IMG/VR virus record: IMGVR_UViG_3300017963_002901
Span: 1-45,534 of that record
Direction: 5' to 3' (one strand)
DNA: 45,534 nt
Source: a virus
The notes beneath the pieces were generated by a model. That model did no database searches. It saw only the letters and a program-made list of their open reading frames with translations, and was not told where the DNA came from. Positions 1 to 45,534 of the stretch are shown piece by piece. Positions within the stretch are counted from its first letter, which is position 1. Every line of letters begins with the position of its first letter. The translations under genes and the position numbers were made by a program.

Positions 1-123
1 AGGCAGCATATTATTGAGATTCCTGATATGGACAGTCTTGACCTTGCTGACCTATTCCATGAGTTAAATTACAAAGTTGGAGTTGAATTGGGGGTGGCTA
101 AAGGTGAATACTCTGAAATCATA
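1..123. repeat. Terminal direct repeat, left copy
   Basis: Bases 1-123 are identical to bases 45412-45534. A reading frame that begins at 45364 continues in frame through the repeat into the methyltransferase ending at 609. This is what a circular, circularly permuted or terminally redundant genome looks like after assembly. A genuine 123-bp terminal repeat cannot be excluded, but an assembly overlap is the simpler explanation. Confidence 0.95.
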
Positions 124-609
124 TGTAAAGCAAATCCTCAAGCAAAACTCTACTCAATTGATCCTTATACTACAGAAGCTTATGAACCAGGAACCAATAT
201 CACTAGGCAAACAATGTTTGATGATGACTATGAATTCGCAGTTAATAGGTTAAAACCCTACAATTGTGAAGTAGTAAGGAAAACTTCAGAAGAAGCTTTA
301 AAGGATTTTGAAGATAACTCGCTAGATTTTGTCTATATTGATGCAAATCATGACTTTTATAACTTTACTTTTGATTTACATTTTTGGCTAAAGAAAGTTC
401 GAGAAGGTGGAATTATGTCAGGACATGATTACGTTTATATGTCTTACAAGAGATTCCATCATGTTAGGAGAGCTTTAGAAGCTTATTCAAGATGCTACCG
501 GATGCAACCTTTGTTTGTTTGTGGAATTACAGATCATGGAACTAGAAACAGAAGGGATCGATATCGTTCATGGTTTTGGGTTAAAAAAGAAGGTGGATTA
601 CAAGAATGA
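1..609 (+). CDS. Class I SAM methyltransferase, 3' part of an origin-spanning gene
   Basis: This is the downstream part of a 218-residue protein whose true start is at 45364; the ATG at 28 is internal. It is a Methyltransf_24-type Rossmann methyltransferase. Seen: motif I GVELGVAKGEYS, a following acidic SIDPY segment, the motif FVYIDANHDF, and GGIMSGHDY. The family methylates small molecules and sugars, and the setting among glycosyltransferases suggests O-methylation of a glycan; that substrate is inferred. It is a tandem paralogue of the gene ending at 45367, with the same LFHELNYKVG-type entry and the same motif order. The acetyltransferase gene follows with an ATGA overlap at 606. Confidence 0.85.
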   Translation, partial: RQHIIEIPDMDSLDLADLFHELNYKVGVELGVAKGEYSEIICKANPQAKLYSIDPYTTEAYEPGTNITRQTMFDDDYEFAVNRLKPYNCEVVRKTSEEALKDFEDNSLDFVYIDANHDFYNFTFDLHFWLKKVREGGIMSGHDYVYMSYKRFHHVRRALEAYSRCYRMQPLFVCGITDHGTRNRRDRYRSWFWVKKEGGLQE

Positions 610-1100
610 AAAACGTAAATATGGGCAAGCATACTTACGGACTTACGAACTTTAAAATTGTTGGAGCAAATCGGGGAGTAGTAAATTTTGGTAAATACTG
701 CTCTTTAGGAGATAGCATTGTGGCATTTATGGCACATGATCACGATTCAAGGAGTATAAGCTCATATCCTTTTAATCGCCATAAAGTAGCCCGGAAACAG
801 ATAATAAATGTAGGAAATGATGTCTTTATCGGATCTAATACAGTTTTATTTAGGGACATAACAATTGGTGATGGAGCTTTTATCGGAGCATTTTCTGTAG
901 TTACTAAAAATATACCCCCTTACTCCGTTGTAGTTGGACATTCAAATATCATTAGAAAAAGATTTTCAGATGAAGATATAGATTTTCTACTCAAACTTAA
1001 ATGGTGGGATTTTAAAGATAGCGAAGTAAATAAGATTGCACCTATTTTGTGTAGTCAAGATATAGATAAATTAAAAAGATTATATGGCACTAATAACTAA
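606..1100 (+). CDS. Left-handed beta-helix (hexapeptide) O-acetyltransferase
   Basis: This 164-residue protein resembles the xenobiotic/CatB-Vat branch of hexapeptide acetyltransferases, which move acetyl from acetyl-CoA to a hydroxyl. Seen: an HDHDSRSISSYPF stretch at about residues 40-52, matching the family's catalytic His and the following substrate loop, then hexapeptide turns (IGSNTVLF, ITIGDGAFIGAFSVVTKNI, PYSVVVGH). The C-terminus is a helical tail with a WW pair. In capsule and O-antigen loci such enzymes acetylate sugars, and the neighbours here (methyltransferase before, sulfotransferase after) fit that. It starts inside the previous stop (ATGA) and overlaps the next gene by 17 bases. 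Confidence 0.8.
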   Translation: MKNVNMGKHTYGLTNFKIVGANRGVVNFGKYCSLGDSIVAFMAHDHDSRSISSYPFNRHKVARKQIINVGNDVFIGSNTVLFRDITIGDGAFIGAFSVVTKNIPPYSVVVGHSNIIRKRFSDEDIDFLLKLKWWDFKDSEVNKIAPILCSQDIDKLKRLYGTNN

Positions 1101-1749
1101 TAAAAGTATTTTTTATCATATACCCAAAACAGGAGGGACTTGGGTAGGGTTTGCTATGCGAAACTCAATGAAAGACAATAAAGACTTTAAGTTAAAAAGA
1201 ACGGATGATTATCATGATAAATCACTAGAAGGGTCAATAACCGATCTTTTGGGACTTGATAAAGCCCATGTAACTCCCTGGAAAGTAGCAGATAAGCAAA
1301 AAAAAGGATTATTCTCATTTGCTATTATCCGTAAACCCTTTGAATGGTATAGATCCTGGTGGGTTAATAGAACTTATGTATATGCTAGAAAGAAGGATTG
1401 GAGGGAATTTTTATTAGATTATGCCTTTGATCCAAACTTTGAGCAGTTTATAGAGAACGCAATTGAAATGTTCCCGATGGGAGCTTTGACATTTATGTAT
1501 CAAAACTACTTAGGACAGGATGGTAAGTTGTTAGACTTTGTAGGAAGGCAGGAAAACCTAGCAGAAGATACGATCAAAGCCCTCAAAAAAGCAGGAGAAG
1601 AATTTAACGAAGATGTAATAAGGCATTTAGAAAAGGTTAATACATCAAAATCCAGGAATCTTGATAGCCCTTTAGACATTGATAGTAGCCTAAAAAGGAA
1701 ACTAAACAGAAGGGAAAAGTGGATACTTGATAAATTTTATGATGATTGA
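1084..1749 (+). CDS. Sulfotransferase-family protein, copy 1
   Basis: This 221-residue protein has the two PAPS-binding signatures of sulfotransferases. The 5'-phosphosulfate loop is HIPKTGGT (residues 12-19), and the 3'-phosphate region is FAIIRKPFEWYRSWW (about residues 79-93). The family transfers sulfate from PAPS to sugar hydroxyls or tyrosine; here a glycan acceptor is inferred from context. It is a clear paralogue of the gene at 43576. The two share the N-terminal TNKSIFYHIP block, the R-x-PF-x-WY block, and the later LG-x-DG...LDFVG-x-QE block. The gene starts with ATG inside the end of the acetyltransferase gene. Confidence 0.8.
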   Translation: MALITNKSIFYHIPKTGGTWVGFAMRNSMKDNKDFKLKRTDDYHDKSLEGSITDLLGLDKAHVTPWKVADKQKKGLFSFAIIRKPFEWYRSWWVNRTYVYARKKDWREFLLDYAFDPNFEQFIENAIEMFPMGALTFMYQNYLGQDGKLLDFVGRQENLAEDTIKALKKAGEEFNEDVIRHLEKVNTSKSRNLDSPLDIDSSLKRKLNRREKWILDKFYDD

Positions 1750-2233
1750 AGGAAAAGGCGACATAGCAAGTGTAATTGAAGATAGGAAGGATATTCTTTT
1801 CTATGCTAGAGGTGTATCTAATTCTCAAGAAACAAATGAAGCAGAATATCAAAGAGATAAAGACACACTTTTAAAACAGGATAAATCTAAAAGATTAGTA
1901 TATTTTGGATCACTTAGTATATTTTACCAAGATACTAGATATGCACAACATAAAAGGGAAATGGAACAGTTAGTTAAGGACAACTTTCCTAAATACTGCA
2001 TTGTGAGGTTGGGGAATATAACATGGGGAGATAATCCTCACACGATAATAAATAATCTTAAAAACAAAGTTGATAACCAAGAGCCAATTGAAATACATGA
2101 TGCCTACAGATATGTAGTCGAACCAGAGGAGTTCTTGCATTGGCTAAGTCTAATACCGGACTTTAATTGTGAAATAAATGTTCCAGGAGAGAGAATGAAA
2201 GTTAGAGAATTAGTTAAAAGGTATGTATTATGA
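1739..2233 (+). CDS. Short SDR-family (NAD-epimerase-like) sugar reductase, N-terminally reduced
   Basis: This is a 164-residue SDR-like protein. Seen: an ARGVSNSQE segment, then LVYFGSLSIFY, a YAQHK (YxxxK) catalytic pair, and IVRLGNITWGDNP followed by INNLKNK. That order matches short sugar-nucleotide reductase/epimerase proteins in surface-polysaccharide loci. The N-terminal GxxGxxG dinucleotide-binding strand is missing, so the protein may be a reduced form or catalytically altered. The start is one of two adjacent ATGs (1739, 1742) overlapping the previous stop; an in-frame TTG at 1727 is less likely. The next gene overlaps through ATGA at 2230. Confidence 0.65.
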   Translation: MMIEGKGDIASVIEDRKDILFYARGVSNSQETNEAEYQRDKDTLLKQDKSKRLVYFGSLSIFYQDTRYAQHKREMEQLVKDNFPKYCIVRLGNITWGDNPHTIINNLKNKVDNQEPIEIHDAYRYVVEPEEFLHWLSLIPDFNCEINVPGERMKVRELVKRYVL

Positions 2234-3093
2234 TATCAATTTTTGCTAAACCAGCTTTTTTAAATATAAACCCTCATGAGCCATTCTCTGAGAGGAAGAA
2301 ACCAGTTCCAAAAAACTCAGGATATCTTATGAGAGTATCTTCCATTATCAGAGGAGAACAAATAGCAAAACAAATTGGAGCCAAATTAAATCCCAAAAAG
2401 GGTTATGAAAACGATGTCTGCATCTATGTAAAACCTCATGTAAAAGAAGGGATGGATTTTAAGTTTGAAGGTAAACCATATTTAGATATTGTAGATGGAC
2501 ATGATCTAGGTCAACTTGCTAAAAAACATCCTAAGTTAAAAGTTATAGTCTGCTCAAGAGCTGATGAAAAAACAATGAAAAAAGCAATCAATAACGAAAT
2601 TATATTTATACCTCAACATCATTGTAATTTTGAAAGAATAAAAAGAACAAGGAAAAAAGTAACAACAATGGGAGTTATAGGAACAAGAGATGCTTTTCCA
2701 TTACTTCCCAAGCAACTTAAACCAGAATTAAAGAAAAGAGGTATTAAACTTTTAGAGTTCTCAAGATTCTTTTATAGGAAAGATATTATTGATTTTTACA
2801 AGAAAATAGATATTCAATTTGTTTGGAGGCCATATAGGAAAACTTTATCTAATCCTCTAAAGTTAGTAAATGCTGCATCTTTTGGTATTCCTACAATTGC
2901 TTTAGATGAACCAGCTTTCTTAGAACTGAATTACCATTATATCCCGGTAAATAATTTTGAAACATTTTTAAATAGATTAGATGTCTTATTAAACAACCCT
3001 AGCGTATATGAGATTCTCTCAGAAAGGTGTCTTGAAAAAGCAGAAGAATATCATATAGAAAAAGTAGGTGAAATGTATAAAGCTTTAAAATGA
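2230..3093 (+). CDS. GT-B-like glycosyltransferase candidate
   Basis: This 287-residue protein has the look of a GT-B glycosyltransferase. The N-terminal half has alternating strands and helices. The C-terminal half has the donor-site style segment KLVNAASFGIPTIALDEPAF (about residues 214-233) followed by NN-x-E and a terminal helix. I do not see a complete GT4 signature, so the sugar donor cannot be named. It lies in a run of ATGA-coupled genes that make or modify a nucleotide sugar. An alternative is a sugar-binding relative without transferase activity. Confidence 0.55.
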   Translation: MISIFAKPAFLNINPHEPFSERKKPVPKNSGYLMRVSSIIRGEQIAKQIGAKLNPKKGYENDVCIYVKPHVKEGMDFKFEGKPYLDIVDGHDLGQLAKKHPKLKVIVCSRADEKTMKKAINNEIIFIPQHHCNFERIKRTRKKVTTMGVIGTRDAFPLLPKQLKPELKKRGIKLLEFSRFFYRKDIIDFYKKIDIQFVWRPYRKTLSNPLKLVNAASFGIPTIALDEPAFLELNYHYIPVNNFETFLNRLDVLLNNPSVYEILSERCLEKAEEYHIEKVGEMYKALK

Positions 3094-4043
3094 TAATATC
3101 GCAAACACCATTAAGGCTATCGCTTTTAGGAGGTAATACTGATTTTAAAGAGTATTATCTAAGGTATGGTGGATTCGTTGTAACTTCAACAATTGATAAA
3201 TATGTCTATTGCATCGTTAAAAAGAGATTTGATGATTTAATTTATGTGAACTGGTCAATCAAAGAGAAGGTTGAAAAGGTAGATGATATTAAACATGACC
3301 TAGTAAGGGAAGCTTTAAAACTTTTATCTATTAAATCGGGTATTGAAATAACCTTCTTAGCAGATATACCAACAAGAGGAACAGGACTTGGATCATCTAG
3401 CAGCGTAACAGTAGGACTGCTAAATTGCCTCCATAATTATTTAGGCCATAGTGTAGGGCCTTTTCAGCTTGCAGAAGAAGCAGTTAAGATAGAGGTTGAT
3501 ATTTTAGGAAAACCAATAGGAGTTCAAGATCAATATGCGGTTGCTTTGGGTGGAATAAGAGCAATTCAATTTTCAAAGAGAATTGATAGTCATAAAATAA
3601 ATATTTTTGATAAGGAAGATTTTAATAATAGCCTAATGTTGCTTTATACAGACATTGAAAGGAAATCAGATGATATTCTGTCTGAACTTGATATTAAAAA
3701 GAATATGGAAACCCTTAATAACAATAAACTCCTCGCTATAGAAGGATCTCTTTTCCTTTCTAATGGACATTTTAAGCAATTTGGTGGATTGCTAGATGAA
3801 TACTGGCAACACAAAAAGAAACTGAGCAACAAGATAACCAATAGCAAAATAGATAAAATGTATAGTAAAGCCAAAAAAGCAGGAGCAATAGGTGGAAAAG
3901 TAATAGGAGCAGGTGGCGGAGGATTCCTTTTAGTAATGTTTCCTGCAAATAAAAGAGCCAAAGTCAGAGAAGCTTTGAAGGATTATAAAGAATTGCCATT
4001 TAGATTTACTGATCATGGCAGTAGGATTATATTTAATGTATGA
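3090..4043 (+). CDS. hddA: GHMP sugar kinase, heptose-7-phosphate kinase (HddA)-like
   Basis: This 317-residue GHMP kinase carries all three family motifs: PLRLSLLGGNTDF near the N-terminus, the phosphate loop TGLGSSSSVT (about residues 98-107), and a C-terminal KVIGAGGGGFLL. The overall layout, including the GVQDQYAVALGG block, is that of D-glycero-D-manno-heptose-7-phosphate kinases of the GDP-heptose route. The next gene is a SIS isomerase of the GmhA type, which makes the substrate of this kinase, and this supports the assignment. A related 1-kinase for another sugar is possible. Start and stop overlap the neighbours by ATGA. Confidence 0.7.
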   Translation: MIISQTPLRLSLLGGNTDFKEYYLRYGGFVVTSTIDKYVYCIVKKRFDDLIYVNWSIKEKVEKVDDIKHDLVREALKLLSIKSGIEITFLADIPTRGTGLGSSSSVTVGLLNCLHNYLGHSVGPFQLAEEAVKIEVDILGKPIGVQDQYAVALGGIRAIQFSKRIDSHKINIFDKEDFNNSLMLLYTDIERKSDDILSELDIKKNMETLNNNKLLAIEGSLFLSNGHFKQFGGLLDEYWQHKKKLSNKITNSKIDKMYSKAKKAGAIGGKVIGAGGGGFLLVMFPANKRAKVREALKDYKELPFRFTDHGSRIIFNV

Positions 4044-4444
4044 AAGACTTAATTAAAAAGATAAAAAAAGCTAGATTTGTCTTTGTATGTGGTAATGGTG
4101 GAAGTGCTGCAACAGCAGAGCATCTAACCAATGACCTCTTTTCAAAAGGAATAAAAGCAATCTGTCTTAATAGTAATGTTTCAATAATAACGATGATTGC
4201 AAATGACTTTGGTTATAGATATATATTTAGTGAGCAGTTAGATATTTATGCAAATAAAAGGGATCTGCTTATAACGATATCGTGTAGTGGAACTTCAAGA
4301 AACATTGTAAATGCCCTAGCAACAGCAGATTTAAAGAGAATGGAAAGATACAGCTTTGAAACCTTTAAAGGCAAAAATAGAGATTACGAAAAACTAGAAG
4401 ATAGACATATGAAAATGGTTCATGAAATTAAGAAGGCATTATGA
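4040..4444 (+). CDS. gmhA: SIS-domain sugar isomerase (GmhA-like), internally shortened
   Basis: The protein has 134 residues against roughly 190 for GmhA, the sedoheptulose-7-phosphate isomerase that starts heptose synthesis. Seen: the phosphosugar loops CGNGGSAATAEHLTNDL (about residues 17-33) and SCSGTSRNIVNAL (about 80-92), and a terminal LEDRHMKMVHEI helix like the family's last helix. The N-terminal dimerising helix and most of the strand/helix unit between the second loop and the last helix are missing. It may be a minimal isomerase or a decayed one. It lies immediately after the heptose-kinase-like gene. Confidence 0.65.
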   Translation: MKDLIKKIKKARFVFVCGNGGSAATAEHLTNDLFSKGIKAICLNSNVSIITMIANDFGYRYIFSEQLDIYANKRDLLITISCSGTSRNIVNALATADLKRMERYSFETFKGKNRDYEKLEDRHMKMVHEIKKAL

Positions 4445-5340
4445 ATATATTAGTTACAGGTGGAGCAGGATTTATAGGAAGTCATTTAGTTGATGAGCTA
4501 TTGAAAGACCATAAAGTCCTAGTTCTTGATGATTTTACAATGGGGAGGAATGAGAATCTTCCTGCTAAACACCCTAATTTAGTGGTTTTTGGAGGATCCA
4601 TATTAGATGAAACAATACCTCCATTATATACAGATATTGATATCGTTTATCACTTAGCAGCTTTAACTAGACCTAGAGAGTCATTTGAGAATCCTGAAGA
4701 AACAAATAGGGTAAATGTTGAGGGGACTTTACGAACTTTAATAAATGCTAGTACACATGGAGTTGAAAAGTTTGTTTTTGTTTCAAGTGCATCTGCTTAT
4801 GGTAATCAAATAAGATATCCATTTATAGAGGAGGCAATAATGAAACCAGTAAGCCCTTATGCAGCAACTAAGTTAATAGGTGAAATATATTCAATGTTAT
4901 TTGAAGATATAACTGATATGAAAATAAATGCCGTAAGACCATTTAATGTGTATGGCAAAAGGCAAGATCCTAGTGGCCCATATGGAGCAGCAGTTCCAAA
5001 GTTTATTGATTCTTTAAAAAATGGAGTTAAACCATATATTACAGGAGATGGTTATCAGTTTAGGGATTTTATATATGTTAAAGACCTTGTAAGTTTGTTA
5101 CTTAAATTTATAGACAACGATATATCAGGTGAAGTTTTTAATGCAGGATCAGGAACAAAGACTTCAGTTAATACTTTGTATGAAACAATTAGTAGGATAA
5201 TGAAAAAGAAAGTAAAGCCGGATTATGTTGATTATGTAGATGACCCAAATACTCAAGCTAATATAGAAAAAGCTGATATGTTTCTAGAGTGGAGGCCAAA
5301 ATATAGTTTAGTAGAAGGATTGCTAGAAACAATAGAATGA
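4441..5340 (+). CDS. NAD-dependent nucleotide-sugar epimerase/dehydratase
   Basis: This 299-residue extended SDR has the Rossmann motif TGGAGFIGSH (residues 6-15), a VSSASAYG strand with the catalytic Ser, the YAATK (Y140, K144) pair, and RPFNVYG. These are the landmarks of UDP-glucose 4-epimerases and related 4,6-dehydratases. The FRDFIYVKDL segment and C-terminal substrate domain are present, so the protein looks complete. It probably epimerises, or otherwise changes, the nucleotide sugar used by the nearby glycosyltransferases; which sugar cannot be told. It is coupled to the genes on both sides by ATGA overlaps. Confidence 0.8.
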   Translation: MNILVTGGAGFIGSHLVDELLKDHKVLVLDDFTMGRNENLPAKHPNLVVFGGSILDETIPPLYTDIDIVYHLAALTRPRESFENPEETNRVNVEGTLRTLINASTHGVEKFVFVSSASAYGNQIRYPFIEEAIMKPVSPYAATKLIGEIYSMLFEDITDMKINAVRPFNVYGKRQDPSGPYGAAVPKFIDSLKNGVKPYITGDGYQFRDFIYVKDLVSLLLKFIDNDISGEVFNAGSGTKTSVNTLYETISRIMKKKVKPDYVDYVDDPNTQANIEKADMFLEWRPKYSLVEGLLETIE

Positions 5341-5654
5341 GAAAAAGAATAGGAATAGACCTAGATAATACACTTTGTGAGGGTAAACATTGGAATACAC
5401 CAGAAGAAGTCCTAGAAGCTAAACCAATTCCGGAAATGGTTGAACTTGTAAACAAGTTTTGGAAAGATGATTTTGTAATTATTTATACAGCTAGGCAGAA
5501 TTTCTTAATGTCAGCTACTTTTGATTGGCTAGATAAACACAATATTAAATATCATGCAGTATCAAATAGAAAAATACCATTAGATGCAGTATTTGATGAT
5601 ACTGCTTTTCAACCAAAGAGGATGAAAACATGGAAAGACGAGAACGAGAAATAG
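5337..5654 (+). CDS. HAD-superfamily phosphatase, capsule-biosynthesis type
   Basis: This 105-residue capless HAD protein has the catalytic DxDNT motif (D8, D10 in GIDLDNTLCEG), a second-motif-like IIYTARQ, and a late acidic pair in VFDDT. The family hydrolyses phosphate esters, and small versions sit in capsule and heptose loci. Here it could remove the 7-phosphate after the GHMP kinase, the role GmhB plays elsewhere; this is inference from gene order only. It starts in the stop of the epimerase and runs 25 bases into the next gene. Confidence 0.7.
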   Translation: MRKRIGIDLDNTLCEGKHWNTPEEVLEAKPIPEMVELVNKFWKDDFVIIYTARQNFLMSATFDWLDKHNIKYHAVSNRKIPLDAVFDDTAFQPKRMKTWKDENEK

Positions 5655-5833
5655 TTTATTCCAGTTCAGTAATAAATAAGATAAGGGAAAAAGACCCTGA
5701 AATGAAAGCTATTGCTGAATTATGGGAAAGGGCATTTGAAGCTGAAGTAAAAATAGAACAAACAGAGCAAGGTGGTATAAGAGTAACACTAAAAGATGAA
5801 AGACCTATCAGTAATAATACCAGCAAGGAATGA
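5630..5833 (+). CDS. Small hypothetical protein in the sugar cassette
   Basis: This is a 67-residue, charged, probably helical protein with no motif I recognise. It overlaps the HAD phosphatase gene by 25 bases and the following glycosyltransferase by 38. This fits the compact style of the cassette but also makes a chance frame possible. There is no membrane segment or signal peptide. Confidence 0.45.
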   Translation: MERREREIVYSSSVINKIREKDPEMKAIAELWERAFEAEVKIEQTEQGGIRVTLKDERPISNNTSKE

Positions 5834-7433
5834 AGAATTCCTAGAAAGAACGATTCAAGATCTTCTTGAAAACATAGAAGCCGATACAGAGATAATAGCG
5901 GTCTTAGATGGTTATTTACCTAATCCTCCAATTGAAGTAGATGATGACAGACTTACTTTAATCTATCATCCTCAACCTGTAGGTCAAAGAGCTTCTTCTA
6001 ATGGTGCAGCAAGACTGGCTCAGGGTAAATATTTAATGAAAATAGATGCTCATTGTGCTTTTGATAAAGGCTTTGATCGTAAGATGTTAGATGCTTTCAA
6101 AGAAACTGGAGATAATGTAGCTATGGTTCCTATTATGAGGAATCTTCATGCTTTTAATTGGGTATGCCCTAAAGGTCATGAAAGGTATCAGGGCAGAAGT
6201 GGCCCATGTGAGGAGTGCGGACTTCCTACTAAGAAAGATGTTTGTTGGATTGCAAAAACTAATCCATCTAGTAAATCTTATAGATTTGATAAGACCATGC
6301 ATTTCCAGTATTGGGGAGAATTAGCAAAAAGACAAGAAGGCGATATAACAGAAACAATGTCTTTACAAGGATCTTGTTTTATGATTACAAAGGAAAAGTG
6401 GTTTGAGTTAGATATTTGTAGTGAGGAATTTAACAGTTGGGGGCAACAAGGAGTAGAAGTTGCCTGTAAGATGTGGCTTTCAGGAGGCAGAGTCTTATGC
6501 AATCAAAGAACATGGTATGCTCATATGTTCAGGACTCAAGGTGGGGATTTTGGATTTCCATATCATAATCCTCAATCTAAAGTAAATGAAAATAGAGAAC
6601 TCTCAAGGGAGCTTTTCAAGAATGATAAATGGCCTAAGGCTACTCGCAAGTTTCAATGGTTAATAGATAAGTTCAAACCTCCTGATTGGGTTATAACCAA
6701 AGGAATGATCTATTACACAGACAATAAACTAGATGAAAAGATAGCAAAACCAGTAAGAGATAACTTGGTAGATATTGGCAAAAAGAAGAAAATGGAAATA
6801 ACCTGCTCCTCACTTAGGAAGATGGAGTTTGGAGATCACAATGTCAGATTCCCTAGTCTTGAGAGGGGATATCTTGCTATGTTTAAACAGATCCTGGGAG
6901 CTTTGGAAAAGAGCAGGGATGACATTATCTTCTTTACTGAGCATGATGTGATGTATCACCCATCTCATTTTGACTTTGAACCAAAAGATAAAAAGACTTT
7001 CTATTACAATCAGAATGTTTGGTATTTGAGATTAACAGATGGGCATTGTTTACATTATGACGTTAATCAGTTGTCAGGTATGTGCGGATGGAGGGACACT
7101 TTAATTACCCATTTTAGGGAAAGGTACGAAACTGCTAGGGATGAATATGAAAAACTTGAAGGTGAAAACAAGGAAAGGGATTTTAACAGGTATGTTAGGC
7201 ATATGGGATTTGAACCATTCACTCATGGTAGGTTTAAGTGGAAAAACCAATTCAATTACGATACTTATATGTCAAAATATCCTAATGTAGATGTAAAACA
7301 TGGCAATAATCCTACAGGTGAAAGATGGAAAAAAGAACAATATAGGAATCAGCATCTTCTTATCAACTGGACTGAATCTGATGAGATTCCTGGATGGGGA
7401 AAGGGTAAAGATTTAATAAAAAGATTCAAGTAG
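5796..7433 (+). CDS. Two-domain GT-A glycosyltransferase with DxH motif
   Basis: This 545-residue protein has two domains. The N-terminal GT2-type domain (about 1-260) begins LSVIIPARNEE and has GAARLAQGKYLMKIDAHC, where D84 and H86 form a DxH metal motif. A later SLQGSCFMITKEKWF...NSWGQQGVEV...CKMWLSGG block ends in WYAHMFR. DxH and the W-G...W...GG...H-x-FR order are also landmarks of polypeptide GalNAc transferases. An insertion carries four cysteines (C124, C138, C141, C150) like a zinc ribbon. The second domain (about 330-545) has FFTEHDVMYHPSHFDF and may be another transferase. The gene closes the cassette just before the Ser-repeat proteins. Protein O-glycosylation is inferred, not shown. 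Confidence 0.75.
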   Translation: MKDLSVIIPARNEEFLERTIQDLLENIEADTEIIAVLDGYLPNPPIEVDDDRLTLIYHPQPVGQRASSNGAARLAQGKYLMKIDAHCAFDKGFDRKMLDAFKETGDNVAMVPIMRNLHAFNWVCPKGHERYQGRSGPCEECGLPTKKDVCWIAKTNPSSKSYRFDKTMHFQYWGELAKRQEGDITETMSLQGSCFMITKEKWFELDICSEEFNSWGQQGVEVACKMWLSGGRVLCNQRTWYAHMFRTQGGDFGFPYHNPQSKVNENRELSRELFKNDKWPKATRKFQWLIDKFKPPDWVITKGMIYYTDNKLDEKIAKPVRDNLVDIGKKKKMEITCSSLRKMEFGDHNVRFPSLERGYLAMFKQILGALEKSRDDIIFFTEHDVMYHPSHFDFEPKDKKTFYYNQNVWYLRLTDGHCLHYDVNQLSGMCGWRDTLITHFRERYETARDEYEKLEGENKERDFNRYVRHMGFEPFTHGRFKWKNQFNYDTYMSKYPNVDVKHGNNPTGERWKKEQYRNQHLLINWTESDEIPGWGKGKDLIKRFK

Positions 7434-7437
7434 CAGA

Positions 7438-7466
7438 TTGCCTTCAGATATAAAAATCCTTTAATC
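7438..7466 (+). promoter_or_regulatory. Candidate late-class promoter, near-leaderless
   Basis: TTGCCT at 7438-7443, a 17-base spacer and TTAATC at 7461-7466, then 7 bases to the ATG at 7474. The -10 is poor by itself. The same TTGCCT-N18 arrangement precedes 15077, 19063 and 35356, which is the main support. Confidence 0.4.
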
Positions 7467-7473
7467 TTTAAGT

Positions 7474-10400
7474 ATGGCAAACGATTATTCATTGGATTTG
7501 GATCGTAGCGGTTCTGATTATGTTTATGCTGATGATTCAGCTAGTTTATCTCTTTCTGCGGATTTTACTATGGAGTGTTGGGTTAAAGTTGATTCACTTC
7601 CTTCTTCTCATCCCGACAATATGTATCTTATAAGTAAGTCTGCCTTTGATTCTGGAGTAGATGAAAGAGTTAGTTATAACTTCTATATTACTACTGCAAA
7701 TAAACTAAGATGTTCTGTTTCTGATGATGGAACTACTGATAATGGGCATTTTACACATTATTCTACAGATAATGCAGTTATCAATAATACAGGGGTATGG
7801 TATCACGTTGCGGTTACTTGTGATTTAAGTGAAGAAGATTTTAACTTTTATGTAAATGGTAGGCTTGTTGCAAGTTCTCAAACAAGTGTTTCTAATGTTG
7901 GAAACACTCTTGACGATAATAGCTCACGTTGCAATATTGGTTGTTTTAACTCAGAAATATCTGCTGATGATTTTTTAGATGGAAATATTGATGATATTAG
8001 AATATGGTCAGACGTTAGAACTGCAAGTGAGATTGAAACAAATTTTCATGTAGAGTTAGATGGTGATGAAGCAGGCCTTGTTGCTTATTGGAAATTGGAG
8101 AATGACTATACAGATGAAACAACTAATAGTAATGATTGTGATAATACTAGCGGAACTCCAACCTTTGAAACTGATCCTGCATTTAGGGAAGATAATACTT
8201 ATGCAATAGATTTTACTGCTGGAAGTTCTGAATATGCTTATGTTACTGATGCAAACCAATCAGGACTGGATCTTTCTGGTGATTTTACTCTTGAGTGTTG
8301 GGTAAACTTTGATACTTTACCTACAAGTGGAAATTATTATACTATTTTATCAAAGAGTGATGGAGATACTAATGATTCCTACCATTTTTATTATCATAAT
8401 GACTCAGGAACTTATAAATTAGGAGTAACTATTTCTCAGGATGGGTCGGGTGTAACCAGAGATGTTTATACTTGGTCTTGGACAGCAACTGCTGATACTT
8501 GGTATCACCTGGCTTTAACTTGTGATATAAGTGAGGCTTCAGCAACTACTTTTGAGTTATTTGTAAATGGATCATCACAAGGGAATGGAACAGGAGTTGT
8601 ATCTGATAATTGTGCCTCTATATATAATGGCGGTGCTGATTTTGCAGTTGGAGCTTTAGATAAAGCCACGCCTCAAAACTACTTTGATGGACTTATAGAT
8701 GAAGTCAGAGTTTGGAGTGATATAAGAACTGATAACGAGATCTCTAATAATTATAGACAAATTATTGATCAAGATTCGGCTAATTTAGTAGGTTATTGGA
8801 GATTCGAAAATAACTATGCAGATCTAACGGATAACAATAACTATTTAGTCCCAGTAAATTCACCAACATTTAGTACAGATGAACCTGAAATGGCATCAGC
8901 TAGTGCATCTCTTTCACCATCCGCATCATTATCACCATCTGCATCTTTATCGCCCTCGGCTTCATTGTCACCATCTGCATCATTATCTCCTAGTGCTTCT
9001 GAAAGTGCTAGTCCATCCCCTCCAACAGGAACTGTAGAAGTGTTGGTTGTAGCTGGTGGTGGTGGAGGTGGTGGTTCAAATACTGGCTATAATGCTGGTG
9101 GTGGTGGTGGTGGAGGGTACTTAGAAGGCAGTTTTACTGCGGTTTCAAGGGAATATACAGTAGTTGTAGGTGCTGGAGGTAGTGGTGGTGCTGCTGGTTC
9201 AAATACAGGTAGTAGTGGAGATAACTCTATATTTGATTCAGGTGGTGCAGAAGAAGCTATTGCGATTGGTGGTGGTGGTGGAGGATATGGTGCTGCTGGT
9301 GCAGGATTGGGTGATGGAGCTAGTGGTGGATCAGGTGGTGGAGGTGGAGGATCAGATGGATCTCCTTTTTCTGATGGTGGAACTGGTACTCAAGGTAATG
9401 ATGGAAGTTTAACAGGATATGGAAATGATGGAGCAGATGGTGTAGCAGGTGGAAATGGAAGTGGTGGTGGTGGTGCTGGTGGGGCTGGAGGTTCACCTGC
9501 CGGTGGTGCTGGTAGGACTAATGACATATCAGGTACTTCAGTTACTTATGCTGCTGGTGGAGATAGACAAAATAGGAGTGAAGCTGGTGCAAATGCTTCA
9601 GCTAACACAGGAGATGGTGCTGAAGGTGGATCGGAAAACAATGCAGGTGGAGATGGAGGTTCAGGTATAGTAATTTGTAGATATCTTACAAGTGAAATTT
9701 CAGCTACTGGTGGAGTAGAAACAACTGATGGTTGGTACACTATCAATACTTTTACTGCAAATGGAACATTTGAAATTACTGAAATACCTTCACCTTCTGC
9801 ATCAGAATCTGCATCAGCCTCTGCTAGTGAAAGTGCATCAGAATCACCATCAGTAAGTCCATCTGCATCTGAGTCAGCTAGTGCATCAGCATCTGAATCA
9901 CTATCTGAATCTCCATCTCTATCGCCATCGGCATCAGAATCAGCCTCTGAGTCTGCATCGGCATCTGCATCTGAGAGTCCTTCAGAATCGGCTTCTGCTT
10001 CTGCATCTGAGAGTCCAAGCGAATCTGCTTCTATATCGCCTTCTGCTTCTGCAAGTGCATCACCATCTGCATCAGAGAGTGCATCTGAATCTGCATCTGT
10101 ATCACCATCTGCTTCAGAATCAGCATCTGTTTCGCCATCTGCATCAGAAAGTGCATCAGAGTCAGCATCTGAATCTGCATCAGAGTCAGCATCTGAATCT
10201 GCATCAGAGTCGCCTTCATTATCTCCAAGTGCTTCAGAATCTGCTAGTGAGTCTGCATCAGCATCTGCATCCGAAAGCCCAAGCGAATCTGCATCGGCAT
10301 CGGCAAGTGAATCAGCTAGTGAATCTCCATCAATATCACCTTCTGCCTCAGAGAGTGCTAGTGAATCTGCTTCAGTATCTGCGTCTGAAAGTCCTTCTGA

Positions 10401-11505
10401 GTCTGCATCACTAAGCCCATCTGCATCAGCATCGGCATCAGAATCAGCATCTGAATCTCCTTCTATATCTCCATCAGCTAGTGAAAGTGCAAGTGAATCT
10501 GCATCTGCATCTGCTAGTGAATCACCTTCAGAATCTGCTTCAGTATCTCCCTCAGCTAGTGAATCTGCATCAGAATCTGCATCTGAATCTCCCTCAGAAT
10601 CTCCTTCAGAATCTGCTAGTGCTTCTGCATCTGAATCTGCATCTGAGTCTGCATCTATTTCACCATCAGCATCTGAGTCAGCAAGTGAATCAGCATCAGC
10701 ATCTGCATCTGAATCTCCATCTGAGTCAGCATCATTATCTCCAAGTGCATCAGCATCTGCATCAGCATCTGCATCTGAATCAGCATCTGAATCAGCCTCT
10801 TTAAGTCCATCGGCATCTGCATCAGCATCGGGATCAGCATCTGAAAGCCTTTCAGGAAGTCCATCACCATCATTGAGTCCTTCTGCATCGTTATCTCCAA
10901 GTGCGTCAGAAAGTGCTTCTGAAAGTGCATCAGCAAGTGCATCAGAATCGCCATCAGAATCTGCTTCAGAATCTGCATCTGTTAGTGCTTCAGAATCACC
11001 TAGTGAATCTGCCTCAGCATCTGCATCTGAATCACTATCGGCATCAGCATCTGAATCTGCCTCAGTATCTCCATCTGAAAGTGCCTCTCCAAGTGAAGGT
11101 TATACTGGTTACACAAGAGGAGATTATGCAGCTTTACCGGCAAATGATAATGACCTAGAAACAGTCTATACTCCTCAAGATATTTTAGATGTAGCAACTA
11201 ATAACAATATAAGAGTAGGTCAAACTGCTACAGGAGAATATGCAATCCATCAATATAAAAACTTTGTAGGCTCACAAGACAGTTGTCGTTTAACATGGGA
11301 AGGTCAGTCAACTCTAGCTCCATCAGCTTCGATAGTTAAGTTGCAAATATACAATCAAGTTGGTACATCTTGGGAAGATGTTGATAGCGATAACGCTACA
11401 GATGCAAATACAGACTTCTTTTTAATAGGAAACATTGGGGATTTAACTAATTATAAGTCAGGTCAAAACACTATTTCATGTAGGATTTATCAGTTAGTAA
11501 CATAA
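7474..11505 (+). CDS. Tail fibre/adhesin with two LamG domains, Gly-rich domain and Ser-repeat stalk
   Basis: This 1343-residue modular protein, in order: LamG/concanavalin-like domain 1 (about 1-215, ending [12 protein letters not shown]); LamG 2 (about 243-455, ending [12 protein letters not shown]); a short Ser-Pro-Ser-Ala linker (about 473-514); a glycine-rich domain (about 519-740) starting [14 protein letters not shown] with repeated VGAGGSGG-type turns, of the kind seen in phage tail tips; a long Ser-x dipeptide array (about 772-1207); and a C-terminal beta-rich domain of about 137 residues. LamG folds bind carbohydrates or proteins, so host-surface binding is likely. It is the first gene after the glycosylation cassette and probably opens the tail operon. 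Confidence 0.75.
8890..9015 (+). repeat. Short Ser-Pro-Ser-Ala linker array
   Basis: This codes for about 42 residues of SPSAS-x units joining the second LamG domain to the glycine-rich domain. Serine occupies every second position. Confidence 0.85.
9787..11096 (+). repeat. Ser-x dipeptide repeat, LamG adhesin
   Basis: About 436 residues in which Ser alternates with Ala, Glu, Pro, and some Leu, Ile, Val or Gly. Ser is encoded by a mixture of TCA, TCT, TCG, AGT and AGC, so the DNA is far less repetitive than the protein. Many long open frames on other frames and strands here are by-products of this composition. Confidence 0.95.
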
Positions 11506-11506
11506 T

Positions 11507-14500
11507 ATGGCAGATATAGGTAGAACAACAGTAGGAACAAATACAATAGGAACAAATTTGCCCCAAACAAGTATTTTTACGGCAGATGAAACTTTTAATG
11601 CAGTAAGGATAACTGTTTATCTTGCTGGAAGTTCTGATAATTTTTGTTGTGCAATATACGATGACAAAAATGGAAGTCCTGAATCGTTATTAGTTCAAAG
11701 TAGCAGTAAAGCTTACAATGGAACTCCTGGATGGTGGTCAGTTTCAATATCAAGTACAACAATAACAAATGGAAATGATTACCATTTAGGTTGCTGGACA
11801 CAAAATGGAAACGCTGATTATAAGTGTGATGGAGCAGATGATATTGATAGAAAAACTGGTGAAACATACTCCACTTGGCCTGCTAAGTTTAATGAAAATT
11901 CAGGTGCAGGCAATGGCCCTTTCAGCATCTATGCAGATGATACACCTGTAGGATCTGAATCGCCTTCTGCATCGGCATCAGCATCTGCAAGTGAATCACC
12001 ATCGGTAAGTCCTTCTGCTTCAGCATCAGCATCTGCTAGTGCCTCAATATCTCCATCAGCTTCTGAATCGGCATCTTTATCGCCTAGTGCATCAGCTTCT
12101 GCTTCTGAATCTGCAAGTGAATCAGCATCTTTATCTCCTAGTGCTTCAGCTTCTGCATCGGCATCTGCTTCGGCTTCGGCATCAGAATCGGCATCTGAAT
12201 CTGCATCGATATCGCCATCTGCTTCTGAATCTGCATCTGCATCTGCATCTGAATCTGCATCATTATCACCATCAGCATCAGAAAGTGCTTCTGAGTCTGC
12301 ATCAGCTTCAGCTTCGGAATCAGCATCTGAAAGTGCTAGCATATCACCATCAGCATCAGCTTCTGCATCTGCATCTGCAAGTGCTTCGGCATCAGAATCG
12401 GCATCTGAAAGTGCTTCGATATCTCCAAGTGCATCAGCATCAGCATCAGCTAGTGCTTCTGAATCAGCATCTTTATCTCCTTCTGCATCTGAATCTGCAT
12501 CGGCATCTGCTTCGGCTTCAGCTTCGGAATCAGCGTCAGAATCGGCTTCTATAAGCCCTAGTGCCTCAGAATCTGCAAGTGAATCTGCATCAGAATCAGC
12601 AAGTGAATCAGCTAGCGAATCAGCTTCTATATCTCCATCAGCTAGTGAATCAGCTTCTGCGTCAGCATCAGCATCAGCTTCTGAGTCTGCATCTGAATCT
12701 GCATCTATTAGCCCTTCTGCCTCTGAAAGTGCAAGTGCATCAGCCTCAGCTTCTGCATCTGCATCTGCATCAGAGTCAGCATCTATCAGTCCATCAGCCT
12801 CAGCATCTGCATCTGAATCAGCTAGTGAATCAGCTTCTATAAGCCCAAGTGCATCAGCTTCTGCTTCAGAATCAGCTTCTGAATCAGCATCTCCAAGTGA
12901 GTCAGAAGAAGTTTCTGAAAGTGCTTCGGCATCTGCCTCTGAATCAGCATCAGCATCTGCATCAATATCTCCATCTGCATCAGCCTCTGCTAGTGAAAGT
13001 GCATCTGAATCTGCTTCAATTTCTCCTTCAGCATCTGAATCAGCTTCGGCATCAGCATCAGCTTCTGCTTCAGAATCAGCCTCTGAATCAGCTTCAATAA
13101 GTCCATCAGCATCTGAATCTGCAAGTGAATCTGCAAGTGCCTCAGCTTCAGAATCTGCATCTGAATCTGCATCGGTATCGCCTAGTGCATCTGAATCTGC
13201 CTCAGCATCTGCATCGGCTTCAGCTTCTGCATCAGCATCAGAATCTGCATCTATTAGTCCTAGTGCATCAGAATCAGCATCTGAATCTCCTTCTATATCT
13301 CCATCTGAATCAGCATCAGAAAGTGCTTCGGTATCTCCTTCAGCATCTGAATCTGCCTCAGTATCTGCTTCAGCATCAGCAAGTGAATCAGCTAGTGAAT
13401 CGGCTTCAATTAGTCCATCAGCTAGTGAAAGTGCATCAGCTAGTGCTAGTGCCTCGGCTTCTGCATCGGCATCTGAATCAGCATCGGTATCGCCATCTGC
13501 ATCTGAATCAGCCTCTGAATCTGCATCAGAATCAGCATCGGAATCTGCTTCAGAATCTGCATCTGTATCACCATCTGCAAGTGAATCGGCTAGTGAATCT
13601 GCCTCAGCTTCTGCATCTGAAAGTCCATCAGAAAGTGCATCTATCTCCCCATCACCTAGTGCATCAGCATCTGAATCTGCTTCTGAAAGTGCAAGTCCTT
13701 CATTGAGTGAAGCTGAAGAAGAAACTCTATCAACTGATCTTTGGAATGTTAGCTTTGTATCTGAATCACCTTCTGCTTCTGCTTCAGAATCTGCATCTGA
13801 ATCGCCATCTGTAAGTCCTAGTGCAAGTGAATCTGCATCTGCTTCTGCATCTGCAAGTCCATCTGAATCTCCGTCTGAATCGGCATCTGCATCTGCTAGT
13901 GCCTCGCCATCGGAAAGTGCCTCAGCTTCTGCATCTGAGAGTCCATCAGAAAGTGCATCTGTTTCACCATCTGCATCTGAAAGTGCATCTTTATCACCAT
14001 CGGCTTCTGCTTCAGCATCTGAATCTGAATCAGAATCACCATCAGAAAGCCCATCAGCTTCAGCTTCTGAATCAGCATCAGAAAGTGCATCAGCATCAGC
14101 ATCAGAAAGCCCATCTGAATCTGCTTCAGCATCGCCATCAGAAAGCCCATCTGAATCTGCATCAATATCTCCTAGTGCATCTGAATCAGCATCTGAAAGT
14201 GCATCTGCATCAGCTAGTGAATCGCCTAGTGAATCAGCTTCAGCATCAGCTTCTGAAAGTCCATCTGAAAGTGCATCGGTAAGCCCATCACCATCAGAAT
14301 CTGCATCTGAATCAGCCTCAGCATCTGCAAGTGAATCACCATCTGAAAGTGCATCTTTATCTCCTTCTCCATCAGAATCTGCATCTGTAAGTCCTTCTCC
14401 ATCTGAATCAGCTAGTGAAAGTGCATCTGCTTCTGCTTCAGAATCACCATCTGAATCGGCAAGTGTATCGTTATCACCTTCACCATCTGCCTCTGCTAGT

Positions 14501-15040
14501 GCTTCTGCATCAGCATCAGAATCAGCATCTGTTTCGCCATCTGCCTCTGCATCAGCCTCTGAAAGTGCATCGGCATCAGCCTCTGCATCAGCTTCTATAT
14601 CACCATCGGCATCTGCATCAGCATCAGCTTCTGCAAGTGCATCAGCATCTGCTTCTGCAAGTGCATCAGCGTCCGCTTCAGCAAGTGAATCGGCAAGTGC
14701 TTCTGCATCTGCTTCAGCATCGGCATCAGCATCAGGATCACCATCAGCTAGTGAAAGTGCATCTTTATCACCATCACCTTCACCATCAGAATCTGCATCT
14801 GAATCAGCCTCAGCATCTGCATCTGCATCTGCATCAGAGTCCCCATCGTTATCACCTTCTGCTTCTGCATCACCATCTATAAGTCCTAGTGCTTCGCCAT
14901 CACCTGCTAGTTATTCAAATAAATATGAAGATACTGGAAATACTTGGACTGATAAATATACAGATACAGGAAATACCTATCAAGACAAATACACCGATAC
15001 CGGAAATCTATGGATTGATAAATATAAAGATTGGGGCTAA
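11507..15040 (+). CDS. Giant Ser-repeat fibre protein
   Basis: This 1177-residue protein has a beta-rich N-terminal domain (about 1-148). It is followed by about 985 residues of Ser-x repeats broken twice by acidic inserts (SESEEVSES near residue 465; [18 protein letters not shown] near 735). The protein ends in a compact tail of four about 11-residue units of the form KYxDTGNxWxD, finishing KYKDWG. This is a stalk-with-cap plan: the N-terminal domain probably attaches or binds, and the repeat spaces and may be glycosylated. Serine-rich repeat adhesins of Gram-positive bacteria are the best-known analogy, but no homology is claimed. It starts one base after the previous stop. Confidence 0.75.
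11954..14914 (+). repeat. Ser-x dipeptide repeat, giant fibre
   Basis: About 987 residues, the longest array in the genome. It falls into three blocks separated by the acidic inserts near 12885-12925 and 13690-13765. The sub-motif [13 protein letters not shown] recurs with varied codons. Confidence 0.95.
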
Positions 15041-15070
15041 TTGCCTAGAAGTAAGAAAATTATCTAAAAT
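15041..15070 (+). promoter_or_regulatory. Candidate late-class promoter, leaderless
   Basis: TTGCCT at 15041-15046 directly follows the stop of the giant fibre gene. There is an 18-base spacer, TAAAAT at 15065-15070, and then six bases to the ATG at 15077. Transcription would start at or next to the start codon. Confidence 0.55.
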
Positions 15071-15076
15071 AAAACT

Positions 15077-16675
15077 ATGCCAGTATTAGAAAACAAAGAA
15101 TTTGCAGGAGGTATAAGTTCATTCGCTGATCGTGGAGTTAGAGGAGCTTTTAAATTTGGCAGCAATTTAGATATCAGAAAAGAAGTTGATACCCTAAGTT
15201 GTGGACAGGATTTATTAGAAGAAGGAACTTTTGGTGGCACACATTCAGTATCAGCATCAGTATCACCTTCTGCTTCTTATTCTCCTAGTGCTAGTGCTTC
15301 GCCTTCAGTAAGTCCTAGCGGTGGATCGGCATCTTTATCACCATCTGCTTCTACATCAGCATCTGCTTCTCCTAGCCAATCCCCTTCAGGATCTGCAAGT
15401 CCATCAGGATCAGCAAGTGCTTCACCTTCCCCATCAGCAGGACTTTATAATGTTTATGAAGATTTAGTCCTTTTTTGGGTAAAAGCAACTGATGGTAATA
15501 CTTATGGTTTTGGTAATGGAGGCCACATTTACAGGAGATATTCAGATGGCTATACAAGGATGGTTTATACAGATACCTACGGAGGCATAAGAGGAGCAGT
15601 AGAGAAGCCATCAAGCTCAGGCAAAACGTATCTTCAATGGGCAACTGCAACCAGGATTATGAGAAAAGAGCTTCCAGGGGCATCAAACTGGACAGATGTT
15701 GAAACTGTAGCAGCAAACCTCACAGGGTCAGATTGGCATACAATGAAACAAATTGGTGGAGCAAATATGATCTGTAATGGATCTTATCTAGCTATGGTAG
15801 GTTATGATGATTCCTGGACAAATGAAGCTCTAGATTTAATTCCTGGTAATCTTTCAAAAACTTTACTTGAAAGGAATGGTAGAGCAGTTGTAGGAACTTA
15901 TAAGGCAGGCTTTCCTAATAAAGGGGTAAATGCCATGATCGATTGTGAAGTACCTCTAGCACAAATTGGGGATGATGGGGATCTTTACTTTAGCAACTTT
16001 ACAGATTCAATGCCTGTTAAAAGATTCCCCGGTGGAGGTAGAGTAAACCCAGGAGGAGTAGCAAATGAAGTTGAACAAGTACAGATTTTTGATTGGGAGC
16101 AAACAGCCCTTTCGTGGATCGATAAACAGACTCTAGGAAATATGTCTTTATGGGGAGTATTTGATGCAGATACTGGAAGGAATGGTGTTTACACCTATGG
16201 TAGGGAAAATAAGGAACAATTATTTACTTTAAATCTTGAATACTTACTGGAAGTAGATGAAATAGGAGCAGTCGCAAATGTAGAGGGGACAACAATAATA
16301 AGTTATAGGGATGGATCAGACTACGGAGTAAAAGCAGTTGACCCTGATAACAAAGCACAAGGTATATGGGAAGGCTTAGAATTCAGATCTCCAGTTAAAA
16401 GACCTGAAAGACCTACAATTTATAAATATGTTGAAGTATTTATGGAACCTCTACCTCTTGGTGCAAGTGTATCATTCTATTACAAAGCCAATAAGACAGG
16501 TGGTTGGGTTCAGGCTAGACTAGCCAATGGCAATTTAAATTACACAGTAGCCAATGGTAAAAAAGCCACTTTCAGGATTGGTAGAGAAATGGAAGTTTAT
16601 GAACCAAGACTTGTTTTAAATCCAACAGGAAATTCAAGCCCTGAGATTTTAAGAATTAGAACTTACTTTGATTAA
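15077..16675 (+). CDS. Beta-propeller-like tail protein with Ser-repeat segment
   Basis: This 532-residue protein has an N-terminal segment (about 1-55) including FADRGVRGAFKFG, a short Ser-x stretch (about 56-121), then about 400 residues rich in short beta strands and aromatic/Gly turns. The latter resembles the propeller-like structural proteins of phage tails. The C-terminus (PRLVLNP...PEILRIRTYFD) is typical of such proteins. It is probably a tail hub or nozzle component, but I cannot assign an exact position. It sits with other tail genes and ends against the next ATG. Confidence 0.6.
   Translation: MPVLENKEFAGGISSFADRGVRGAFKFGSNLDIRKEVDTLSCGQDLLEEGTFGGTHSVSASVSPSASYSPSASASPSVSPSGGSASLSPSASTSASASPSQSPSGSASPSGSASASPSPSAGLYNVYEDLVLFWVKATDGNTYGFGNGGHIYRRYSDGYTRMVYTDTYGGIRGAVEKPSSSGKTYLQWATATRIMRKELPGASNWTDVETVAANLTGSDWHTMKQIGGANMICNGSYLAMVGYDDSWTNEALDLIPGNLSKTLLERNGRAVVGTYKAGFPNKGVNAMIDCEVPLAQIGDDGDLYFSNFTDSMPVKRFPGGGRVNPGGVANEVEQVQIFDWEQTALSWIDKQTLGNMSLWGVFDADTGRNGVYTYGRENKEQLFTLNLEYLLEVDEIGAVANVEGTTIISYRDGSDYGVKAVDPDNKAQGIWEGLEFRSPVKRPERPTIYKYVEVFMEPLPLGASVSFYYKANKTGGWVQARLANGNLNYTVANGKKATFRIGREMEVYEPRLVLNPTGNSSPEILRIRTYFD
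15244..15440 (+). repeat. Ser-x repeat segment in tail protein
   Basis: About 65 residues of SxSx units with extra Pro, Gly, Tyr and Thr. This is the shortest and least regular array, inserted between the N-terminal segment and the propeller-like part. Confidence 0.85.
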
Positions 16676-17176
16676 ATGGCAAAAGAAAAAGTATATGAAC
16701 CAGAAGTAATACAAGATACTCCCTTTCCAGGGCAAGACGTACAATATGTTAGCGTTTCAGACTCTGTAGCAGGCGGAAACTACAAGCCATCAACAACAAA
16801 GGGATCAGCCTTCCCTACACAAAAAATCGCAGTAGAGCTTCTTAGCACAGCCCTAAACACACGATCTAAAAAGATACTCCAACAATTTGAACTAGCTGCT
16901 TCAGGGGCAATTCAAATAGGAAATTTTGAAGATGGGGTAACTGGAGATTTAAGATTGACCCCTAACGGATTAACAGCTAGAGATAATGCAGGTGTTACGA
17001 CTTTTGCAATAGATGGAACAACAGGCGATGCAGTTTTCGCAGGTACAGTTCAAGCTGGAACTCTAATTTCAGGAGCAGTTGCAGTAGGAAATAGCGATAT
17101 CGTAATAGACGGAGATACAAAAAGGATGATCTTTTATAACAATGATATACCGGCAATTGTAATAGGTTTAGTTTAA
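16676..17176 (+). CDS. Minor tail protein
   Basis: This 166-residue protein has a segment of the type RLTPNGLTARDNAGVTTFAI followed by DGTTGDAVFAGTVQAGTL (about residues 91-130). That segment recurs in tail-tip and fibre-attachment proteins of many phages. The rest is unremarkable. It begins immediately after the preceding stop and overlaps the next gene at the last base. Its role as a tail attachment piece is inferred from family and position. Confidence 0.55.
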   Translation: MAKEKVYEPEVIQDTPFPGQDVQYVSVSDSVAGGNYKPSTTKGSAFPTQKIAVELLSTALNTRSKKILQQFELAASGAIQIGNFEDGVTGDLRLTPNGLTARDNAGVTTFAIDGTTGDAVFAGTVQAGTLISGAVAVGNSDIVIDGDTKRMIFYNNDIPAIVIGLV

Positions 17177-17520
17177 TGTCAAACGTAATAAGAGTAGCAT
17201 TACCAGGATACAATGCTATGACAGATACAGATCCTGATCACTATGCCTTGTATGCAGATGAAGATTGGGTCCTAATCAAAGAAGCTATGAGGGGAAGTAT
17301 AAGCGTTGGGGCAACTGATACAGAAACAATTACTCATAATCTAGGCTACGTTCCGTTTTGGGGAGTATATGCACAAGATAGCGAGGCTCATTGGGTTTAT
17401 GGAGTGAACTTTTATGGGGATTTTAGAGCTTATTCAGATACTACTACTTTAACATTACAAAATGATACAGGAACAGCTAGAACATTCTATTATTATATAT
17501 TTCATGATCAACAAATATAA
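17176..17520 (+). CDS. Small virion protein, paralogous module copy 1
   Basis: The protein has 114 residues. It shares with the next two genes a PGYNAMTDTDPDHYALYAD-type entry and an ITHNLGYVPFWGVYAQD segment, and ends in an aromatic FYYYIF strand. The same fold-sized unit occurs three times in a row at 17176-18772, most fully in copies 1 and 3. It is probably a small beta-sandwich tail or fibre-tip component; no enzymatic motif is visible. Confidence 0.6.
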   Translation: MSNVIRVALPGYNAMTDTDPDHYALYADEDWVLIKEAMRGSISVGATDTETITHNLGYVPFWGVYAQDSEAHWVYGVNFYGDFRAYSDTTTLTLQNDTGTARTFYYYIFHDQQI

Positions 17521-18371
17521 TGGCATTAACTCAAACATTTAGACCAGTTGCTGCTGGTAATCATAGTGAATTAACACCAAATGGTGCAGCAAATAATTGG
17601 GATTGTGTTAATGATACAACTTCTGATGGAGATGCTACATATGTAGAAGTTGCTGCTGATGCTAACTATGTAGATACATACAAAATAGATGCAACTTCTA
17701 TTTCAGATTATGTAACTATTAGGTCAGTTACAGTATATGCAGTTATAAAGACAGGAGTTGTTGCTGCTGGAGATCAAAAAATAGTAGTAAGAATTGGTGG
17801 ATCTAATTACTTCTCTAGCGATCTAGGACTAGGAAGTAATGCTCCTTACACATTAACATCAAATACTTGGAATACAAATCCTAATACAAGTAGTGGATGG
17901 ACTAAATCGAATTTAGATAGCCTTGAAATTGGAATAAATCTATCATATGCAAGGTGTACTCAGGTTTACTGCATAGTGGAATATGCAGAGCTGGCAATTA
18001 AAGTTGGTAAGGATGGAGTAAACGCATTAACAGAAACTGATCCTAACGATTTTATATTTCACTCCTCTTTTAATACACTTAAAATAGTAGTTGAAGGAAC
18101 TTATAGTCCAACTTTAGGAGATACAGGTGGTGCAGAAGCCAATGCTCAAGTTGCTCATGGACAAGATGCTCACTACTTTACATTTGCTTTTTGTGAGTTT
18201 GAAACTGGAAGGGTTGGAACTGCTGGAACTAAAGACCATAACGCTAATTTTTGGTTTGTTGATCTATTTATAAGTGATGATTACATAAATTTCAGATACA
18301 TAAATGATACCGGAGGGGACTATGATCCAACATTTAAGTATTATATTTGTGAAATGGATGTTCAAAACTAA
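17520..18371 (+). CDS. Virion protein with extra N-terminal domain, paralogous module copy 2
   Basis: The protein has 283 residues. Residues 1-150 form a beta-rich domain not present in its neighbours. From about 160 the shared module follows (VGKDGVNALTETDPNDFIF, then SSFNTLKIVVEG), but with a divergent VAHGQDAHYF region in place of the HNLGY segment. The C-terminus again ends in a YYICEMDV strand. It is a probable tail/fibre protein. It overlaps both neighbours by one base, in the style of a co-translated set. Confidence 0.55.
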   Translation: MALTQTFRPVAAGNHSELTPNGAANNWDCVNDTTSDGDATYVEVAADANYVDTYKIDATSISDYVTIRSVTVYAVIKTGVVAAGDQKIVVRIGGSNYFSSDLGLGSNAPYTLTSNTWNTNPNTSSGWTKSNLDSLEIGINLSYARCTQVYCIVEYAELAIKVGKDGVNALTETDPNDFIFHSSFNTLKIVVEGTYSPTLGDTGGAEANAQVAHGQDAHYFTFAFCEFETGRVGTAGTKDHNANFWFVDLFISDDYINFRYINDTGGDYDPTFKYYICEMDVQN

Positions 18372-18772
18372 TGTCAAATAAAGTAATAGTAGCAAAATCA
18401 GGCTATAACGCCTTAACAGAAACTGTACCTGATAACTTAAATTTCAGCTCAGATTACAATACATTGAAATACGAAACATCGGGAAGTGGAACTGCAACTA
18501 TACCTGTTGATCCTAATCCTTTTGTTCAAGAAGATGTAATTGTAACTCACAGTTTAAACTACATACCTTTTTATACTGCTTATATGAAAGAATCAGGACT
18601 AACTAGGTATTATAATATGCCATACAGTATTGCTGATTGGTGGGGCTATATTCACTTTTTCCTTTATTGCACAACTACTCAACTGATATTAAGAACTGAA
18701 ATGAGCAGTAACAATGCAGAATTTGACTTTACTGTATGGTATAAAATATTTAAGAATGATACAGGACTATGA
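18371..18772 (+). CDS. Small virion protein, paralogous module copy 3
   Basis: The protein has 133 residues. The entry AKSGYNALTETVPDNLNFSSDYNTLKY and the VTHSLNYIPFYTAYMKES segment match copy 1 closely, and FTVWYKIF closes the module. The three genes look like a tandem duplication followed by divergence, as is common for receptor-binding parts. ATGA overlap with the next gene. Confidence 0.6.
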   Translation: MSNKVIVAKSGYNALTETVPDNLNFSSDYNTLKYETSGSGTATIPVDPNPFVQEDVIVTHSLNYIPFYTAYMKESGLTRYYNMPYSIADWWGYIHFFLYCTTTQLILRTEMSSNNAEFDFTVWYKIFKNDTGL

Positions 18773-19053
18773 TAATTTTCTACAACAAAAAAACAGGTAA
18801 AATAGTAGGCACAATTAGTGGTAGGATTCATCCTCCTCAACACCTCAAGATGTGGGCTGGTAATAAAAAAGAAACAGACAGGTTAATTGTTAATTGGAAA
18901 CCTGTAAAGACTGAAAAAGGTGTTGATTATGAACCAGTTACCCAAAAAGAATTATTCAAAAAACTAGATAAAAGACAAGCAGATATTTATAAATATGAGG
19001 TAGATATTAAAACTAAAGAACTAAAGTTGCCTAAGAATAGTAATAAAAGTTAA
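18769..19053 (+). CDS. Small hypothetical phage protein
   Basis: This is a 94-residue basic protein with no signal or membrane segment. It starts MIIFYNKKTGKIVGTISGR, a short beta-hairpin-like opening also seen in small tail-associated proteins, and ends in a lysine-rich helix. It is coupled to the preceding virion protein by ATGA. The last codons contain the -35 element of the next promoter, and the stop TAA is part of its -10. Confidence 0.5.
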   Translation: MIIFYNKKTGKIVGTISGRIHPPQHLKMWAGNKKETDRLIVNWKPVKTEKGVDYEPVTQKELFKKLDKRQADIYKYEVDIKTKELKLPKNSNKS

Positions 19054-19056
19054 TCT
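19027..19056 (+). promoter_or_regulatory. Candidate late-class promoter, leaderless
   Basis: TTGCCT at 19027-19032, an 18-base spacer, TAATCT at 19051-19056, then six bases to the ATG at 19063. It lies across the end of the previous gene. Confidence 0.5.
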
Positions 19057-19062
19057 ATATAT

Positions 19063-19779
19063 ATGGACACACTAGCTGATTTCAGACAAGCAATACAAGA
19101 TGATCTAACAGTAGGATCTGAAAGTACACTTTATTCAGTCAATGTTATTGATCGTGCAATAAACAGAGCATACAGGAAATGTGCTGCCCTTTTCCCCTGG
19201 CCTGAAACTGAGGATGCTAAAAAGACTTCAACCCAGGCTAATCAAGAATACTATGATTACCCCTCCAACTGGCTTTCAGATTCTATGTTTAGGTTAGAGG
19301 TAGATGGAGATATCTATGGTGAAGAACCTGATGGAAGTCCTATGGATTATAACGATTACTTGACTTGGAGGAATGATGACTACAACGCTAATAGCACAGA
19401 CAGGAAGTGGGCTAACCAAAAGAGAAGGTTTTTCTTCTATCCAGTTCCTACAAGTGCCGGAAGTTATAACATCCATTGTTGGGGACATATGGTTCCTGAT
19501 GCTTTAAGTACTGATGGAGATGTAACAATATGGTCTTACTCAATGCCTGAAGGGAATGAAGCTATTGTCTTAGAAGCAGTTGCAATTCTCAAAGCCAAAG
19601 GCGAGCAAGAAAAAGCTGGAGAATTTAGAAGTCTTGAAGCAAAACAAATCTTAATAGTATCTTGGGGCAAGATCCAAAAAGAGCAAGGCAAGTATGAAAA
19701 GATCAACCCATTCTTTGATGTTCCCGATTACTTTGGAGATACTAGAGCAGAACTAAAAAATAAAATAGGTCAATTCTAA
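19063..19779 (+). CDS. Head-tail adaptor (P22 gp4-like) candidate
   Basis: The protein has 238 residues. The N-terminal LADFRQAIQDDL and the following VIDRAINRAYRKCAALFPW helix are typical of adaptor proteins that bind below the portal in short-tailed phages. The middle is aromatic and beta-rich, with FFFYPVP and a YNIHCWGH strand. The C-terminus is helical. Position before the two ejection-type proteins supports a connector role. Identification rests on pattern and position only. Confidence 0.55.
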   Translation: MDTLADFRQAIQDDLTVGSESTLYSVNVIDRAINRAYRKCAALFPWPETEDAKKTSTQANQEYYDYPSNWLSDSMFRLEVDGDIYGEEPDGSPMDYNDYLTWRNDDYNANSTDRKWANQKRRFFFYPVPTSAGSYNIHCWGHMVPDALSTDGDVTIWSYSMPEGNEAIVLEAVAILKAKGEQEKAGEFRSLEAKQILIVSWGKIQKEQGKYEKINPFFDVPDYFGDTRAELKNKIGQF

Positions 19780-19780
19780 T

Positions 19781-20908
19781 ATGGCAGTATATTCACCAGA
19801 ACAATTAGGAGTAAAACCTCCATCAGGAGGATTTCAGACTGGTGGATGGTATGAGGGTAGGCAGTATTGGAATGGAACCTTGAGTGAACCGGGAGTAATT
19901 CATCCATCAAGCAACCAACAAGGAGCAGGTCAAGCAGTATCACCAGAAGTAAATGCCTTATCGGCAGCACAGCAGGGGGTTTCCCCTCAACAATTGGAGT
20001 CCTATTTGCAACAACAGAGAGATAAATCTCAAGGCATACAAGGACAAGAGATAGCTCCTGCCCCTGGGGCTGGAACCCCTGGGGCGGGTACTCCTACCGG
20101 CTACGCAGGAGCTATGCCACAGATTTCAACTCCTGAAACGATTAACTTGCCTGAGCTTTATAAAAGTTTAATAGCAAGTTCAGGAATCAAAGAGCTTGAA
20201 ACTAAACTATCAGGTATGGAAAAGGATTACATTGAAGCTAAGGCTGAAATTAACGACAATCCCTTCCTATCAGAAGCTACAAGAGTAGGAAGAATAGCAA
20301 AACTTGAGTCCCTATTTCAGGAGAGGACAGCTAACCTAAGAGGAGATATAGCTACCAAGAAAGCTGATATTGAAACTCAACTTAACTTAGAATCAAGGCA
20401 ATTTGATATTAACTCACAAGTTGCTAAACAGGCATTGGATCAATTCAATACCCTACTTAGTATGGGAGCATTAGATAATGCAAGTGGTGAAGATATTGCA
20501 GGTCTTACAAGGGCAACTGGATTAAGTAGTGAAATGATCTACTCTGCTATACAGGCTAATAAGGCTAAGAATGTTTCTACATCTACAATTTCCTATGACG
20601 ATGGTACTAATCAAGGGTTTGCAATTATAAATGACAAGACTGGAGAGATAATAAGTAAGCAAGTAATAGCTGCAAGTAAACCAAAGGCTGCTTCTGTAAC
20701 TCAACAAAAAGAAGAAGATGAACAAGCAATAAGAAGGGACTTAGAAGCTGAGGCTCAAAGGGGTGCTACCTGGGATGCCTTATACAGATTAGGACTTGGT
20801 TTCCTAGATCCTAACGATATCTATCAAATTTATTTAGCTTATGGAAGATATAGTCCAAGTGAAGAACAACAATACGAAGATCTTAAAAGGTATAGATTAG
20901 TAGAATAA
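19781..20908 (+). CDS. Probable ejection/internal virion protein 1
   Basis: This 375-residue protein has a Gly/Pro/Gln-rich N-terminal 115 residues. A long helical region (about 125-240) rich in Glu, Lys and Gln looks like a coiled coil. The C-terminal part is mixed, ending with DPNDIYQIYLAYGRY. There are no catalytic motifs. Long helical proteins between the adaptor and a giant protein are usually ejected with the DNA in podoviruses, and that is the inferred role. It starts one base after the adaptor stop. Confidence 0.5.
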   Translation: MAVYSPEQLGVKPPSGGFQTGGWYEGRQYWNGTLSEPGVIHPSSNQQGAGQAVSPEVNALSAAQQGVSPQQLESYLQQQRDKSQGIQGQEIAPAPGAGTPGAGTPTGYAGAMPQISTPETINLPELYKSLIASSGIKELETKLSGMEKDYIEAKAEINDNPFLSEATRVGRIAKLESLFQERTANLRGDIATKKADIETQLNLESRQFDINSQVAKQALDQFNTLLSMGALDNASGEDIAGLTRATGLSSEMIYSAIQANKAKNVSTSTISYDDGTNQGFAIINDKTGEIISKQVIAASKPKAASVTQQKEEDEQAIRRDLEAEAQRGATWDALYRLGLGFLDPNDIYQIYLAYGRYSPSEEQQYEDLKRYRLVE

Positions 20909-20914
20909 TATGAC

Positions 20915-23900
20915 ATGGGAGCATTATACGATTCATATCTTTCACGAAAGAAGGGTCAAGGTGGAACCCCAACTGGAAGCTTAGTCCAGGGATCTCAGTA
21001 TGAGGCATATCAAACTAGAAAAGAAAGTGGAATAGCAATAGTCCCTGAAAAAAAAGAGCCTCCTCCAACAGAAGCTCCACAAGTTGAAGAAAAACAAGAA
21101 TTCAGTTTATTTGGAGAACTTAGTAGATTTATCTCTAATAAACTTAACTCTATTGTTCCTGGTGGAACTCAAGCAGGGATAGAAAGAGTTAAAAAGTTAG
21201 TAAAGGAAAGACCGAAAGAACTTTTTTTACCCACAGCCACAGCAGGTGAACCATTTAGACAATATGTAGCAGATACTGGTAAAGCAGCGTTAAATGCCAT
21301 TAAAGGAGCAGGAAAAATTACACCTGCATACATGGCTTACAGAGCAGCAAGTGGTAATCCGATGGGGCCAAAAGAATATGGTAAAGAATTACTAACTTCA
21401 GGACTAGAAGCTATGAATGTTGCTTGGAGAGTTCAACCAGCAGCACCAATTGTAGGAGCAGGATTCGGATCATGGGCAGGAGTTCGTAAATATGTTCAAG
21501 GGAAGATAGATAAAAAACAACTGATACAGTACCCTACAAAAGGTTTAGTTGAGCAACCATTTATAGGTGAAGCAATTACAGATAACATAAAAGTTGCAGA
21601 GGCAATCAACACAGTCTTTATTGTTGGAATGTTTACTAGAGGTATTGCTAAGAAGAAACTAGGAGATATTAAATTAAGAGGGAAAGAGGCAAGTGATATT
21701 AGTAAAACTTTAGGAGTTAAACCCAATGCTTCAATGGAAACTGTAAATAAGAAGTTTAAAGCTGAAATGAAAAAGATCCCTGACACTTTTACTAATGATC
21801 CGATACCAGAGAATCTACAAAGGAGAATGGAATTAACCAATGCTTATAACGCATTTAAAGAATTAAAGTTATTAGACAAGAAGTTTGCACAAGCTTACGA
21901 TTTCCTTAACAAAAGATTTGAAGTGAAAGTTCCAGAGAAGGCTGAGGTAAAGTTACCGAAAGAGTTACCGGAAAAAGCAGGAGTAGAAGCTCCAAAGGTC
22001 GAGAAGCCCAAAGAGGTAAAGCCTGTTGAAAAACCGCAAATTACCGCAAAAAAGAAGGTATCCCCTACTCCGAAGAAGGTGTCTAAGGTTGAGCCTAAAA
22101 AACCCTCTCCCCCATCGAAAAAGATAACATATGACCGCAAAAAGGGATTAGTATTAGAACCAACTAGGGCTAAAGAAACCAAGAAAAAAACACAAAGAGA
22201 AGCGGAAATTGAGGAAATGAAAAAACTCGCTGATGCTGTTGGTTTTGAAGGCCCAATGAATATAAGTTTTGGAACAAAAACAGGGTATAAAAGACCAAAA
22301 GTAGGGAAAGTAGAGTTCAGAACAATCCTTCAAGCAGAACCAGAGTTTAGAGAAAATCCTATATTGAAAGTGAATAAAAACAAAGAGCTAGTTTGGAAAG
22401 GAACAAAAACTCAATTTAAAATAAAACCAGGAGGAGCAAGTCTTTTAGCAGAAGGGCTAAAGCCTGGAGATTCAATAAGAGTAGATGAAGAAGCAATAAA
22501 AACAGGTGGTAGGAAAATGCAAATGAGAGTTTACCGAGGAAATGAAGTCTATGCTTCAACAGATAAATTTGCGGATCTTGAAAACTTAACTCAAAAGAAA
22601 GATCTAAAAGTAGTTGAGTTCCCGGAAATGGTAAGAATGGCTAGAGATATAATGGGAGAAGCTCCAATAATTAAAATGCCAAGATTCAGGCCATCAATGG
22701 GGGGTTATCCATTAGGACTATTTAAACCTGTAGGTAAAGGAAGAATACAACTTAATCCTGAAGTTTTTAAAGATGAATCTCAGGCAGCTAAAACTTTAGC
22801 ACATGAGATGGGACACATGGCAGACTACTTCCCCAACTTATCAATGAAAAGAGGAAACATTGTAGGAAGGATTGCAACTCTTAATAAAAATATGAAAGAT
22901 CTTTATGGAGATCTAAGCAACAAGGCCATAAGAGAAGAACTGAAAGCTTTGTCAGAAAAATGGAAGCCATATCAAGGAGCTTCAAAATCATATATTAAGT
23001 ATAGAGAATCATCAGTTGAACTATATGCAGATGCAGTTAGCGTATTATTTAATGATCCAGCTTTACTTAAAAGGGATGCTCCCAAATTCTATAAGGGCTT
23101 CTTTGAATACATGGACAGAAAACCATCAGTTAAAGAGAACTTTGAAAAGACATGGGAGCTTCTTAATCAAGGAGATGACGCAGTATTTAAAGCTAGGGAT
23201 GCTGAGTTAAACAGGAGCTTTGAAAAAGGTGAAGAAGCATTTGCAGCCAAGTATCTTGATAAACAGAAAAGAAAAACAAGCTTGATGTATCAAGTAAAGT
23301 TATTATTTGATGACAAGAATACTCCAATAATAGACAAAATTAACAAGTTAAGAAAGACAGGAACTGAGATTCCATCAGATCTTAATCCTGATTACGCCTT
23401 AAAAGGACTTCTCTACTCTGATGGTAAACTTAAAAACTATGTCAATAATACATTCCAGCCAGTATTTGCCAAAACCCAACAAGTAGCTGATGGATGGAAT
23501 GAATTTGGAAAAATACTATTTTATGAAAGGGTAATAAATGAAAGAGGAGAACTTGCTAATCCTCAAGGGTATAGTCCTACTACTGCCAAGAAGCAGTTAG
23601 ACACCATGAAGAAAAATATGAGTAGTGAGGACTGGAGTACCTTACAAGATGCCAAAAAGTTATTTAGAAAAGCAGTTAAAAAGTCTAATAAATATGCAAA
23701 GGAAAACGAATACTACTCCCCGGAACTGATAAAACAAATAGAAGCTAATCCATCTTATGCAACTTATCAAGTCGTTGATTATCTTGATACCTATATAACA
23801 CCTAGAGTTTATAAGCAAAAAGGGACTTTAAAAGATATTGCCAATCCTGCAACTTCTACTGTAATGAAGCTGGTTAGTGTAAGAAAAGCAATTGAAAGAA

Positions 23901-25804
23901 ACAATGTAAAGAAGCTTAATATGGAGTTCTTGAACGAGCATTTCCCGGAAAGTATAGAAAAAGCAAAAACTAGATGGAATGGCAAGAACCTAGATATAAC
24001 TCAACCCAAAGATCCTGACATGGGGTTAGTAATAGTAATAGAAGAAGGTAAACCTCAAGGATACTATGTAGAAAAAGACATAGCCGAGATGCTTAACTAT
24101 ACAAGCAACCGAACTCTAGAAGCAGCAGCTAAAGTATCAAGAACAATATCACAAAGCAAATTCTATAGACCTCTATTTACAAGTTACAATGTAGGATTCC
24201 AAACATTTAACTTTGTTCGAGATATTACAAGGGCATGGAAGAACTATCCCCATCAGACACTTGCAGAGGTTCCTTTATCGCCTATATTTGATGCTTATAG
24301 AGTAGGTAGAGGATATATAAAAGCAGTTAAACCTTCTTATAAAAGAGTTGTCGATAAGCCTGATGTTTTGATACAGGAAATGGAAAACGCAAATATTCTA
24401 GGAGTTACCTACGGAGATATTTATGGAGGGCAGGTTGAACCTGAAGCAAAACAGATTGAAAGAGTTTTAAGCAAATATGGAGCTATAGAGCCTACTAAAA
24501 AGCCGGTAGTTTTAAGACCTTTTTCTTGGGGATTAGACAAAATTCAAGCAGTAGGAGATTTTATTGAAACACTGCCTAAAGTTGCAGGATACATAGAATT
24601 AAAAGGGTCTATACCTGAAGCTGAACTTGCAGAGTATATTAGAACTGCTATTGGATCTCCTGCTTTTAGAGTTGGTGGAACAGCTACACCAGTTACTAAC
24701 AATATCTTTTTATTCTCAAATGCAATTAAAGAAGGTATCAAAACTGATATTAGAGTTGCCACAGGTAAAAAGGGTAGAGCTACAGGGGCAGGATTTTGGT
24801 GGAAAACAATAATTAGAGATTTCCTGCCTAAGTTTATTATGGCAGCCACAGCAGGAGGTTATTTCGGAAAGGAACTGAAAGAGATAATGGATGGAGCAAG
24901 TGAGTACGATAAAACAAACTACACCATCATACCTTTAGGCATAGATGAAAATGGAAAATCTGTATATTACAGACTACCTAGTGATGAAACAGGAAGGTTT
25001 TTAGGAGGACTTTTGTGGAAATCTATAAACATCAATAAAGATACAGCCACGCCTGAGAGTATAGCTCAGATCTTCTCATTTGGAGCAGGACAGTTTCCTA
25101 ATCTATCGCCTTCATATACGGGGGCAGGAGCATTAAGCCAATATCTATCAGGCAAGAACCCATACGATAGTTATAGAGGCAGATATATCATCCCTGAAAC
25201 TACATTTAAAGCTGGAATGAGTGAATCGTGGCCGAAAATGAGAGATTGGCTTTTAAAGAATCAGGGACTAGGTGTCTTTTACCCTACATATAAACCTGAA
25301 GATCCAACAGACCTTGAGAAGATACTCACAAAACCATTCTTATCAAACATTCTAGGTAGATGGGTAAGGGTTAGTGATTATGGCAAGACCGAGAAGTTAA
25401 GAGCTATTTCCAAAGACATTGAGAAGGAAAGATCAAAAAGACTGCTCCGGGAAAGGGAAATAATTGATGATGCTATTAAAGAATATAAAAGTGGTAAAAC
25501 CAGTAAATTCCAACTTGAAAAAAGAATTGTTAAAGATATTGTGGGAGATCCTCCATATACAAAGGATAGAAAAACCAAACAGACCAACACTATTAAGAAG
25601 TTTAGGATAGGCATAATTAGAGGTGAAGGTGATGTCAATATGAACTCACTTATAGATGCCAATACCAATGCAGAGAAGGTTGAACTCTTGCTTGAGATTA
25701 AAAAGAAGTTAAGTGATAAGGACTTTGATGAATTGTTAAATGTTGCAAAGAAAAACAAGATTATAAGCAACGATGTTATTAAAGAATACAAAAAGCAAAT
25801 TTAG
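20915..25804 (+). CDS. Giant polyvalent virion protein with zincin motif
   Basis: The protein has 1629 residues. Visible parts: an N-terminal region of short helices; a J-domain-like stretch (about 258-320: LGVKPNAS...ELTNAYNAFKEL) in which the HPD tripeptide reads IPD; a Lys/Pro-rich linker (about 345-430); a zincin-like metalloprotease motif HEMGH (H630, E631, H634) with a downstream ESSVELYADAVSVL helix that could supply the third ligand; long helical regions; and an FNFVRDITRAWKNYP segment resembling the LPD38 part of phage polyvalent proteins. Such proteins travel in the virion and act in the new host. Protease activity is inferred from the motif alone. Confidence 0.6.
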   Translation: MGALYDSYLSRKKGQGGTPTGSLVQGSQYEAYQTRKESGIAIVPEKKEPPPTEAPQVEEKQEFSLFGELSRFISNKLNSIVPGGTQAGIERVKKLVKERPKELFLPTATAGEPFRQYVADTGKAALNAIKGAGKITPAYMAYRAASGNPMGPKEYGKELLTSGLEAMNVAWRVQPAAPIVGAGFGSWAGVRKYVQGKIDKKQLIQYPTKGLVEQPFIGEAITDNIKVAEAINTVFIVGMFTRGIAKKKLGDIKLRGKEASDISKTLGVKPNASMETVNKKFKAEMKKIPDTFTNDPIPENLQRRMELTNAYNAFKELKLLDKKFAQAYDFLNKRFEVKVPEKAEVKLPKELPEKAGVEAPKVEKPKEVKPVEKPQITAKKKVSPTPKKVSKVEPKKPSPPSKKITYDRKKGLVLEPTRAKETKKKTQREAEIEEMKKLADAVGFEGPMNISFGTKTGYKRPKVGKVEFRTILQAEPEFRENPILKVNKNKELVWKGTKTQFKIKPGGASLLAEGLKPGDSIRVDEEAIKTGGRKMQMRVYRGNEVYASTDKFADLENLTQKKDLKVVEFPEMVRMARDIMGEAPIIKMPRFRPSMGGYPLGLFKPVGKGRIQLNPEVFKDESQAAKTLAHEMGHMADYFPNLSMKRGNIVGRIATLNKNMKDLYGDLSNKAIREELKALSEKWKPYQGASKSYIKYRESSVELYADAVSVLFNDPALLKRDAPKFYKGFFEYMDRKPSVKENFEKTWELLNQGDDAVFKARDAELNRSFEKGEEAFAAKYLDKQKRKTSLMYQVKLLFDDKNTPIIDKINKLRKTGTEIPSDLNPDYALKGLLYSDGKLKNYVNNTFQPVFAKTQQVADGWNEFGKILFYERVINERGELANPQGYSPTTAKKQLDTMKKNMSSEDWSTLQDAKKLFRKAVKKSNKYAKENEYYSPELIKQIEANPSYATYQVVDYLDTYITPRVYKQKGTLKDIANPATSTVMKLVSVRKAIERNNVKKLNMEFLNEHFPESIEKAKTRWNGKNLDITQPKDPDMGLVIVIEEGKPQGYYVEKDIAEMLNYTSNRTLEAAAKVSRTISQSKFYRPLFTSYNVGFQTFNFVRDITRAWKNYPHQTLAEVPLSPIFDAYRVGRGYIKAVKPSYKRVVDKPDVLIQEMENANILGVTYGDIYGGQVEPEAKQIERVLSKYGAIEPTKKPVVLRPFSWGLDKIQAVGDFIETLPKVAGYIELKGSIPEAELAEYIRTAIGSPAFRVGGTATPVTNNIFLFSNAIKEGIKTDIRVATGKKGRATGAGFWWKTIIRDFLPKFIMAATAGGYFGKELKEIMDGASEYDKTNYTIIPLGIDENGKSVYYRLPSDETGRFLGGLLWKSININKDTATPESIAQIFSFGAGQFPNLSPSYTGAGALSQYLSGKNPYDSYRGRYIIPETTFKAGMSESWPKMRDWLLKNQGLGVFYPTYKPEDPTDLEKILTKPFLSNILGRWVRVSDYGKTEKLRAISKDIEKERSKRLLREREIIDDAIKEYKSGKTSKFQLEKRIVKDIVGDPPYTKDRKTKQTNTIKKFRIGIIRGEGDVNMNSLIDANTNAEKVELLLEIKKKLSDKDFDELLNVAKKNKIISNDVIKEYKKQI

Positions 25805-25894
25805 TTTGATTGACATGATCTATATCATTTTATGGTTCTTGGCAATCTTCTTGCCTAACTCTACAGAGTTTTGGTTGCCTATAAAGTAATCAAT

Positions 25895-26110
25895 ATGCAA
25901 AAATATAATATGGTAAAAAACAACGACACAATTAAATGGAGGGTAGAACAGCTTGAAAGGTGTATGAAGGAGGTTGATAATAAAGTAGATCAGATATTAA
26001 CGAACCACTTGCCCCATTTAGATAGTAGGATATCAAGACTTACCTGGTTAGCCGGACTTAACCTTTTTGCCATATTAGCAGGGATAGTAATTGCATTATT
26101 ACTTAGATGA
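25895..26110 (+). CDS. XhlA-like membrane protein
   Basis: The protein has about 71 residues. A coiled-coil-like helix (IKWRVEQLERCMKEVDNKVD) is followed by one C-terminal membrane segment (LFAILAGIVIALLL) and a final Arg. This is the layout of XhlA/haemolysin-type lysis partners. Candidate starts are ATG 25895 and ATG 25910; an in-frame TTG at 25871 also exists. The gene ends ATGA over the peptidase start, which places it at the head of the lysis cassette. Confidence 0.65.
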   Translation: MQKYNMVKNNDTIKWRVEQLERCMKEVDNKVDQILTNHLPHLDSRISRLTWLAGLNLFAILAGIVIALLLR

Positions 26111-27003
26111 AATTAAATATACAGCCTTTGGGACAGAGGGATCCGAGGTGGAAAGATCAGAAGCTAGGCAATTCCACGACTAGGACAATAGGGACTGATG
26201 GTTGTTTGCTGGTTTGCCATACCATGATGCTTAATTACTATGGCCATAACTATACCCCTGCAACTTTAAATACTGAATATAAGCAAGGTGGAGCATTTGT
26301 AGGAGCTTTGATTTTATTTCACAAGCCTGCTGAAATAATTGATGACTTGACTGCTGATGAAATGTATAATTGTCTTACAGAACCTTGTGATGTTGCAAAA
26401 ATTGATAAGTATCTAGTAAGTGAACGGAAACCAGTTATCGCATTTGTAGATAATGTCAGTTCAGATAACGTCCCGGATCACTTTGTTTTAATAATAGGAA
26501 AAGATGAAAATAACAAATATCTCGTTAATGATCCCTGGACAGGGGAAACAGTTTACTTTCATGCGGTATGGGGAGATGATCCTGCACGATATATATACGG
26601 ACTTAGGCTTTACTCAGGGCCAGTTCCCGAAACAGATTGCCAAGAGAAATTGGCTGAAGCACAGGCGAAACTTGCGGAGGTTAATAGGTTATTATCGGAT
26701 AAAGCGGATGAAGTATCTATACTCCAGAATGAAATCCTTGATAAAGACACTAAAATTAAAACACTCAAGACGCAGATTGATGAAGAAAGAAAAAAACATT
26801 CTGAGGAGATTTACCAGAAAAACAAGGAAATTGCTACCCTTAAACAGACTTCTGAAAAAGTTGAAGGGCTTGAAAAGCAGGTAGAGTCCCTCCAGAAGGA
26901 AAATAAACAGCTTAAAATTGATCTAACAGCTTCACAGGCAGGAAATTTGACCACATTATCGCTTTGGGAATTCATTAAAGTTAAATATTTCAATAGGGGG
27001 TGA
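26107..27003 (+). CDS. C39-type cysteine peptidase-fold endolysin candidate
   Basis: The protein has 298 residues. The N-terminal domain has the papain-like C39_2 layout: QRDPRW at 10-15, the nucleophile in GTDGC (C33), DHFVLIIG with H125, and VNDPWTG with D142. From about 172 to 280 the protein is a long coiled coil. C39_2 domains occur in phage lysins and in bacteriocin processing. Here the XhlA-like gene before it and the holin-like gene after it argue for peptidoglycan cleavage. No signal peptide is seen, so release through the holin is expected. Confidence 0.65.
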   Translation: MKLNIQPLGQRDPRWKDQKLGNSTTRTIGTDGCLLVCHTMMLNYYGHNYTPATLNTEYKQGGAFVGALILFHKPAEIIDDLTADEMYNCLTEPCDVAKIDKYLVSERKPVIAFVDNVSSDNVPDHFVLIIGKDENNKYLVNDPWTGETVYFHAVWGDDPARYIYGLRLYSGPVPETDCQEKLAEAQAKLAEVNRLLSDKADEVSILQNEILDKDTKIKTLKTQIDEERKKHSEEIYQKNKEIATLKQTSEKVEGLEKQVESLQKENKQLKIDLTASQAGNLTTLSLWEFIKVKYFNRG

Positions 27004-27008
27004 TAATT

Positions 27009-27218
27009 ATGGCAAGAAAAATAACATTATCAGATGTAACAAAAAAACAATTGAAGATTCTTGGTTATTTGGTAGCTTCTGCAGGACTGGCTTATGTCTT
27101 GGTTATAGTATCAGCAAGACCAGAAGCCATCTATCTAACACCAGTTATCAACTTTTTAATATATTGGGTTAAGTTAGAATTAAACAAAGAAGGATATTTA
27201 CAGGCGTTAAGAAAATAA
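27009..27218 (+). CDS. Holin-like protein, two membrane segments
   Basis: This 69-residue protein has two hydrophobic helices (LGYLVASAGLAYVLVIVS and AIYLTPVINFLIYWV) separated by a short loop and ending with charged residues, as in small holins. The ATG at 27009 is chosen because GGGGGTGA at 26996-27003 lies at normal Shine-Dalgarno distance; a frame start at 27000 is possible. It directly follows the C39 peptidase. Confidence 0.7.
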   Translation: MARKITLSDVTKKQLKILGYLVASAGLAYVLVIVSARPEAIYLTPVINFLIYWVKLELNKEGYLQALRK

Positions 27219-27222
27219 TAAT

Positions 27223-27771
27223 GTGGCTTTTAAAGAAAGAACTAGAGAATATTGGCATGAGGTCGCTGACCATAAATGCCAATATGAGTATTGGGATGAA
27301 GAAAAGGATATGTGGATAGAATGTCATAAACCTTCTAAGCACGTTCACCATGTTATCCCCGAAAGTACAACTCTCGCTAGAGGGGATGACCCTGAGCGTA
27401 ATGTTGGTATGCCCCTATGCGAAGAACACCATGTAAGAAACCTCGAAGGTGAACCCCACGATAACGACTCTAGCTTCCACCCTGACTATGGCTATGCCTA
27501 TAAAGGCTACCATTTTTGGAAAACTCAAAAGGATAGATTCGGAAAAAGAGCAGCAGGAAAATCTCCATTCCAGGAAGTAGCAGAAGAACATAAACGAAAA
27601 GCGGAAAAGGGTGAACGAAGTCATACAGGGACTGATGAAATAGATCAATACTATATAGATAAGATGAGGAACAAAGCCACCAAATACAATGCGGTTACAG
27701 GGAAAAAGAAACCCAGAACTGCACAGCATCCTAAAACAGATAGGAGCAAAAAGTGGTGGAATAAAATATAA
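27223..27771 (+). CDS. HNH endonuclease
   Basis: This 182-residue protein has an HNH (beta-beta-alpha metal) core. Seen: HKCQYEYW with a first Cys, a second Cys in IECHKPS, the catalytic HVHHVIP, an RNVGMPLCEEHH helix, then a basic tail. It starts with GTG at 27223, because the nearby ATG at 27221 is out of frame. HNH proteins serve in phage packaging or as free-standing homing nucleases. Its location between lysis genes, far from the terminase, favours a free-standing or mobile nuclease. Confidence 0.7.
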   Translation: MAFKERTREYWHEVADHKCQYEYWDEEKDMWIECHKPSKHVHHVIPESTTLARGDDPERNVGMPLCEEHHVRNLEGEPHDNDSSFHPDYGYAYKGYHFWKTQKDRFGKRAAGKSPFQEVAEEHKRKAEKGERSHTGTDEIDQYYIDKMRNKATKYNAVTGKKKPRTAQHPKTDRSKKWWNKI

Positions 27772-27782
27772 AAGGAGGATAG

Positions 27783-27878
27783 ATGAAAACCGTCCTGGTT
27801 TGGATAACTGGTGTGATGGCTGGAGCTATGAGCATAATCCTGATCGATTACATATATATTTATCTAAAAAGGAGGTGA
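27783..27878 (+). CDS. 31-residue membrane peptide
   Basis: This is a very short gene with a strong AAAGGAGG site at 27771-27778 and an ATG four bases later. The product is one hydrophobic helix (VLVWITGVMAGAMSIILI) ending in YLKRR, a typical inner-membrane topology with a positive cytoplasmic end. It probably belongs to the lysis cassette as a holin helper or regulator, which is inference. The final codons overlap a second perfect AAGGAGGTGATC. Confidence 0.5.
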   Translation: MKTVLVWITGVMAGAMSIILIDYIYIYLKRR

Positions 27879-27888
27879 TCTAACTCTA

Positions 27889-27958
27889 GGGGATGGTACA
27901 GCAAATGGTTAGTGTGGCTACTTACCGCCAACTGTCAGCAGAAACCAGTACCATCCCC
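27889..27958 (+). ncRNA. Candidate structured RNA (70 nt, long closing stem)
   Basis: Bases 27889-27899 (GGGGATGGTAC) pair perfectly with 27948-27958. Inside, TGGTT pairs with AACCA, and AGTGTGGC pairs with GCCAACT leaving one bulged G and an 8-base loop. It lies between the lysis cassette and the next promoter. There is no U-run after it, so it is not a standard terminator. A 29-codon frame (27893-27982) runs through it. A processing site, small RNA or recoding element are all possible. Confidence 0.45.
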
Positions 27959-27968
27959 GAAATACCTC

Positions 27969-27997
27969 TTGACAACCCTTAAAATACTTGTTAAATT
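27969..27997 (+). promoter_or_regulatory. Early-class promoter
   Basis: TTGACA at 27969-27974, a 17-base spacer, TAAATT at 27992-27997, then GGTAACAGA before the ATG at 28007. TGTTA and TAACA flank the -10 as an imperfect dyad. Confidence 0.65.
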
Positions 27998-28006
27998 GGT
28001 AACAGA

Positions 28007-28255
28007 ATGAAAAATATGAAGGATGAAATTGAATTGACTTCAGATTTACTAAAAGTAAAAAAGCTAATGCGTAGCCTACAACAGATTAGTTATTCAGCTA
28101 AAAAGACAGAAGATCGATTCCCGGAGATTGAATTCGCCTCAGAAGAAGATATGCTTACCTATATAAGAACTTGCCTCGCCTACAAATATGACATAGCAGA
28201 AATACTAGATTCACTAAATAAGGTTTATAAGAAATATGCCACTAGAACTGAATGA
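28007..28255 (+). CDS. Small early protein of unknown function
   Basis: This is an 82-residue, helical, charged protein without recognisable motifs. It is the first gene after the promoter at 27969, only nine bases from the -10, and opens the early operon leading to the ATPase. It overlaps the next gene by 20 bases. A start at ATG 28016 is an alternative. Confidence 0.55.
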   Translation: MKNMKDEIELTSDLLKVKKLMRSLQQISYSAKKTEDRFPEIEFASEEDMLTYIRTCLAYKYDIAEILDSLNKVYKKYATRTE

Positions 28256-28433
28256 ATGTCTGAATCAATATTGCAAGAAGCATGATGAAGCTTTAGATTG
28301 GCTTTTTATTTACTTTAGGACTAAACATCCTACTAAGAAGAAAATTGCCAAGTTATACTATTTTTTGTATCACGAAGAAAGTAAAGAGCTTGCACAAAGG
28401 TTAAATAAGTTAGCAATTAAACATTATGGATAA
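28236..28433 (+). CDS. Small early protein of unknown function
   Basis: This is a 65-residue helical protein with aromatic clusters (WLFIYFRTKH, LYYFLYHEE). There is no domain I recognise. It overlaps the genes on both sides, which fits translational coupling into the ATPase gene and suggests a replication accessory role at most. Confidence 0.5.
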   Translation: MPLELNECLNQYCKKHDEALDWLFIYFRTKHPTKKKIAKLYYFLYHEESKELAQRLNKLAIKHYG

Positions 28434-29859
28434 AGACTTTGATAAAGCCATTGAAAAAGAAGCAGGTAAAAAATCTCCAAAGCCCAAGAAAACTGATAAG
28501 GATAAGGAGAGGGAAGTTTCCTATTTCGAAAACGAGAATTATATCCTAGAACAAATAAAAAATACGACACATACCACACATTTGACACAATTAACAGAAA
28601 GAGAATATATAAAATATAGCAAGGATTCAGGCTCAGTCGAGCAAATTTCCAGTTTTGAACACAATGGAATTCTTTATAAACCTATAATAGACGATCTTTA
28701 TGAAAAGAACGCAATAGTCTTACCTTCAGGTGTAGAAGAATACGGAAATGACAAAAAATTAGTGTCTGAGATAAGAGAATTCTTCAATAGTTACTTTGAA
28801 GTGCCTAAGTTTTTTGAGGAGTTTTTACCCTACCTTTGTTTGTTTTATTGGGTATATGATAAGTTCCCTTTTGTTCCTTACATTCACTTTGTGGGTAGAA
28901 CTTCAACTGGTAAGACTACAGCTATGGAAGTGTTTGGGAGTTTGTGTTACAAGCCAATAGATGCTTCCGGGGCAATAACGATGGCTTCTATCTTTAGGAC
29001 TGCTTCTACTTGGAGAGGCACATTACTTTTAGATGAATTTGAATCAGCAGGGCAAAACTATAAAGAGATGCTTGCCTTCCTTAAAAGTGGAGTAGGAGAT
29101 AAAGCGGTTTTAAGAACTGAAGGGGACTCTAAAAGAGAAGTAAGAGCTTATGTAATTAAGAGTCCAAAGGTGTTTACTTCAGAGAATCCGATTAACAATG
29201 CCGGGCTTCAGTCTAGGACTTTGGTTATTCAAATGCAGAAGAATAAAAGAAGAATACCTTTATATAGATTAAAGAACTTTATTTATGACTCTGAAAGGCT
29301 AAGGAATAAACTGCTTCTTTGGAGGCTTAGGAATCTTAATGATATAGATTTAAGGAAAATAGAATATGGTTTTAAGAACCTAAGAGTATTTGATCGTAGA
29401 GTGCAACAGGTAATTACTCCTATTTATTATTTATCTGATAAAGAAACAAAAAAAACAATAATAAAGTTTGCTAAGGAACAACAGGAAGAAACTCTCCGGG
29501 AAAGAAGGGAAGCTTTAGATGGGCAGATTTTCCAGTCAATTTATGAATCAATGGAAAAAGGAGAAGAACCATCTATCTCAACAATATATGAGTATATAAA
29601 TGGTCAAGGCGAAAAAACAAAGAGATATCCTACTTCTGAACGAAAGATAGGAAGTGTAGTCAGAAAGATTCTAGGCTTTGATATTGTGCGTAAAGGGACA
29701 GATAATGTTTCAACTATCATAGTAGAAGAAGCAAAAGATCAACTCAAAGAATTGTGTGCCTATTATGGACTAGAATTTAAAGATTCCCTTTATTATAAAC
29801 GTGTCGAAAGTGTCGAAAGTGATGAGGTGGCAGAGGTCAAAGAGATATTTGGTGCTTGA
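28426..29859 (+). CDS. P-loop ATPase, primase-associated helicase type
   Basis: The protein has 477 residues. A basic N-terminal tail precedes a core ATPase: Walker A GRTSTGKTT (residues 157-165), Walker B LLLDEF (D203, E204), and a SPKVFTSENPINN segment that looks like sensor 1. The LQSRTLVIQM block resembles the arginine-finger region of SF3/DUF927-like helicase domains. The C-terminal 120 residues are helical with a possible winged helix. There is no primase domain or DnaB layout. It is the most likely replicative helicase of the phage. The TGA stop is embedded in the next promoter's TTGACA. Confidence 0.65.
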   Translation: MDKDFDKAIEKEAGKKSPKPKKTDKDKEREVSYFENENYILEQIKNTTHTTHLTQLTEREYIKYSKDSGSVEQISSFEHNGILYKPIIDDLYEKNAIVLPSGVEEYGNDKKLVSEIREFFNSYFEVPKFFEEFLPYLCLFYWVYDKFPFVPYIHFVGRTSTGKTTAMEVFGSLCYKPIDASGAITMASIFRTASTWRGTLLLDEFESAGQNYKEMLAFLKSGVGDKAVLRTEGDSKREVRAYVIKSPKVFTSENPINNAGLQSRTLVIQMQKNKRRIPLYRLKNFIYDSERLRNKLLLWRLRNLNDIDLRKIEYGFKNLRVFDRRVQQVITPIYYLSDKETKKTIIKFAKEQQEETLRERREALDGQIFQSIYESMEKGEEPSISTIYEYINGQGEKTKRYPTSERKIGSVVRKILGFDIVRKGTDNVSTIIVEEAKDQLKELCAYYGLEFKDSLYYKRVESVESDEVAEVKEIFGA

Positions 29860-29884
29860 CAAGGATAAATAGCCTTGATACAAT
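29856..29884 (+). promoter_or_regulatory. Early-class promoter, leaderless
   Basis: TTGACA at 29856-29861 contains the ATPase stop. There is a 17-base spacer, TACAAT at 29879-29884, then TGTAACA and ATG at 29892. TACAATTGTA is a perfect palindrome over the -10. Confidence 0.7.
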
Positions 29885-29891
29885 TGTAACA

Positions 29892-30107
29892 ATGAATAAT
29901 ATGAAGCTAAATAATGAATATTTCAACAAATGTAAACATGGCAAATGGGACAAAGATTGCTCCTATTGCTGGAAAAATGATCAGATGGATAAAAAGGTAT
30001 GCCCGGAATGTGGATCAAGAAAAGTAAGAGAAACTCATAATTTTTTCATGCTTCCCTTTGGAACAATTTTCTATTGTGAAGCTTGTGGATTTACAGCAAC
30101 ATCATGA
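29892..30107 (+). CDS. Small zinc-ribbon protein
   Basis: This 71-residue protein has two clusters of metal ligands, CKHGKWDKDCSYC near the N-terminus and CPECG...CEACG in the second half, the latter a classic zinc ribbon. The start at 29892 is fixed by the leaderless promoter. It is probably a nucleic-acid-binding accessory or transcription factor. It overlaps the nuclease gene by ATGA. Confidence 0.65.
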   Translation: MNNMKLNNEYFNKCKHGKWDKDCSYCWKNDQMDKKVCPECGSRKVRETHNFFMLPFGTIFYCEACGFTATS

Positions 30108-30865
30108 AAGTAGTTCACGATAAAGACCTAAAACAAATAACCTTCTTAGATGAGAGGTATTATTATGATAAGAAAACAGAGTCTTATCATCCTTCAGCTA
30201 CTACTATATTGGATGTTTACCCTAAAGGATATGGATATATTCAATGGCTAAAAGATTTGGGAAGTAATGCAGATGAAGTCTTAAAAAGAGCCGGAGATCA
30301 GGGGACTAAGATTCACGAAGCAATTGAAAGTTTCTTTAAAGGTGAAGAACTCAAGTGGGTAGAAGAAAAGTTTACTTTAGATGAATGGCTGATGCTTATG
30401 AAGTTTTACGACTTTTATACAACTTACAAACCAAAACCAAAAGCACTAGAGATTAGCAAGGTATCTCCAAAGTTGGGCTTTGGTGGAACGCTAGATTTGA
30501 TTTGTTCCCTCCCGGATTTCCCTAATGACCTGTGGTATATAGATTGGAAATCTGGGGGGGGTATATACAAGACTCACAAAATCCAAGCTTCAGCGTATAT
30601 GAAACTATGGAATAAACTAGAACCAAACAAAATAACTAGAATTGGTTGTATGCATTTAAGGGCTAATACTAGAGGAGCAGACAAAACAGGCAAGAAGATT
30701 CAAGGCGAAGGATGGAAATTAGATGAAGTAGAAAACCCTGATGATTATTACAAGCTATTTAAACACGCACAAGCCATATGGAAAGAGGAGAACCCTAACC
30801 CAAAACCAAAGAATATCATTTATCCTGATAGTATAAGCATGAAAGGAGGTGATAAACATGGGTAG
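30104..30865 (+). CDS. PD-(D/E)XK (Cas4/RecB-like) exonuclease
   Basis: The protein has 253 residues. Seen: an N-terminal YHPSATTILD, GTKIHEAIESFF (motif with E), GGTLDLIC with D131, IDWKSGG (D147, K149), and the helix KIQASAYMKLW with the conserved Q-x3-Y. This is the full motif series of phage RecB-like nucleases. No [4Fe-4S] cysteine set is evident. With the OB-like protein that follows, it probably forms a recombination or end-processing pair. It starts in the previous stop. Confidence 0.75.
   Translation: MKVVHDKDLKQITFLDERYYYDKKTESYHPSATTILDVYPKGYGYIQWLKDLGSNADEVLKRAGDQGTKIHEAIESFFKGEELKWVEEKFTLDEWLMLMKFYDFYTTYKPKPKALEISKVSPKLGFGGTLDLICSLPDFPNDLWYIDWKSGGGIYKTHKIQASAYMKLWNKLEPNKITRIGCMHLRANTRGADKTGKKIQGEGWKLDEVENPDDYYKLFKHAQAIWKEENPNPKPKNIIYPDSISMKGGDKHG
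30842..30849 (+). promoter_or_regulatory. Ribosome binding site that sets the start at 30858
   Basis: AAAGGAGG followed by eight bases and ATG. An upstream in-frame GTG at 30849 overlaps this site itself, so ATG 30858 is preferred. Confidence 0.8.
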
Positions 30866-31208
30866 TTTTAAAGAATCCACAGGAAACTTTTGGAAGCCGG
30901 AAAAGGAAGGCGACAAAATTCAAGGTTTATTGGTAAAGGTTGAGGAAAAAGTTGGCCCAAACGAATCAATGCTTTATCACCTGGAGCAAAAAGGTGGAGA
31001 TAGAATTCAAGTATGGGGATCAACAGTTCTTGACTCAAGGATGATTCCAGTAAAAATAGGTCAAGAGGTAAGGATAACCTACAAAGGCGAAGCCGAAAAA
31101 GGCGGAAGGGGCAAGAATAAACCTAAGATTTACAAGGTCGAATATCGTGATCCGGAAACAGAGGACATCTCAACAGATGATGTGAAGGAAATATTTGACG
31201 AGGAGTAG
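30858..31208 (+). CDS. OB-fold-like ssDNA-binding protein candidate
   Basis: The protein has 116 residues. The body alternates beta strands (DKIQGLLVKVEEK, RIQVWGSTVLD, GQEVRITYKGE, PKIYKVEYRD) in an OB-like order and ends in an acidic tail (DDVKEIFDEE). Short phage SSB-like proteins have this combination, the tail usually recruiting partners. It follows the RecB-like nuclease and overlaps its end. No exact family is claimed. Confidence 0.55.
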   Translation: MGSFKESTGNFWKPEKEGDKIQGLLVKVEEKVGPNESMLYHLEQKGGDRIQVWGSTVLDSRMIPVKIGQEVRITYKGEAEKGGRGKNKPKIYKVEYRDPETEDISTDDVKEIFDEE

Positions 31209-31248
31209 TATAATAGGTTAAGGAATTCAACTCCTTTCTTATATTGTC

Positions 31249-31281
31249 GCAGGAGTCAGGTAGGGCAGGCTTGACTCCTGC
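31249..31281 (+). promoter_or_regulatory. Inverted repeat over a -35 box (operator candidate)
   Basis: GCAGGAGTCA at 31249-31258 and TGACTCCTGC at 31272-31281 are perfect 10-base arms around a 13-base loop. The right arm covers the TTGACT -35 of the next promoter. No T-run follows, so an operator or RNA hairpin is more likely than a terminator. Confidence 0.55.
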
Positions 31282-31299
31282 ACTATTTACTGCTACAAT
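31271..31299 (+). promoter_or_regulatory. Early-class promoter, leaderless
   Basis: TTGACT at 31271-31276, a 17-base spacer, TACAAT at 31294-31299, then CGTAACA and ATG at 31307. Confidence 0.75.
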
Positions 31300-31306
31300 C
31301 GTAACA

Positions 31307-31747
31307 ATGAAAACAGAAGAAGCCTCAGTTAGAATAGCAGATTTAATTGAGAAGAAAAACAGATTCCAAGAGGAGGTAGGAGCTATCGTCTTAGATGTAA
31401 GGGAAACTTACGGAAGCCATCAAACGGAATCTTTAAGGGAACTGATTAAAGAGCAGGGAATAACTGTATCTGCTTCATCTCTAAGACAATATGCTTGGGT
31501 AGTTGAAAGCTCAAGGGAATTAGGACTCCCGGCTGATTTAGATTTTAGCACTAAAAGGAATATTATAAGCTCGCCCCATAAGGATAAATATATTGGTTTA
31601 ATAGATCAAGGATATAACCATGCACAGCTTAAAATGGAGATAGCCAAAGATAACAAAGTAGCAAAAACCAAATGCACTGGCTACTGTAAGTATTGCAGTA
31701 AAGAAGTTGATGTAAAAAACCATGACTGCCAAACGCATAAAGATTAA
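31307..31747 (+). CDS. Possible regulatory protein with C-terminal zinc cluster
   Basis: The protein has 146 residues. The N-terminal two thirds are helical with a stretch (SLRELIKEQG...SASSLRQYAW) that could be a helix-turn-helix. The C-terminus has CTGYCKYCSKEVDVKNHDC, a likely metal-binding cluster. A longer frame from 31244 would place the promoter inside the gene, so the ATG at 31307 is preferred. The operator-like inverted repeat in its promoter suggests autoregulation, which is a guess. It overlaps the NinG-like gene by 26 bases. Confidence 0.5.
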   Translation: MKTEEASVRIADLIEKKNRFQEEVGAIVLDVRETYGSHQTESLRELIKEQGITVSASSLRQYAWVVESSRELGLPADLDFSTKRNIISSPHKDKYIGLIDQGYNHAQLKMEIAKDNKVAKTKCTGYCKYCSKEVDVKNHDCQTHKD

Positions 31748-32126
31748 GAAGCTTCAAGAGGAATTTAACAAAATGGTTAGAGATTCTGGTTATCCTTGTG
31801 CTAGGTGTAATCAGAAATTCCCTGTTATGCAGTGTTCTCATGTTAAATCAACAGGGGCTTACACCAACTTGAGGTTTGATCCTATGAATGTTTTGGTTAT
31901 GTGTGGGAGGTGTCATAACTTCTGGTGGCACTCTGAACCCACAGAATCCGGTAAATGGTTTGAGAAGAAATATCCTGCTAGATGGGATTATCTTGAAAAG
32001 GCTAAACTTAAAGTAATAAAAAGAACCGAGAAGGACAAAAAACAAATAAGACAATGGATCAAAGAAAGGAATATCAAAAAGTTATATATAGCACCTGAAT
32101 TGATACTTGACAAGGAAAAAGAATAA
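31722..32126 (+). CDS. NinG-like (Rap) recombination nuclease
   Basis: The protein has 134 residues. A treble-clef HNH-type core is visible: CARCNQKFPVMQCSH, then RFDPMNVLVMCGRCHNFW, the spacing seen in lambda NinG-type nucleases acting on branched DNA. The rest is a basic helical tail. It lies in the DNA-metabolism region next to the RecB-like nuclease and SSB-like protein. An alternative is a general HNH nuclease. Confidence 0.65.
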   Translation: MTAKRIKIKKLQEEFNKMVRDSGYPCARCNQKFPVMQCSHVKSTGAYTNLRFDPMNVLVMCGRCHNFWWHSEPTESGKWFEKKYPARWDYLEKAKLKVIKRTEKDKKQIRQWIKERNIKKLYIAPELILDKEKE

Positions 32127-32136
32127 ATGTTACAAT
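32107..32136 (+). promoter_or_regulatory. Early-class promoter with full dyad, leaderless
   Basis: TTGACA at 32107-32112, an 18-base spacer, TACAAT at 32131-32136, CGTAAC, then ATG at 32143. ATGTTAC-AATC-GTAACAT is a perfect inverted repeat around the -10. Confidence 0.75.
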
Positions 32137-32142
32137 CGTAAC

Positions 32143-32526
32143 ATGGTAGAGCTGATAACAGGTTTTTATTATCTCTACATAGTAATAAGCAATCATGATT
32201 ACCAACAATCAAATAGCCAAGAAGTTCAAGCCCTCAGCCCGGTTACAATGGCAAAGGAAAGTTCACCAGTTGGAGAGATTGAAGCCTACATCAAGACAGA
32301 GATGGGAGATACTGGCGTTCTTCTTGCTCGGTGTGAGTCTAGCAGTAATCCCCACGCTGTTAGTTATAGCGGTAAATACAAAGGATTATTTCAGTATGAT
32401 GATGTTACTTGGAGTAGTAATTGTGATGGCGATATCTACAATTATAAAGATCAAGTAGCTTGCACCAAGAAACTGATTGATAAAGGTGAAATATGGCGTT
32501 GGCCGACCTGTAGATGGAAATTATGA
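32143..32526 (+). CDS. Secreted lysozyme/transglycosylase-like protein
   Basis: The protein has 127 residues. The hydrophobic N-terminus (MVELITGFYYLYIVIS) looks like a signal or anchor. The catalytic domain has ARCESSSNP with the probable catalytic Glu (E65), then GKYKGLFQYDDVTW and a Cys pair. The order resembles SLT/Rpf-like muralytic folds. The leaderless promoter puts ATG 32143 at about +1, which is preferred over an upstream in-frame ATG at 32107 inside the -35. It could be a second endolysin or an entry enzyme. ATGA overlap with the next peptide gene. Confidence 0.65.
   Translation: MVELITGFYYLYIVISNHDYQQSNSQEVQALSPVTMAKESSPVGEIEAYIKTEMGDTGVLLARCESSSNPHAVSYSGKYKGLFQYDDVTWSSNCDGDIYNYKDQVACTKKLIDKGEIWRWPTCRWKL
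32195..32458 (+). other. Overlapping frame with two membrane segments (possible nested gene)
   Basis: An 87-codon frame lies entirely inside the lysozyme-like gene in the +1 frame. Its product would have a basic N-terminus and two hydrophobic segments (ILAFFLLGVSLAVIPTLLVIAV and FSMMMLLGVVIVMAIS), a holin-like plan. No ribosome binding site precedes its ATG. It may be a by-product of the lysozyme codons. Confidence 0.2.
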
Positions 32527-32609
32527 CAGAAGCTAAAATAAATTTCTATAAATGGAGTATTATTGCCCTGCTTGTAGTTACAATGTTACTTAAATGGATA
32601 TATGAGTAA
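32523..32609 (+). CDS. 28-residue membrane peptide
   Basis: It starts in the lysozyme stop (ATGA) and encodes a short N-terminal amphipathic piece, one hydrophobic helix (WSIIALLVVTMLLKWI) and YE. The stop lies at the ribosome binding site of the next gene, so the three genes look translationally linked. It is possibly a lysis helper. Confidence 0.45.
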   Translation: MTEAKINFYKWSIIALLVVTMLLKWIYE

Positions 32610-32614
32610 GGAGG
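32608..32614 (+). promoter_or_regulatory. Ribosome binding site pointing to an ATT start
   Basis: AAGGAGG is followed by eight bases and ATT at 32623, the same spacing as the 30858 gene. The only upstream in-frame ATG (32602) lies before this site and has no Shine-Dalgarno of its own. Confidence 0.55.
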
Positions 32615-32622
32615 TGATCAAC

Positions 32623-32820
32623 ATTAAAAACTTAGTATTAGTAGTATTTATATTATTTGGTTGTTTTGCTTTTAGAGTTAGCAGGCCCGGTTATTCTTAT
32701 GTAAGAAATGTATGCTATGGTAATAATTTAAACACCAGTATATACAATTCTACTAGCTCAAAAACTACGAGTGCTACTGCAATCACGATAGTTAGATCGT
32801 ATAGTAATATATTTTGGTAA
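32623..32820 (+). CDS. Small exported protein, probable ATT start
   Basis: The product has about 65 residues from ATT 32623 (72 if ATG 32602 is used). A hydrophobic N-terminal segment (LVLVVFILFGCFAF) is followed by a Ser/Thr/Asn-rich tail, so it is likely exported. The LFGC could be an atypical lipobox. Coming after a lysozyme and a membrane peptide, a spanin-like or envelope role is conceivable but unproven. Confidence 0.45.
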   Translation: MKNLVLVVFILFGCFAFRVSRPGYSYVRNVCYGNNLNTSIYNSTSSKTTSATAITIVRSYSNIFW

Positions 32821-32823
32821 CAA

Positions 32824-32832
32824 TGATATAAT
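32824..32832 (+). promoter_or_regulatory. Extended -10 promoter, near-leaderless
   Basis: TGATATAAT (TG at 32824-32825, TATAAT at 32827-32832), eight bases before the ATG at 32841. No good -35. A GTAACAATG lies just upstream. Confidence 0.55.
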
Positions 32833-32840
32833 CTGTCTAA

Positions 32841-33101
32841 ATGACGGAATATACAAACCTCAGAGAGATAAGCGAACTTCAAATCTCAATAATGATGTTT
32901 GTTGATTTATGGGCCAGGAAAGTAAAAACCCCAATTCCTCGTAAAGTAATAGTTGATGAGATGGGAGATCACGACATCACAAAGTATGCAGTTACAAGTG
33001 CATTAAATGGACTCTTAAAGTTAGGATACATAAGACGTGCAATTCATGGGGCGGATCAGCCACTTAATGAAACCTTATTTGTTCAGCTTAGGAGGGTTTG
33101 A
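32841..33101 (+). CDS. Winged-helix DNA-binding protein
   Basis: The protein has 86 residues. A helix (LQISIMMFVDLWARK), a PIPRKVIVDEMGD turn-helix, a recognition helix candidate (ITKYAVTSALNGLLKLGYI) and a beta wing (RRAI...TLFVQLRR) match a winged helix of the MarR/replication-initiator size. It has its own promoter and faces the minus-strand genes, so it may be the regulator of the early/late switch. Its end overlaps the convergent gene by 27 bases. Confidence 0.6.
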   Translation: MTEYTNLREISELQISIMMFVDLWARKVKTPIPRKVIVDEMGDHDITKYAVTSALNGLLKLGYIRRAIHGADQPLNETLFVQLRRV

Positions 33102-33218
33102 CTTCTTGCGAGCTTCAACTCCAAGCTTACTGATACGTTTGTAATAGTCTTTACCCATTTTCTTTTTAGTGGCCAAACCCCCAAGCTTGCCTAGTGCCTT
33201 AGCGTGTTTATTTGTCAT
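33075..33218 (-). CDS. Small basic protein, minus strand
   Basis: The protein has 47 residues, is very Lys/Gly rich, and has repeated helices (ALGKLGGLATKKKMG, YYKRISKLGVEARKK) like short KGG-type phage proteins. AAGGTGG at 33233-33227 lies eight bases upstream of this ATG, which fixes the start against a longer frame from 33263. It is the second gene of a two-gene minus-strand unit. Confidence 0.55.
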   Translation of the reverse strand: MTNKHAKALGKLGGLATKKKMGKDYYKRISKLGVEARKKSNPPKLNK

Positions 33219-33273
33219 GTTAATCACCACCTTAATAATGCCCTTGAAGTTAATCAAGGACACTATAAGGAAA

Positions 33274-33555
33274 TCAGTTAAGGTCAGCTAGTTTGTATTC
33301 TCCTGACTTGATTTTCTTTTCTGTTTCTGCTCTCTTTTCACCTAAAAAGATGTTGCGATATTTTCCTGTTGTTGTTGAGTAATCCCAGGCATTTTCATCA
33401 AGTATTACATTTCCCATAAAATCCATGAAGGCGATTAGTGTGCTGTAACTTTGGAAGTAATGCCCGACACCTTCTAAAGTAATCCAAAACTGGTTAGGAG
33501 CAGGATTACCAGCAGGACTGTTTAGATTACTTACTCTTACTTTTGATATCTCCAT
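33274..33555 (-). CDS. Small phage protein (DUF8033-like pattern), minus strand
   Basis: This 93-residue protein starts MEISKVRVSNLN and contains NQFWITLEG, HYFQSYSTLIAF, WDYSTTTGKYRN and KIKSGEYKLADLN. This pattern recurs in small proteins of Gram-positive phages (from memory DUF8033; not checked). No function is known to me. A strong AGGAGG at 33570-33565 precedes the ATG. It is the first gene of the only minus-strand unit, and a TTGACT on the minus strand at 33637-33632 could belong to its promoter. Confidence 0.6.
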   Translation of the reverse strand: MEISKVRVSNLNSPAGNPAPNQFWITLEGVGHYFQSYSTLIAFMDFMGNVILDENAWDYSTTTGKYRNIFLGEKRAETEKKIKSGEYKLADLN

Positions 33556-33786
33556 ATTTTCTCACCTCCTCCCTTTTTTGTTTTTTCCAAATTTTCAATA
33601 ACTTTTTATTTATTTTGTAATTATTAAGGATAGTCAATTTTTCATTATTCATATACTCCAATGATAAACCAAGCGGTTGATAATGTCAATAGGGAAAAAT
33701 AGCCTCAAATCACAAGGTATCCAATGTCTGTTACATAAATAAAAACTCGTTAGAATTGATTTAGTGATTACCTTTTGTTGATTTGT

Positions 33787-33795
33787 TGTGATAAT
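33787..33795 (+). promoter_or_regulatory. Extended -10 promoter of the packaging operon
   Basis: TGTGATAAT (GATAAT at 33790-33795), eight bases before the ATG at 33804, with no clear -35. The rest of the 248-base divergent gap 33556-33803 is AT-rich, holds no gene I can support, and could contain the minus-strand promoter or a packaging site. Confidence 0.45.
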
Positions 33796-33803
33796 ATTGA
33801 AAC

Positions 33804-34142
33804 ATGACGAATAAAATCGTAAAAAATCGTTATACAGACCCAAAAACTGGAAAGTTTATCCCCGGGAATCCTGGAGGAGGCAGACCAGAAGGTGCAGGAA
33901 TCTCAATTACCACAGAGATTAAAAGAAAATTAGAGGAAATGAACCCAGAAACAAAAAAAACAAATCTTCAAACCCTTTTAGAGGTAATTTTAGAATCAGC
34001 AACCAAGAAAAAAGATCACCAAATGATTAAACAGATTTGGAATTACATTGACGGTATGCCCCATCAATCACAGGACATAACTTCAGGAGGCGAAAAGTTG
34101 CCACAACCTATATATGGAGGCAAATCAATCAAACAGGATTGA
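33804..34142 (+). CDS. Small terminase subunit candidate (DUF5681-like)
   Basis: The protein has 112 residues. The N-terminal YTDPKTGKFIPGNPGGGRPEG is the signature of DUF5681-type proteins commonly encoded just before large terminases. The middle is helical (LLEVILESATKKKDHQMIKQIW). Position immediately before terL, overlapping it by 29 bases, supports a DNA-recognition subunit. Confidence 0.65.
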   Translation: MTNKIVKNRYTDPKTGKFIPGNPGGGRPEGAGISITTEIKRKLEEMNPETKKTNLQTLLEVILESATKKKDHQMIKQIWNYIDGMPHQSQDITSGGEKLPQPIYGGKSIKQD

Positions 34143-35319
34143 AGATACAACAGCAACAAAGAGAATCTTTGATCTAAAAAAAAGAATAAGAGCAGTTGCA
34201 GGAGGGACTTCAGCAAGTAAAACTGTATCTATCATTATATGGTTAATAGACTATTGCCAACAAGACCAGGGAAAAGAAAAATTAGCGACTGTTGTTTCTC
34301 AATCTTACCCCCACTTAGAGAAAGGGGCTATGCTGGACTTTGAAACAATAATGAAAGACCGGGAGTATTGGGACGATAAAAGGTGGAATAAGTCAAAGCA
34401 TATCTACACTTTTGAATCAAAGAACAAACTAGAGTTTTTTAGCGTTGACACCTACGGAAAAGCACATGGCCCAAGACGAGATGTATTATTCCTTAACGAA
34501 GCAAACAACCTTCACTACAACATAGCAGATCAGTTAATCACCAGGACTAGGGAAACTGTCTTTATGGACTGGAATCCCACTAATGAATTTTGGTTTTATA
34601 CAGAAATGCTAGGGTTAAGGGACGATATAGACTTTATAACCCTTACTTATAAGGACAATGAAGCCCTGGACAAGGAAACTATCAACGAAATAGAATCACA
34701 TAAGCATATAAAGTCCTGGTGGCAAGTATATGGACTAGGGCAACTTGGGGAAATAGAAGGAAGGATATACACTACCTGGAAAACAATTGACGAGATACCA
34801 GAAGAAGCCAAGTTAATAAAGTATGGGTTAGACTTCGGTTACAGTAACGATCCTACAGCTTTAGTTGCTATATACAAGTGGAATGATAGCTACATAGTAG
34901 ATGAGATAATCTATCAAAGAAAACTAAAAAACCATCAAATAGCAGAGATTATCCAAAACCACGATACAGCCCTTATAATAGCCGATTCAGCAGAACCAAA
35001 AAGCATTGACGAATTAAGAGAGGACTTTAAAATCCCCATAGATGCAAGCCCCAAAGGTAAGGACTCGGTAAACAACGGGATCCAGAAGGTGCAAGCAGAA
35101 AAGATCTTTGTAACAAAAAGAAGCCTCAATATATTAAGGGAATACCGCAACTATATATGGCAAGAAGATAAGGACGGAAACATAATCAACGTCCCTATTG
35201 ACGTATGGAATCACGCTATGGACGCAATAAGATATGCCTTCTCAAGTGGCGAAAAGGTAGAGTGGACACCAGCCCCACAAGGAGGAGTCAAACCCTATTG
35301 GGATGAATTACATATATAG
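34114..35319 (+). CDS. terL: Terminase large subunit
   Basis: The protein has 401 residues and is of Terminase_3/PBSX type. The ATPase half has a Walker A-like AGGTSASKT (residues 29-37), the coupling region, and Walker B DVLFLNEAN (123-131). The RNase H-like nuclease half begins YGLDFGYSNDPTALV with a catalytic Asp at 240 and continues with IADSAEP and a final NHAMDAIRYAF. The length is normal for the family. It translocates DNA into the prohead and cuts it. It lies between the small subunit and the portal gene. Confidence 0.9.
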   Translation: MEANQSNRIEDTTATKRIFDLKKRIRAVAGGTSASKTVSIIIWLIDYCQQDQGKEKLATVVSQSYPHLEKGAMLDFETIMKDREYWDDKRWNKSKHIYTFESKNKLEFFSVDTYGKAHGPRRDVLFLNEANNLHYNIADQLITRTRETVFMDWNPTNEFWFYTEMLGLRDDIDFITLTYKDNEALDKETINEIESHKHIKSWWQVYGLGQLGEIEGRIYTTWKTIDEIPEEAKLIKYGLDFGYSNDPTALVAIYKWNDSYIVDEIIYQRKLKNHQIAEIIQNHDTALIIADSAEPKSIDELREDFKIPIDASPKGKDSVNNGIQKVQAEKIFVTKRSLNILREYRNYIWQEDKDGNIINVPIDVWNHAMDAIRYAFSSGEKVEWTPAPQGGVKPYWDELHI

Positions 35320-35349
35320 TTGCCTTTAATTACAAGGATGATTTAATAT
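35320..35349 (+). promoter_or_regulatory. Late-class promoter, leaderless
   Basis: TTGCCT at 35320-35325 directly follows the terL stop. There is an 18-base spacer, TAATAT at 35344-35349, then six bases to the ATG at 35356. Confidence 0.55.
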
Positions 35350-35355
35350 ATAAAC

Positions 35356-37068
35356 ATGGACGAAAAAATAGAAAAACTTAGACTAAGTAAAGACTCAGGT
35401 TATAAGTATCGGGAAAGGCGACAGAATGACTGGAGAGAGAACTATACCCTCTACAGGGACAAAGTAACTATAAACAGGCTTACTCAAAGGCAATCTGTAA
35501 ATATCCCCTTAATGAAACAAGTTATAAGAACCCTTCTAAAAGATGTTGACGATATGCCAGTAATATACTTTGAGAACTTAGACAACGACAAAGAAAAGGA
35601 AGTATTCCAAAATGAATACTGGAACTGGACAGTTGATAAAAACAATCTATCAGTAAAAGACATAGTTGATAAAAGGCAGGTTTTTATGTTTGGAAGGTCT
35701 TTTGACCAAATGCAAATAGCTGATGGAATGGTAAAATTCACCATACAAGACCCCCAGGACATCTTAGTTGACCGCTATTTAGACCCTACAGACCTAGATA
35801 CATCAAGGTTTTTGATACATCCCCATATATTTGTGCCTTTAAAAGTGATTGAGAACAACGAAAACTACAACAAAGAAGCTATAAAGAAGCTTAAAGACTT
35901 CCATAAGTCAACTTCAGGGCTTCTAAAGTCTAAACAAAATGAAGATATGCTCACAGAAAAGAACCAAAGAATGATAGATATGGGGCTAGAGGACGTTATA
36001 GACCCTGTTTTAGGTGAAACTTATGTAGAATTAACCCTAAACTTTGTATATGATGACGAAAGAGGAGATGAAGAACTGTTTTTAAGGGTTACAGCAGACG
36101 ATATGTCGCTTTTAAGAGATGATCCCTTAGACGAAGTTATCGGAAAAACCAAAGATGACTACTGGAAAACCCATTTTCCATATAATACATGGGCTGATGA
36201 CGTAGATAGGCAAGATTTTTGGAGTGATGGGATAGCCGATATCATAAGAACTCCTAACAAAGTCTTAAATGCTTGGTTTTCACAATTAGTAGAAAACAGA
36301 ACTCTCAGAAACTTTGGTATGAATTACTATGACGGATCAATAGCAGGAGAATTTGCCCCTCAAACTTTCAATCCTCAACCCTGGGGATGGTATAAAATAC
36401 CTGGTGATCCCAACAAAATGATTAAAAGGGTTGATATTCCTGATTTAAGTGAATCTTTAGACGAAATGCAGTTTGTAATTAACCTTGCAGAAAAAGCAAC
36501 AGGGGCAACGCCTACCCAACAAGGCAATATCGCAGAACGCCAAATCACTTTAGGAGAGGTAGAATTAGCTCTAGGAGAAGCAAAAGAACGAGTTAAAGGA
36601 ATGAGTAAGTTTTATACCCCTGCATGGCAACAAAGAGGCAAAAAATTCCTTAAACTGATAGAAGCAGGATCAGATAAACTAGACGCAGTAAAGATTTACA
36701 AGAAAGGCAGAAACACCGATAAAGTCTTTGAAAGGGAAATCGGCCCTAATGACTGGATGAGCAAGTCAGGTTATCAGGAAAAGGTATGGAGTCAGGACGA
36801 AAAACAAGCACAAGACACCGAAGAACTGCAAAAATTCAATGCAGTAGTAACTAACATCCCAGGAAACACTAAATTACTTGAAATCTACAAAAGAAAACTC
36901 CTGGAATTTGCAAAATTATCACCAGAGGAAATTAACGAAGTAATGGAAGAAGAAGAAAGAAAAGCAGAAATGTTTGCAAATGCAGGTTTACAGCAACCCC
37001 AACCAGGAATGGGGCAACCAAATCAGCAACCACAGCCAAACTTAGAGCCTATACAACCACAACAATAA
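35356..37068 (+). CDS. Portal protein
   Basis: The protein has 570 residues. It follows terL, has the expected size and the helical N-terminus (YRERRQNDWRENYTLYRDKV), a SVNIPLMKQVIRTLL segment, a beta-rich core with QDPQDILVDRY, and a long helical crown region. The C-terminus is Gln/Pro-rich (from about 545). These are features of P22-type connector proteins, which form the dodecameric DNA gate. No motif is diagnostic alone; order and length carry the call. Confidence 0.8.
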   Translation: MDEKIEKLRLSKDSGYKYRERRQNDWRENYTLYRDKVTINRLTQRQSVNIPLMKQVIRTLLKDVDDMPVIYFENLDNDKEKEVFQNEYWNWTVDKNNLSVKDIVDKRQVFMFGRSFDQMQIADGMVKFTIQDPQDILVDRYLDPTDLDTSRFLIHPHIFVPLKVIENNENYNKEAIKKLKDFHKSTSGLLKSKQNEDMLTEKNQRMIDMGLEDVIDPVLGETYVELTLNFVYDDERGDEELFLRVTADDMSLLRDDPLDEVIGKTKDDYWKTHFPYNTWADDVDRQDFWSDGIADIIRTPNKVLNAWFSQLVENRTLRNFGMNYYDGSIAGEFAPQTFNPQPWGWYKIPGDPNKMIKRVDIPDLSESLDEMQFVINLAEKATGATPTQQGNIAERQITLGEVELALGEAKERVKGMSKFYTPAWQQRGKKFLKLIEAGSDKLDAVKIYKKGRNTDKVFEREIGPNDWMSKSGYQEKVWSQDEKQAQDTEELQKFNAVVTNIPGNTKLLEIYKRKLLEFAKLSPEEINEVMEEEERKAEMFANAGLQQPQPGMGQPNQQPQPNLEPIQPQQ

Positions 37069-37149
37069 ACCCCCCCACTCCAACTCACTATATATTGAAA
37101 GTCAAATAATCACTATTATATAAGTATTGATTTTTTGTTTTTCAGATTC

Positions 37150-37177
37150 TTGACTTTAAAAGATACTTTGTTACAAT
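37150..37177 (+). promoter_or_regulatory. Early-class promoter, leaderless
   Basis: TTGACT at 37150-37155, a 16-base spacer, TACAAT at 37172-37177, AGTAAT, ATG at 37184. GTTAC and GTAAT flank the -10 core. A weaker TTGAAA/TATATA pair lies at 37095-37122. Confidence 0.7.
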
Positions 37178-37183
37178 AGTAAT

Positions 37184-37519
37184 ATGCTTGACAAACTTCT
37201 TGAAAAGTATGACCTAAAATATGAAGATTTGAACGAACTTGAAAGAGATACCTTAAATAATTGGTTAGAAGCCATAGAAAAGAATGTAGTTACAGTTCAA
37301 AGTATCAAAGAACACATAGACTCCATGAAAAGATCAGTAGAAACTGAACTAGCCCAAGAACCTGAATACAAGAAAATACTATTTTTCAAAGTAAGAAACG
37401 ATAAAAACGTCCTCTTAAAAGCAAGAATCCGAAACTACCTGATACTAGAAGCTTTCTTGACTTCTCCGGAGAAGGCAAAACAGCAACTGGAAAGTGCTTT
37501 AGCAGGCATAAGAACTTGA
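37184..37519 (+). CDS. Helical protein between portal and scaffold genes
   Basis: This is a 111-residue helical protein (LLEKYDLKYEDLNELERDTL, then a long amphipathic helix) with a charged C-terminus and no recognised domain. The position is that of small head-assembly accessory proteins. It has its own leaderless promoter, and its TGA stop lies within the next TTGACA. Confidence 0.55.
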   Translation: MLDKLLEKYDLKYEDLNELERDTLNNWLEAIEKNVVTVQSIKEHIDSMKRSVETELAQEPEYKKILFFKVRNDKNVLLKARIRNYLILEAFLTSPEKAKQQLESALAGIRT

Positions 37520-37543
37520 CAGGTCAAAAAAAAGTATTAAAAT
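37516..37543 (+). promoter_or_regulatory. Early-class promoter, near-leaderless
   Basis: TTGACA at 37516-37521, a 16-base spacer, TAAAAT at 37538-37543, AGTAACAA, ATG at 37552. Confidence 0.6.
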
Positions 37544-37551
37544 AGTAACAA

Positions 37552-37725
37552 ATGGACGAATTATCCAAAAAACGCCTAGAATACCTCAGAGGAATCTCCC
37601 CAAAAGACATGAGTGATGAACAAAAAAGGTTCATTCTTGCACGAAGGTCTTATCTTACCTTAGATGACAAGGAAAAATTTAAAGAGATTTTGAAAAAGGA
37701 AGTTAAAGAGGTTAAAAAAGAATAA
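37552..37725 (+). CDS. 57-residue charged protein
   Basis: This is a short Lys/Glu-rich helical protein (DELSKKRLEYLRGI ... KFKEILKKEVKEVKKE) preceded by a near-leaderless promoter. The next gene starts in its stop (TAATG). It lies in the scaffold region, so a head-assembly role is possible. Confidence 0.55.
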   Translation: MDELSKKRLEYLRGISPKDMSDEQKRFILARRSYLTLDDKEKFKEILKKEVKEVKKE

Positions 37726-37832
37726 TGCCATTTATTAAAAGAGGCAGATATTATTACCACAAAGGCAGAAAATATACAAAAAAGCAAGTACAAGCTTACT
37801 ATGCCAAAACCAAAAAAAGAAAAAGAAAGTAA
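37725..37832 (+). CDS. 35-residue very basic peptide
   Basis: The product starts MPFIKRGRYYYHKGRKYTKK and ends in KKRKRK, so it is strongly basic and aromatic. It overlaps the previous stop and the scaffold start (32 bases). A nucleic-acid or scaffold partner role is possible: the next protein is strongly acidic in part. Confidence 0.45.
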   Translation: MPFIKRGRYYYHKGRKYTKKQVQAYYAKTKKRKRK

Positions 37833-38604
37833 AACCAAAGAAAAATCTCCAGAAGAAGTAGCAGAAGAAGTTGAGAAGGATATGGAAAAAGAGGAGGAGG
37901 AAGTAAAAGAAAAAGCTGAAGAAGTTATTGAAGAAAAACCGGAAGAAAAGGAAGAAAAAAAGCCCAAAAAGAAGCCCAAAAAGGTAGAACCAAAAGCAAA
38001 AATAGACTACAAAGTAAAATTCTCAGAATCTACAAGAGAAGCTCAAAAGATAGCAACCAAGAACAAAAAAATTAACGAAGCCATTGACAAAGCAGGCGAC
38101 ATTAAAGAACCAACAGATGATGAAATGGCAAGGATGTATCCTGATTGGGACTTAATGGATGATCCAGTAAAGAAACTTGCTAAAGAAAGTGAAATTGGAA
38201 AAAGATTCAGAGAAAACTTAGCAAAAGCTAGAGAAGAAACAAAGGAAATAGAAAAATGGGATGAGGAGGTTAAAAATTTTGCAGAAGATCCAGAGTCTTT
38301 GGTAAAACATCCTGAGTTAGAAGGAAAAATGGATGAATTCTCAATTTACGCAACAGATGTAGAAAATACCAGCATACCTTTTAGAATTTTAGTCCCGGCA
38401 TTTTTACATGACTTAGAAGAAAAGAAGGCAGAAAAGCCCAAAAACAAGGGCAATATGTTCGAGTCAGGAACTGGTGGCCCTGAAGAAAAACCAAAAGAAC
38501 CAGGAAAAATCTCCCTAGACGAAGCGATGAAACTCAAAAAAGTTGACTACGGAAAATACAAAGAATTATTGATTGCAGGAAAGATTGAGGAACCTGATTT
38601 ATAG
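37801..38604 (+). CDS. Scaffolding protein candidate
   Basis: The protein has 267 residues. It is highly charged, with a Lys/Glu-rich coiled-coil-like first 90 residues, further helices in the middle and a Lys-containing C-terminal segment (ISLDEAMKLKKVDYGKYKELL). Position directly before the capsid gene, together with composition and length, fits a scaffold. There are no enzymatic motifs. Confidence 0.65.
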   Translation: MPKPKKEKESKTKEKSPEEVAEEVEKDMEKEEEEVKEKAEEVIEEKPEEKEEKKPKKKPKKVEPKAKIDYKVKFSESTREAQKIATKNKKINEAIDKAGDIKEPTDDEMARMYPDWDLMDDPVKKLAKESEIGKRFRENLAKAREETKEIEKWDEEVKNFAEDPESLVKHPELEGKMDEFSIYATDVENTSIPFRILVPAFLHDLEEKKAEKPKNKGNMFESGTGGPEEKPKEPGKISLDEAMKLKKVDYGKYKELLIAGKIEEPDL

Positions 38605-38613
38605 TTTTCCTAC

Positions 38614-38642
38614 TTGACAAACAAAAATTTTTTTGATATAGA
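38614..38642 (+). promoter_or_regulatory. Strong capsid promoter with a real leader
   Basis: TTGACA at 38614-38619, a 17-base spacer, TATAGA at 38637-38642. Unlike the others it is about 58 bases from its ATG (38701), giving a leader of about 50 bases with a UUCG-type hairpin. Confidence 0.7.
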
Positions 38643-38660
38643 TTAAAACAGATTACTCCA

Positions 38661-38677
38661 AACCCTTCGGGACGGTT
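38661..38677 (+). promoter_or_regulatory. Hairpin with cUUCGg loop in capsid leader
   Basis: AACCC-TTCG-GG, then AC, then GGTT: a TTCG tetraloop closed by C-G pairs, with outer AACC/GGTT pairing. This could stabilise the abundant capsid mRNA. No Shine-Dalgarno lies close to the ATG. Confidence 0.45.
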
Positions 38678-38700
38678 AAGGAATCTTCAAACTTAATAAA

Positions 38701-39804
38701 ATGGCAGCATACGGAACAAAATTAGCAGAAGCTTTCTCTCAAAAGGTCATGAAAGAACTTTATGACCGAACTTTAGTTGATGCAATAGTCAACAGAGATT
38801 ATGAAGGCGAGATCAATGCAGTAGGTTCAAAGTTGAATATGCTTAACTTTGACAGGCTTTCAGAAAAAACTTACGCAGATGCAGCCCTTACCGCAGACTC
38901 CTTAACTGAAAATAACTCAATTTTGACCATTGATCAGTATAAATCCTTCTACTGGAAGGAAAAGACCCTTCACAAATGGCTATCTTATATTAAAAACCCT
39001 CATCCAACCATCGTTGATCAGGTTGCAAACGAGAGGGCAAAGAATATGGAAACTTTTGTTCTAGGACTTTACGCAGACGTAGGATCCGGAAACAGGGATG
39101 GAACTGATTACACCACAGGAACTGTTACTATAAATGCAGCCGGAACAGTTACTGGAGCAGGTACTACTTTTACCGCAGCGATGGTAGGTAAAGGATTCAA
39201 AGCCGATGGTCATTCAGTTTGGTACAGGGTAGCAACTTACACCAACCCAACCACAATTACAATTGAGGATGACTTAGATGATGTAAGCTCAACTTACTCC
39301 GGTGGAGCAATTGGTGGAGGTTCAACTTATACAATTGAAGCAGCAACAGTTAAGACGATTACTACAGCTAACTTGCTCTCAAGTGTCGCAGCCTTGAAAG
39401 AAAAGTTAGACAAAACAGAACAATATGCATTGAACGCAGTACCAGATTCAGACAGGTGGCTAGTAGTCCCTCCTGAATTTGAAACCATCTTAGTTCAGGG
39501 TACAGGAATTGCCCTTCATGTACCGGCAGTTTATGAAGAATTAGTAAAAAGAGGATTTATTACAGAACTGCAAGGATTCAAGGTATTTAAGTCTAACCGA
39601 CTAAGTGGTAATAACACAGACGGATACCATGTACTTGCAGGACATCCACAATGGATGACTTTCGCAGAGAAAGTATTAGATGCAAGAATTGAAGAAGATC
39701 TGATTGGTGATTTCGGAGCAGCATACAAAGACTTATTCGTGTACGGAGCAAAGGTAAACGATGCTCGCAGAAACTTCGCAGCAGAAGGTTTCTGGAAGTT
39801 CTAA
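38701..39804 (+). CDS. Major capsid protein (P22-like HK97 fold)
   Basis: The protein has 367 residues. The opening (AFSQKVMKELYDRTLVDAIV), the NMLNFDRLSEKTY block, the SFYWKEKTLHKWLSY and FVLGLYADVG segments, and the C-terminal LFVYGAKVNDARRNFAAEGF match P22 coat-like capsid proteins. An inserted beta module of about 80 residues (about 137-218; TGTVTINAAGTVTGAGTTF onward) sits in the middle, comparable to surface-exposed insertion domains. A strong promoter before it and a terminator after it fit the highest expression in the genome. Confidence 0.85.
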   Translation: MAAYGTKLAEAFSQKVMKELYDRTLVDAIVNRDYEGEINAVGSKLNMLNFDRLSEKTYADAALTADSLTENNSILTIDQYKSFYWKEKTLHKWLSYIKNPHPTIVDQVANERAKNMETFVLGLYADVGSGNRDGTDYTTGTVTINAAGTVTGAGTTFTAAMVGKGFKADGHSVWYRVATYTNPTTITIEDDLDDVSSTYSGGAIGGGSTYTIEAATVKTITTANLLSSVAALKEKLDKTEQYALNAVPDSDRWLVVPPEFETILVQGTGIALHVPAVYEELVKRGFITELQGFKVFKSNRLSGNNTDGYHVLAGHPQWMTFAEKVLDARIEEDLIGDFGAAYKDLFVYGAKVNDARRNFAAEGFWKF

Positions 39805-39826
39805 AAATTAAATAACAGATAAGCTA

Positions 39827-39897
39827 TTAAAGCCTAAAGCTTAAAGCCTAAAGCTAAAAAATCGAGCATTTAGGTTTTAAGAATTAGGCTTTTTTTT
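39827..39897 (+). terminator. Rho-independent terminator after the capsid gene, with duplicated arm
   Basis: AGCCTAA (39845-39851) can pair with TTAGGCT (39884-39890), followed at once by a T-run to 39897. The left arm lies in a 14-base unit, TTAAAGCCTAAAGC, repeated exactly at 39827-39840 and 39841-39854, so either copy can form the stem. Confidence 0.65.
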
Positions 39898-39902
39898 ATA
39901 CC

Positions 39903-40025
39903 ATGACACAAAAAGAAAAAGACATAGAAAGATTAAGAAGGATTGCTCATATGCATCCTGCTGATAGAACAGTAGCCCAACAAGCTGCTTATGAGTTATT
40001 ATTAAATAAATACCGAAAGGAATAA
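39903..40025 (+). CDS. 40-residue helical protein
   Basis: This short gene encodes a charged helix pair ([37 protein letters not shown]). It ends just before the ATG of the head-fibre candidate and carries that gene's AAAGG ribosome site in its last codons. Function unknown. Confidence 0.5.
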
Positions 40026-40026
40026 C

Positions 40027-41040
40027 ATGGCAACATTTGAACTAAAAGAAGATTTACCAAGAACAACTCAAGACGAAATTGATCGAATTGAGGCAATTGA
40101 TAGTGATAAAAGGTCAGACAAAGAAAATGACTTTTTAACTGCTTTGGCTCCATATAGAACCAATGTTGTTCTAAGATGGGTAACTGAAGCCTATGTAATG
40201 CCCCAAAATACATTAAGGCACGCATCAGGTGATGAAATCTTGGAAGCAATAGGTGAAACAGTCCCCACAGCTTACTCAGGATTTTATCAAGGTGCTACCT
40301 TTTATCAGTTAAATAAGTCCGGAATTAACGTATATACTAATATCGGGGATTCTACTACTGCTATTTGGGCATTAAACACAGAAGGTGGATCACCATCAGC
40401 AAGTGCATCTCTTTCACCATCTGCATCTGCATCACCATCAGCATCAGTTTCAGCCTCTGCCTCAGCATCTGCTTCTGCTTCAGTATCAGCATCAGCATCT
40501 GAGTCTGCATCAGTTTCAGCATCTGCATCAGCATCTGAGTCTGCATCATCAAGTCCATCACCATCTGCATCTGCCTCAGCTAGTGCATCAGTTTCACCAT
40601 CAGCTTCAGGATCTGCTAGTGCATCAGCATCTGTTTCGCCTTCTGCATCAGGATCAGCATCTGCATCTGCATCAGTTAGCCCATCAGCTTCTGAATCAGC
40701 AAGTGCAAGTGCTTCAGTTTCGCCTTCTGCATCTGAGTCAGCAAGTGCTAGTGCATCAGTCAGTCCATCCGAATCGGCATCAGTTTCAGCCTCTGCATCT
40801 GCATCTGCAAGTGCATCTGAATCGCCATCGGCATCAGCATCAATTTCACCATCTGAATCAAGATCACCTAGCCCATCAGCATCAACATCACCTAGCCCTA
40901 GTGCATCACTTAGCCCATCAGGTTCTGCATCACCATCAGCCTCTGCATCTGCATCGGCTAGTGCATCTTACAGCCCATCAGCATCTTTGAGTCCATCAGC
41001 AAGTCCAAGCCCATCAAGTTCAGAGTCGTTCCCACCATAA
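40027..41040 (+). CDS. Ser-repeat head-fibre/decoration protein candidate
   Basis: The protein has 337 residues. Residues 1-120 form a mixed helix/beta domain with [23 protein letters not shown]-type strands, a plausible capsid anchor. Residues 121-335 are Ser-x dipeptide repeats ending SSSESFPP. Genes just after the major capsid gene usually encode decoration proteins or head fibres, so this probably projects a Ser-rich stalk from the head. AAAGGA precedes the ATG. Confidence 0.6.
40388..41031 (+). repeat. Ser-x dipeptide repeat, head-fibre candidate
   Basis: About 215 residues with Ser at every other position, richer in Val and Pro and poorer in Glu than the tail arrays. Codons for Ser are again mixed TCN and AGY. 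Confidence 0.95.
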
Positions 41041-41041
41041 A

Positions 41042-41341
41042 ATGTATAACGCATATAGCACAATTGTAACTGGAGAGGTACAAGGAGGCACAGCAGCAGT
41101 CCAAATGCCCGATATTCCTTGTGCCATGATCAAGATAAAAGCATTATCAAATAATGCCGGGAATGTATATCTTGGTTCTAGCTCCTCTATGACCAGGGCA
41201 GGAACAACTACAAATACTACAATGGGATACGAACTGGATGCAGGGCAGGAAACAGATTGGCTTCCAATAGATAACCTCAACAAATTATGGATGAGGACTG
41301 ACAACAATGCAGATGATGTTTGCTACATAGCCTTCAGGTAA
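41042..41341 (+). CDS. Small head/decoration protein
   Basis: The protein has 99 residues. It is a beta-rich single domain (IKIKALSNNAGNVYLGSSSS, YELDAGQETDWLPIDNLNKLWM, DDVCYIAF) of the kind often found beside capsid or fibre genes. No signal or membrane segment. It starts one base after the fibre stop. Confidence 0.55.
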   Translation: MYNAYSTIVTGEVQGGTAAVQMPDIPCAMIKIKALSNNAGNVYLGSSSSMTRAGTTTNTTMGYELDAGQETDWLPIDNLNKLWMRTDNNADDVCYIAFR

Positions 41342-41358
41342 ACTCTTGACACATGATG

Positions 41359-41364
41359 TATAAT
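41359..41364 (+). promoter_or_regulatory. Possible -10 element, leaderless geometry
   Basis: TATAAT is exactly six bases before the ATG at 41371. A TTGACA at 41346-41351 is only seven bases upstream of it, too close to serve as its -35, so the promoter is doubtful. Confidence 0.35.
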
Positions 41365-41370
41365 TGATGT

Positions 41371-41535
41371 ATGCACAGATTAAGTGTATATATCACCAAA
41401 GCTCAATTCGATTTCCTCAAAAATGTAAATGAAACTCCTGTAGCAGAACATATCCGTATAGCTTTAAGCGACTATATAAAGAAACTCAAAAACGAAAGAG
41501 TAAGTGAATCGCAATCAAAGAGAGAAGGTGAGTAA
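41371..41535 (+). CDS. Ribbon-helix-helix protein
   Basis: This 54-residue protein opens with a short strand (RLSVYITKAQFDFL), then a helix and a second helix (AEHIRIALSDYIKKLKNE), the CopG/Arc-type RHH layout. Such dimers bind operators. Being next to the anti-defence candidate and the sugar cassette, it may repress this operon. Confidence 0.6.
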   Translation: MHRLSVYITKAQFDFLKNVNETPVAEHIRIALSDYIKKLKNERVSESQSKREGE

Positions 41536-41536
41536 G

Positions 41537-41794
41537 ATGCCAGCAGTAACACCAATAATTAAAGATGAAGTTAAAAAAAGTGGTGGAGGAAAAATTACAA
41601 TGGATTTTCCGGGAGCCATAAAAGCAATTATTAGAGGGAAAAAGGTAACTAGACTAGAATGGCCTAAAGAAGATCATGGCCTCTTAAAAGATGGATGGTT
41701 AATGATCTATACCAAAGGTCAATACTTTACATGGAAAGTAAATGATGGAGATCTGAAATCAAACGATTGGGTAATTTATAAGGAGAAAAATTAA
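41537..41794 (+). CDS. DUF2829 / Tad2-like protein (anti-defence candidate)
   Basis: The protein has 85 residues. MDFPGAIKAIIRGKKVTRLEW, then WLMIYTKGQYFTW and a closing LKSNDWVIY match the small DUF2829 fold. Family members named Tad2 block the Thoeris system by sequestering its nucleotide signal, and some bind other cyclic nucleotides. Which signal, if any, this copy binds cannot be read from sequence. AAGGTGAG precedes the ATG; a frame from GTG 41504 is longer but less likely. Confidence 0.7.
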   Translation: MPAVTPIIKDEVKKSGGGKITMDFPGAIKAIIRGKKVTRLEWPKEDHGLLKDGWLMIYTKGQYFTWKVNDGDLKSNDWVIYKEKN

Positions 41795-42685
41795 ATGGAT
41801 TTATCAGTTTTAATACCAAACAGGAACAGTCCGTTCCTAAACAATACAATAGAAGATATTTTAAGTAAGGCAGTTACTGATATAGAAGTAGTTGTAAATA
41901 TAGATGAGAACTGGCCTGAAACAATTTATGATGATGAGAGAGTCCACTATATTCATCCTCCACATCCTAGAGGATTAAGATATGGAATCAATGCTTGTGC
42001 AAGACTAGCACAGGGAAAACATATCATGAAAATAGATGATCATTGTATGGTTGATGAAGGTTTTGATAAGGTCTTAATAGAAAACCATGAAGATAATTGG
42101 GTACAAATTCCAAGACGTTATGCCTTAGATGCAGAAAACTGGAAAATAGAAGAAAGAGAAGATAACAAATACCCTATTGATTATATGTATATAGACTTTC
42201 CAAGAAAAGGAAAAGCCCATGATGACGGGATGCATGGAGTTCCCTGGAAACAAAGACGAGAAGAACGCAAGGAAATTCAAATAGACGATACCCCAAGTTT
42301 GCAGGGATCTTGCTATTTTATGAGCAGGAGCTATTTCTTTGATTTCTTGGGTGAAATGAGTGAAGAAGGTTATGGCCAATTCTCTCAGGAAGCCCAAGAG
42401 ATCGGCTTCAAGACATGGCTTGGAGGTAACAGAATGGTAGTAAACAAGAAAACCTGGTATGCACACCTTTATAAAGGTAAAAGATATGGAAGAATGTATA
42501 ATGTTCCGGGTTTTAACAAATATACCAAAGAAGCTTCAGAATGGAGTGCAGAGCATTGGTTAAATGACAGAGAACCAGGAATGAAGCACAAGTTTGAATG
42601 GTTTATAGATGAGAAGTTTCCAAATATGCCCTCTTGGCCTAAAAACTGGAAAGAGGAGCTTAGAAAGATGGGTTGGTATGGCTAA
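41795..42685 (+). CDS. GT-A glycosyltransferase with DxH motif, copy 1
   Basis: The protein has 296 residues. LSVLIPNRNSPF opens a GT2-type nucleotide-sugar domain. D81 and H83 in KIDDHC are the metal motif. SLQGSCYFMSRSYFF and the E-x-GFKTWLGG...WYAHLY block match the 5796 and 42678 proteins. It lacks the second domain of the 5796 protein. It probably adds a sugar to the same glycan or to protein serines. It starts right after the Tad2-like stop. Confidence 0.75.
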   Translation: MDLSVLIPNRNSPFLNNTIEDILSKAVTDIEVVVNIDENWPETIYDDERVHYIHPPHPRGLRYGINACARLAQGKHIMKIDDHCMVDEGFDKVLIENHEDNWVQIPRRYALDAENWKIEEREDNKYPIDYMYIDFPRKGKAHDDGMHGVPWKQRREERKEIQIDDTPSLQGSCYFMSRSYFFDFLGEMSEEGYGQFSQEAQEIGFKTWLGGNRMVVNKKTWYAHLYKGKRYGRMYNVPGFNKYTKEASEWSAEHWLNDREPGMKHKFEWFIDEKFPNMPSWPKNWKEELRKMGWYG

Positions 42686-43586
42686 AGTATCAGTAATAAT
42701 ACCGGCAAGAGGTGAAAGATTAGAAAACCTCAATAGAACTTTGGAATCAGTTTATAAAAATGCTACAGGCGACTTTGAAGTCATTGTAGGATTTGATGAC
42801 AAATTTGATTTTTCTTTAGCTGATGTCTTTGGTTTGGATCAAAAAAACTTTAGCTATATTAGATTTCCTGGATTAGTTGGTATAAAAACTAACATAAATG
42901 CTATGGCTTCTATGGCAAAAGGTGAATATCTTTTTAAGTTAGATGCTCATTGTTCAGTAGGAAAAGGCTTTGATGAGATTCTACAGGCAACTATGAAGAA
43001 AGATTGGCTTGTTATGCCTAGATTTTATGTTTTAAATGGTGAAACCTGGGAATGGCAAAAAAGAAAAGGGATTGGAGAATATTATGACTACTTTTTCCTC
43101 TGCTGCCCCTTCACAGATCCTAGAGGATTCAGATTTAAAGCAGGCGGTCATTGGAGAGAGAGAACAGTAGATAAACTAGAAACACCGCTAGACGAAACTC
43201 CTCAAATTCATGGATCGGGATGGTTTATTACAAGAGATCGATACTTTCAACTAGGAGGATTCCCCAATATTGATCCTCATGGACACGCACAAGAGCCAAT
43301 ATGGCTTGCCCTAAAGAACTGGTTGATGGGAGGTAAAGTAATGGTGAATAAAAAAACTTGGTATGCACATATGCACCAGCAAGGAAATAGACGAGGTTAT
43401 CATATGGACAGGAATCAAGAAAAAATAAGTTACGACTTAGCAGCAAAATTCTTTGTAGGTGATGAATGGTTCCAGGGGAAACAGCATACTTTTGAATGGT
43501 TTGTAGATAAATTTATGCCAATGCCAACATGGCCTGATGACTGGAAGGATCTTTTATATCAATGGAGGGCTGAAAATGTCATTTAG
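42678..43586 (+). CDS. GT-A glycosyltransferase with DxH motif, copy 2
   Basis: The protein has 302 residues. It opens KVSVIIPARGER, has D89 and H91 in KLDAHC, QIHGSGWFITRDRYFQLGG, then PIWLALKNWLMGG and WYAHMH. The ATG 42678 puts the conserved IIPA strand at the very N-terminus; an upstream in-frame start at 42609 is inside the previous gene. It overlaps both neighbours. A paralogue of the two other DxH transferases. Confidence 0.75.
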   Translation: MAKVSVIIPARGERLENLNRTLESVYKNATGDFEVIVGFDDKFDFSLADVFGLDQKNFSYIRFPGLVGIKTNINAMASMAKGEYLFKLDAHCSVGKGFDEILQATMKKDWLVMPRFYVLNGETWEWQKRKGIGEYYDYFFLCCPFTDPRGFRFKAGGHWRERTVDKLETPLDETPQIHGSGWFITRDRYFQLGGFPNIDPHGHAQEPIWLALKNWLMGGKVMVNKKTWYAHMHQQGNRRGYHMDRNQEKISYDLAAKFFVGDEWFQGKQHTFEWFVDKFMPMPTWPDDWKDLLYQWRAENVI

Positions 43587-44253
43587 AACTAATAAATCAA
43601 TTTTTTATCATATTCCTAGAACTGGTGGGACATTTGTAAAAAATGCCACTAGACAGGCTTTAACTAACATTGAAGGCAGTTATGGTAGAAGTAGAGGTGA
43701 TTATGAAGTAGAAAAAAATGAAACAGAGTATTGGAGATTCTTTTTGGCTCATGTTTTACAGCTTAAAAGAGAGCATAGAACTCAATGGGAAGTAAGTAAA
43801 GAGGACAGAAACCTATTTTCTTTTGCTTTTGTCAGAGAACCCTTTAGTTGGTATAAGTCTTTTTGGGCTTTTCGTGAAAGGGCAAATAGGAATAACAATA
43901 ACTGGAGGCCGGGTTTTCCTTTAGATTTTGCATGGGATCCAGATTTTGAGAAGTTTATAAAGAATTCTTTAACAATGTTTCCTAATTTTGTAACAATTCT
44001 CTACCAATGTTATCTAGGAAAAGATGGAAATGACCTAGATTTTGTAGGAAAACAGGAAAGTCTAAGAGAAGATCTTATAAAGGCACTTACACTAGCAGGT
44101 GAAGATTTCAGCAAAAACTTAATAAGAAGCAAAAAAAGGTTCAATTTAGGAGCTTCTCAAAGAGGGTTGAATTACTCATTTGATATCGGAAGCAAACTCG
44201 AAAGAAGAATAAGAATTAGAGAAAAATGGGTTTATCAAACATTCTATAAATAA
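43576..44253 (+). CDS. Sulfotransferase-family protein, copy 2
   Basis: The protein has 225 residues. PAPS loop HIPRTGGT (12-19) and FAFVREPFSWYKSFW are visible, and it aligns block by block with the copy at 1084. GGAGGG at 43565-43570 sets the ATG at 43576. The two copies flank the methyltransferase/acetyltransferase set on the circular map, as if a block had been duplicated. Glycan sulfation is inferred. Confidence 0.75.
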   Translation: MSFRTNKSIFYHIPRTGGTFVKNATRQALTNIEGSYGRSRGDYEVEKNETEYWRFFLAHVLQLKREHRTQWEVSKEDRNLFSFAFVREPFSWYKSFWAFRERANRNNNNWRPGFPLDFAWDPDFEKFIKNSLTMFPNFVTILYQCYLGKDGNDLDFVGKQESLREDLIKALTLAGEDFSKNLIRSKKRFNLGASQRGLNYSFDIGSKLERRIRIREKWVYQTFYK

Positions 44254-44762
44254 TGGCAAAACAAATGAACATATCTTTAGCCTATGGCACACACCTACCA
44301 TGCCTTATAAAGGCGTTGTCTAAGACCACAGGGGACATTCTAGAGCTTGGAACAGGTGTTTTTAGTACACCATATCTCCGATATCAATGTATGCTCGCAG
44401 ATCGCCTTCTAGTAAGCTACGAGAATTATCGTGAATGGTATGATTTTATGTTGAAATACTGGACTTCTAATAAAAACCATCAAATCAATTTCATTGAAAA
44501 GTATTCAGATGCCCCAATCCAAAAGGAATGGGACGTTGTTTTAATAGATCAAACACCAGATGTAAGCAGATCAGAAGAAGCCATGAGGTTAAAAGACTTA
44601 GCGAAATATATTGTTATCCATGATTCTAATCCAAGTAACCATAGAGTTACTCATTATGACAAGATATACCCTTACTTTAAATATAAAATTGATTGGACTG
44701 GCGACAAAAACAGATCTACTGTAATATCAAATTTAGTTGACTTAAAAGATTTTTGGAAATGA
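44253..44762 (+). CDS. SAM methyltransferase-like protein
   Basis: The protein has 169 residues. Motif I is GDILELGTGVFSTPYL, then VSYENY (acidic strand 2) and WDVVLIDQTP, a Rossmann methyltransferase order. Unlike the next two genes it is not of Methyltransf_24 type. It could methylate the glycan or another cassette product. One-base overlap with the sulfotransferase stop, ATGA overlap with the next gene. Confidence 0.6.
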   Translation: MAKQMNISLAYGTHLPCLIKALSKTTGDILELGTGVFSTPYLRYQCMLADRLLVSYENYREWYDFMLKYWTSNKNHQINFIEKYSDAPIQKEWDVVLIDQTPDVSRSEEAMRLKDLAKYIVIHDSNPSNHRVTHYDKIYPYFKYKIDWTGDKNRSTVISNLVDLKDFWK

Positions 44763-45367
44763 ATACACTAGATTACATCTTAAAAAAGTATAACATTGAT
44801 CCCAATGCTGAGTCCCCTATTAAGTGGCCTTATAGAAGAACTGAATTGGCTAAACTATTTCATGAGTTAGGGTTTAAAACAGGAGCTGAAATTGGTGTAG
44901 ATCGTGGAATGTACTCACAAATCCTTTCTGAAGCAAATCCTGGAGTAAAACTCTACTGCATAGATCCCTGGAAGGTATATAACCAATATGATGATATCAA
45001 AGATGTAAGAAGGATAAACATGAATTATAGCCATACAGTAAGACTATTAGAACCTTACAATTGTGAAATAATTAAAAAATCCAGTATGAACGCAATAAAA
45101 GACTTTAAACCTGAAAGCCTAGACTTTGTTTATATAGATGGAAACCATAGATACGAGTATGTTTTAGAGGATGTTAGGGCATGGTCAAAGATAGTTAGGA
45201 AAGGTGGAATCGTTAGCGGACACGATTACAAAGCAAGAAGCAGAAAATACAAGAATCCTAATCCTGGAGTGGGTAAAGCACTAGATCAATACATGGCAGA
45301 GAACAAAATAGATAAATTCTTTTGGATGATTAAGGCAAATGACTCTAGTTGGTTTTTTGTAAAATGA
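44759..45367 (+). CDS. Class I SAM methyltransferase (Methyltransf_24), copy 1 of tandem pair
   Basis: The protein has 202 residues. GAEIGVDRGMYSQIL is motif I, followed by YCIDPWKVY, FVYIDGNHRYEYV and GGIVSGHDYKA. The ATG at 44759 sits in the previous stop (ATGA). The next gene, across the origin, is its tandem paralogue. The pair may methylate two positions of the same sugar chain; this is inference. Confidence 0.8.
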   Translation: MNTLDYILKKYNIDPNAESPIKWPYRRTELAKLFHELGFKTGAEIGVDRGMYSQILSEANPGVKLYCIDPWKVYNQYDDIKDVRRINMNYSHTVRLLEPYNCEIIKKSSMNAIKDFKPESLDFVYIDGNHRYEYVLEDVRAWSKIVRKGGIVSGHDYKARSRKYKNPNPGVGKALDQYMAENKIDKFFWMIKANDSSWFFVK

Positions 45368-45534
45368 ACGAATACAAATACATAATAGACAAATACAAGA
45401 TAGATAAAGGAAGGCAGCATATTATTGAGATTCCTGATATGGACAGTCTTGACCTTGCTGACCTATTCCATGAGTTAAATTACAAAGTTGGAGTTGAATT
45501 GGGGGTGGCTAAAGGTGAATACTCTGAAATCATA
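45364..45534 (+). CDS. Class I SAM methyltransferase, 5' part of the origin-spanning gene
   Basis: The first 57 codons of the gene that continues at position 1 after removing the 123-base overlap; the full product has 218 residues. The ATG overlaps the previous stop (ATGA). The N-terminus (NEYKYIIDKYKIDKGRQHI) matches the helical lead-in of the preceding paralogue, confirming that the ATG at window position 28 is not the real start. Confidence 0.85.
   Translation, partial: MNEYKYIIDKYKIDKGRQHIIEIPDMDSLDLADLFHELNYKVGVELGVAKGEYSEII
45412..45534. repeat. Terminal direct repeat, right copy
   Basis: Identical to bases 1-123; see the left copy. Counting it once gives about 45,411 unique bases. 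Confidence 0.95.

Follow-up and report, generated by a model that had tools for sequence, protein, structure and literature searches.

The locus considered here consists of two small, adjacent open reading frames (ORFs) located between the head genes and a sugar cassette of a virus, and it raises the question of whether the two genes serve in counter-defence and, if so, against which immune signal of which host. The window analysed comprises the whole of an IMG/VR record for a virus; it is 45,534 bases long and has a direct terminal repeat of 123 bp at its ends, and the virus genome is therefore probably complete.

Organization of the Locus

The features of the locus, each with the evidence for it or its bearing on the locus, are as follows:

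38701..39804, + strand: major capsid protein (PHROG 267); left side of the slot and anchor for finding relatives
41042..41341, + strand: 99-aa protein with no assigned function; often precedes the cassette in close relatives
41346..41370, + strand: putative promoter/operator of the cassette (sequence, TTGAC conservation in relatives and repeat shuffling)
41371..41535, + strand: 54-aa ribbon-helix-helix (RHH) protein, ATG start (profile, model and relatives)
41537..41794, + strand: 85-aa Tad2-like (PF11195) protein, ATG start (Pfam, model and alignment)
41795..42685, + strand: family 2 glycosyltransferase; directly 3' of the Tad2-like gene and right edge of the slot

The two ORFs at 41371-41794 are separated by a single base, in agreement with the initial annotation. 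The ATG of the Tad2-like gene at 41537 has GAAGGTGAG in front of it, and its stop codon abuts the start of the glycosyltransferase gene at 41795. A GTG start at 41504, which belongs to the longer ORF given by the ORF-finding tool, is disfavoured because the relatives align to the start of the 85-aa form with its xTP motif. Upstream of the RHH and Tad2-like genes are those for the capsid protein, an S-A-S repeat protein and the 99-aa protein. Given that the 99-aa protein also occurs without the RHH-Tad2 pair, it is considered to be outside the pair.

Family and Fold of the Tad2-Like Protein

The 85-aa protein matched the Tad2-like family PF11195, formerly named DUF2829, with an E-value of 1.2e-7 and a score of 32.6 bits, which is above the cut-off of 25. 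PF11195 was also matched at E ≤ 0.01 by all 39 aligned sequences (i.e., the window protein and 38 sequences from other viruses), and 25 of the 49 searched records were over the cut-off. A sequence profile reached the solved Tad2 entries in the PDB, while a PDB search with the single sequence gave no real match. The searches of NCBIfam and PADLOC with this protein gave no match either, and a tblastn search of isolate phages gave only one match, a weak one, to Salmonella phage Arash.

An AlphaFold model built from the 39 sequences had pLDDT values of >90 across the Tad2 domain, and it superposed on SPO1 Tad2, ModTad2, SptTad2 and AcrIIA7/HgmTad2 with Z-scores of 10-11.5 and rmsd of 1.2-1.5 Å over 60-65 residues, compared to a Z-score of only 5.1 for the best non-Tad2 entry in the structure comparison. 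A match to chain S of the phage 812 neck (8qkh; Z 5.1, rmsd 3.9) was weak and judged uninformative. In the predicted domain layout, a flexible N-terminal tail of ~20 residues with an xTP motif is followed by a minimal Tad2 domain at residues 22-82. The xTP motif (LTPxP) is found in 32 of the 39 clade members and has no counterpart in SPO1 Tad2 or ModTad2. With the Pfam match, the fold match and the profiles in agreement, the DUF2829/Tad2-like naming proposed initially is retained, and the assignment of the protein to PF11195 with a Tad2 fold is solid at the level of sequence and predicted structure.

The RHH Protein

As a single sequence, the 54-aa protein stays below the Pfam cut-offs (RHH_3, E = 0.026), but a profile of 23 sequences matched the solved RHH proteins 2k9i (ORF56, E = 7e-4) and 2q2k (E = 1.5e-3). 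Its model (pLDDT 82) places helices correctly at residues 10-18 and 24-50, and the structures nearest to it are those of the ParD2 RHH antitoxin, with a weak Z-score of 4.8. By profile and model, the protein is an RHH (MetJ/Arc) protein, which is clear only with the profile of its relatives, and these results support the previous placement of an RHH gene ahead of the Tad2-like gene. The protein ends with a C-terminal tail of the pattern VSxSxSK (mostly written here as VSASxSK), of which two serines are invariant among the aligned relatives.

Linkage and Distribution of the Two Genes

Relatives were gathered from IMG/VR via the glycosyltransferase and the capsid protein, and the counted set comprised 70 loci or contigs covering the region from the capsid gene to the glycosyltransferase gene. 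A Tad2-like gene was present in 49 of these loci: 37 copies were in the same slot and 12 were elsewhere, either after glycosyltransferase genes or in the early region. Directly upstream of the Tad2-like gene, an RHH gene was found in 41 of the 49 loci (all 37 slot copies and four of the 12 displaced ones), and eight loci had the Tad2-like gene without an RHH gene. Profile detection found no RHH gene in any of the 21 loci that lacked a Tad2-like gene. The Fisher p-value for this association is ~1e-11, although the sequences are related and a few contigs overlap, so that the counts are not independent.

In the relatives without the Tad2-like gene, the site is closed up or holds either a gene similar to that of the 99-aa protein or an HNH ORF. 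The presence of the cassette is patchy on the capsid tree, and at least 6 to 9 changes are needed to account for its absence. Given the linkage in the loci and the patchy presence on the capsid tree, the RHH and Tad2-like genes are an accessory two-gene cassette that was gained or lost repeatedly. Presence and absence among relatives also bear out the suggestion that the slot between the head genes and the glycosyltransferase cassette is an accessory one.

We noticed that in three relatives (L036:4278, L101:7905 and L015:3891) the RHH sequence appears as the C-terminal part of an HNH-like protein and that the slot of a fourth is occupied by an HNH-like ORF (L103:8639-9160). Thus, homing-endonuclease mobility may have helped to move the cassette.

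The Promoter of the Cassette

The conserved promoter emerged only from a comparison of the relatives: 28 of the 29 RHH starts have TTGAC in the 50 bp before them, as against 2.3% of the 87 starts of neighbouring genes in these loci. The position of the box is mostly -34 to -40 (about -37) relative to the RHH start. A TAnnnT box lies 15-19 nt beyond TTGAC and near the ATG in 18 of 28 relatives; the RHH mRNA would thus be leaderless or nearly so. The promoter travels with the displaced cassettes of L049 and L097, and the Tad2-like copies without RHH in L041 and L104 have a TTGACA...TAAGAT promoter of their own.

In the window, TTGACA (41346-41351) and TATAAT (41359-41364) are separated by a spacer of 7 nt, compared to about 17-18 nt in the relatives, which is shorter by approximately one helical turn. 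This short spacer is the reason why a consensus promoter scan of the window found none at the cassette, and it makes the strength of the promoter in this virus uncertain. The cassette promoter of the window may be weak or broken, and its activity is doubtful; an RHH mRNA made from it would be leaderless.

The direct repeat TGATGTAT occurs twice at 41354-41372 of the window with a period of 11 bp (p = 0.007 by shuffling), and no inverted repeats were found in the cassette region of the window. Several members have repeats that run into the -10 region, examples being ATTCATACAATGTATGAAT (L048) and TGATGTATAATTGATGTAT (window). At p < 0.05, direct repeats were found in 8 and inverted repeats in 4 of the 29 RHH promoters, which is suggestive only, as the members are related. 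Autoregulation by the RHH protein through such operator repeats is likewise only suggested by these sequences.

Host Lineage and Its Signal-Based Immunity

A contig of a Candidatus Woesebacteria metagenome-assembled genome contains a 17.9-kb stretch with a capsid gene of 70% identity; this contig (21,821 bases) appears to be the same as one of the virus contigs (L017) and is therefore not independent evidence. In the same phylum, genome G418 encodes portal and capsid proteins with 47 and 40% identity, respectively, within a 149-kb contig. An apparent prophage is situated at about 31-67 kb of contig G418:C1 (L117/L118/L123), where a serine-recombinase-like ORF adjoins a tRNA-Glu gene. It is beside chromosomal genes that, by eye, we take to encode IMP dehydrogenase, SecD/F, Lon, lysyl-tRNA synthetase, FtsE/X and release factor 2. 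In a third genome (G459), a 33-kb contig has the full order of capsid protein, repeat protein, 99-aa protein, RHH protein, Tad2-like protein and glycosyltransferase. Given the capsid and portal relatives in Patescibacteria genomes and the apparent integrated prophage, the virus lineage very probably infects Patescibacteria, which are ultra-small bacteria. The host, which the initial annotation had given as unknown, is hence linked to this phylum for the lineage, and we infer the same for this particular virus.

Of 192 Patescibacteria genomes, 4 encode ThsB-TIR and 9 encode CD-NTase, while STALD (ThsA SLOG) reached the cut-off in none. Two of these loci were examined: in one, the TIR gene is beside the gene for a membrane protein of the candidate system PDC-M50, and in the other, the cyclase (CD-NTase) gene is beside that for a NucC effector. 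A sponge would have targets in the inferred host phylum, albeit infrequent ones.

The Binding Site and the Candidate Ligand

SPO1 Tad2 (gp34.65; ligand gcADPR; 8sme, 8smf and 8wje) shares with the window protein the family PF11195, the fold (Z 11.2-11.5) and the W, D and DW residues of the C-terminal half. ModTad2 (Myroides odoratus prophage anti-Thoeris 2; 9eib and 8v3e), a hisADPR sponge against type II Thoeris (PMC13299392), superposes with Z 10.7-10.8 and is 29% identical over 62-63 residues. HgmTad2, which is also AcrIIA7 (8kbi-8kbm), and SptTad2 (8wjd) share the fold (Z 10-10.9). In contrast to SPO1 Tad2, the window protein has ~24 fewer residues between β2 and β3, EWPKEDH in place of GWNGK, an additional N-terminal tail and an RHH partner gene. 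It also lacks both the β2-β3 stretch and the GWNGK of ModTad2, as well as the long cyclic dinucleotide (CDN)-binding insertion of HgmTad2/AcrIIA7 and SptTad2. The 60-aa protein A0A2K9VAK2 of Klebsiella phage KpS110 is alike in having a minimal domain without the insertion (TM-score of 0.88 over the target), and short phage Tad2-like proteins of this kind are also without assigned function. The papers that we read report neither ligand binding nor phage rescue by Tad2-like proteins that lack the insertion.

These differences are those of the clade. The insertion of ~24 residues between β2 and β3 is missing in all 39 sequences, and the 61 residues of the minimal domain align with 85 of SPO1 Tad2, the shortfall being the β2-β3 stretch. 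The GWNGK loop (β1-β2) that is common to the four solved sponges is found in none of the 39 sequences and is replaced by xWxNxDY or similar, that is, a tryptophan and, a few residues later, an acidic and an aromatic one in most cases. Residues W42, W66, D72, D77 and W78 of the window protein align with W25, W73, D79, D84 and W85 of SPO1 Tad2, and the last four of these align without gaps, so that the tryptophan of β4, the aspartate of the loop and the Asp-Trp of α3 are kept.

The gcADPR pocket of Tad2 consists of the β1-β2 loop, which lines it on both sides, the β3-β4 loop, β4, the β4-α3 loop and α3, whereas HgmTad2 binds CDNs via an insertion between β2 and β5 (PMC12043709). The ligand-contact regions were assigned here as the secondary-structure elements given in this review rather than residue by residue. 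At this level, the comparison with Tad2 ligand pockets that had been proposed as a check agrees for the fold and the C-terminal W, D and DW positions but not for the GWNGK loop and the CDN insertion. Since the replacement loop has a loose conserved pattern of its own, the sequences argue for a binding site that is maintained but different over one that has decayed. The changed β1-β2 loop predicts a specificity unlike that of the four solved sponges. Because the insertion and the GWNGK loop are both gone, the ligand is not readable from the sequence, and the earlier suggestion that the protein could reveal the immune signal of the host is not sustained; what stands of the earlier interpretation is the family, the fold, the RHH gene in front and the accessory slot. 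Given that the CDN insertion is gone while the β4/loop/α3 half of the ADPR pocket is kept, an ADP-ribose-type signal is the likelier guess for the ligand than a CBASS dinucleotide.

A Possible Counter-Defence Cassette

By analogy with the solved proteins, the Tad2-like protein is best read as a divergent, minimal Tad2-type sponge. We consider it somewhat better than an even chance that the two genes form a self-promoted counter-defence cassette of such a sponge and an RHH autoregulator, that is, a "moron"-type accessory cassette in a lineage of tailed viruses with a link to Patescibacteria. The RHH protein would act as an autorepressor, keeping expression in check by binding where repeats overlap the -10 box of the promoter. 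The Tad2-like protein would assemble, presumably as a tetramer with pockets between its protomers like the solved Tad2 proteins, and sequester a nucleotide immune signal as a stoichiometric sponge, such that the abortive-infection effector of the host would not be triggered. An ADP-ribose-type signal, such as a TIR (Thoeris-like) system would produce, is likelier as its ligand than a CBASS dinucleotide. Such an arrangement would resemble that of the Aca autorepressors, which are small DNA-binding proteins co-cistronic with an anti-defence gene; the promoter repeats, suggestive as they are, would be a further likeness. As described in PMC9410906, however, the Aca families are HTH proteins typically encoded after the acr gene, while the regulator of this cassette is an RHH protein by profile and model and comes first; it corresponds to none of the Aca families described there.

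Several results are against the sponge reading. The GWNGK loop is absent from the whole clade although the β1-β2 loop lines the gcADPR pocket, the insertion is missing, STALD reached its cut-off in none of the 192 genomes, and the 7-nt spacer in the window may leave the cassette with a weak or broken promoter. A pure sponge model also does not account for the conserved flexible tails of the two proteins (VSASxSK of the RHH protein and xTP in 32 of the 39 Tad2-like proteins).

A less probable explanation, but one of some weight, is that the Tad2 fold serves another role here, for example in the virion or its assembly, with expression alongside the head genes, or in host takeover. The adjoining capsid genes and the loss of the known ligand loop are consistent with such a role, and the conserved N-terminal tail suggests a protein partner. 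Tad2-like domains also occur in many phage proteins of unassigned role, including versions of 60-75 aa and domains inside larger proteins. A structural part, however, fits poorly with the patchy presence and the varied genomic positions of the gene in otherwise collinear relatives, and the promoter of the cassette separates it from the late genes.

It is improbable that the protein resembles HgmTad2 in being a CDN-binding sponge against CBASS. Its fold is similar to those of the HgmTad2 and SptTad2-cGG structures, and CD-NTases occur in nine genomes of the inferred host phylum, one of them encoded beside a NucC-like effector. With the CDN-binding insertion of HgmTad2 (PMC12043709) missing and the GWNGK loop absent throughout the clade, CBASS inhibition by this known route is nevertheless unlikely. 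Even SPO1 Tad2, which bears an insertion, does not bind 3'3'-cGAMP (PMC11722364).

We regard as slightly more doubtful still the idea that the RHH and Tad2-like proteins are physical partners in a signal-sensing switch. The RHH tail VSASxSK would dock on the Tad2-like protein, and a host alarm nucleotide would free it. This ligand-dependent release would raise the activity of the cassette's own promoter, which would make the Tad2-like protein an inducible, self-titrating sponge for a ligand unlike those of known Tad2 proteins.

A type II toxin-antitoxin pair, with an RHH antitoxin followed by a small toxin, is very unlikely. The gene order, the similarity of the RHH fold to ParD, the conserved C-terminal tail and the promoter with overlapping repeats in several members are all in its favour, but the eight loci with a Tad2-like gene and no RHH gene are not, and the Tad2-like protein has neither the fold nor an active site of a toxin; the Tad2 family consists of binding proteins. 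An anti-CRISPR role like that of AcrIIA7, which belongs to PF11195 as HgmTad2 does, can nearly be dismissed: AcrIIA7 carries DUF2829 and has Aca neighbours at 7.3% of its homologues in RefSeq (PMC6739104), and apo-AcrIIA7 (8kbi) matches at Z 10.8, but its chain is the protein deposited as HgmTad2 with cADPR and cGG (8kbj and 8kbk), and the window protein is without the AcrIIA7/HgmTad2 insertion.

Whichever role applies, the locus goes beyond another Tad2 in its minimal clade with a different loop, the pairing with an RHH gene, the portable promoter and the link to Patescibacteria. The clade adds minimal Tad2-like proteins from viruses linked to Patescibacteria, in which the phage-host conflict is poorly known. 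If the protein is a sponge, its altered loop would be a direct handle on the signal used by these hosts, and the RHH-promoter signature could be used to find other counter-defence genes in the same viruses.

Other Features of the Window

Promoters of the form TTGACA-N16-18-TACAATnGTAAC(A)ATG, or near to it, are found in the window at 27969, 29856, 31271, 32107, 37150 and 37516. In these promoters the start codon comes almost directly after the -10 box, and their shared form suggests leaderless transcripts and an operator-like GTAAC motif in common. The mechanically called ORF starts of two of them, 29856 and 32107, probably mark -35 boxes instead.

The sugar cassette spans the terminal repeat (28-7433 and 41795-45364 of the window) and is unusually large for a 45-kb virus. 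By eye, its contents are presumably glycosyltransferases and sulfotransferase-like, methyltransferase-like, kinase-like and sugar epimerase-like proteins.

Ser-Ala/Glu/Pro repeats (e.g., SASASES and SPSAS) are found in the four proteins encoded at 7474-11505, 11507-15040, 15077-16675 and 40027-41040, and the serine-rich repeats are very long in the first two of these. The repeat protein encoded at 40027 is found in most relatives with a conserved N-terminus. The tail VSASxSK of the RHH protein resembles the S-A-S repeats of these proteins of the same virus.
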